From positions 1 to 35,587 of the forward strand of contig JACQSU010000086.1 in the NCBI GenBank assembly GCA_016211165.1: a stretch of DNA of 35,587 bases, given 5' to 3'. Position numbers and translations under genes: made by a program. Below the pieces are notes generated by a model. It did no database searches. It saw only the letters and a program-made list of their open reading frames with translations, and was not told the DNA's origin. Shown one piece after another: positions 1 to 35,587 of the stretch; position 1 is the stretch's first letter, and every line of letters begins with the position of its first letter. The stretch is from Candidatus Woesearchaeota archaeon (GTDB lineage Archaea > Nanobdellota > Nanobdellia > Woesearchaeales > JAGWAF01).

Positions 1-9
1 ATTCTACAC

Positions 10-17
10 TATATAAA
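10..17 (+). promoter_or_regulatory. TATA box of the first operon
   Basis: The run tatataaa lies 45 bp upstream of the ATG at 62. Archaeal initiation about 25 bp downstream would start transcription near 38-40, giving a leader of only about 22 nt that falls inside the hairpin at 36-59. Inferred from position and sequence only. Confidence 0.55.
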
Positions 18-35
18 CATATCCTGCATGGGTTT

Positions 36-59
36 AAAAGGGTGCAACAGCCCCCTTTT
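36..59 (+). repeat. AAAAGGG/CCCTTTT hairpin before the first gene
   Basis: AAAAGGG at 36-42 is complementary to CCCTTTT at 53-59 across a 10-nt loop. The hairpin ends 2 nt before the ATG at 62. The same arm pair occurs after the Lrp-type gene (35302-35325), and related hairpins lie inside hxsD (2633-2685). It may be the terminator of an upstream gene, or a structure that affects initiation of the first gene. Confidence 0.6.
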
Positions 60-61
60 CT

Positions 62-874
62 ATGATTCTCATCCGCTACGACGAAATCTGGCTCAAAGGA
101 CAGAACCAAATCCATTTTCTTCATGCACTGCGAAAAAGCATCCAGCACTTCTTTGTCAAAAAAGGCCACCCCAAACCACCTATCACCACACCGCACGGAC
201 GCCTAATCGTCGAAACAGACCTTGAACCTTACTGGGTCAAGAACATCTTTGGCATTTCGTCCTACTCATTTGCCACTAGGGTACCTCTGGACCTTGAGAC
301 GATCAAGGAAACATCGCTTGCCCTGTATTCGCGGTGCGGCATTGGACCCTTTCGCGTCACATGTCAGCGCCTTGACAAACGATTCCCCCACACAAGCCAA
401 GAGATCGAGAAGACCATCGGCGCGCAGATCGTGCAAACGATGCGGCATGATGTGAATCTTACACACTACACCACGGAACTATCCGTCGAGCTCATCAATG
501 GATGGGCGTACATCTTCATTGGCCGCATACAAGGCCATGGGGGCTATCCTGTTGGAACACAGGGCAAGGCGCTCTTGCTTGTTGATACTACCGACGATCT
601 CCTGGCCGGCATCCTCATGATGAAACGCGGATGCAATCTCCTGGTGCACAATCCATTAAAAAAGGACCTAGGCCAGCTTGCACGATACCACGCAACCGAA
701 CCAGGAATTCTACCTGAACTTAGTGATGAGGCAATCACAAGGTACAATCTCCTTGCGTGCGTGAACACATCAGGCACTGGCTTTGGAGGTCTTGTGAGAC
801 TCAATCCCCTCGCAGGCTTTACCTTAGAAGAACTTGAGGGGCTCCGGGCCACATTTCTTTCAGAGAGCTTTTAA
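62..874 (+). CDS. ThiI-like THUMP protein with degenerate PP-loop
   Basis: A 270-residue protein with the ThiI layout: N-terminal ferredoxin-like domain (about 1-60, starting ILIRYDEIWLKGQNQ), THUMP domain (about 60-165) and a short remnant of the PP-loop ATPase domain. ThiI normally makes 4-thiouridine at tRNA position 8 (and feeds thiazole synthesis) using an SGGxDS adenylation motif after a GTQG sequence. Here GTQG is kept (165-168) and LMMKRG (185-190) aligns with ThiI. The intervening motif reads VDTTDD (174-179), so only one Asp of the signature survives. ThiI is usually about 380-480 residues, and this protein also lacks most of the ATPase domain. It is the first gene of a run with the TtuA-like and Rpp30 genes. 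It probably binds tRNA without activating it, perhaps as a partner of the next gene. I am sure of the family and unsure of the activity. Confidence 0.8.
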   Translation: MILIRYDEIWLKGQNQIHFLHALRKSIQHFFVKKGHPKPPITTPHGRLIVETDLEPYWVKNIFGISSYSFATRVPLDLETIKETSLALYSRCGIGPFRVTCQRLDKRFPHTSQEIEKTIGAQIVQTMRHDVNLTHYTTELSVELINGWAYIFIGRIQGHGGYPVGTQGKALLLVDTTDDLLAGILMMKRGCNLLVHNPLKKDLGQLARYHATEPGILPELSDEAITRYNLLACVNTSGTGFGGLVRLNPLAGFTLEELEGLRATFLSESF

Positions 875-907
875 TAACCCCCGCCACGCTCGAGTTTTCT
901 AGAAACC

Positions 908-1846
908 ATGCAAGAAACTATGATCATTGGGGCCGACGATTATCTGCGAGGCGTCACACTCGAATCATTCTCAACAGATGACACTGTCTTTGTTACACAG
1001 TTTGAGCAACGCATCAAGGACACTATCAGCACATTCGGGATCCTTGATGGTAAAGAGAATATCGTCGTTGCCGCGAGCGGGGGAAAGGACTCAACCGTGG
1101 TGATGTATATCCTCAAGAACTTAGGTTATCACATACGCGCACTGACTGTAGACACCCACATTGGATGTTATACTGAACAGAATCTTAAGAATGTGATCAA
1201 GTTTTGTGAATCCATTAATGTGCCACTTGTAGCAAAGGACTTCAACACAGAATTTGGCTATGGCGTATGTTATTTGAGAGATACCCTTGCTGAAAAAGGC
1301 CTCAATGTGAAAAGCTGCACTGTCTGCGGGGTTCCCCGACGCTACTTAATCAACAAGTACACACGCGAAATGGGTGCTGATGTTGTCATCACAGGACACA
1401 ATCTTGATGATGAATGCCAAGCCATCCTCATGAACTACTTTCGAAATACATTACAACTCTCTGCTCGCCTCGGACCAGTTCCTGGAGTCATTAGAGATCC
1501 CCGGTTTATCCCACGGGCAAAACCACTCTACTTTTTGTCAAATACTGAGATTGAGAGGTATTCGAAACTCAAAGGATTCCAGGTAGCATACGGCCACTGC
1601 CCATGCTCGACAGATGCATATCGAAGACACATCAAGGACTGGCTTCATGCAATGTCTCTTAAGCACCCTCGCTTCAAACATCGCATCATCACACACTTCT
1701 TGGCGAACCTACCTGCACTGCGCCACAAGTATCGCAGTGATGCATCACCTGGCGAGTGTTTGTCCTGTGGAGAACCGACAAGCGCCGAACTTTGCAAAAC
1801 ATGCTCCATTATGCAACTGGCAAGCTCTCCGACCCAAACCATATAA
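908..1846 (+). CDS. TtuA/Ncs6-family tRNA 2-thiolation ATPase
   Basis: A 312-residue PP-loop ATPase of the TtuA/Ncs6/CTU1 family, which adenylates a uridine in tRNA and replaces its oxygen with sulfur. The PP-loop SGGKDS is at 57-62 and TGHNLDDECQ is in the middle. A SCTVCG motif and a later GHCPCS supply the cysteines that hold the Fe-S cluster in TtuA. A C-terminal zinc finger (CLSCG...CKTC) lies near 282-299. Family members normally begin with a second zinc finger of four Cys; none is present here, and an in-frame upstream extension does not supply one. It lies 33 bp after the ThiI-like gene. The substrate could be U34 (wobble) or U54 (T-loop); sequence alone does not decide. A second in-frame ATG is at 920. 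Confidence 0.88.
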   Translation: MQETMIIGADDYLRGVTLESFSTDDTVFVTQFEQRIKDTISTFGILDGKENIVVAASGGKDSTVVMYILKNLGYHIRALTVDTHIGCYTEQNLKNVIKFCESINVPLVAKDFNTEFGYGVCYLRDTLAEKGLNVKSCTVCGVPRRYLINKYTREMGADVVITGHNLDDECQAILMNYFRNTLQLSARLGPVPGVIRDPRFIPRAKPLYFLSNTEIERYSKLKGFQVAYGHCPCSTDAYRRHIKDWLHAMSLKHPRFKHRIITHFLANLPALRHKYRSDASPGECLSCGEPTSAELCKTCSIMQLASSPTQTI

Positions 1847-1848
1847 AG
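1840..1848 (+). promoter_or_regulatory. TATA box for the Rpp30 gene
   Basis: catataaag sits about 25 bp upstream of the ATG at 1869, inside the stop region of the preceding gene. This spacing fits a leaderless transcript. Confidence 0.5.
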
Positions 1849-1868
1849 CGTAATCGATAAGACCACCT

Positions 1869-2471
1869 ATGCACATCGACATTATCATTCCAGATCGCAA
1901 CGAACATGAACTCATCGAGATGGCCAAGCGACTTGACTGGGATGCATTGTGTCTTGTCTATGAGAAACGAGCAGATGCCGACCACATCAAGGGCTTGAAA
2001 TCCCCACTTCCGCTGATCTTTGCAAGCCATATAGAAAAGAACGCTTCGTTGCGTCTCATGCGTGGCACAGGAGAAGATCGAACATCACTTGAACGAGGAG
2101 GATTTGATCTTTACTACGGCATGGAAGAAACTGCGCGACACGATCGTCTCCACCACCGCGAAGGCGGGCTCAATCACGTGCTATGCAAGCTGATGCACAA
2201 ACACGGCATTGTCTACGGCATTAACTTTGACAGCGTCCTTAACGCTGAAGCAACCAAGCGCGCAATCCTCATAGGCAGGATGCGACAGAACTTCAAACTC
2301 TGCGCTGATGCTGACGTGCCCATCGTCGTTGCTTCCTTTGCCACAACACCATACCAGATGCGAACACCCCACGATTTGCGGGCAACGATGCTCTCATTCG
2401 GGATGAATACTGCGCAGGCCAAGGAGTCGATACTTCATCTGGGAATCAGACTCGCCAACCACCTTAAATAG
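1869..2471 (+). CDS. rnp3: RNase P protein subunit Rpp30 (component 3)
   Basis: A 200-residue protein of the Rpp30/RNase P component 3 family, a TIM-barrel-like subunit of archaeal RNase P that supports 5' maturation of pre-tRNA. Family marks are the FDLYYGMEE strand-helix, GGLNHVLCKLMHKHG, the YGINFDSVL strand and the ending SFGMNTAQAKESI with a short basic tail. Length is normal (about 200-240). It sits beside two tRNA-modification genes, giving a small tRNA-maturation neighbourhood. The start codon is about 25 bp downstream of a TATA-like box, so it may have its own leaderless transcript. Confidence 0.92.
   Translation: MHIDIIIPDRNEHELIEMAKRLDWDALCLVYEKRADADHIKGLKSPLPLIFASHIEKNASLRLMRGTGEDRTSLERGGFDLYYGMEETARHDRLHHREGGLNHVLCKLMHKHGIVYGINFDSVLNAEATKRAILIGRMRQNFKLCADADVPIVVASFATTPYQMRTPHDLRATMLSFGMNTAQAKESILHLGIRLANHLK
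2463..2470 (+). promoter_or_regulatory. TATA box for the hxsD-hxsB cassette
   Basis: cttaaata overlaps the last codons of the Rpp30 gene and is centred about 26 bp before the ATG at 2493. This suggests the hxs cassette is transcribed separately as a leaderless mRNA, and it supports ATG 2493 over the TTG at 2490. Confidence 0.5.
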
Positions 2472-2492
2472 TTTGAAGACACTTCCCACTTG

Positions 2493-2813
2493 ATGGAGAT
2501 TGTTACATTTGAAATCGACACGCGGACATACCCACTCTTTATCATACGCGCCGCAGCGTATGCATTTCTTGATCAAACAACAACCATTCTGTCTATTGCA
2601 TCCGAGAACAACATACGATGCCAACTCATCAGAAAAGAGGGCAGGCCCCCTTTTGAACCCCCAAAAGAGGGGGACACCCCATTTTTAAGCCCTGATATAC
2701 TCAAACAGGCATTCATTGATGAACTCACAACGCAGGCCCACTACTTCTCGCAACTTGAACACACCAAGCACATCACCGGCCCGCTCATCTTGGCAGCCTT
2801 GGGAGGACGATAA
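2493..2813 (+). CDS. hxsD: HxsD-like protein of a radical SAM peptide system
   Basis: A 106-residue protein resembling HxsD, the small partner protein of His-Xaa-Ser (Hxs) radical SAM systems. The N-terminus VTFEIDTRTYPLFIIRAAAY matches the family's beta-strand, then [DN]TxxYP, then helix pattern. The C-terminal half (PDILKQAFIDEL...LILAALGG) matches the helical ending of HxsD, which typically closes with a Leu-Ile-Leu-Ala motif. Family matching is from memory. HxsD is thought to assist the maturase, perhaps like a peptide-recognition element; its exact role is not established. The gene is followed, with a TAATG overlap, by a 63-residue gene and then hxsB. Residues 47-65 are Pro/Gly/Glu-rich and are encoded by a tandem-hairpin DNA insert. 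ATG 2493 is preferred to TTG 2490 because of the TATA spacing. Confidence 0.78.
   Translation: MEIVTFEIDTRTYPLFIIRAAAYAFLDQTTTILSIASENNIRCQLIRKEGRPPFEPPKEGDTPFLSPDILKQAFIDELTTQAHYFSQLEHTKHITGPLILAALGGR
2633..2685 (+). repeat. Tandem hairpins inside hxsD
   Basis: Two hairpins lie head to tail. The first pairs AAAAGAGGG (2633-2641) with CCCCCTTTT (2646-2654), with one mismatch. The second pairs AAAAGAGGGG (2663-2672) with CCCCATTTTT (2677-2686). The middle CCCCCTTTT could instead pair with the downstream AAAAGAGGGGG, so the folds are mutually exclusive. The arms resemble the AAAAGGG/CCCTTTT hairpins at 36-59 and 35302-35325. The encoded residues form a Pro/Gly-rich linker between two conserved parts of HxsD, as expected if a small palindromic element was inserted in frame. 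Confidence 0.6.
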
Positions 2814-3004
2814 TGCTCCAAACAGATCCTCTGCGGCTCGAACTGGATCATCGCATCTATCCACAACACAAGATCGCTCCTGTGCTCAATGACCTTGGCC
2901 TGCGACCAACAGAACAAACAGACACAGCAACAGTCATCGAATCAGACATCTCCAAACTCCTCCATATCGTCGACCATCTCACTATCCAAAACCGCTCACC
3001 ATGA
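2813..3004 (+). CDS. 63-residue protein, weak second HxsD-like protein
   Basis: A small gene held between hxsD and hxsB by overlaps at both ends: TAATG with hxsD and ATGA with hxsB. This is strong support that it is translated. Its N-terminus LELDHRIYPQHKI parallels the HxsD start FEIDTRTYPLFII, sharing E, D, R, Y, P and I at the same spacing. It could be a shortened HxsD paralogue or a two-part recognition element. The second half (SDISKLLHIVDHL) looks helical. It has no Cys and no His-X-Ser repeat, so it is not an obvious modified substrate, but that is not excluded. The function is unknown. Confidence 0.65.
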   Translation: MLQTDPLRLELDHRIYPQHKIAPVLNDLGLRPTEQTDTATVIESDISKLLHIVDHLTIQNRSP

Positions 3005-4443
3005 TCCTCCCATACCAGACCCGAACCATCACAGGAAAAAACCTTGTGACAACACGACTTGGAACATGGATCATCCTCACAAACGAAGAACTTTCTCAAC
3101 TGTGCACAAATACCTTAGAAGACCCTCTCCGAGAACGCCTCACATTAACCGACATCATCATCACGGAAGAGAACCGAGATCGCGTCCTATCCAATTTCCG
3201 CAGACTCAATGCAAATCTTGGAGCAGCACCAAGCCTGCACATCATCTGCGTCACAGACCGTTGCAACCACAACTGCACCTACTGTCACGCATCAAGCCCA
3301 GAAGCAACAGGAGTTGATATGAGTATTGCGACAGCGAACAAAGTTCTTGATGTGATATTCTCCAGCCCTGCCAAGCACTTGACTATCGAATTCCAAGGAG
3401 GCGAGACGATGATCAATTGGATGGTTGTAACCCACATCGTCACTCAAGCAAGACGCAGGGAAGCAACAAGCGGCAAACACATCAGTCTTGTCATCGTAAG
3501 CAATCTCTCACTCATCGACAACGCCAAACTCGAATTCTTATCAATACATCAAGTGGCAATCACGACAAGCCTTGATGGCCCTGCATCTGTGCACGATGCC
3601 AACAGACCATTCCTTGGCGGTGGCCGCAGCACGCACAAGAGTGTCATGCGCGGGATTGAACTTATACAAAACCACTATAAGAAGCAAGGAAAACCAGCAC
3701 CTCTTAGCGCATTGTGCACAACGACCCGGGCGTCACTCGCGCACGGCCCTGCGATTGTCGATGAGTATGCACGCTTAGGGTTTGAGATCATCCACCTACG
3801 CCCTGTCAATCCAGTTGGCATCGCCAAAAAACGATGGGATCTTGTAGGCTACACTGCCGATGAGTTTATTGCGTTTTGGAAGACTGCGATGGACCACATC
3901 CTTAAGCTGAATCGATCCGGCATACGCATCATCGAGCGGCAGGCCTTTATGATGCTGCAAAAAATACTTGCATTCCGCGATCCGATGTACCTAGGCCTGA
4001 TGAACCCCAGCGGAGCAGGACGCTGTGTTCTCACGTATAACTATGATGGCAAGGTCTACGCAAGCGATGAGGCGCGGATGATTGGAGAAGACATCTTCTG
4101 CCTTGGCAGTGTCGATCTCGGATACGAGAAACTTGCGCGCGATCCGATCGTGGCTGGGCTTGTGCAGGCGTCCATCTTGGACAATACCTGTGGCTCGTGT
4201 CCATATATTCCCTGGTGCGGCATTGACCCTGTGCTCACCTATGCCGCATACGGCAGCATCATCCCACAGATCCCCCTGCATCGGATGCACCAGATCCACC
4301 AGGCGCAGTTTGACTATCTTATTGAGCAGATACTTACACACCCGGACCCATTTTCGGCATTCTATTTGTGGCTGCCAAACTTGGACATGACCCTCACAAG
4401 GGCCCGACTCGGAGATCGCATCCTTGCGCTGGATATGCGGTAA
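3001..4443 (+). CDS. hxsB: HxsB-family radical SAM/SPASM peptide maturase
   Basis: A 480-residue radical SAM enzyme that closely fits HxsB, a maturase of His-Xaa-Ser peptide systems. An N-terminal segment of about 80 residues resembles the family's leader-binding region (TWIILTNEEL). The SAM cluster motif is C88-NHN-C92-TY-C95, followed by EFQGGE (the GGE motif that binds SAM), VIVSNLSLI, SLDGPASVHDANRP and LRPVNPVG. The C-terminal half carries GAGRCVLTYNYDGKVYASDE and a SPASM-like auxiliary-cluster motif C397-x2-C400-x5-C406. Such enzymes use SAM to make a radical that crosslinks or otherwise modifies residues of a ribosomal peptide. The product of HxsB is not known to me. The classical HxsC partner is absent from the window, and the 97-residue peptide on the other strand is the nearest substrate candidate. 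The start overlaps the previous stop. Confidence 0.9.
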   Translation: MILPYQTRTITGKNLVTTRLGTWIILTNEELSQLCTNTLEDPLRERLTLTDIIITEENRDRVLSNFRRLNANLGAAPSLHIICVTDRCNHNCTYCHASSPEATGVDMSIATANKVLDVIFSSPAKHLTIEFQGGETMINWMVVTHIVTQARRREATSGKHISLVIVSNLSLIDNAKLEFLSIHQVAITTSLDGPASVHDANRPFLGGGRSTHKSVMRGIELIQNHYKKQGKPAPLSALCTTTRASLAHGPAIVDEYARLGFEIIHLRPVNPVGIAKKRWDLVGYTADEFIAFWKTAMDHILKLNRSGIRIIERQAFMMLQKILAFRDPMYLGLMNPSGAGRCVLTYNYDGKVYASDEARMIGEDIFCLGSVDLGYEKLARDPIVAGLVQASILDNTCGSCPYIPWCGIDPVLTYAAYGSIIPQIPLHRMHQIHQAQFDYLIEQILTHPDPFSAFYLWLPNLDMTLTRARLGDRILALDMR

Positions 4444-4458
4444 ACCCCACCGCTACCC

Positions 4459-4467
4459 AGATATAGA
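4459..4467 (+). promoter_or_regulatory. TATA box for the prepilin peptidase gene
   Basis: agatataga is centred about 25 bp before the ATG at 4488. This supports that start rather than the in-frame GTG at 4482. Confidence 0.45.
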
Positions 4468-4487
4468 CGCGTACGATCCCAGTGTCC

Positions 4488-5423
4488 ATGGAACTAGCAT
4501 GGATCATGAGTGTCATCGCATGGGTCACCATCGCGACGCTTGCCGCATACAAGGACCATCGAACATCTCGAATTCCCAATACTCTTAACGCAACAGCCTT
4601 GGCAGTCAGTCTGATGATTCTTGCCGTGATCAAGTCATCGACGCAAACCATCCTTATCAACACAACAGCAACGATAGGCGCCTCACTTGTGCTGTGGAAC
4701 CAGGGATGGTGGCGCGGGGGAGACGCCAAACTCTTCATCGCACTGGGCATCGCCACACCCGCACTCATCACGCACGCAATCTACCCAACTTATCCATCCT
4801 TGAATCTCCTTGCACCAACCCTCATCCTTCCTGCTATCTTGATGAGCATCAACGCCGTGCGCAAAAGCACATGGGCACACCACACAAGCAGCCTTCATGG
4901 CACTATTATGAAGCTCCCACGCTACATCCCCACCCTATTTAGTGCAAGTTGGCTCCTTAGCATCGGCTCGGAACTGATTGGCATCCCTCTCACCTCGCTT
5001 GCAACAATCACTATCACATTCGCCGCACTCGAACTCACACTGCCTAACATACCCTGGCCAATTATCCTCTCGCTTTCCTTGCTAAGACTTCTTATTGACT
5101 CCGCATACCAAAGCACCTCGTTCTTTCTTGCATCCATGCTCATTGTTACTATCTATATCACCGCCACATACCTTGGATTACTTGCCGCTGACTTGCATAG
5201 CAGACATATTCTCGCAGTACGCCTACAACCTGGCATGCGCATCACAGCAGCAACTCTTCCCTCTCACCTGCGTCAGTATAGCGATACTGTCGACATCACA
5301 TCCGATAACATCGGCAGCATTCAATCACATGTGAAAGACCTTCGTATCCTAGACCAATTCACCCTTGGACCATACTTCCTTCTTAGTCAATTTATCATAC
5401 TCATAGCCGAAATAGTTTTATAG
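4488..5423 (+). CDS. A24-family prepilin peptidase
   Basis: A 311-residue membrane aspartic protease of the type IV prepilin/preflagellin peptidase family (A24). It cuts the short positively charged leader from pilin-like preproteins on the cytoplasmic face of the membrane. The two catalytic Asp are seen as YKDHRTSRIPN (D23) and RGGDAKLF (D79). The first Gly of the usual GxGD motif is Arg here. Many hydrophobic segments follow. At 311 residues it is longer than PibD/FlaK (about 230-250), with an added C-terminal soluble stretch (about 240-290) and a final membrane segment, closer to the longer archaeal EppA-like form. Substrates are plentiful in this window: the RSQIS, RAQVS, SGQLE, KAQIQ, RAQME and KGQEL leaders further along. 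Confidence 0.88.
   Translation: MELAWIMSVIAWVTIATLAAYKDHRTSRIPNTLNATALAVSLMILAVIKSSTQTILINTTATIGASLVLWNQGWWRGGDAKLFIALGIATPALITHAIYPTYPSLNLLAPTLILPAILMSINAVRKSTWAHHTSSLHGTIMKLPRYIPTLFSASWLLSIGSELIGIPLTSLATITITFAALELTLPNIPWPIILSLSLLRLLIDSAYQSTSFFLASMLIVTIYITATYLGLLAADLHSRHILAVRLQPGMRITAATLPSHLRQYSDTVDITSDNIGSIQSHVKDLRILDQFTLGPYFLLSQFIILIAEIVL
5416..5423 (+). promoter_or_regulatory. TATA box for the speH gene
   Basis: ttttatag overlaps the stop of the peptidase gene and is centred 25-26 bp before the ATG at 5445, the leaderless spacing seen throughout the window. Confidence 0.5.
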
Positions 5424-5444
5424 ACAGACCAAGAGCAAATCTTT

Positions 5445-5825
5445 ATGATTGGAACGCATCACCTGCTTGACCTGTACAGCGTTGATTCCCACAGCCTTAC
5501 GGATCTTGAGCTCATACGCGATGCCTTGCGTGGAGCCTGTGCCGCAGGTCACTTCACAACGCTTTCCGAACACATTCACACATTCCCAGAGGGGGGAATA
5601 ACAGCCATCCTCTTGCTTGCGGAATCCCACATCAGCATCCACACGTACCCAGAACACCGATATGCAGCAATCGACTTGTTTAGCTGCGGAGCACAGGCGC
5701 GCCCAGAAGCTGCCATCCAACACCTCATCACCGCCCTTGCACCAGCGCATCATACTCGCAGTGTGAGCACGCGAGGAGAAGGGATCTGCGCGCGGCCGTT
5801 GCCGGCTCATATCTACAACTCTTGA
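5445..5825 (+). CDS. speH: S-adenosylmethionine decarboxylase proenzyme
   Basis: A 126-residue class 1b AdoMet decarboxylase. It cleaves itself between Glu60 and Ser61 (in AESHISIHTYPE), turning Ser61 into the pyruvoyl cofactor. It then makes decarboxylated SAM, the aminopropyl donor for polyamine synthesis. His66 and Cys81 (FSCG) sit at the same offsets from the pyruvoyl serine as in the characterised Thermotoga enzyme (S63, H68, C83), so it should be active. Length is normal. It ends 2 bp from the stop of the convergent operon, which begins with a BpsA-like aminopropyltransferase, the enzyme type that consumes its product. The last 18 residues are divergent. Confidence 0.93.
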   Translation: MIGTHHLLDLYSVDSHSLTDLELIRDALRGACAAGHFTTLSEHIHTFPEGGITAILLLAESHISIHTYPEHRYAAIDLFSCGAQARPEAAIQHLITALAPAHHTRSVSTRGEGICARPLPAHIYNS

Positions 5826-5827
5826 TA

Positions 5828-6121
5828 TCACTTACCAGCAACAGGAGGGGGCGGGCACGGACCGCCCTGAATAATTTGGTGGCAATGAATCCCACAATGG
5901 TTACCGTCACCTGTCTCAATACTCAAACTATTCGCGTGGCACGCAGAATTACACGCAGGTGAGCACGAACACTGTGCTAATGTGGGAATCGCTGATGAGG
6001 CAAGACCAAGCGCAATCAGCGCACCAGCCTTCACAACATCGGCCTTGGTCATCCGCCCATTTTCATCTTCAATAAAGAGCGAGACCTTGCGAGCAACTTT
6101 TGGCAAAAGTTTCTCATTCAT
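5828..6121 (-). CDS. Small Cys/His-rich peptide, candidate RiPP precursor
   Basis: A 97-residue protein with the layout of a modified-peptide precursor. It has a charged leader (1-28: MNEKLLPKVARKVSLFIEDE and onward), a hydrophobic Ala-rich helix (about 29-49, ending SSAIPTLAQ), then a short core of about 48 residues with 8 Cys and 4 His. The core includes CSCSPACNSACHANS, LSIETGDGNHCGIHCHQ and a Pro-rich tail. The charged start, hydrophobic helix and H-N-S-L-S...TG...H.x.H pattern resemble what I recall of His-Xaa-Ser-type substrates, with Cys where Ser would be. That comparison is from memory and is inference. It is the last gene of a four-gene operon, and its ATG overlaps the preceding gene by 8 bp. 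An upstream in-frame start is rejected because it would lie deeper inside that gene. It could also be a small secreted metal-binding protein. Confidence 0.7.
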   Translation of the reverse strand: MNEKLLPKVARKVSLFIEDENGRMTKADVVKAGALIALGLASSAIPTLAQCSCSPACNSACHANSLSIETGDGNHCGIHCHQIIQGGPCPPPPVAGK

Positions 6122-6794
6122 ACACACGCGCCTCCTCGGCAATCGAACGGCATATGGCACTCTTGATCAGAGGGCACGCTTGCGGATTCTTGGTCACTGT
6201 CACTGTACAGGCCATCATATCAGTCACATCTGAGATATAAGCACACAAGGATTCCTCATTAGCACGCAGAGCTTGCACCCAGTGCACGTGACCCTTGCAA
6301 ACCTCTTGATCAGAAAGTTGTGGGTAGCGGCTGCACAGGGACGAATCATCCATGATGATGGCTTGACATTCAATAGCCTCCTCACCATAAGGACACAATG
6401 ATGTTTGATTCCGCTCTACAGCGTTGCATACGGCAGCGTATTCTGGATCAATGATATCCTCACAAGAACCAGTCCCATCGATCATTCGAACCATAACAGA
6501 GAGTGCCTTGCAATCTTCCGCAGACGGATGCGCATCACACGCAGAAGAATTCGCGCTAGCCAAGGCTACACACAATGCATCAAGATTGCTCTTCTCCACG
6601 CACTGAGCAGTTCGTTGTTCTATCACCTCGGTTACCGGAACCTTAGAAGACCATACTGAAATGCCGACGACAATAACAAATCCAACGACGATGAACACCC
6701 AGTGTCTCATAGGCCAAAATCCGCAGACGCGGACACCTCGGATTTCTTTCTTGTTTTTGTCACGCCGCCCGCTCTCGTGAACGGTTCTTGACAT
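6114..6794 (-). CDS. Single-pass membrane protein with Cys-pair repeats
   Basis: A 226-residue protein with a basic cytoplasmic N-terminus (about 1-35), one membrane helix near 37-54 (WVFIVVGFVIVVGISVW) and an outside region with evenly spaced Cys pairs, such as LCVALASANSSACDA, SLCPYGEEAIEC and SLCSRYPQLSDQEVC. The unit is roughly C-x(6-10)-C repeated about six times with helical spacers, probably a disulfide-bonded helical repeat. I do not recognise a named family. The 271-residue protein at 12762 has the same design. Start chosen at 6794: it has a strong ribosome binding site (AGGAGGG, 6798-6804). An upstream in-frame start would run back into the previous gene. It precedes the candidate precursor peptide with an 8-bp overlap, so a role in anchoring, export or receipt of that peptide is possible. 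Confidence 0.75.
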   Translation of the reverse strand: MSRTVHESGRRDKNKKEIRGVRVCGFWPMRHWVFIVVGFVIVVGISVWSSKVPVTEVIEQRTAQCVEKSNLDALCVALASANSSACDAHPSAEDCKALSVMVRMIDGTGSCEDIIDPEYAAVCNAVERNQTSLCPYGEEAIECQAIIMDDSSLCSRYPQLSDQEVCKGHVHWVQALRANEESLCAYISDVTDMMACTVTVTKNPQACPLIKSAICRSIAEEARVYE

Positions 6795-6797
6795 ATT

Positions 6798-6804
6798 CCC
6801 TCCT
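6798..6804 (-). promoter_or_regulatory. Strong ribosome binding site deciding a start
   Basis: On the - strand AGGAGGG is followed by AAT and then the ATG at 6794-6792. It fixes the start of the Cys-pair membrane protein, 13 bp after the previous stop. Such clear sites are rare in this window, where most genes appear leaderless or overlap-coupled. Confidence 0.75.
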
Positions 6805-6807
6805 GTC

Positions 6808-7917
6808 TTAGGGTATAAAACCGTTTCGACAATCGACGACGTGCACAATCTTGCCAGATGTCGTGCGATGAACCAGTCCACCCATAACAATGCTCACATC
6901 AACACCATGCACTGTCGCGATCCTTTCTCGCAACTGCGCAACCTGCGCAGGCGTGGCATGCGCAACGCACACCACAACCTCATCGTGCACACCATCGGCT
7001 GCATGTCTTAACTCCAAGGAGAATTCAGGATGACCTATCGCGCTCTCGACTAGCGCCGCAAGCGAATCCTTGGAGCAGACATCTCCCCAAATCTTGATCT
7101 GATCATCTGAACGTCCCAGTATCTTGATCAACCGCACAGAACCCTCTGATCGCAACTCGACCCGATCACCAATCAAATACCTCACTATGGGCATCGACTC
7201 ATTCATCAGATCCGTGATGAGCAGGTCCCCCACACCCTCTTTGCTAATCCTGCCGTTGTCATCCCTCACTTCAAGGACGAGGGAACCTCCAAGGACATGA
7301 AACCACCCGTCATCAGCCTGCGATGCGACGATGCCGACCTCGGTCGCAGCATAAAACATCCGAACCCTGGCCGTCGGCACCTTGGAAGAAAAGAACTGCA
7401 TACATTCCCTTGTCACTTTTCCGCCTGTGAGCATAATGAGACGCAATGAGGGCAGGGCATCCACATGCTTAAGAATCTCAAACACGTGCGAGACAAATCC
7501 CACAAGCACTGACACGCCAGCAGACTCAAGCTTAAAACACAGCAGATCCATATTATGCTCTGTAAGCACACCGCAATGAATGATCATCGCAGGAAGCAAA
7601 CGATCAAAACCCACATCAAGAATCACGTTATCCAGAAGACTCCCCACAACATCATCTGCCTTGATTTCCTCCAAGAAGAGTCTGGATCCCTGCGCAATCT
7701 GACTCTCCACAGCTTTGCTTGATAGAAAAATCAACTTATGAGCCCCCTCTGATCCCGACGTGTTGAGCACATAACGCGGACGGACAGGACAGTCAGTAAT
7801 TGACCACGATGCGAGGTGCTCCCTTGTCACAATAGGTATGTCCCCGGATCCATGCCAGGATCTATACTTCGGATGCGCACGCCATTTGCAGGAGATATCC
7901 ACAACATCGGCCATCAT
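6808..7917 (-). CDS. PaaK-like adenylate-forming enzyme
   Basis: A 369-residue member of the ANL (acyl-CoA synthetase/adenylate-forming) superfamily, closest in layout to phenylacetate-CoA ligase/CapK/LuxE-type enzymes. Motifs in order: phosphate-binding loop NTSGSEG (52-58), LTGGK (163-167), YAATEVG (189-195, the adenine-binding A5 motif), YLIGDRV (247-253, with the ribose-binding Asp), GRSDDQIKIWG (268-278, hinge) and RTTSGKI near the C-terminus with the catalytic Lys. It should activate a carboxylate as an acyl-adenylate, then pass it to CoA, an amine or a protein. It is shorter than typical PaaK (about 430) at the N-terminus. It shares a 4-bp ATGA overlap with the BpsA-like gene upstream, so the two are made together. 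The substrate is unknown; a peptide or amino-acid carboxylate would fit the locus. Confidence 0.82.
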   Translation of the reverse strand: MMADVVDISCKWRAHPKYRSWHGSGDIPIVTREHLASWSITDCPVRPRYVLNTSGSEGAHKLIFLSSKAVESQIAQGSRLFLEEIKADDVVGSLLDNVILDVGFDRLLPAMIIHCGVLTEHNMDLLCFKLESAGVSVLVGFVSHVFEILKHVDALPSLRLIMLTGGKVTRECMQFFSSKVPTARVRMFYAATEVGIVASQADDGWFHVLGGSLVLEVRDDNGRISKEGVGDLLITDLMNESMPIVRYLIGDRVELRSEGSVRLIKILGRSDDQIKIWGDVCSKDSLAALVESAIGHPEFSLELRHAADGVHDEVVVCVAHATPAQVAQLRERIATVHGVDVSIVMGGLVHRTTSGKIVHVVDCRNGFIP

Positions 7918-9641
7918 AGACCACCCAAGCGCCTCCTTCGCACATATCTTATCTCGCGAATGAAATCGCGATCCGCCGTGAACCGTAGCGGCTCATCAGC
8001 ATTGTAGATAGCGTCCTCAACCTTCCCTGTTACAAGAGGATGCGCGAACTCCGTCGACAAGAGATGCAAGACCAACTCCTTACGACCAAGCGCTGCCAAA
8101 AGCCATTGATCATTCTGACCGACCGTTATATAGTCCTTGGCAGCAGCTTCTAACGAAGACAAGTCTGGATACTTCTCACGCAAAGCCTTTGGCACATCAT
8201 TCCGACTCGTAACACCCTTTTCCTTGAGCACAAGCCCCATTGCAAATGCCGATTCAATCGCCTCCCCTTCTATTATCCAGGCAGGGTTGCGCGGGGTAAA
8301 CGCGCAAAACACGTGCTTGCCAGGACGTTGACCAATCGCTTCTACAGAACGTGAGAGAAAGAGACGGAATCCTGCACCGGTATAGGGAGGATCAAAACAG
8401 CACACATCCACCATACCTATAAGATCCTGCGGCAAGGGATCGCGCAAGTCATGCACACGCGCACGCACGGGGAGACGATGTGTCGCTGCGACTTCATTGA
8501 TACGAGACACCACACGTGGATCAATATCAAGCACGACAATGTCATCAAACACTCCCTGCGCCGCGAGCAGCAGCGAGAGAAAATCATCATCACCAAGAAC
8601 CAACACCTTTCGCTGCCCCCGAGCGGCCTTTGCAATGTACGCGGCCCTTACCTTTAGATCCTCTTCACACACCCGAAGCTGCGCAAAAGAGCGATCCTCA
8701 ACACAACGCATGTCTGACACATCGATACGCACGGCCTGCGGAGTCCAGTGATGCATGGCATAGAACCTGCCTGCGTCCTCATGGACTATACGATGTTCCA
8801 TAAACATCCGCAACACCCGCGCGACAAGTAAAATTGCCATACCAACATCCTGCGCAATAGACCACACATCCTTGCCATCACAACAATCAAAAATATCAAG
8901 CACATCCTCTGCGCACAATTCCACGGCGCAATGATTCGTCAATTGTCCGGCAACATGCTCGGCTACATCCTTAAGCAGATTCACTGGCCGAAGCTCTTCA
9001 TCACGGATTGAAGCAATTGCTCCCTTGCACACATCCTTCTTTGCGCAGACATGGCATCGGGGCCGTTGTGACCGAGCCTGTGCAACAAGCAATCCAGCAT
9101 CGTGCTGCTCAAGATCCCCGAGCAGACATAACGGAATATTATCTGCAAGAATAACACCTGGAAACAGCGCCATCACAAGCCGCGTCTGCGCAGCAGCAGC
9201 ATCCACAGGAATATACTCATGTTCTGCTACCGGGACCACCTGTGACTGCGCACCTGGATAGAACAAGATGATCCTCTCAATCCCCTGGTTCCTTGCCTTG
9301 CGAACCATCGAATTGAGACGATACACACTTGATGCTACCAAGGGAATGATCAGCACATCAGCAGGGGATATATGCGCCGCTTCCTCTGTTAGCACAGTAT
9401 CAACTAAGACACCCACTGTCACATTCGTTGAGCGCGACACCTTTGAAGGATGCGATGTAATCACGAACGTCTTCTTATCCCTGCTGCAGATAAGCTCCTG
9501 GATGGTATCCCATTGCGGATGATCTGTTGGCTCGGCACCAGCGATGAGCACCAAACCTTGCATACCGGAGATCCCATCCCTAATCTGATCAAGCCCCACA
9601 AACACATCACCATCACGCAACCTACAGAACACAGCCTCCAT
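7914..9641 (-). CDS. Degenerate radical-SAM domain fused to BpsA-like enzyme
   Basis: A 575-residue fusion. Residues 1-215 look like a radical SAM barrel that has lost the Fe-S site. AGAEPTDHP (34-42) aligns with the usual GGEPTxHP, FVITSHP (59-65) with the VTNG strand and NIPLCLLG (168-175) with the end of the barrel. There is a SPASM-like C196-x2-C199-x5-C205-KG motif, but no CxxxCxxC at the N-terminus. Residues about 235-575 match BpsA (DUF43), the branched-chain polyamine synthase: a winged-helix part (240-300), then LGDDDF (349-354), the acidic strand VLDIDP (370-375) and FDPPYTGAG (417-424). BpsA transfers aminopropyl groups from decarboxylated SAM to an amine, classically spermidine. 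It is the first gene of its operon, with a leaderless-type promoter. The acceptor may be a polyamine or a peptide. Confidence 0.8.
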   Translation of the reverse strand: MEAVFCRLRDGDVFVGLDQIRDGISGMQGLVLIAGAEPTDHPQWDTIQELICSRDKKTFVITSHPSKVSRSTNVTVGVLVDTVLTEEAAHISPADVLIIPLVASSVYRLNSMVRKARNQGIERIILFYPGAQSQVVPVAEHEYIPVDAAAAQTRLVMALFPGVILADNIPLCLLGDLEQHDAGLLVAQARSQRPRCHVCAKKDVCKGAIASIRDEELRPVNLLKDVAEHVAGQLTNHCAVELCAEDVLDIFDCCDGKDVWSIAQDVGMAILLVARVLRMFMEHRIVHEDAGRFYAMHHWTPQAVRIDVSDMRCVEDRSFAQLRVCEEDLKVRAAYIAKAARGQRKVLVLGDDDFLSLLLAAQGVFDDIVVLDIDPRVVSRINEVAATHRLPVRARVHDLRDPLPQDLIGMVDVCCFDPPYTGAGFRLFLSRSVEAIGQRPGKHVFCAFTPRNPAWIIEGEAIESAFAMGLVLKEKGVTSRNDVPKALREKYPDLSSLEAAAKDYITVGQNDQWLLAALGRKELVLHLLSTEFAHPLVTGKVEDAIYNADEPLRFTADRDFIREIRYVRRRRLGGL

Positions 9642-9660
9642 TATCGTGAGGTTGCGCCAT

Positions 9661-9669
9661 GATATAAAT
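9661..9669 (-). promoter_or_regulatory. TATA box of the - strand operon
   Basis: Read on the - strand this is atttatatc, centred 23-25 bp upstream of the ATG at 9641, which suggests a leaderless transcript. The sequence is nearly symmetric and could also serve the divergent + strand gene at 9791. Confidence 0.55.
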
Positions 9670-9677
9670 GCTTTTTG

Positions 9678-9702
9678 AACTTCCTCACTTCGTTCGGAAG
9701 TT
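9678..9702 (+). repeat. Inverted repeat in the divergent promoter region
   Basis: AACTTCC (9678-9684) and GGAAGTT (9696-9702) form a 7-bp stem around an 11-nt spacer, between the two TATA-like boxes of the divergent genes. It could be an operator or an RNA hairpin. Its function is not shown by sequence. Confidence 0.45.
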
Positions 9703-9707
9703 AAACC

Positions 9708-9716
9708 TTTTTATAG
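9708..9716 (+). promoter_or_regulatory. TATA box of the surface-protein block
   Basis: tttttatag precedes the ATG at 9791 by about 78 bp, so transcription should start near 9737. This gene therefore has a leader of about 50 nt, unlike most others here. Confidence 0.45.
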
Positions 9717-9729
9717 CTACAAAAACAGG

Positions 9730-9776
9730 AGGATGTTTGAAAAAGTCGGTCTATGGCCACATTTTTTCAACATCCT
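9730..9776 (+). repeat. Cistron-start hairpin, copy 1 (untranslated)
   Basis: The left arm aggatgtttgaaaaa (9730-9744) is complementary to ttttttcaacatcct (9762-9776), with a one-base bulge. The tip region gtcggtctatggccaca resembles the cores of copies 2-5. The hairpin ends just before a GAGG ribosome binding site (9780-9783) and the ATG at 9791. It is the only copy outside coding sequence. Confidence 0.7.
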
Positions 9777-9790
9777 AAGAGGAGTGTATT

Positions 9791-12760
9791 ATGCAACAAT
9801 CCATTGCTGTGATCACAATTATCCTGGTGCTCATCCTTGTTGCGTCCCCAACATTTGCACAAAGCGGCGTTCTCAAACTCCTCTTTCCTGACCAAACCAC
9901 GGAAGCCATCGTCACAGACGAATGCGCAGGCACAGGCAAATGCTGCATCCCCACAGCCATCGCAGACAAGGTCTGCACAAGCGAAGGCACGTACATCCTC
10001 AACTTCAAATACACAGGAGACGTACAGAGCGCAGGCGAAGTCCTCAAAAACGCCCACGCCGTCAACTGGGATACGGAGCAATACTGCAAAGGCACGGAGA
10101 GCACGGATGTGCTATGCTTCCAAAACAAAAGCGTAAACTTCTCATCTGTATCAGGGAAGTGCTGCGGAGCACGCCCCAGCAGGGACTGCGGACTGCGCAG
10201 CGGCACAGAAGTCTGCGTCAACCCCACCAAAGAACCAGAACACTGGGAACTCATGCACCTTGCAGAAAACCACGGAGATATCATCGATGTCGACTGCGCG
10301 CAAACACAACTCGTAAGCGATGGAACTGAATTCTACGGATGTGGACTCTACCAAGGCATCGCGACACAGCATCCCACGTTCGATCTTTTGGAAGTCACCA
10401 GAAGTGGCGTTGACCAATACCAAAAGCACGGCTACCTGTGCGCAGAACCAGACCCTGGAAACAACAACACCCACCCGGAAATCATCGAATGCCTCGGCGA
10501 CGGACGATCATACAACCAAAAACAAGGAAACATCGGACAGATCGGAGAAGCACACCAACGCGGCGAACTCTTCTTTGCCCAACTTGGCCGCGACGATGTC
10601 ATCCAAACCGGAGCCCTTGGCAACTTTAATGGCGCAAGCGGCAAACTCATTGTTAAACTCAACAACACCTGGGCAGGGTCAGAAGACCTTACCAGAGTCA
10701 TCTTCTTTGCAGAAGCGGACCTTGACACATACATCTCCATAGAAAAAAGCAAGAACAAACTCACCTGCAATGCAGTCAATGGGGGAAGCAGTATCAAAAC
10801 AACATTTGACATTAGCAGTCTTACACCATCACCGCAAAGCGGCATTATCCACACGATTATCCTCACGTGGAACACCAATGGCCAATTCATCTGCTCCTTT
10901 GATGGAGTATCACAAACCAAAACAGGATACAACGCCATCAATGTCAGAGAACTCTTTGTCAACACAGGACCCCGAGGAGCCCAAGGATCGCAATCACCCA
11001 TGCGCGCGCGCATCTCAAAAGACGCGAATGCGCCCATACTCTACTGCACCAAGGATGCCCAATGGGTCAAGGACCTTGACACAAAGGACTCGATTACGTG
11101 CCGCGCTGCAGGCCTTCGCTGGACAGGAAGCAAGTGCTGCTCTGAAGACGAAGACCTGCCAGGCGAATCCTACAATGACAAAGACCCCCCAAACTACAAT
11201 GACCAAGAAAGCGGCGCCTGCTTTAAATCCGCGCATGTCGCCAATGGATTCCTCGTCCCACAAACCAATGACACGGTCCTTGCGATCCTCGGAGAATTCT
11301 ACGGATGTCAACTCAACGAGACCGCACCACACTTTCTTGCACTCACTGACACCCACACAGGAAAACCCCTTATCAATACCACCAATAGGTGCACACTCGC
11401 CTATAATGCAACACGAAATGTCAACGTGAACTACTACTGCTCATTCCGCAACAACTGGACACGCACGCTTAAACAGGATCAGTTGTTCCCACGAAGCGTC
11501 GCACCTGAAGTTCGCTCCGTCCTGAATCCCGCACAAAACCGCAGCGCCATCGACACAGAATGCTGCCCACAACAACAATGCTGGAGCGGCATTGCCTGCG
11601 TGAACGACCAACGAAACGACCCAAATCCTCGAAACACCATCAAAGGATTCCGCTGCATCGGAGGCAACTGGACCACGATGACACCAAAACACACCTTTGA
11701 TGACCGTGTCTTCGGATTCTGCCCACGCAACGAACAATGCCTTGTCAACCCAAGCGCAAACGCATCTGCAAACGACCTACCACACGCCATTAGCTTTGCA
11801 CATCCGGAACGAGGACCCATCTGCATCACTAATGGGCAATACATCCTTCAATCAATCACTCGTGGCGATGCCACGCAGAGCACATCAACATACTGCAACA
11901 ATGGGTCATGGACCAGCAGAACCAATATCCTCGCATCATACCTTGCAAGCATCGGAGAAACCCAAGCACCCAACAACTACGCACTCTTCTGCGACCGATT
12001 CCGCAACACACTCAATTTCTTTGAATACCGAGCACTCCCGGACGCCAACTTTGTGTCGCACTACATGGACGCAACATGCACAGGGCCTGACAAAACACCA
12101 ACCCCCTGCGTCAACGAATTCTGCGTCCTCAAATACGGAGACAAGGTCGCCTGGGGAACCACACTTAACAAACCCATCAACGACTCAAGAGAGGGATTTC
12201 TTAATGCCGTTGGAAAACCAGTCACGCACTGTGACAACGCACTGCAAGACGACGCACAATTCCACGCCTGCGGCGCAAACATGTGGCACAACAATGCCCT
12301 GGGAGCCATCATCCACCTTCCCACAGGAGCAGTGCCAGGCATCACAACTACCGAAGCCCTAACCGCCGGCGCAGCATACATCGAGGCGCGCATGCAAGCC
12401 ATTGACACATTCATGGAATCCGCAACACTTGCAGACTTTCGAACCTTCATCCTAAGCACCCACATGTTCGAAAACCTCTATATCAACCGCGCAGGCCAAA
12501 AAGACCTTTTTGCGTTTTTGCAAACAAACAGAGTCAATGGCACACCCATCGACTACCTTGCCGCACGCTACATGGGAATCAATATCACCGACCCACGCGG
12601 CGTGTCGGGCTGCGACCTTATCAGAAACCGCATCACCGTCGATTTAGCCAAAGACTGCAAAACTGTGGGCACAACAAACACCTTTGTCGGCGTACAAACA
12701 CCAGGAGAAGGAAACCTAAGAATTATATGGCAGGACTTCACAGCAAAACTACGCAAATAA
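9791..12760 (+). CDS. Large Cys-rich secreted protein with ConA-like domain
   Basis: A 989-residue exported protein. A Sec signal peptide at 1-23 (IAVITIILVLILVASPTFA) is followed by a Cys-rich region with many CC and CxxC pairs (TGKCCIP, GKCCGARPS, SKCCSED, TECCPQQQCW). Residues about 256-410 look like a concanavalin/LamG-type beta-sandwich (GKLIVKLNNTWAGSEDLTRV, then IILTWN and FICSFDG). Many NxT/NxS sequons point to an external, glycosylated protein. The C-terminal half holds CVNEFCVLKYGDKVAWG. The protein at 17989 is a full-length paralogue with the same order of motifs. There is no C-terminal membrane anchor. It starts a run of surface genes and is preceded by a hairpin and an SD site. 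Probably an extracellular structural or adhesive protein held by disulfides; no enzyme motif is seen. Confidence 0.78.
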   Translation: MQQSIAVITIILVLILVASPTFAQSGVLKLLFPDQTTEAIVTDECAGTGKCCIPTAIADKVCTSEGTYILNFKYTGDVQSAGEVLKNAHAVNWDTEQYCKGTESTDVLCFQNKSVNFSSVSGKCCGARPSRDCGLRSGTEVCVNPTKEPEHWELMHLAENHGDIIDVDCAQTQLVSDGTEFYGCGLYQGIATQHPTFDLLEVTRSGVDQYQKHGYLCAEPDPGNNNTHPEIIECLGDGRSYNQKQGNIGQIGEAHQRGELFFAQLGRDDVIQTGALGNFNGASGKLIVKLNNTWAGSEDLTRVIFFAEADLDTYISIEKSKNKLTCNAVNGGSSIKTTFDISSLTPSPQSGIIHTIILTWNTNGQFICSFDGVSQTKTGYNAINVRELFVNTGPRGAQGSQSPMRARISKDANAPILYCTKDAQWVKDLDTKDSITCRAAGLRWTGSKCCSEDEDLPGESYNDKDPPNYNDQESGACFKSAHVANGFLVPQTNDTVLAILGEFYGCQLNETAPHFLALTDTHTGKPLINTTNRCTLAYNATRNVNVNYYCSFRNNWTRTLKQDQLFPRSVAPEVRSVLNPAQNRSAIDTECCPQQQCWSGIACVNDQRNDPNPRNTIKGFRCIGGNWTTMTPKHTFDDRVFGFCPRNEQCLVNPSANASANDLPHAISFAHPERGPICITNGQYILQSITRGDATQSTSTYCNNGSWTSRTNILASYLASIGETQAPNNYALFCDRFRNTLNFFEYRALPDANFVSHYMDATCTGPDKTPTPCVNEFCVLKYGDKVAWGTTLNKPINDSREGFLNAVGKPVTHCDNALQDDAQFHACGANMWHNNALGAIIHLPTGAVPGITTTEALTAGAAYIEARMQAIDTFMESATLADFRTFILSTHMFENLYINRAGQKDLFAFLQTNRVNGTPIDYLAARYMGINITDPRGVSGCDLIRNRITVDLAKDCKTVGTTNTFVGVQTPGEGNLRIIWQDFTAKLRK

Positions 12761-12761
12761 C

Positions 12762-13577
12762 ATGACACAACCACAACCAGCAAGGAAACCATCAGTCGAT
12801 GAGTACATCACCAATCTCAAAACCGGAGGATGGACCAATTCTGATGCGTTACGAAAAGCAATCAGCGAAGGATACGGTAATGAAATTATTACCACCATAC
12901 GCAACGATCATGCGCACATAGTCACGCGCAACATCCTCATTGGCCTATGCATGCTCTTCGCTGCAATTCTCATAGGACTCACATTTACAAGACCAGGAAC
13001 CCCTGCCTATGACCTCACCTACCAAGCCACCCAAACACTCAACCTTGCGCCATGCCTTGCCTTGCAAGACCCAGGAGAGAGAACCCACTGCATCGAATCG
13101 GTAAGCGCAGCAGCCCAACGGATCCTATCACACTCGCAAAGCGATTTACACGCACGAACCCTTGCAAGCACAGTCCTTGCAGCAACAACAGAACCCAACC
13201 GATGCGAGACACTAGAAGCAACACTTCGAACCACATGCACAGACCAGTCATCATATTGGCGCGCCATCATCAGCGGCGACACATCATCATGCTCGAGCCT
13301 TAGTGATACACCTGCGCGCACGGCGTGCGTCATCGAAACACTCCAACGACACGATCCAGCACAAGCAGCACAACTCGCCGCATCATACGAAGAAGCGCTC
13401 ACCACTGCGCTCCAAGGCCGCAACCCCTCCTTATGCAACCAACTAGGCCAGAAGGATCTTGTGACGCAATGCACGATCGCAGCATCCTTTCAGCTCGCCA
13501 CGACAACACAGGACCCCATCCACTGCCAATCGATCTCCGATGATACCATTCGAGCACAGTGCACAATGCTCACTTGA
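12762..13577 (+). CDS. Membrane-anchored Cys-pair repeat protein
   Basis: A 271-residue protein starting 1 bp after the previous stop. A cytoplasmic part of about 45 residues (with VDEYITNLKTGGWTNSDALR, like the N-terminal helices of some archaeal membrane proteins) leads to a membrane helix at about 52-69 (ILIGLCMLFAAILIGLTF). The outer part is built from helical units with paired Cys: APCLALQDPGERTHC, NRCETLEATLRTTC, SSCSSLSDTPARTAC, SLCNQLGQKDLVTQC and IHCQSISDDTIRAQC. This is the same design as the 226-residue protein at 6114-6794. The family is not known to me. The spacing suggests disulfide-linked helical hairpins outside the cell, perhaps supporting the large Cys-rich neighbour. Confidence 0.75.
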   Translation: MTQPQPARKPSVDEYITNLKTGGWTNSDALRKAISEGYGNEIITTIRNDHAHIVTRNILIGLCMLFAAILIGLTFTRPGTPAYDLTYQATQTLNLAPCLALQDPGERTHCIESVSAAAQRILSHSQSDLHARTLASTVLAATTEPNRCETLEATLRTTCTDQSSYWRAIISGDTSSCSSLSDTPARTACVIETLQRHDPAQAAQLAASYEEALTTALQGRNPSLCNQLGQKDLVTQCTIAASFQLATTTQDPIHCQSISDDTIRAQCTMLT

Positions 13578-13593
13578 TAGCGCCACGCTACAC

Positions 13594-13604
13594 TTTTATA
13601 TATC
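13594..13604 (+). promoter_or_regulatory. TATA box for the beta-helix gene
   Basis: ttttatatatc is centred about 27 bp before the ATG at 13626, so the transcript should be leaderless. Confidence 0.55.
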
Positions 13605-13625
13605 ATCTGCACCATAATCGACCTG

Positions 13626-15806
13626 ATGAAGACACCCCTGCTTTTCCGAATTCTGGTCGTCTTGTGCTTTCTTGCAGCCGTCTTCAACTCCCCTGGTTCT
13701 GCTACACCCAGCTCCGGATGCCAAATCCTTCATCGCAACCTCATACTCACCCACAACCTCACATCCAATGGCACCTGTTTTACCATCGGAGCAAACGGAG
13801 TGACGCTTGATTGCGCAGGGTTTACGATTCGCGGCAATGCAAGTGATGTGCTCATTAATATCTCGCGCAAACATGGTGTTATCGTCAAGAATTGCCGCTT
13901 TGCTAATGCGAGCATCAGTGTTCTTATGGAGGATGTGAATAACAGCCTTATCAATAACGTGACTCATGACACCATCCGATATCTTGGAACCATCACCCCG
14001 GACTGGAATAGAATCTCACGCAACACCACTATCGCCAACAGTGATAACTTCATCCTCTACAAACCGAACAATGGCGATGCCAGCAGTCTTGTCCTTGAGA
14101 ACAACACCAATATGGGATTCCAACGGGCGACGTTTAGCTCTTTTAATAACAACACGATCATTAGAGCGGAGTCCCTACACGGAAACCTCGGAACCTCATC
14201 TCGTTTTACCAACAACCACATCAGCGGAATCCACACCACGTTTAGCAACTCCATGACATTTATCAACAACACCTTCACCAACACATCCTTGACAGGCATT
14301 GGACTCACTGGAGCGAGCGCAGACATCATTTTCATCAACAATGACGTACGAAATGTTCCCCGATTCTGGCACATCGGCGGGGGCGGATTCGCAGCCAATC
14401 ATCGCATTATTGGCAACACATTCTATAATATCAGTCTTGCATTAGCCTACCCTGGCTACGGACCTGCGACAAACACCATCATCGTCAATAACAAATTCCT
14501 TAGCATCGGCACCGCCATCATCCTCAACAATGCCAGGCACAATGTCCACCTCCTCAATAATACCTTCAACGCCACCTACAGTGCGATTAACCTTGGCACC
14601 ACTGCCCCTAATCACAACGCAGTCATTGCGAATAACACATTCAATACAACAGAATATGGAATACAATTCTTTGGTACGAGCAATAATACCCACATCCTGG
14701 GAAATACATGGCTTGCAGGAAGCACCGGCATTCTTTTGAGCAGCACAACACAAGGAGCAAGCGCCAACAACACCCTTATCAGAGGAAATACGTTTAGGAC
14801 AACCACTACCCCTATTAGCCTCACCACGCTTGGAGCCAGCGGACAAAGCGCAGCAGTCCTTCGCATCATCGACACTCTGATGCTAAGCACGGGAAGCGGC
14901 ATATCACTCACTGGAGCAGAAAGCCCTTACATCAACAACAATACAGCGAACGCAACAACTTCAACCACACCGACCATTGCGCTCTTCAACGCGACACAAG
15001 GCATAGTCTCCAATAACACCATTAACAACGCGAGGCATAGCGTCAGGCTCATCACTTCGCGGGCGACCCTCCAAGACAACCTACTGGTGGACACACCCCT
15101 TGGAGTTGTTATTAACGACACCGGCTGGCCAGCAGGAGAATACACCATTGACAACACCACATTCCTCACACCCCCACGAGAATCCATCCACATCAGCGAC
15201 ACACTCAATGTCACCATCACCGGCCCCCTGCCTGCAAATATCACCATCCAAAACAGCACCACAACACGCATCACCTTAACCAGCCCCCTCCACGCGCACA
15301 CACGCCACCTCTCTGATATTATCAGCCTCACCAACAATCTCGCGTATCTAAACAGCACACTTGCACCTGAATGGAACACCAGCGCACGCATCTCCCTGCA
15401 CAACCTTAACTTCCTTGACCCACAACCCTACATACGCTTCCTTGACTATGGATCATTCCACAACTGCCCCCCAATGATATGCACCACACTCACGCGGGAC
15501 CCTCTCACAAATACATACCACCTTGACGTCAACCACTTTACCACCTACACCATAGGCGAAGGACAACTCCCCCAACCCATCCCTGCATCGGCACTTCCCG
15601 CGCCATCAGAAAACATCTGTTGCTGCAATTCCCAAGGACTCGCACAGAAGCCAAGCGTACTCTTCTCCGGAGCAGCATTTCCACTTGGATGTGACACTGC
15701 AGCGGAATTTGTAGAACATCCCCCACCAATCGCTAGCCTTGATATCGATTTCTCCACTGCATGCACCACCGTATGCATGGAAGACGCAATCCAACAATAC
15801 ATATAA
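13626..15806 (+). CDS. Secreted NosD-like beta-helix protein with ICCCN tail
   Basis: A 726-residue exported protein. The signal peptide (1-26) is followed by a long run (about 35-490) of parallel beta-helix repeats rich in NNTF, NNTI and SNNT turns, as in NosD/PbH1-type right-handed beta-helix proteins. It opens with the familiar NGTCFTIGANGVTLDCAG motif. Such proteins bind or modify polysaccharide or act as passive surface scaffolds; no catalytic residues can be assigned. Residues about 490-640 look like beta-sandwich. The last ~60 residues form a Cys module (ENICCCNSQGLAQKPSVLFS and onward) that recurs at the N-terminus of the 1949-residue protein at 22349. It has its own TATA box. Confidence 0.8.
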   Translation: MKTPLLFRILVVLCFLAAVFNSPGSATPSSGCQILHRNLILTHNLTSNGTCFTIGANGVTLDCAGFTIRGNASDVLINISRKHGVIVKNCRFANASISVLMEDVNNSLINNVTHDTIRYLGTITPDWNRISRNTTIANSDNFILYKPNNGDASSLVLENNTNMGFQRATFSSFNNNTIIRAESLHGNLGTSSRFTNNHISGIHTTFSNSMTFINNTFTNTSLTGIGLTGASADIIFINNDVRNVPRFWHIGGGGFAANHRIIGNTFYNISLALAYPGYGPATNTIIVNNKFLSIGTAIILNNARHNVHLLNNTFNATYSAINLGTTAPNHNAVIANNTFNTTEYGIQFFGTSNNTHILGNTWLAGSTGILLSSTTQGASANNTLIRGNTFRTTTTPISLTTLGASGQSAAVLRIIDTLMLSTGSGISLTGAESPYINNNTANATTSTTPTIALFNATQGIVSNNTINNARHSVRLITSRATLQDNLLVDTPLGVVINDTGWPAGEYTIDNTTFLTPPRESIHISDTLNVTITGPLPANITIQNSTTTRITLTSPLHAHTRHLSDIISLTNNLAYLNSTLAPEWNTSARISLHNLNFLDPQPYIRFLDYGSFHNCPPMICTTLTRDPLTNTYHLDVNHFTTYTIGEGQLPQPIPASALPAPSENICCCNSQGLAQKPSVLFSGAAFPLGCDTAAEFVEHPPPIASLDIDFSTACTTVCMEDAIQQYI

Positions 15807-15807
15807 A
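15799..15807 (+). promoter_or_regulatory. TATA box for the first pilin-like ~450-residue gene
   Basis: acatataaa overlaps the preceding stop and lies about 30 bp before the ATG at 15833. This supports that start over the in-frame ATG at 15761, which is inside the previous gene. Confidence 0.5.
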
Positions 15808-15832
15808 CCCGAATCTAGCAGTTCACACCCCA

Positions 15833-17188
15833 ATGAGCACCAGTAACCTTGTTCGCCGAAGCCAAATCAGCTGGGCGATCATCCTCACCATCTTTTTTCT
15901 TATCCTCTTTGCGATGCTTCTCTACCTCTTGTCATCCTACATGCAAGCCGGAGCAGACCTAAGCCTTATCCGAGGACAACTTAGCGAGACAGAACTCGTC
16001 CCACTCAAAGAGCATATCCAAGACTGTCTGGACCTTGCCAGTCGCAAAGGCCTTATTCTCGCAGGCAAACACGGAGGCGTCATCTACACAAGCCAAGGAG
16101 GACCCACACCGGACCCTCCTCCTACGTCCCTTGGAGAGGACTATCTGCTCTATGAAGGTGACATCATCCCCTATGCAGTCGTACCTTTCAGAGGCACTTT
16201 AGGCGGAGGATCATTTCGATACGCTGCAGAACCACCAGAATATCCCTGGGACGGATTCCCAGAATATCAACCACCCTGCGACACCACCTGTCCACCGCCC
16301 ACTACCAGCACCAAAGGCCTAAGCGGATACAACCTCCTTACCAGCCTGCCAAAACTCTTCACTGTCTCCATGCAAGACCAACTGGAACGCTACATCCATA
16401 ACACCACCCTCACATGCATCGACTGGAACCAATTCACCACTCTTGCAACATCCGCAGGCAACTCAAGCCTTCATGTCATCATCACCCACGCAAGCACGAT
16501 CATATCCTTCGAATACCCCCTCGTGATCACCAATACCATAACCGGCGCACAGGGCCGTATCCGCGATTTTCTCATCGAGTATCCTGTGCGCCTTGGACAG
16601 ATGATCAACTTCACAAGCGACACACTCGATGATGAAGTCTCCACACTCGAATTCAACCTTAACGCAAGCACTGTAGAAACCCTCACGTTTGAACGACGCG
16701 ACCACATCCACAATCTTGACTACATTATCATTACATCTGATCCTCAAAGCACCATACTTGAAACTCCGTATGAGCTGCGCTTTGCCATACGCAACCGCCG
16801 CCCCGCCCTCTTCTTACTCAATGACTCGCGTCACAGAACCCTCAACACATTTGTGATCTGTGGCGGCAAAGACTCCAATCAAAACTATGACCCACCCATC
16901 ATTTTTCTAACCCAGAACCAAGCACAATTGTGCATTCAAAACGGCAATGGATGCAACCCATCGTCCACCTGCGCAATACTTAACGCCATCGACCCGGACG
17001 ACAACCCTCTTACATATACATACCAACTTGACACGCCAGAACCCACAAACGCCACAACAATAGTGAGCGAAGCAACACTGATTCTTTTGCAAGCCACCAA
17101 TCAACGATTAGGAATCATGGTGAATGTCACCGACGGACAACATGCAGATAGCCAAACGCTCCGCTTCCGCACCACACGCATCCCCTAA
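15833..17188 (+). CDS. Pilin-like membrane protein, paralogue A
   Basis: A 451-residue protein with a short basic leader and pilin-like junction (LVRRSQIS), then a membrane helix (about 13-36: WAIILTIFFLILFAMLLYLL). The leader resembles archaeal class III signal peptides, a plausible substrate of the A24 peptidase at 4488. The outer part starts SETELVPLKEHIQDCLDLAS, a motif common to large DPANN pilin-like proteins (from memory). It then has PPEYPWDGFPEYQPPC, a conserved ETPYELRFAIRNRRPALFLL and an Ig-like C-terminus with DPDDNPLTYTYQLD. The protein at 20949 is a clear full-length paralogue. Probably an envelope or pilus-like fibre subunit; the exact role is unknown. Confidence 0.78.
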   Translation: MSTSNLVRRSQISWAIILTIFFLILFAMLLYLLSSYMQAGADLSLIRGQLSETELVPLKEHIQDCLDLASRKGLILAGKHGGVIYTSQGGPTPDPPPTSLGEDYLLYEGDIIPYAVVPFRGTLGGGSFRYAAEPPEYPWDGFPEYQPPCDTTCPPPTTSTKGLSGYNLLTSLPKLFTVSMQDQLERYIHNTTLTCIDWNQFTTLATSAGNSSLHVIITHASTIISFEYPLVITNTITGAQGRIRDFLIEYPVRLGQMINFTSDTLDDEVSTLEFNLNASTVETLTFERRDHIHNLDYIIITSDPQSTILETPYELRFAIRNRRPALFLLNDSRHRTLNTFVICGGKDSNQNYDPPIIFLTQNQAQLCIQNGNGCNPSSTCAILNAIDPDDNPLTYTYQLDTPEPTNATTIVSEATLILLQATNQRLGIMVNVTDGQHADSQTLRFRTTRIP

Positions 17189-17200
17189 TCAACAACAACA

Positions 17201-17209
17201 TATATAAAT
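17201..17209 (+). promoter_or_regulatory. TATA box for the second surface block
   Basis: tatataaat is centred 26 bp before the GTG at 17231, which supports both a leaderless transcript and the GTG start. Confidence 0.6.
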
Positions 17210-17230
17210 GATCCAGACGGTATAATTGAC

Positions 17231-17992
17231 GTGGCAACTACACACCGAACATTGCGCGATGTGCCGCTCACCTATGCAATTCTTGGAATCCTTGTATTAC
17301 TGCTTCCGATTTACTACGCACTCCTTGACGGACTGCCACGCACAGGTTCCCCTACAGGCGCGCAAACAGCAGAGACACCTGCACAACCTGCAGGAGCAGA
17401 ACCAGCATGCCCCACATTCCCAGCAGGAGGAATGGGCGGGGGATGCAGACTCCTTGGCAATGGAGTCATCAATGTTCCAGCAGAATGCCTCCTCCCATCA
17501 GGATGCACGCTACGCATGAGCAGCACACAATCCACCCCAATTCCACCATGGGGGCAAGGAAGCGGACCAGCATACCGCACATCACAGATTCGCTATGCAC
17601 AGGACCCCACAAGCAACCTGGTCACGCTTGAAGGAAGCCTTATTCAAATTCCTTATTATTCTTATAATCCCTTTTTGAGCTATCCGCAAAGTATTCCCAA
17701 CTACTACATCACTCAGGCGATCCGAGAATCATATAACTTCGTCCCTGGAGGAGGTGTGCCCAGCGAACCGTCCCTTATGACCATGCTCCAAGGAGCAGGC
17801 AGCAGCGAATCCAAAAGCATCCGCTTCCTATACTCTGGGAGTGGAAGCATCTATTATGGAGGTAACATATACGATCTTTTCTGCCAACTAGTTATTGACG
17901 GCGCTCTTGAAAACTCACCACTCCAATTTAACGTCCTCCCTGCGCCAGGAAAGTCCACCCCTCCAATCTGCAATCTGTATGTCTGCCCATGA
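17231..17992 (+). CDS. Membrane-anchored extracellular protein, unknown family
   Basis: A 253-residue protein beginning with GTG. That start is chosen because it lies 26 bp from a strong TATA box and no ATG precedes the membrane helix. Residues about 14-34 form a membrane segment (TYAILGILVLLLPIYYALL). A Pro/Ala/Thr linker follows, then a Gly/Ser/Tyr-rich outer domain with a few Cys (including CRLLGNG, AECLLPSGC and a C-terminal CNLYVCP). I do not recognise the family. It is the first gene of the second surface block and shares an ATGA overlap with the 986-residue paralogue of the large Cys-rich protein, so it may anchor or partner it. Confidence 0.7.
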   Translation: MATTHRTLRDVPLTYAILGILVLLLPIYYALLDGLPRTGSPTGAQTAETPAQPAGAEPACPTFPAGGMGGGCRLLGNGVINVPAECLLPSGCTLRMSSTQSTPIPPWGQGSGPAYRTSQIRYAQDPTSNLVTLEGSLIQIPYYSYNPFLSYPQSIPNYYITQAIRESYNFVPGGGVPSEPSLMTMLQGAGSSESKSIRFLYSGSGSIYYGGNIYDLFCQLVIDGALENSPLQFNVLPAPGKSTPPICNLYVCP

Positions 17993-20949
17993 GTAAAACC
18001 GACGTGGAGAACCTTGAAAAATTCGGCCTCGCCTCGTTTTCTCAAGATTCTTCTCTGCAATCCCTGGTTATCATCAGCATCACCATCCTTGCCTGTGCTA
18101 GTACAACATCAGCACAACTCACCATGGAACTTGTCTATCCTAATGGCAGCAGCACTGGCACAAACACCACCTGCCCTGACTTTTTTACCTGCATGAACAA
18201 CCTCAACACCTCCATGGTCTGCGACCAAGAAGGCATCTACAATGCAAGCTACACCATCGGAGGACTCAGCAGCACATTCCCAGCATACCCAGTCTGCTAC
18301 TCATTCAAAGGATACTGCAAAGGAGCAGGAGCAACACCCTACGCATGCTTTCCCAACCGCATCGTCGAATGGTCTGACACATCCAACCTCTGCTGCGGCG
18401 CACGACCACCAACACAATGCGGCAAGAACCTGGGCACAACAACATGCGCAAATCCAGGAGGATCACCTGATGTATGGAGCATCGTAAACCCCACAACCAC
18501 GATAGGCGAGGTCGTGCGCGTCGCATGCGCCGACGGAACACTGCTTAGCAATGGCAACACATTCCTTGCCTGCGCAGACACCACCAAACTCGCATCATCA
18601 TACCCCCTGCTTGCTGTTGCGCAGATTGGCAAACCAGGCCGCACACTTCCCAACCACGGATTCATCTGCGCAGAAGAGGACCCTACACGAAACAACAGCA
18701 TCCTTGCCATCCACGAATGCACTGGAGGGGAACCAGGATACGGCGCTGGAGCCAGCGGCTCAAGCACAGGAGAGCGCATCACGCTTGGAGAACTCTTTTC
18801 CGCGAGCATCGGACGTGATGACACGCTATCTGTCAGCGCCCAACGCAACATCAACCCTGCCCAAGGACGCATCAGCGCCATCATCATCACACGCTGGCCT
18901 GGCAGTGAAGATCTGACACGCACACTAATAAGCGCACGCGAGAGCGACACCAAACACCTTGACATCATCAAAAGCAAGAATACCCTCACATGCAGCACTA
19001 CCAACGGCGCAACAACACACTCCGCTCTGGTCAACATCTCCACATGGGCACCCAACGAACCCCACATCATCGAGATGATCTACGGACCAGCAGGCATCAA
19101 CTGCACTGTCGATATGGGCGCATCAAGCAAGACACAAACCTACACACCCATCAATCCATTAACACTCACCATCGGATCAGCACACGGCCAAGCGCAGAAA
19201 TTTAACGCAGACATCAACATCAGCATCAATAATCTTCTCACAAGCGACACACATTACTGCGCAAATGACGCCCAATGGGTCATCGACTTGGACACCAAAA
19301 ACCAAGAAACCTGCACACGCGCACACCTTGCCTGGACAGGAAGCAAATGCTGCTCAGAACACGAAGACCTGCCCTACGAATCCTACAATGACCCGGATCC
19401 TGAAGACTATGACCCAAGCGCAAGCGGCGCCTGTTACCAGAGCCAACACACCCAAAACGGCAAGATCCTGCACAATGGCAGCGTCGCACTCCGCCTTGGC
19501 CAATTCGTCGGTTGCGACCTTGAAACACACAACCAAAGCCTTCTCCGCATCAATGATACCCATACCAATACCACACTCATCGCTGACAAACCCGCCTGCA
19601 CAACCCTTTTTAATCTCTCCAAAGGCATTGTCAACCCTGTTGTCTGCGGGCTTGATGGCAAATGGAATTTCACAAACAACCTTGTACAACACCACCTTGC
19701 TCCCACACCACAAGAAATACTCAACGCACTTGACCCAAGCAATACACAGCGCCGGAGCCCCTCTGGCTGCTGCCCACAACTATCATGCTGGGATGGCAAA
19801 CGCTGCATCGCAAATCAAAAAGACGACAGCAAAACACCAAGCATTGCAGGATATCGCTGCATCGACGGAAACTGGCGCATCCAAGCCCAGCGCACGACAT
19901 TTGACCGATCAGACACAGGATTCTGCCCCAGAGATGACCAATGCCTTATCAAAAGCAATGGCAACCCAAGCCTTAATGACCAACCGCTTCGCCATAATCT
20001 CACCGACCCAACCAAAGGACCTGCCTGCATTGCAGACGGACAACACGTCCTACAAAAAGGCGTGCTAGGCGACTTTAGCGGCACATACTGTCAAAACGGC
20101 ACGTGGACAACACGAACAAAGACACTTGCACTTCATCTTATGGACCACGCCGAAACCACCAGCGCAGGAACCTGGGCAATGTTCTGCGACACATACGAAA
20201 ACGCGCTCACGTTTGTCTCTGACATCCCTGGCGTATCGGATGTGAGCGGCCTTTTGCGTGAATGCACCACAGAAGGACAACAAACACCCTGCGTCAACGA
20301 ATTCTGTGTCCTCAAATACAATCGCGGCGTTGCATGGGGCGTTAGCCTTAACAAACCCATCAATGACCCGACCAAAAGCTTCCTTATAGCGCTTGGACTA
20401 GCGTCCACAAGCTGCAATCAACACATCCTTCCCATAGCAGACAACCAATTCCACGACTGCAGCCAAGGCGTGTGGTACAACCAAGGACAAAACAGCATCA
20501 TATATCTCCCTATCACAGACCAACTCCCCCCACGCCCAACACCCACAATCATAGCTTCACAAGACCCCACGCTGACCACACGCCTCACACCCATCACCAC
20601 CCTTGCACAATCAGCGCTCACACAAGAACTTGCCAATATCACCGCACACACAACGCTTCTTGAACACCTCTACATCAATCGCATCACATCACGCGACATG
20701 ATCGCATTCATCGAAACCCAAGCAAGCCGCGGCGCCGAAAGCACATACCTCGGCGCCACCTACGCACACGTCAACTTCACCGACATCAGCGGCCTTAGCG
20801 GATGCACACTCATCAACAGCAAGATCACCACTGACCTTGCCACTGCATGCACAAATATAAGCAACACACTTACATTCATCGGATTCCAAACACCAGGAGG
20901 AGGAAACCTCGACAGCATCTGGCCTGATGTCTCTGCAAAACTCCGATAA
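17989..20949 (+). CDS. Large Cys-rich secreted protein, paralogue B
   Basis: A 986-residue paralogue of the protein at 9791. Shared landmarks in the same order: DLTRT/DLTRV in a ConA-like sandwich, DAQWVIDLDTK, WTGSKCCSEHEDLPYESYND, CCPQLSCWDGKRC and CVNEFCVLKYNRGVAWG. The two genes even share short identical DNA stretches there. Its N-terminus differs. An extension of about 22 residues (SKTDVENLEKFGLASFSQDS) precedes the signal helix (IISITILACASTTSA) and is encoded by a DNA hairpin (18006-18053). In the 9791 gene a similar hairpin is untranslated. The gene overlaps its neighbours by ATGA (upstream) and TAATG (downstream), so translation is coupled. Predicted to be exported and glycosylated (many NxT); no catalytic motif seen. 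Confidence 0.78.
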   Translation: MSKTDVENLEKFGLASFSQDSSLQSLVIISITILACASTTSAQLTMELVYPNGSSTGTNTTCPDFFTCMNNLNTSMVCDQEGIYNASYTIGGLSSTFPAYPVCYSFKGYCKGAGATPYACFPNRIVEWSDTSNLCCGARPPTQCGKNLGTTTCANPGGSPDVWSIVNPTTTIGEVVRVACADGTLLSNGNTFLACADTTKLASSYPLLAVAQIGKPGRTLPNHGFICAEEDPTRNNSILAIHECTGGEPGYGAGASGSSTGERITLGELFSASIGRDDTLSVSAQRNINPAQGRISAIIITRWPGSEDLTRTLISARESDTKHLDIIKSKNTLTCSTTNGATTHSALVNISTWAPNEPHIIEMIYGPAGINCTVDMGASSKTQTYTPINPLTLTIGSAHGQAQKFNADINISINNLLTSDTHYCANDAQWVIDLDTKNQETCTRAHLAWTGSKCCSEHEDLPYESYNDPDPEDYDPSASGACYQSQHTQNGKILHNGSVALRLGQFVGCDLETHNQSLLRINDTHTNTTLIADKPACTTLFNLSKGIVNPVVCGLDGKWNFTNNLVQHHLAPTPQEILNALDPSNTQRRSPSGCCPQLSCWDGKRCIANQKDDSKTPSIAGYRCIDGNWRIQAQRTTFDRSDTGFCPRDDQCLIKSNGNPSLNDQPLRHNLTDPTKGPACIADGQHVLQKGVLGDFSGTYCQNGTWTTRTKTLALHLMDHAETTSAGTWAMFCDTYENALTFVSDIPGVSDVSGLLRECTTEGQQTPCVNEFCVLKYNRGVAWGVSLNKPINDPTKSFLIALGLASTSCNQHILPIADNQFHDCSQGVWYNQGQNSIIYLPITDQLPPRPTPTIIASQDPTLTTRLTPITTLAQSALTQELANITAHTTLLEHLYINRITSRDMIAFIETQASRGAESTYLGATYAHVNFTDISGLSGCTLINSKITTDLATACTNISNTLTFIGFQTPGGGNLDSIWPDVSAKLR
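18006..18053 (+). repeat. Cistron-start hairpin, copy 2
   Basis: The left arm (18006-18021, ggagaaccttgaaaaa) pairs with the right arm (18036-18053, ending tctcaagattcttc), with one mismatch and a one-base bulge. The core ttcggcctcgcctc has its own GGC-CTC-GCC tip. It lies within the first 22 codons of the 986-residue protein and encodes ENLEKFGLASFSQDS. Confidence 0.75.
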
Positions 20950-22352
20950 TGATCATGAAAAACTCTGAAAAACTCGGCTCCGCCTCATTTTTTCAGAGTT
21001 TTCTATCCTCACGCGCACAAGTGAGCGGCATGCTCATCCTTGCAACCCTCCTTGTCTTCTTCTTTGCCGCACTCTACTATATCACCACGACATACATCCG
21101 ATCGACTGGCGAAGCGACAATATCCAGGCAACAACTTAGCGAAACCGAACTTGTCCCCCTGCGCACGCATATTCAAGACTGCCTTGATCTTGCCAGCAGA
21201 AACGGGCTTGCACTCGCCGGATTCCAAGGCGGACTCATCTACCGCAGCCAACAAGGACCGCATCCAGACCCGAATCAAGCCGACCTAGGATACACATACC
21301 TCACCTACGACGGAAAAAACCTTCCCTACGCCATTATCCCACCCCAAGAAACCCTTGGACCATACCAAAGCGACCCACCGGAATACCCGTGGGACGGATT
21401 CCCGGAATACCAAGCGCCCTGCACCGAGACCTGTCCTGGACGAATCAACCTAACCAAAGCATTCGCAGGATACAATCTCCTCACCAAACTCGGAAAGAAC
21501 TTCAGCATCTCAATGCAGGACCAACTCGAAGACTACATCCTCACCAAAACCACCACCTGCATCGACTGGCAACAATTCACAAACAAAAACCTCGAATTCT
21601 CAAAAGGCACACCAATGCTCAACGTAAGCATTGCGCAGGCAAGCACCATCATCACGCTCGACTACCCCATCGAGGCAACAAACACCATCACAGGAGCACA
21701 CGCAACACTTCGCGCATTTGCCATCGAATACACTGTACGCCTTGGACAAATGATCAGTTTTACCAGCGACATCATCGACGCAGACATATCCGACCTTGCA
21801 TTTAATCTTAGCGCAAGCGCGGCCGAGAGCCTCACCTTTGAACGCAAGAACCGCATCAGAGGACTCGACTATGTCATCATCACCACAGACCCACACAGCA
21901 CCATCCTCGAAACACCCTACGAACTCCGATTCGCCATCCGCAACCGAAGACCAGCACTCTACTTACTTAATGACTCCACACACCCTGAAATCAACACGTT
22001 CATCATCTGCGGGAGCAAGGACGCGGATGGCAACTACGACCCGCCCAAACTCTCCATCAGAGAATCACCCACCCAATTCTGCATTATCAATGGCGCAGGA
22101 TGCGACCCCACAGGCATATGCGCGCCCCTCAATGCCCTGGACCCTGACGATAATCCCCCCCTATACACTTATAAACTCGACAATCCCGAGAGCACGGCAC
22201 CAACCAGCGGCCAAACCACAGTGAGCGAAGGCACACTTGCATTTTTGCAACTCAACAATGAACGTCTCGAACTGACTGTGAACGTCACAGACGGAGAACA
22301 CGCGGACAGCCAAACACTCCGCTTCCCAGCAACACTCATCGCACGCACATGA
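20949..22352 (+). CDS. Pilin-like membrane protein, paralogue B
   Basis: A 467-residue paralogue of the 451-residue protein at 15833. It shares SETELVPLRTHIQDCLDLAS, PPEYPWDGFPEYQAPC, SMQDQLEDYI, ETPYELRFAIRNRRPALYLL and the DPDDNPPLYTYKLD Ig-like ending. The pilin-like junction SSRAQVSG precedes the membrane helix (MLILATLLVFFFAALYYI). Compared with paralogue A it carries an N-terminal extension, MIMKNSEKLGSASFFQSFL, encoded by the hairpin at 20957-21003. If the A24 peptidase cuts at RA-QV, this extension is discarded. The start overlaps the previous stop (TAATG) and the stop overlaps the next start (ATGA), so it is made together with the proteins on either side. Confidence 0.8.
   Translation: MIMKNSEKLGSASFFQSFLSSRAQVSGMLILATLLVFFFAALYYITTTYIRSTGEATISRQQLSETELVPLRTHIQDCLDLASRNGLALAGFQGGLIYRSQQGPHPDPNQADLGYTYLTYDGKNLPYAIIPPQETLGPYQSDPPEYPWDGFPEYQAPCTETCPGRINLTKAFAGYNLLTKLGKNFSISMQDQLEDYILTKTTTCIDWQQFTNKNLEFSKGTPMLNVSIAQASTIITLDYPIEATNTITGAHATLRAFAIEYTVRLGQMISFTSDIIDADISDLAFNLSASAAESLTFERKNRIRGLDYVIITTDPHSTILETPYELRFAIRNRRPALYLLNDSTHPEINTFIICGSKDADGNYDPPKLSIRESPTQFCIINGAGCDPTGICAPLNALDPDDNPPLYTYKLDNPESTAPTSGQTTVSEGTLAFLQLNNERLELTVNVTDGEHADSQTLRFPATLIART
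20957..21003 (+). repeat. Cistron-start hairpin, copy 3
   Basis: This is the best-formed copy. gaaaaactctgaaaaa (20957-20972) pairs with ttttttcagagttttc (20988-21003), 15 pairs with one bulge, around the core ctcggctccgcctc with a GGC-TCC-GCC tip. It is fully inside codons 3-18 of the 467-residue protein. Confidence 0.85.
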
Positions 22353-25300
22353 CACGCAACCCCATCCTGTGGACCCTGACTATTGCGGCACTTCTTGCCA
22401 TCATCGCGCTTTACGCATCAGCAGCAAATATCTGCTGCTGCAACCCTGCGGGCCTTGCGCAAACACCCGGAGTCCTGCAATCCGGACAAGCCCCACCACT
22501 GGGATGCGACACAGCCGCAAACTTCACTGAATTCCTACCAGTCGTCGAATCCCTTGACGTGAACTTCAACACCATCTGCCTTACTGTATGCAACGAAAGC
22601 AGACAACCACCCATCCTCATCAATGTCACACTCGAATGCGGCAACCCAGAATTCCGACCACCAGCAAGCAACCTTAACATCAAACCCATCCAAGGAGCAC
22701 GAGCCTTTGAACTCACCTGGAAAACAAACTGCACATCATACATCGAGTCGTATAGCATCGGCAGATGCGAAGGCATCGACTGCAGACCAGCGAACTTCCT
22801 TGACCTGGGACTCTTTGCCGAAGACAATATCACATCAATCGAGAAACGATTCATCGATGATGATCCACTACTTGAATACTTCACCAACTACACATACCAA
22901 CTCATCGTCAATTACAAAGGATTCGGACCAAGCCCAGCAGCAGTAGGCATCATCGAAAGCGGCGACATCGAATGCGACGGACGCACCACGGACCAGCAAT
23001 TCTGCATCAATGGCAAAGACTTCTACTTGCGACCATTTGAAATCTACCTCAAACAATTCGGCTATGGACCACTCCCCGGCATCCGCTTCCGCACCAGATA
23101 CGAAGACACCGTTGACCTTGCCTTCTTTGGAAGAAACCGACGCGCCTACCAATGCACAACAACCAATGAACTCACCCAAACCCGGGACTGCAGCCAAGAA
23201 GGATTCTGCATCATCCGCAACAATATCCCAATGTGCGTACAGGAAGAAAACTGCAAAAACGCAACCCAATTCGCCCTCGATGTCACCCAACAAAGCTGTG
23301 AAGGAAGCACATCAAGCCCACGCTACTGCTTTTTTGATCGCAGCAGAACACTCATCGACGACTGCTTTGGCTGCAGACCCGACCTTTTGTGCATCGACTA
23401 CAAGAGCAAGGGAGCCTGCGAGCGCGACAATTGCAAACTCGCCAACTGCGCATGGCGGGATGTCTTCCCATCCATCGGCATCGGCGTATGCGTCAATACC
23501 CAACAAAACAACTGCTTCCTATGCAACGCAACAGGCTCCTTTAACAGCCCCACAAACGCAAGCTTCAACCAAATCTTTGACACATGCATACGATCCCGAA
23601 GCGACGCGCTTAGCACAGAAAAATACCCCTGCTTTTTTAGCACCAAGGACGACGGCGGAAGCAGAAGCTGCACAGACGCGGACTGCACGGTTTTCACCCA
23701 AGCAGAATGCGGACGGCCAATAAACGGCATCCAACTTGACAATCTTAACAGACTCATCAGCAGATCAACAGATCCCTGCACTATCGGCGTATGCGACTTT
23801 GACCCGAGTGTAGGATGCGCCAAGAATGCAAATGCAAAAATCGACGTAGGATCTGACTTTAGAGACTGCGGATCACTTCCTGCAAACAAACAACGCGGAT
23901 GCGAACTCGACTACTTCCCGCCAACAACAACCATTGTCCCCACAAGCCCCACAAACCCTTCCCGCGTCGACGCGCTTAACATCACCCAACGGGACAAAGC
24001 AAACCTCACCACAGGAGCCGCGCTCATTGCGGACCGCGCCAAACGACTCAAAACAGCATTCTGCACCTACCCCACAGGCGGCACACCATGCACACAGATG
24101 AGGGACACAACCTCACCAGCGCTCCTGCTTAATGACCTTCTCTTACTTGATGGCACGGCAGTCGTCGCCAATCTTGTGGAAGGATCCAATACCATCCGAT
24201 TCTTTAGCGAAGACGCTGCCAAGAACCTTGAAATCATCAAAGAAGTCCGCTTTTCAGCCTGCGCCCGATGCCAGGGACCACGAATCATCGGAAAGAATGT
24301 AAGCAATGGCAAACTCGTGAATAGCATCTTCTTTACCAATGATCAACAACCCAAAGTCGCCTTGCAATTCAACGAACAAGCCACTATCATTGAAGCAATC
24401 TTTATCCAACCCATCGGACGCACAGTCCGCGTCACGCCCTCACGCCAGATCTTTACTAGCGAAAACCTCAACTACACCTTTGAGAGCATCGAATCACTTG
24501 CCGAATCAACATACACATTTCAAGTCAATGCAAAAGACAACCAAGACGTCCCCATGGACGAACCTGACACAACAACCATCATCATTGACCGCACACCACC
24601 ACGAATCAATGCCACAGGCAATCTCATTCCACTCGGACTTGCAACATTCAACACCGACACCATCGCCATCATCCTTAACTTCAGCGAAGAAATCGACATC
24701 CAAGACATTATCCTCTCCCGACTAGAAATCGATGACTTCAACACCAGAATTGTCGAAGCATCGCTACGCAATAACTTCACCATCTCCCCAACACACGCCA
24801 AGGCAACACTGCGCTTTAGCGACGGCCCACACACACTCCGCATCATCGCCACAGACCACGCATCAAACCCACTTGATCCAAACAAGGCACGATTTGATTT
24901 TATCATCTCCAAAGGCGCAAGCCGCATCCGTCTTCTCTCACCAGCATTTGGCGCATCCCCAAACTTTAGTTTCGATGTCGGCATTGAAACACTCGTGCCA
25001 ACAAAATGCCGATTCCTCTCCCGCCCGGGAACACTCATCCCCAATGACTTTTTGGACTGGCAAAAATTCGATGATAATGACGCATTCTCCACACGCCACA
25101 CCCTGGCAAGATACAGTGACATCACAGAACCAAACACCAAAACACCATTCCACGTCTTTTGCATGGATGGACAGAACCGACCAACAAAACAGGTATTCGA
25201 ACTCCAGGTCCAAAACAGCCCCCCGCGCATCCTCTCTGCGCTCGCAGACCCCAACCCCATCATCCAATTCCCATTGCGCACAACACTCAAAATCAACACA

Positions 25301-28198
25301 GACATCGACACATTCTGCAAATACTCAAACACTACAAGCAACTTTGATGCAATGGAATCCACATTCCCAGGATTCAACCTTGCCTTACGTCAAACACACG
25401 CCGCAGATATAGAAGTCAATACGATCGGAAGCTTCATCTACAATGTCGCCTGCAAAAGCGCAAGCGGCCTTGGACCAGTCGCCACAACAATTCAATTCAC
25501 GGTCAATCCCAATATCGCATTCCTTCTTGAAGATAGGACACCCCCTGGATTTATCTTTGCATCAGCCCAAGCACAGGTATCCATCCTCGCAAACAAGGAC
25601 AGCCTCTGCAGCTTTTCTGTAGACAATGTAAGCAGATTCACCGAGAACGCCCTCTCAAAAAGCCACACATACACATCGACTTTTAGCGCAGGAAGCCACG
25701 AGGCGAACACCGTCTGCAGGACTGGCGGCGCCACAGTCATCAGCGGCACCCCGCAAACAGCAACCATAACCACACCATTCATCAATGACCTTGCCAACCC
25801 TATCATGCTCCTTGTCAATGACAGCACACGATTCGAAAACCCCCAAGAAAGCGCTGATCGCGATCGCCTCCAAGTAGTCTATAATGGGACGGACGCGGAT
25901 TCCGGCATCGCCAAATACCGCATCAATATCCACAACCAAACAAGCATCATCCGAAGCATCGAAGAGAATCAGCCAATGGAACAGCGCATCTTCACAGGAC
26001 TCAAACTTGTGAATCGCACCCGGTACTTCTTCGAAGTCCAAACAGTCGACTTTGCCGGACGCAACAGCACATTCAAACGATCAAGCGGCGTCCTTATCAC
26101 CACAGACGCGCGGCCTGCAACATGCTTTAACAATAGAACCGACGGCACTGAAACAGCGCTTGACTGCGGAGGCATCTGCGAGCCATGCGCCGATGGCAAA
26201 CGATGCTTAACCAACAGGGACTGCGAAACAGCAAGCTGCATTAACAATATCTGCAGGACACCAGGATGCACGGACGGCATCAGAAACGGCGACGAAACCG
26301 CCATTGACTGCGGAGGATCCTGCAACCCATGCCCTGTGCGCAATGACTCTGATTCCCGCACAAATCGCACAAGACGAGCAGGATGCATCTCTAACTCTGA
26401 CTGCATCTCACGACTCTGCGGCCAGGACGGCACCTGCCAAGAACCAGCGACGTGCCAAAACAGCAGACTCGATGTCGGAGAAAGCGACGTCGACTGCGGC
26501 GCTGGATGCCCAACAAAATGCGCAGAAGACAAAACCTGCCAAACAAGAGCGGACTGCGCAAGCGGACTATCCTGCCAAGCGCCAAACGCAGACCAACCAC
26601 GCGTCTGCACAGACATCAACAAAGACACTGATAACGATGGCATCCCTGATGACTTTGAACGCAGACACGGCCTTGACCCCAATGACAATGGAGACGCGAC
26701 CCAAGACCCTGATCGCGATGGCCTTAGCAACCTGGAAGAGTTCGAATACTTCAAAAAAACAGGCAAGGAAATTGATCCACAAGACAACGACACAGACAAC
26801 GACGGCGCACCCGACGGACTCGAGCTTCGGGTCGGCACAGACCCCACAGACTATAATTCCAAACCAAGCGAGATTGACACGGACGGAGACCTCATACCCG
26901 ACGACTTTGAACGCGCCTACGGCCTTAACCCCGATGACGGAAACGACGCGATCCAAGACAAGGACGACGATGGCCTAAGCAACCTTGAGGAATATAGATA
27001 CTTTAAGGAAAACGGCAAAGTCATTAACCCCTCCAAAAAAGACACAGATGGAGACGGATTCACAGACAAGGAAGAAATCGACGCAGGAACAGACCCCACA
27101 ATCCCAACAGACCACCCTGGACGCGCCGATGACACAGACCTTGACGGCATCCCCGATGACTTTGAACGCGACCACGGCCTTAACCCCAATGACAATGGAG
27201 ACGCAACACTTGACCCGGACGGCGACGGCCTCACCAATCTTGAAGAATACAACCACTTTGCCCAACGAGGACAACTCATCGACCCCCAAGACCCAGACAC
27301 TGACAACGACACATACTCGGACAAAGAAGAGGTCGATGCAGGATCAAATCCTGCAGACCCCAACAGCCAACCCCTGGACACGGACGGCGATACCATCCCG
27401 GACTACTACGAACGCCTCTATGGCCTTGACCCCCAAGACCCCACGGATGCCGACGAAGACCTTGATGGCGATGGCCTTACCAACAAAGAAGAATATGACT
27501 ACTATCACCGCACATACAAATTTATCGACCCCCGCATCGCAGACACGGACGGCGACGAATACAGCGACGGCCGCGAAGTCAGCAGCGGCAGCGACCCCAC
27601 GGTCCCATCCAGCATCCCAGGATTCCGATGGGCCTGGTGGATGACTGCCATTATCCTCCTGATTCTTGGCGGCGCCGCAGCATACTGGATATACACCCAA
27701 CGACAACCACGCATCACACCACCACGACCCCCCACAATCAGCGCAGGAGGCAGACTCATCCCCCCTGCCCCAACTCAACCACCAACAGCACGCGAGGCAA
27801 AAGAACTCGGTGAAATCAAAAAACCTGATGTCGGCGCGGCAGCAAAACCAGAATGGATCTCCATTGCAGAAATGAATGAAGAAAACATGAAAAAACACGA
27901 AGAAGACATCTTTTCAAAACTCCGAAAATTTGGCGCAGAACCTGCAGAGAAGATGCAAAAACTCCAAGAAATCGCGCTAAGCACATTCACACCAACAGAA
28001 CGCGAAGACATCAAGAAAAAACTCGACCTGGCACGCAAAGGCAAACTCACACCACAAGAACTCGAAGCACTCTTCCGCAAACTACGCATCACTGCAACAT
28101 ACTGGGAAAAGAACAAAGAAGCCATCCAAACCCAATTTGAAGAATGGGTCAAACGAGGAGCCATCATCAAAAAAGCAGCAGGCAAACCAAAGAAATGA
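22349..28198 (+). CDS. Giant membrane-anchored surface protein with Ca-binding repeats
   Basis: A 1949-residue protein. A signal/membrane helix (about 5-25) is followed by the ICCCN Cys module (about 27-85, shared with the 726-residue protein) and a fibronectin-III-like domain (about 95-200). A Cys-rich stretch (210-520) leads into several Ig/SbsA-like beta domains (about 540-1260, e.g. IDRTPPRINATGNL, HTLRIIATDHASNP). Three DCGG..C repeats lie at about 1257-1421, and four 82-85-residue repeats with DxDxDGxxD Ca-binding loops at 1426-1760. A membrane helix is near 1760-1785, and a cytoplasmic tail of about 165 residues is rich in Lys/Glu and predicted coiled coil. It is the largest gene here and overlaps both neighbours by ATGA. 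It probably spans the envelope, with Ca-stiffened repeats next to the membrane and a tail for intracellular contacts. No enzyme motif seen. Confidence 0.82.
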   Translation: MTRNPILWTLTIAALLAIIALYASAANICCCNPAGLAQTPGVLQSGQAPPLGCDTAANFTEFLPVVESLDVNFNTICLTVCNESRQPPILINVTLECGNPEFRPPASNLNIKPIQGARAFELTWKTNCTSYIESYSIGRCEGIDCRPANFLDLGLFAEDNITSIEKRFIDDDPLLEYFTNYTYQLIVNYKGFGPSPAAVGIIESGDIECDGRTTDQQFCINGKDFYLRPFEIYLKQFGYGPLPGIRFRTRYEDTVDLAFFGRNRRAYQCTTTNELTQTRDCSQEGFCIIRNNIPMCVQEENCKNATQFALDVTQQSCEGSTSSPRYCFFDRSRTLIDDCFGCRPDLLCIDYKSKGACERDNCKLANCAWRDVFPSIGIGVCVNTQQNNCFLCNATGSFNSPTNASFNQIFDTCIRSRSDALSTEKYPCFFSTKDDGGSRSCTDADCTVFTQAECGRPINGIQLDNLNRLISRSTDPCTIGVCDFDPSVGCAKNANAKIDVGSDFRDCGSLPANKQRGCELDYFPPTTTIVPTSPTNPSRVDALNITQRDKANLTTGAALIADRAKRLKTAFCTYPTGGTPCTQMRDTTSPALLLNDLLLLDGTAVVANLVEGSNTIRFFSEDAAKNLEIIKEVRFSACARCQGPRIIGKNVSNGKLVNSIFFTNDQQPKVALQFNEQATIIEAIFIQPIGRTVRVTPSRQIFTSENLNYTFESIESLAESTYTFQVNAKDNQDVPMDEPDTTTIIIDRTPPRINATGNLIPLGLATFNTDTIAIILNFSEEIDIQDIILSRLEIDDFNTRIVEASLRNNFTISPTHAKATLRFSDGPHTLRIIATDHASNPLDPNKARFDFIISKGASRIRLLSPAFGASPNFSFDVGIETLVPTKCRFLSRPGTLIPNDFLDWQKFDDNDAFSTRHTLARYSDITEPNTKTPFHVFCMDGQNRPTKQVFELQVQNSPPRILSALADPNPIIQFPLRTTLKINTDIDTFCKYSNTTSNFDAMESTFPGFNLALRQTHAADIEVNTIGSFIYNVACKSASGLGPVATTIQFTVNPNIAFLLEDRTPPGFIFASAQAQVSILANKDSLCSFSVDNVSRFTENALSKSHTYTSTFSAGSHEANTVCRTGGATVISGTPQTATITTPFINDLANPIMLLVNDSTRFENPQESADRDRLQVVYNGTDADSGIAKYRINIHNQTSIIRSIEENQPMEQRIFTGLKLVNRTRYFFEVQTVDFAGRNSTFKRSSGVLITTDARPATCFNNRTDGTETALDCGGICEPCADGKRCLTNRDCETASCINNICRTPGCTDGIRNGDETAIDCGGSCNPCPVRNDSDSRTNRTRRAGCISNSDCISRLCGQDGTCQEPATCQNSRLDVGESDVDCGAGCPTKCAEDKTCQTRADCASGLSCQAPNADQPRVCTDINKDTDNDGIPDDFERRHGLDPNDNGDATQDPDRDGLSNLEEFEYFKKTGKEIDPQDNDTDNDGAPDGLELRVGTDPTDYNSKPSEIDTDGDLIPDDFERAYGLNPDDGNDAIQDKDDDGLSNLEEYRYFKENGKVINPSKKDTDGDGFTDKEEIDAGTDPTIPTDHPGRADDTDLDGIPDDFERDHGLNPNDNGDATLDPDGDGLTNLEEYNHFAQRGQLIDPQDPDTDNDTYSDKEEVDAGSNPADPNSQPLDTDGDTIPDYYERLYGLDPQDPTDADEDLDGDGLTNKEEYDYYHRTYKFIDPRIADTDGDEYSDGREVSSGSDPTVPSSIPGFRWAWWMTAIILLILGGAAAYWIYTQRQPRITPPRPPTISAGGRLIPPAPTQPPTAREAKELGEIKKPDVGAAAKPEWISIAEMNEENMKKHEEDIFSKLRKFGAEPAEKMQKLQEIALSTFTPTEREDIKKKLDLARKGKLTPQELEALFRKLRITATYWEKNKEAIQTQFEEWVKRGAIIKKAAGKPKK
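26118..26612 (+). repeat. Three DCGG..C coding repeats
   Basis: Three repeats in the 1949-residue protein follow the pattern [DE]xDCGGxCxPC...CxxxxDCxSxxC. The first two are ALDCGGICEPC and AIDCGGSCNPC; the third is DVDCGAGCPTKC, with Ala for the second Gly. The motif recurs in archaeal and bacterial surface proteins. It forms small disulfide knots, inferred from the paired cysteines. Confidence 0.7.
26624..27628 (+). repeat. Four ~84-residue Ca-binding (TSP3-like) repeats
   Basis: Repeats start at 26624, 26876, 27131 and 27377 (residues 1426, 1510, 1595 and 1677). Each has a DTDxDxIPDDFER motif, then GLxPxDxxDA, a DxDxDGLxNLEEY loop and a final DTDxDxxxDxxE loop ending GxxPT. These are thrombospondin type 3/dockerin-like calcium sites. 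Units differ at many positions, so duplication is old. The run directly precedes the membrane helix. Confidence 0.8.
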
Positions 28199-28725
28199 GC
28201 AAACTGGGCCAAATCATCGGACAAGCGCTCCTCTTTGCACTCGGCGCCATCATCTTTGCCATGACCCTCATCTACGGATACAGCGCCATTAGCAAACTCA
28301 CCCAAGTCAAATCCGAAGTATGCCTCATCGACATGCAAAAAACACTCAAAAACCAAGTCGAACGCGTCCGCGCATCATTTGGCACAGTACGACGCATGGA
28401 CCTCACCATCTGCGCAGGCCACACAGAGATCTGCTTTATCGACCGCGACAGAGTCCTTGAAGGACAAAGCGGCCCCTGCCAAGGAGAGCGCATCAACAAA
28501 CTCGCCCAACGAAGCAGCCTGATGAAGGACGCGGTATGCAGCGGCTCTGACCAAAATGTCTTCTTAAAACCCGCAAGCGCCACACCCATCACCATCGGAA
28601 CAATCACTGTTGATCACCCTGACGGATTCCTCTGCTTTGAAGACATCGAAGCATCCACTATCTCACTACGCCTCGAAGGCAAGGGCGATCACACGCAGAT
28701 CGGCACATGGAAAATCATTGAATGA
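28195..28725 (+). CDS. Small membrane protein 1 of the four-gene set
   Basis: A 176-residue protein with an N-terminal membrane helix (about 5-28: GQIIGQALLFALGAIIFAMT) directly after a Lys and LGQ. A soluble outer domain has four Cys in the middle (EVCLID, TICAGHTEICFID, GPCQGE) and further ones near 123 and 145. Start at the ATG overlapping the stop of the giant protein (ATGA); an in-frame ATG at 28144 lies inside that gene and is rejected. It is first of four consecutive small genes with one N-terminal helix, an arrangement I associate with DPANN envelope gene sets. The function is unknown. Confidence 0.75.
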   Translation: MSKLGQIIGQALLFALGAIIFAMTLIYGYSAISKLTQVKSEVCLIDMQKTLKNQVERVRASFGTVRRMDLTICAGHTEICFIDRDRVLEGQSGPCQGERINKLAQRSSLMKDAVCSGSDQNVFLKPASATPITIGTITVDHPDGFLCFEDIEASTISLRLEGKGDHTQIGTWKIIE

Positions 28726-28736
28726 TTTTTTATAGG
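28726..28736 (+). promoter_or_regulatory. TATA box for the small pilin-like genes
   Basis: ttttttatagg is centred about 26 bp before the ATG at 28757 and immediately follows the previous stop. It allows the last three pilin-like genes to be transcribed apart from the giant gene. Confidence 0.5.
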
Positions 28737-28756
28737 CCAACAAGGCGAAGCAAACC

Positions 28757-29773
28757 ATGGTCGCATCCTCAAAGAGCGGACAACTTGAAGTTCCACTCAA
28801 CTGGCTCTTCATCCTCATCGCAGGCGGCGCCATCCTCATCACATTCTTCGCATTCATCCAACGCCAACAAAGCGCAAGCGAACTCTCCATTGCAGAGAAC
28901 CTTGTAAGCGACCTTGAAAGCATCGCATCTGTCGCAGGCACAGCCAAAGGCACAGCACAACAAATCGACTTTCCCGAAGAAGACATCACCATCGGATGCA
29001 CTCCTGACTGCAGCTGCCTCTTTAGCATCGGAGCCATTAGCAAGCCATTTGGCACAAACCTCATCTACTCACCAAACCTCATCCGAGGACCAAACCTTGT
29101 CCTATACTCCATCGACTGGAACGTCCCATTCCGCGCAAACAACCTCCTTATCCTCACCAATAGCAGAACACGCTACATCCTCATCACGCCCACACTCACC
29201 CCACCCATCAACCGACTCATCAGCATCATCCCAAACATGACCAACTTACGCGTTGCCAAAGGCCCAGAGGCCCAAACCGCCAAAAACCAACGCCAACCCG
29301 AAGGCAAGATCAGATTCATCTACTTTAGTCAAGGACAATGCGACGACTTCCGAGGAATCGAGCTTGATGAACAAGACTTTAGCTGCCTCGAAGTAGACCT
29401 TGAGAAACACACCTTGGATTTTTACTACAGGAATCGCGCAGGAACCATCCTCGGACCAGACCGGCAAACATACCTTAGCGAAGGCGACTTGATCGGAGCA
29501 CTATTTACAGAGTCCCCTGACCAATACCGCTGCAACAGCCAAGCAGAGATGCTACGCCTAGCAAACCTTGCCAGCGTCTACCAACGCCGAGCCGCAAATG
29601 TCACGACCTCCACATGCGGCAAGAGCTATACCGATGCAGCGACGCAATTTGAACGACTTGCAACAGAAGCACGCAAGGCAGAAAATGCAAGCAAACTCCT
29701 CTTGCACTACAGCATACTAAGCAACCTAAGCGAAGAGTTCATCAGACTCTCATGCAAACCGGAGCTGTTCTAA
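28757..29773 (+). CDS. Pilin-like membrane protein 2 (SGQLEVPLNW type)
   Basis: A 338-residue protein beginning MVASSKSGQLEVPLNWLFIL. A basic leader with SGQLE is followed by a membrane helix (about 14-34) of type IV pilin-like character. The outer domain has CTPDCSCLF near 80 and later Cys (QGQCDD, FSCLE, YRCNS, STCGK, LSCKP). The C-terminal third is helical with ERLATEARKAENASKLLL. The family seems to be a conserved uncharacterised archaeal pilin-like protein; I do not know a named function. It is expected to be cut by the A24 peptidase. The next gene starts 1 bp downstream. Confidence 0.75.
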   Translation: MVASSKSGQLEVPLNWLFILIAGGAILITFFAFIQRQQSASELSIAENLVSDLESIASVAGTAKGTAQQIDFPEEDITIGCTPDCSCLFSIGAISKPFGTNLIYSPNLIRGPNLVLYSIDWNVPFRANNLLILTNSRTRYILITPTLTPPINRLISIIPNMTNLRVAKGPEAQTAKNQRQPEGKIRFIYFSQGQCDDFRGIELDEQDFSCLEVDLEKHTLDFYYRNRAGTILGPDRQTYLSEGDLIGALFTESPDQYRCNSQAEMLRLANLASVYQRRAANVTTSTCGKSYTDAATQFERLATEARKAENASKLLLHYSILSNLSEEFIRLSCKPELF

Positions 29774-29774
29774 A

Positions 29775-30353
29775 ATGGCGAAATCTCACAAACTCGGCCT
29801 GCGACCTTATTTTTTGAGAAGAATCCGAGGGACCGCAACTGCTGGCCGTCATCTACCACGTTCGGGACAGGATTACAATCGAAAGGCCCAAATACAAATG
29901 TTTGAGACCGTCGCTGTGCTTGTCATCTTCTTTTTCCTCATCGCATTCGGACTCTCATTTTACTTTCTTGTAAGCAAGACCCAAGCATCAAAAGAATATG
30001 AAAGAACACTACAACTGCGCAGCATCACATTTACACAGAAAATAGCAACACTCCCAGAACTTGACTGCGTCCGCGTCACAGTCCAAGTTGAGCGATGCTT
30101 TGACAGCCTCAAAACAGACGCCTTCCGACACATCCTCCAAAACCCTGGAATCAAGGATGACTACTTCGCACTCTTCGGATACTCCAATGTCACGATCCAG
30201 GAAATCTTTCCTTCAGTGCACACATACCAACTCTATGACCGCGCGCTACCCAATGCCAGCGCAAGCATCCCAACCACGATTCCCATACTCCTGCGCAACC
30301 CCCACAAAAACACATACTCCTTCGGAGTCCTTCGGGTGACACTCTATGCCTAA
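29775..30353 (+). CDS. Pilin-like membrane protein 3 (KAQIQMFETVAV type)
   Basis: A 192-residue protein. The membrane helix VAVLVIFFFLIAFGLSFYFL (about 47-69) follows the pilin-like junction NRKAQIQMFE. A leader of about 38 residues precedes it, far longer than a typical class III leader. Its first part (SHKLGLRPYFLRR) is encoded by the degenerate hairpin at 29784-29819. The outer domain is small, with DCVRVTVQVERC. The stop overlaps the next start by 8 bp. An internal restart after the hairpin is unlikely because the next in-frame Met (in QMFE) is already at the helix. Confidence 0.72.
   Translation: MAKSHKLGLRPYFLRRIRGTATAGRHLPRSGQDYNRKAQIQMFETVAVLVIFFFLIAFGLSFYFLVSKTQASKEYERTLQLRSITFTQKIATLPELDCVRVTVQVERCFDSLKTDAFRHILQNPGIKDDYFALFGYSNVTIQEIFPSVHTYQLYDRALPNASASIPTTIPILLRNPHKNTYSFGVLRVTLYA
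29784..29819 (+). repeat. Cistron-start hairpin, copy 4 (degenerate)
   Basis: tctcacaaa (29784-29792) pairs with tttttgaga (29811-29819), with one mismatch, around ctcggcctgcgaccttat. The CTCGGC half of the core is kept and the GCC half is altered. It lies in codons 4-15 of the 192-residue protein. Confidence 0.55.
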
Positions 30354-30888
30354 AAAACACACGGCTTCGCCTCGTGTTTTTCAAGAACAACGAGCACAAA
30401 TGGAGATTATGGGACTCACGATCATCATCCTACTTGTCTCCATAGGAATCCTCTTTGCCATTGGCATCATTAGCAAACCAACCGAAGACATCAAACGAGG
30501 ATATGAACAAAAACAACTCGCCGTCAACTTCCTTACCACACTCCTTGACACAACCAGCGGCTGCCAACTCAACACCTTCCGACAGCTCCTCATGGACTGC
30601 GCAACAGACCGCATCGTCACATGCCCTGGCGGACTTGACAGCTGCTCATACGCTAAAACCTCATTTCGAACAATCTTTAGCAGAACACTCGACCCCATCA
30701 GAAAAGGATACTACCTCTCAGTTGACGGACCACAAGCAGTGAAATCAATCACACAAGGATCCTTTGGCACGAGCGCCACACCCACACCCTGCCCAGGCGA
30801 GCGAGACCAAGCAACACAACCCATTCCCACACTCGGCGGAGGAACCATCATCACCAGACTTGAGATCTGCGATCGACCCCCACAGTAA
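30346..30888 (+). CDS. Pilin-like membrane protein 4 (RAQMEIMG type)
   Basis: A 180-residue protein with the pilin-like junction EQRAQMEIMG followed by a membrane helix (LTIIILLVSIGILFAIGII). The leader KKHTASPRVFQ is encoded by the hairpin at 30353-30381. The outer domain has several Cys (SGCQL, DCATD, VTCPG, DSCSY, TPCPG, EICDR). It starts inside the previous gene (8-bp overlap). It closes the surface-protein cluster; an intergenic stretch with a GGCCGGCC palindrome follows. Confidence 0.75.
   Translation: MPKKHTASPRVFQEQRAQMEIMGLTIIILLVSIGILFAIGIISKPTEDIKRGYEQKQLAVNFLTTLLDTTSGCQLNTFRQLLMDCATDRIVTCPGGLDSCSYAKTSFRTIFSRTLDPIRKGYYLSVDGPQAVKSITQGSFGTSATPTPCPGERDQATQPIPTLGGGTIITRLEICDRPPQ
30353..30381 (+). 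repeat. Cistron-start hairpin, copy 5
   Basis: aaaaacac (30353-30360) pairs with gtgttttt (30374-30381) around acggcttcgcctc with a GGC-TTC-GCC tip. It spans the end of the 192-residue gene and codons 3-12 of the 180-residue gene. Confidence 0.8.
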
Positions 30889-30934
30889 TCGTTCAGAAAA
30901 GTCAAACCAGGAGCGGCGGCCGGCCCCACCTGTA

Positions 30935-30945
30935 TTTATATAAAT
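30935..30945 (+). promoter_or_regulatory. TATA box for the large kinase-like membrane protein
   Basis: tttatataaat is centred 26 bp before the ATG at 30966. This supports that start and makes the in-frame TTG at 30945, which lies in the TATA box, unlikely. Confidence 0.65.
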
Positions 30946-30965
30946 TGATCCGCAGCTCTGCCTGC

Positions 30966-33773
30966 ATGACTATCACTAGACAGCGTCGCGCAAACCGCTC
31001 GAAGCGCTTCTCCCGCATCGCCCTCACATTGGGATTTGGCAGTCTTCTCTCTTTCCCCTACGTATCCGTCCAGAACGCCCTCACCATTAGCCGCATCATA
31101 GACTCCGGCCACCAATCACTCGACCTTGCCCTTTACAATCAAAGTTTTAGCACATTCGCCTTTGGCAGGCAACGCGATACTACCACACGCGAAGTAGTCC
31201 TTTACAACCCCAGTCCTCACACGCTGACGCCGCCTTCCGAATCTGAACAACCTGTGTTTCTGGACCCACAGAGCACATTTCTCATCGCCACAACATCCAA
31301 AAACCCTGTCATCTATGACCTTCCCAGCGGCAAACGCACCCCATTCCTGTTGAATGCATCTTACACTACCATCGCGCACAGCCCTGGCCTTGAAGCCCTT
31401 ATCTTCTATAAGGCATATTCCTCCCAACCGCGAGGTATCTACCATCGCAGCGGCAAACTCCTACGCCCTCTTTCTCGAAGAGAAAAACCGTTATGTCTCC
31501 CAAACCACATTCTCATTAGGAATGAGACTGAGAATAAGACTGATGTGCGCGTCTTGGATACAACTGGAGAACGACACCTCACAACAATCGACGGCCTGCT
31601 CGTACACGCGTGGGAGACACCGGATGGAATCTATATCCACCAAGGCCCGTTCTCTGACAAATCCGGAACCCATTCCATCCAATGCATCAGTCCAACGACA
31701 CGCACCCTGTTCACGTTCCCCTCACTTGACACCGCCTTTATCAAGGACAACCTTCTTATCACTCTTGTAGGAGACCACATCAGCACCTATGCCCTTCACA
31801 CTGGGAAACGCATCGCTACGCTGCAAACCACCGCCGCACCACCCCACATCGTCAATATATCAACTGATCCACTCCCTGTCTTGGTACAAGACCGGGGAAA
31901 CAATCTGTATATCATCACACAGGAAGGCATCAAGCAATCGCATCAAAAACACCCACGACTTGAAGCCCTTATCGGATCGACTCAAGCAATCGTCAAAATC
32001 TCGAAGGAAACATATGAAGCACTGGCCTCCCATGACATCTCCACTGGCAAGACCACACCACTACCCACGCCGTGGCAACCTTGCCCTCCAGGTCCATTGC
32101 AAGCTGTGTTGCCTTCACTCCTTCTCGCACTTGGCGCAACGAGCCTTGTGTATGGCATGCGGTTTCCAAAAGAAACCCGAAAACCTCTTCCCACAAGCCT
32201 CGCCGCCAAGGTACTCTCGGCCCCAATAGATATCGTCACTGAGCACCCTCTTTGCGCATCACTCGCAGTCCTTGCCACAGATGACCGATTTAAGAATATA
32301 TATAATACGCTCGCGCACAATGGTTTATTCACGACACTCCGCGTCTGTGGCCCAGACATCATCTCTTGCTGCCTCATCAGCGGCCTCATGTATGCACTTG
32401 CCAATATATTCCATTCTCTACGCAAACCCCGCCTCGTGTCCTTTGCACATGTGTGCAAAAGCCTCACCTTCAGAAATGTCCTACGCACTTCGCAGAACAC
32501 GTTAACCTATTTGGCTGTCGATGATCAGACACGCGAACGCATCAATGCACTCCTTGCATTGCCCACTACGAGCGATGATACCTACCACTTCCTTGACCAC
32601 GTCCCAACCCACTCTTATGTGCCAGTCATGGCAGTTGTGCTTCCCCTTTTCATCGCCACAGAACGACGATCCCTTCGACAACAATTTGAGGCAGAACCGA
32701 CCAACCTCGCCGCCCTCCTTAGCCTTGAAACCCTCGCGGTCCAAACCGATGACACGCCAGGTGCTGTCAACTACGCAACCCAAGCGCTTGCGATAACACA
32801 AGAGAGTCCCTCGATGCTCCTCTTGCAAGGACGACTCCTTAGTCACGTTGCACCCAATCTCGCACAGAACTACATTTCCCAAGCAGCAACCAAACTCCTT
32901 GAAGGGGCGACACGTCATCAAATCCTTGGCGAAGCAAGTCACCTCGTCTTCACTGTCATTGGCACTGCCTACACCTCACGCACATTTGCCTTCAAAGAAC
33001 ATCCAACATTGGAGCACGCCCTTACCGAACACGACATCACTATGACTTACAATGACGCGCTCAACACCGACCGCATCCGAGTTGCAGAAAGCATCGGAGT
33101 CATCTCATCACAGAACAAACACTACCTTGTCACAACCTATCTTCCCGGCCCAACACTGTTTGAACTGATCCATTCAACAAGCATCCAAGCTGAGAACTAT
33201 ACCCGATGCATCGAACTTCTAGCAGAACTGCACGCCGTGCGCATCGATGGTTCGCCCCGAGACCTGCACGCAAACCTTGCGCAGAAACTAACACATCTGC
33301 CTTGCGCTGATACCTATCTTGACGCATTCGCAGACACTCAAGACACCCTTGCCCGCGTCCCTTGGCGACCCAACCAAGACTACCACCCCATGAACATTAT
33401 TGACTCTGAAGGCACCTGCCTCAAACTCGACCAAGGAAGCGCAGGATCCCTTGTTCCAGCGACATTTGACATCGCAAGCCTCATCCTCTTTGATCCACGC
33501 ATCGACTCCTACGAATCACGAGCGCTTACCACAAGATACTGCGCCGCAGTCGGAGAGAAACAATCAACAGACAACCACATCCGCGCACTTATCCCGTCCC
33601 TATTCTACCGCGCACTCTATATGAGCAGCATCTGGCAGAACCGCGACGCACACCGACACTACGCCGTCCCTGTACTCACCAATGCCGCACGACTCATTGA
33701 TGGACTTGCGAACAACCACCATCATCGCCACTGCGCTTCACTCCTTCTCACCCGAGCCCAATCCTTGACATGA
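30966..33773 (+). CDS. Membrane protein with propeller-like and APH-kinase-like domains
   Basis: A 935-residue protein of unusual build. A basic N-terminus and hydrophobic segment (about 15-35) precede a long beta-rich part (about 40-370) with repeated short strands (LYNPSPHT, VIYDLPSGK, IYHRSGK, VRVLDTTGE), consistent with a beta-propeller. Hydrophobic segments lie near 377-397, 462-482 and 551-567. A helical, TPR-like stretch (580-650) is followed by a C-terminal domain (about 650-935) resembling aminoglycoside phosphotransferase/choline kinase folds. There FAFKEH offers a Lys, QDYHPMNII holds the Asp and Asn of the catalytic loop (the usual leading His is Asn), and LKLDQGS holds the metal-binding Asp. 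It may be a sensor or small-molecule kinase linked to the envelope. I do not know a named family. The last 36 bp overlap the convergent regulator. Confidence 0.7.
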   Translation: MTITRQRRANRSKRFSRIALTLGFGSLLSFPYVSVQNALTISRIIDSGHQSLDLALYNQSFSTFAFGRQRDTTTREVVLYNPSPHTLTPPSESEQPVFLDPQSTFLIATTSKNPVIYDLPSGKRTPFLLNASYTTIAHSPGLEALIFYKAYSSQPRGIYHRSGKLLRPLSRREKPLCLPNHILIRNETENKTDVRVLDTTGERHLTTIDGLLVHAWETPDGIYIHQGPFSDKSGTHSIQCISPTTRTLFTFPSLDTAFIKDNLLITLVGDHISTYALHTGKRIATLQTTAAPPHIVNISTDPLPVLVQDRGNNLYIITQEGIKQSHQKHPRLEALIGSTQAIVKISKETYEALASHDISTGKTTPLPTPWQPCPPGPLQAVLPSLLLALGATSLVYGMRFPKETRKPLPTSLAAKVLSAPIDIVTEHPLCASLAVLATDDRFKNIYNTLAHNGLFTTLRVCGPDIISCCLISGLMYALANIFHSLRKPRLVSFAHVCKSLTFRNVLRTSQNTLTYLAVDDQTRERINALLALPTTSDDTYHFLDHVPTHSYVPVMAVVLPLFIATERRSLRQQFEAEPTNLAALLSLETLAVQTDDTPGAVNYATQALAITQESPSMLLLQGRLLSHVAPNLAQNYISQAATKLLEGATRHQILGEASHLVFTVIGTAYTSRTFAFKEHPTLEHALTEHDITMTYNDALNTDRIRVAESIGVISSQNKHYLVTTYLPGPTLFELIHSTSIQAENYTRCIELLAELHAVRIDGSPRDLHANLAQKLTHLPCADTYLDAFADTQDTLARVPWRPNQDYHPMNIIDSEGTCLKLDQGSAGSLVPATFDIASLILFDPRIDSYESRALTTRYCAAVGEKQSTDNHIRALIPSLFYRALYMSSIWQNRDAHRHYAVPVLTNAARLIDGLANNHHHRHCASLLLTRAQSLT

Positions 33774-34664
33774 GCGCAATGCCACAAGCGCAGACGTCGC
33801 ATCACCGACCCGTCTTGCAATATTGATCATCGCATGCGCGACTTCCGCATCACCGCGGCACTGCAGGAGATCAACCCCCTTGCGCTCCACGTCCTTACGC
33901 ATACGCGATACAGCATCCATATCATCAAACCCTTGCGCATACACTGCATTATAATATGATCTCACAAGCACCGCCGTCGCACAGAGAAGATCCTGACATC
34001 GTGGCGTGACCCTTGGCTCTTTGGGCAGACTTTGAATAAGATACTTGTACTCATCAGCAAGCTTTTCAACATTCCAGAGAATCATCGTATGCATCGAAGG
34101 AATCGGTGATTGCGATTCCCCCCTATGGATGAGACGGATGCAGAAATTCGTGAGCTGATTATTCGAGCGCTCCAGAAGAGCAACGGATCGCAACTCATCC
34201 CAATCCCTGCGTTTAATCGCATTAGCAACACCCTCTGCAAGCGAGACCGTGACCAGAAGCGCACGACGAAACACCGCATCAAATTGATCATTGGCATCCT
34301 TGGCCACTTGCCGAATCGTCACCACACCTTTGGCCTGGCTTATGATCGCAAACCCAAGCAAGGTATCACGGATGAGATCCTCGACGATGCGAACTTGATC
34401 CTGGCTCTGATAGCGGACCAGCATCTCATCAGCACCAATCTTATGCAAACCCGAGATCGTCCACCGAATCATCCGCTCGGAAAGACCACTAATGTCAACG
34501 TTCGCTGTACGGTGAGCATATGCGACCTGCGAGATCCGCAACTCGGCGCCATCCTCTTTAATATGCAACTCACTACCTTTCCTCACACCTTGCCGCTTTA
34601 CCCACGAAGCAGGAAGCGAAATTACCAACGTGTTCTTCGCAAGCTGAATCGCCTTTCGCTGCAT
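33738..34664 (-). CDS. PhoU-family regulator with AbrB-type DNA-binding domain
   Basis: A 308-residue protein. Residues 1-46 form a SpoVT/AbrB swapped-hairpin DNA-binding domain (RKAIQLAKNTLVISLPASWV, then GVRKGSELHI). Residues about 105-300 are PhoU-like helical repeats (FDAVFRRALLVTVSLAEGVA and onward). Archaeal proteins of this type are annotated as phosphate-uptake regulators. No phosphate transporter is in the window, so the target is open. A TATA box (34684-34697, read on the - strand) lies about 26 bp upstream, overlapped by one arm of an inverted repeat. It converges on the kinase-like gene and overlaps its end by 36 bp. Confidence 0.85.
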   Translation of the reverse strand: MQRKAIQLAKNTLVISLPASWVKRQGVRKGSELHIKEDGAELRISQVAYAHRTANVDISGLSERMIRWTISGLHKIGADEMLVRYQSQDQVRIVEDLIRDTLLGFAIISQAKGVVTIRQVAKDANDQFDAVFRRALLVTVSLAEGVANAIKRRDWDELRSVALLERSNNQLTNFCIRLIHRGESQSPIPSMHTMILWNVEKLADEYKYLIQSLPKEPRVTPRCQDLLCATAVLVRSYYNAVYAQGFDDMDAVSRMRKDVERKGVDLLQCRGDAEVAHAMINIARRVGDATSALVALRSCQGLGSGEKE

Positions 34665-34684
34665 ACGCTTCCCATTGCACCATT

Positions 34685-34713
34685 GGTATATAATAATGCC
34701 GAAACTATATACC
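34685..34713. promoter_or_regulatory. Candidate operator between divergent regulators
   Basis: GGTATATA (34685-34692) and TATATACC (34706-34713) form a perfect inverted repeat whose arms are 21 bp apart centre to centre, two helical turns. One arm covers the TATA box of the PhoU/AbrB gene and the other overlaps a TATA-like sequence for the Lrp gene. Either regulator could bind here; which one is unknown. Confidence 0.5.
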
Positions 34714-34784
34714 TATAAGGCAATGTATAAGGTCTAAGGGAAAGGAACAAGCTACTGCTTCACTAAAAGATTTCCACAACCCCT

Positions 34785-34790
34785 GGAGGT
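34785..34790 (+). promoter_or_regulatory. Ribosome binding site of the Lrp-type gene
   Basis: ggaggt lies 8 nt before the ATG at 34799, a clear Shine-Dalgarno site. With TATA-like boxes near 34707-34732, this gene has a leader of about 45-70 nt, unlike the leaderless majority. Confidence 0.7.
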
Positions 34791-34798
34791 GTTTTCAC

Positions 34799-35296
34799 AT
34801 GAACAACAAAGACCTGGTGATCCTGTGCAATCTTCGATCTGACAGCAGAATGCAACTAACACAGATGAGCAAACGGACTGGCATCCCTGTCTCAACGCTG
34901 CATGAACGCATCGCACGACAAGACTACATCAAACGCTTCACGATCGTCGCTGACTTTGCACGGTTTGGCTTTGACACCAAAGTCCACGCACTTCTATGCG
35001 TTAAGCAAGAAGACAAGGACGCTGTCAAAGAGCATTTGCTCAACTCGCCATATGTCAACACACTCTGTCGAATCAACAATGGCTACGACTACCTTCTTGA
35101 AGCATACTTTTGCAACCTAGCCCAAGTCGAAGCATTCTTTGAACACCTTGAGAAAAACTACAAAATCCGATCAAAAGTCATACACTACATCCTTGAGGAG
35201 ATCGCCCAAGAAGCATTTCTCTCACGACCAAGCCACGCAGACTGGGCAAGCGGACGAGGATCAGGACACAACGTGAAATGGATACAGATGGATTAA
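34799..35296 (+). CDS. Lrp/AsnC-family transcription regulator
   Basis: A 165-residue regulator. The N-terminal helix-turn-helix (about 1-45) reads LVILCNLRSDSRMQLTQMSK, then GIPVSTLHERI as recognition helix. The C-terminal part (about 55-140) is the RAM/ligand-sensing ferredoxin-like fold (TKVHALLCVKQEDKDAV, VNTLCRINNGYDYLLEAYF), which usually forms dimers to octamers and binds amino acids. An extra basic/Gly-rich tail of about 20 residues (RPSHADWASGRGSGHNVKW) is unusual. It is divergent from the PhoU/AbrB gene across a palindromic region and is followed by a terminator-like hairpin. The targets are unknown; Lrp proteins are often autoregulated. Confidence 0.85.
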   Translation: MNNKDLVILCNLRSDSRMQLTQMSKRTGIPVSTLHERIARQDYIKRFTIVADFARFGFDTKVHALLCVKQEDKDAVKEHLLNSPYVNTLCRINNGYDYLLEAYFCNLAQVEAFFEHLEKNYKIRSKVIHYILEEIAQEAFLSRPSHADWASGRGSGHNVKWIQMD

Positions 35297-35298
35297 TG

Positions 35299-35329
35299 TT
35301 GAAAAGGGAACCGCAGCCCCCTTTTTTCA
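35299..35329 (+). terminator. Hairpin with T-run after the Lrp-type gene
   Basis: AAAAGGG (35302-35308) pairs with CCCTTTT (35319-35325), followed by TT, starting 2 nt after the stop. The loop ends in agcc, as in the hairpin at 36-59, so both belong to one family. The T-run supports archaeal termination. Confidence 0.65.
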
Positions 35330-35353
35330 TCAAGACCTGCCCGGGCAAGTGCT

Positions 35354-35384
35354 TTGATTGCAGTTCGCAGCTGCGCTGAATCAA
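35354..35384 (+). repeat. Inverted repeat upstream of a pilin-like gene
   Basis: TTGATTgCAG (35354-35363) is complementary to CTGAATCAA (35376-35384) with one bulge. The loop contains the 10-bp palindrome CGCAGCTGCG. It sits 30 bp before the TATA box of the next gene and could be an operator or a second terminator. Confidence 0.4.
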
Positions 35385-35413
35385 GGAGCACTATCATGGC
35401 GGCCGACGCAATG

Positions 35414-35423
35414 CTTAAATATC
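35414..35423 (+). promoter_or_regulatory. TATA box for the last gene
   Basis: cttaaatatc is centred 25-26 bp before the ATG at 35444, so that ATG is preferred to the in-frame ATGs at 35396 and 35411. Confidence 0.5.
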
Positions 35424-35443
35424 TGTACAGGGCGGGATATGCT

Positions 35444-35587
35444 ATGAAACGCAAAGGACAGGAACTGTCAGTGACAGTCATTGTTGTGGCGGCTATCGCA
35501 CTCATTGTCCTTGTGGTCCTTGTTGCAATCTTCACCGGACGCCTTGGCAAATTTGGCATTGGCGTGAGCAAAGTTGAGAGCAATACC
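35444..35587 (+). CDS. Pilin-like protein, cut by the window end
   Basis: The first 48 residues of an incomplete gene: MKRKGQELSVTVIVVAAIAL, then a continuing hydrophobic helix and FTGRLGKFGIG. This is a classic archaeal class III (type IV pilin-like) leader. Basic residues and KGQ come directly before a long helix, so the A24 peptidase at 4488 could cut after KG. The ELSVTVIVVA...VAIFTGR pattern is common in DPANN archaea (from memory). Nothing can be said of the outer domain. Confidence 0.72.
   Translation, partial: MKRKGQELSVTVIVVAAIALIVLVVLVAIFTGRLGKFGIGVSKVESNT

What the first reader, a model, noticed from the sequence alone, without database searches (positions are those of the whole stretch)
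2463..9641. Possible undescribed archaeal peptide-modification locus
An HxsD-HxsB cassette, an A24 peptidase and an active-looking SAM decarboxylase face, tail to tail across 2 bp, an operon with a degenerate radical-SAM/BpsA fusion, a PaaK-like adenylating enzyme, a Cys-repeat membrane protein and a 97-residue Cys/His-rich leader-core peptide. Hxs systems are known mainly from bacteria (from memory). A maturase, carboxylate activation, an aminopropyl donor and an aminopropyltransferase side by side suggest a peptide that is radical-modified and perhaps aminopropylated. The parts are visible; the joint pathway is inference. Several genes have their own TATA boxes, so co-expression is not proven.
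Basis: partly seen in the sequence, partly recalled or inferred. Interest (0 to 1): 0.78.

Follow-up and report, generated by a model that had tools for sequence, protein, structure and literature searches.

The report
Archaeal Hxs peptide-modification locus with peptidase
A tiny-genome archaeon carries a His-Xaa-Ser (Hxs) peptide-modifying gene set, with a small secreted-type peptide and its own pilin-type peptidase; the same set recurs in about a fifth of related archaeal genomes, but the polyamine genes beside it are probably unrelated to it.

Summary
The locus is real. It is best read as an archaeal (Woesearchaeales-type, DPANN) Hxs radical-SAM peptide system, a known kind, in an unusual variant. 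HxsB passes NCBI's equivalog cutoff. The 97-aa peptide is its cognate HxsA3-type precursor: a model built only from relatives picks it out of 283 window ORFs at E 5e-13, it is the only such peptide in the held genome, and relatives encode their version directly after HxsB. Across 61 HxsB loci of the order, the HxsD-like genes recur in 58, an A24 (prepilin-type) peptidase in 47, and a precursor in 40. The peptidase, not noted before in anything I could read, looks like a core part. The window's variant lacks the His-Xaa-Ser repeats, the HxsD tail motif and all three Aux-I cysteines of HxsB. PaaK recurs in two relatives; the fusion gene in none. SAM decarboxylase and BpsA form a separate two-gene unit in a same-family genome and in another, so aminopropylation of the peptide is poorly supported. 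Modification chemistry, peptidase cleavage and function remain inference. The radical-SAM half of the fusion was not confirmed. New variant of a known kind.

The parts
2490..2813 (+). HxsD-like protein (107 aa, start TTG, or ATG at 2493); lacks the C-terminal DPxGIAxPWE tail of most relatives
   Evidence: TIGR03976 weak (15.1 bits); leave-window-out model of 50 relatives E 3.6e-13; tail motif absent; fold of a relative predicted at pLDDT 89
2813..3004 (+). second, short HxsD-like ORF (63 aa)
   Evidence: same position as the short HxsD-like ORF of relatives (tandem pair; HxsD-like family in 58 of 61 loci); own score weak (E 0.36), so assignment rests mainly on position
3001..4443 (+). HxsB radical SAM/SPASM maturase; SAM-cluster Cys 88/92/95 kept, Aux-I Cys 337/355/409 replaced by S/S/D, Aux-II Cys 397/400/406 kept, 430 is H
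   Evidence: TIGR03978 403 bits, cutoff 370; alignments of 48 and 117 HxsB
4482..5423 (+). A24 (prepilin-type) membrane peptidase of the Hxs-linked kind; likely processes the precursor
   Evidence: PF01478; leave-window-out model of relatives E 2.1e-31; D25 and D81 conserved; recurs in 47 of 61 HxsB loci; the genome has a second A24 on another contig
5445..5825 (+). AdoMet decarboxylase homologue; probably polyamine metabolism, not the peptide pathway
   Evidence: TIGR03330 113 bits; in G102 and G182 the homologue sits directly before a BpsA gene, away from Hxs
5828..6121 (-). HxsA3-type precursor peptide, 97 aa: leader 1-33, hydrophobic stretch about 29-45, Cys/His core without HxS repeats
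   Evidence: NF038309 weak, E 8e-4; leave-window-out models E 5e-13 and 1.5e-14 among 283 ORFs; only such peptide in the held genome; ribosome site and start
6114..6794 (-). Cys-repeat single-helix membrane protein overlapping the peptide gene; possible partner
   Evidence: 8-bp overlap with the peptide gene; similar protein follows the peptide in the same-family genome (pairwise BLASTP E 1e-4); Cys-repeat proteins border the precursor in six more loci, but the model score for this one is weak (E 0.074)
6808..7917 (-). PaaK-like adenylate-forming enzyme with SGS..K, GD, GRxDDxIK and SGK motifs
   Evidence: PF00501; nearest solved relatives PaaK-like ligases; orthologues beside HxsB in L031 and L032 only
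7914..9641 (-). N-terminal domain of unproved nature fused to a BpsA-like aminopropyltransferase domain (GDDD and DPPYT present)
   Evidence: PF01861 90 bits at residues 315-439; solved BpsA relatives; not found in any other genome as a fusion

Best explanation
It is an archaeal Hxs (HxsA3-type) peptide-maturation system with a dedicated A24 peptidase. Shown here by sequence: the 97-aa peptide is a family member with the conserved leader, HxsB and HxsD are its neighbours, and the A24 peptidase is a recurrent member of the set. Inferred: the two HxsD-like proteins hold the leader (invariant Glu20 and near-invariant Gly22). HxsB uses its SAM cluster to make a radical modification in the His/Cys-rich core (window: CHANSLSIETGDGNHCGIHCHQ). 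The A24 peptidase, as for type IV pilins, cuts after Gly33 directly before the hydrophobic stretch, or otherwise handles the membrane-inserted precursor, leaving the modified core displayed outside the cell. In this lineage and in its sister loci the long His-Xaa-Ser repeats are gone, so the product here is a short Cys/His peptide. PaaK and the Cys-repeat membrane protein may be accessory. AdoMet decarboxylase and the BpsA domain most likely serve polyamine metabolism.
For: HxsB equivalog hit. HxsB in 57 of 288 genomes of the order, with the HxsD-like family in 58, A24 in 47 and precursor in 40 of 61 loci. Precursor leader recognised without using the window, unique in the genome. In a same-family genome all stand in one line: TtcA, RNase P p30, A24, HxsD, HxsD2, HxsB, precursor, Cys protein (L041), with the same TtcA-p30 flank as in the window. 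Precursor and A24 co-occur (38 of 40 loci with precursor, 8 of 20 without; Fisher p 6e-6; truncated contigs and kinship not corrected). Gly33 in 39 of 41 A24-bearing archaeal precursors against 11 of 31 others (p 4e-8; mostly an archaea/bacteria contrast). Genomes hold about 1.7 A24 genes, so adjacency by chance is rare. Aux-I ligand assignment follows anSME numbering in PMC5491770.
Against: No experiment. The window's precursor and HxsD score below NCBI cutoffs, HxsC is absent from the held 88%-complete genome, and HxS repeats are absent. Lost Aux-I cysteines could mean decay, although bacterial HxsB repeatedly lack the same three. Leader residues do not fit a classical type IV pilin signal (no Glu at +5), and many leaders also end in AxA-like signal-peptidase sites, so A24 may have another role. 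Bacterial Hxs loci mostly lack A24.
Confidence: 0.75

Rival explanations
1. A joint pathway: HxsB modifies the peptide, PaaK activates a carboxylate, and the BpsA fusion transfers aminopropyl groups made by the AdoMet decarboxylase onto the peptide.
For: The fusion overlaps PaaK by 4 bp and the minus operon ends with the peptide; AdoMetDC follows the A24 gene by 21 bp. BpsA keeps GDDD and DPPYT, and GDDD is the motif that positions the dcSAM aminopropyl group (PMC12979288).
Against: No Hxs locus elsewhere has AdoMetDC or BpsA. The pair occurs without Hxs as a two-gene unit in G102 (same family) and G182. The genome also has a spermidine-synthase-like gene that could use dcSAM. AdoMetDC is common in the order, 110 of 288 genomes.
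Confidence: 0.08
2. A decaying Hxs remnant: the cassette has lost repeats, HxsD tail, HxsC and Aux-I ligands and no longer modifies anything; the peptide survives as a secreted Cys/His metal-binding or structural peptide.
For: Stepwise loss of features and a long HxsB branch (0.79 vs median 0.43); the sister bacterial locus L112 has lost even more SPASM cysteines.
Against: All ORFs are intact; the SAM-cluster motif and A24 catalytic residues are kept. Loss of the same three Aux-I cysteines with Aux-II kept occurs in bacterial HxsB that sit beside long-repeat precursors, e.g. L146, so it does not imply inactivity.
Confidence: 0.12
3. The A24 peptidase is a general pilin or archaellin peptidase that merely neighbours Hxs.
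For: A24 enzymes process many pilins; the leader lacks a textbook pilin motif.
Against: It recurs beside HxsB in 47 of 61 loci in varying positions, most of these genomes, this one included, have a further A24 elsewhere, and it tracks the precursor.
Confidence: 0.15

Closest known systems
His-Xaa-Ser (Hxs) system, HxsA3/HxsA4 type (NCBIfam NF038309, NF038313, TIGR03976, TIGR03978)
   Same: HxsB maturase, HxsD-like proteins, precursor with the HxsA3 leader beside them
   Different: No HxS repeats, no HxsC, no HxsD tail, an added A24 peptidase, and a convergent instead of co-directional precursor gene
SPASM radical-SAM maturases with solved structures (5wgg radical SAM domain protein; 4k36 anaerobic sulfatase-maturating enzyme)
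   Same: Long profile match to HxsB and same SAM-cluster motif
   Different: The window's HxsB lacks all three conserved Aux-I cysteines
Archaeal and bacterial A24 prepilin/preflagellin peptidases (PF01478)
   Same: Family and two catalytic aspartates
   Different: Recurs with Hxs loci beside a second, general A24 elsewhere; the presumed substrate is a radical-SAM-modified peptide
Polyamine pair AdoMetDC (SpeD) and BpsA
   Same: Both domains present; adjacent as a unit in relatives G102 and G182
   Different: Here split over the two strands, with the BpsA domain fused to an extra N-terminal domain

Membership tests
Hxs system | HxsB equivalog TIGR03978 | tested here: met
   403.1 bits against cutoff 370
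Hxs system | HxsD (TIGR03976) | tested here: inconclusive
   15.1 bits, cutoff 50; but E 3.6e-13 to a model of relatives' HxsD
Hxs system | HxsC second radical SAM enzyme (TIGR03977) | tested here: not met
   best 28 bits against cutoff 267.9 in the held genome, 88% complete
Hxs system | Precursor with HxsA-type leader beside HxsB | tested here: met
   leave-window-out model E 5.2e-13; NF038309 19 bits, below its cutoff 65
Hxs system | His-Xaa-Ser repeats in the precursor core | tested here: not met
   no repeat in the peptide and no other precursor in the genome
SPASM radical SAM enzyme | CX3CX2C SAM-cluster motif | tested here: met
   C88, C92, C95, invariant in 48
SPASM radical SAM enzyme | seven SPASM cysteines | tested here: not met
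   only 397, 400, 406 kept; 337S, 355S, 409D, 430H
A24 peptidase | two catalytic aspartates in a membrane protein | tested here: met
   D25 and D81, 8 hydrophobic segments
A24 peptidase | class III signal in the proposed substrate | tested here: inconclusive
   Gly33 before the hydrophobic stretch in 39 of 41 A24-bearing archaeal loci, but no pilin-like +5 Glu
RiPP | post-translationally modified product | not testable with these tools
   needs mass spectrometry
AdoMet decarboxylase | TIGR03330 and ESH processing site | tested here: met
   113 bits, AESHISIH; the substrate could still be arginine or ornithine as in some DPANN SpeD (PMC10407285)
BpsA | PF01861 with GDDD | tested here: met
   90 bits; only profile positions 16-141 of 243 matched

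The most novel reading that the evidence does not exclude
Woesearchaeales and related DPANN archaea make a class of radical-SAM-modified peptides that are processed by a dedicated prepilin-type (A24) peptidase and held in or on the cell surface like pilins, a processing route I found described for no RiPP; the window shows a repeat-free form made by an HxsB without its Aux-I cluster and possibly acyl-decorated through PaaK. (Aminopropylation of the peptide is not excluded either, at about 0.07.)
Probability: 0.4. Interest if true: 0.75.

Novelty: new variant of a known kind. Interest (0 to 1): 0.6.

Why it matters
In the papers I could search, Hxs systems are named from sequence only, with no product or purpose shown. 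A conserved link between the precursor and a prepilin-type peptidase in archaea with very small genomes gives a concrete, testable idea of where the product goes (membrane or surface) and how it is released. The repeat-free, Aux-I-free variant offers a small substrate and enzyme on which to find out what HxsB does and whether Aux I is needed.

Tried and rejected
Aminopropylation pathway: rejected as leading explanation because AdoMetDC and BpsA pair up away from Hxs in relatives. Reading the Aux-I loss as unique to the window: rejected after 117 HxsB showed the same loss in several bacteria. HxsD as a winged-helix RRE: not supported; a confident model of a relative resembles, weakly, Pcc1/RNA-polymerase-L type alpha/beta proteins (best E 7e-3, TM about 0.5 by target). 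Cys-repeat protein as a firm member: not accepted, E 0.074 against the model of six neighbours. Fusion N-terminus as radical SAM: single-sequence fold pLDDT 41, profile scores at noise. First genome-contig scan with the single HxsB sequence found nothing; the alignment-based scan worked. The founding Hxs paper (10.1128/JB.00040-11) is not held; literature searches for Hxs in archaea or for prepilin peptidase with RiPPs found none.
Full report
WHAT IS THERE. Two base pairs beyond, on the minus strand and running towards them, lie the fusion, PaaK, a Cys-repeat membrane protein and the 97-aa peptide, with overlaps of 4 and 8 bp and one gap of 13 bp, so the minus genes are probably one transcription unit. 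Only the 'degenerate radical SAM' label of the fusion's first 225 residues stays unproved.

WHERE IT COMES FROM. The window is a whole contig (C73) of a 976-kb, 88%-complete genome. Contigs of genomes in the same order have the same lengths as named Woesearchaeota records (for example 3,665, 11,339, 28,135 and 762,230 bases), so the order is very likely Woesearchaeales; this is inference from matching records.

THE PEPTIDE IS THE HXS PRECURSOR. HxsB occurs in 57 of 288 genomes of the order. I fetched 60 of these loci and searched their neighbourhoods. Directly downstream of HxsB, as a rule, lies a peptide with a conserved leader (PKLKKKISSFLTKEDGKISKExLLKxG, then a hydrophobic stretch) and a His-rich core, mostly ending in HxS repeats and Tyr or Trp. 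Models built without the window find the window's peptide at E 5.2e-13 (41 peptides) and 1.5e-14 (12 closest) among 283 ORFs, next best 0.28. Of 31 archaeal peptides 29 match NCBI's HxsA3 model and 17 HxsA4. The window's own score against HxsA3 is weak (19 bits, cutoff 65). It is the only such peptide in the held genome.

THE CASSETTE. In 61 loci the HxsD-like family is in 58 (usually as a tandem pair), A24 in 47 and a precursor in 40. In the same-family genome G102 the order is TtcA, RNase P p30, A24, HxsD, short HxsD, HxsB, precursor, Cys-repeat protein, all on one strand; the window has the same TtcA and p30 flank. The A24 gene tracks the precursor (38 of 40 versus 8 of 20 loci) and is not the genome's only A24. 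Bacterial Hxs loci share HxsD, HxsB and the leader but rarely have A24. Counts are not corrected for kinship or for truncated contigs.

HOW IT MAY WORK. Glu20 and Gly22 of the leader are conserved in archaea and bacteria alike, as expected of a recognition element. Gly33, immediately before the hydrophobic stretch, is Gly in 39 of 41 A24-bearing archaeal loci but in only 11 of 31 others, which have mostly Ala. Cleavage there by A24 is my inference; A24 enzymes are known to cut before a hydrophobic segment of pilin precursors. A typical archaeal HxsD is predicted with high confidence (pLDDT 89) and is not a winged helix; its weak best matches are Pcc1 and RNA polymerase L/K type subunits, dimerisation folds, so the two HxsD proteins may pair (speculative).

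HOW THE WINDOW DIFFERS. Its precursor has no HxS repeats and no terminal aromatic residue. Its HxsD lacks the DPxGIAxPWE tail, which in archaea goes with repeats (14 of 15 loci with three or more repeats, 7 of 24 with fewer; p 1.6e-4). Its HxsB has lost C337, C355 and C409, the Aux-I ligands by the anSME assignment in PMC5491770, but keeps the SAM cluster and Aux-II C397, C400, C406. Among 117 HxsB the same triple loss recurs in several bacteria, with Aux II kept, some beside long-repeat precursors (L146), so it does not mean the enzyme is dead. In an HxsB tree the window groups with L031, L032 and an Omnitrophota locus L112 (support 0.99); these too lack long repeats.

THE OTHER GENES. PaaK has close relatives in only two other genomes, G091 and G133, both beside HxsB and the precursor, there with a gene matching the GNAT acyltransferase fold in one of the two. 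That is suggestive but may be one inherited event. AdoMetDC is common (110 of 288 genomes); BpsA with a strong match is rare (5 of 288). In G102 and G182 the two genes adjoin, without Hxs. So their closeness here is best explained as a polyamine pair whose genes came to lie on both sides; recruitment to the peptide is not excluded because each now sits tightly against a Hxs-linked gene. SpeD homologues of Woesearchaeota can be arginine decarboxylases (PMC10407285), so even the aminopropyl donor is not certain.

VERDICT. A real, archaeal variant of a known but functionally unsolved kind of peptide-modification system. The most useful new point is the conserved A24 peptidase; the most exciting part of the original claim, aminopropylation, is not supported.

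Noticed in passing
HxsB alignment, window residues 337, 355, 409; L117, L131, L139, L146, L161, L163, L180: The three Aux-I cysteines of HxsB are lost together repeatedly in bacteria while Aux-II is kept, suggesting Aux I is dispensable for Hxs chemistry.
   Followed up: partly
HxsD C-termini, L031-L090: The DPxGIAxPWE tail of HxsD goes with long HxS repeats in the precursor (Fisher p 1.6e-4, uncorrected), hinting that the tail handles the repeats.
   Followed up: partly
L049:1008-1577, L057:7774-9144, L162:4104-5741: Some Hxs precursors are N-terminal parts of larger proteins (190-545 aa), one with what looks by eye like an S74-type chaperone end, others with long Ser/Thr-rich and further C-terminal parts: Hxs cores as tags on larger proteins.
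   Followed up: no
L112: An Omnitrophota bacterium has the HxsB closest to the window's in the tree beside an HxsA3-like precursor, with most SPASM cysteines gone: possible transfer between archaea and bacteria.
   Followed up: partly
window 9791-28198: Run of long Cys-rich secreted-type proteins with two apparently paralogous sets (9791-12760 like 17989-20949; 15761-17188 like 20949-22352); similar large exoproteins lie near Hxs in 18 loci.
   Followed up: no
L031, L032, L041 downstream of Hxs: Extra radical SAM enzymes, a DegT-like aminotransferase, a glycosyltransferase-like gene and a PEP-utilising enzyme cluster beside archaeal Hxs genes.
   Followed up: no
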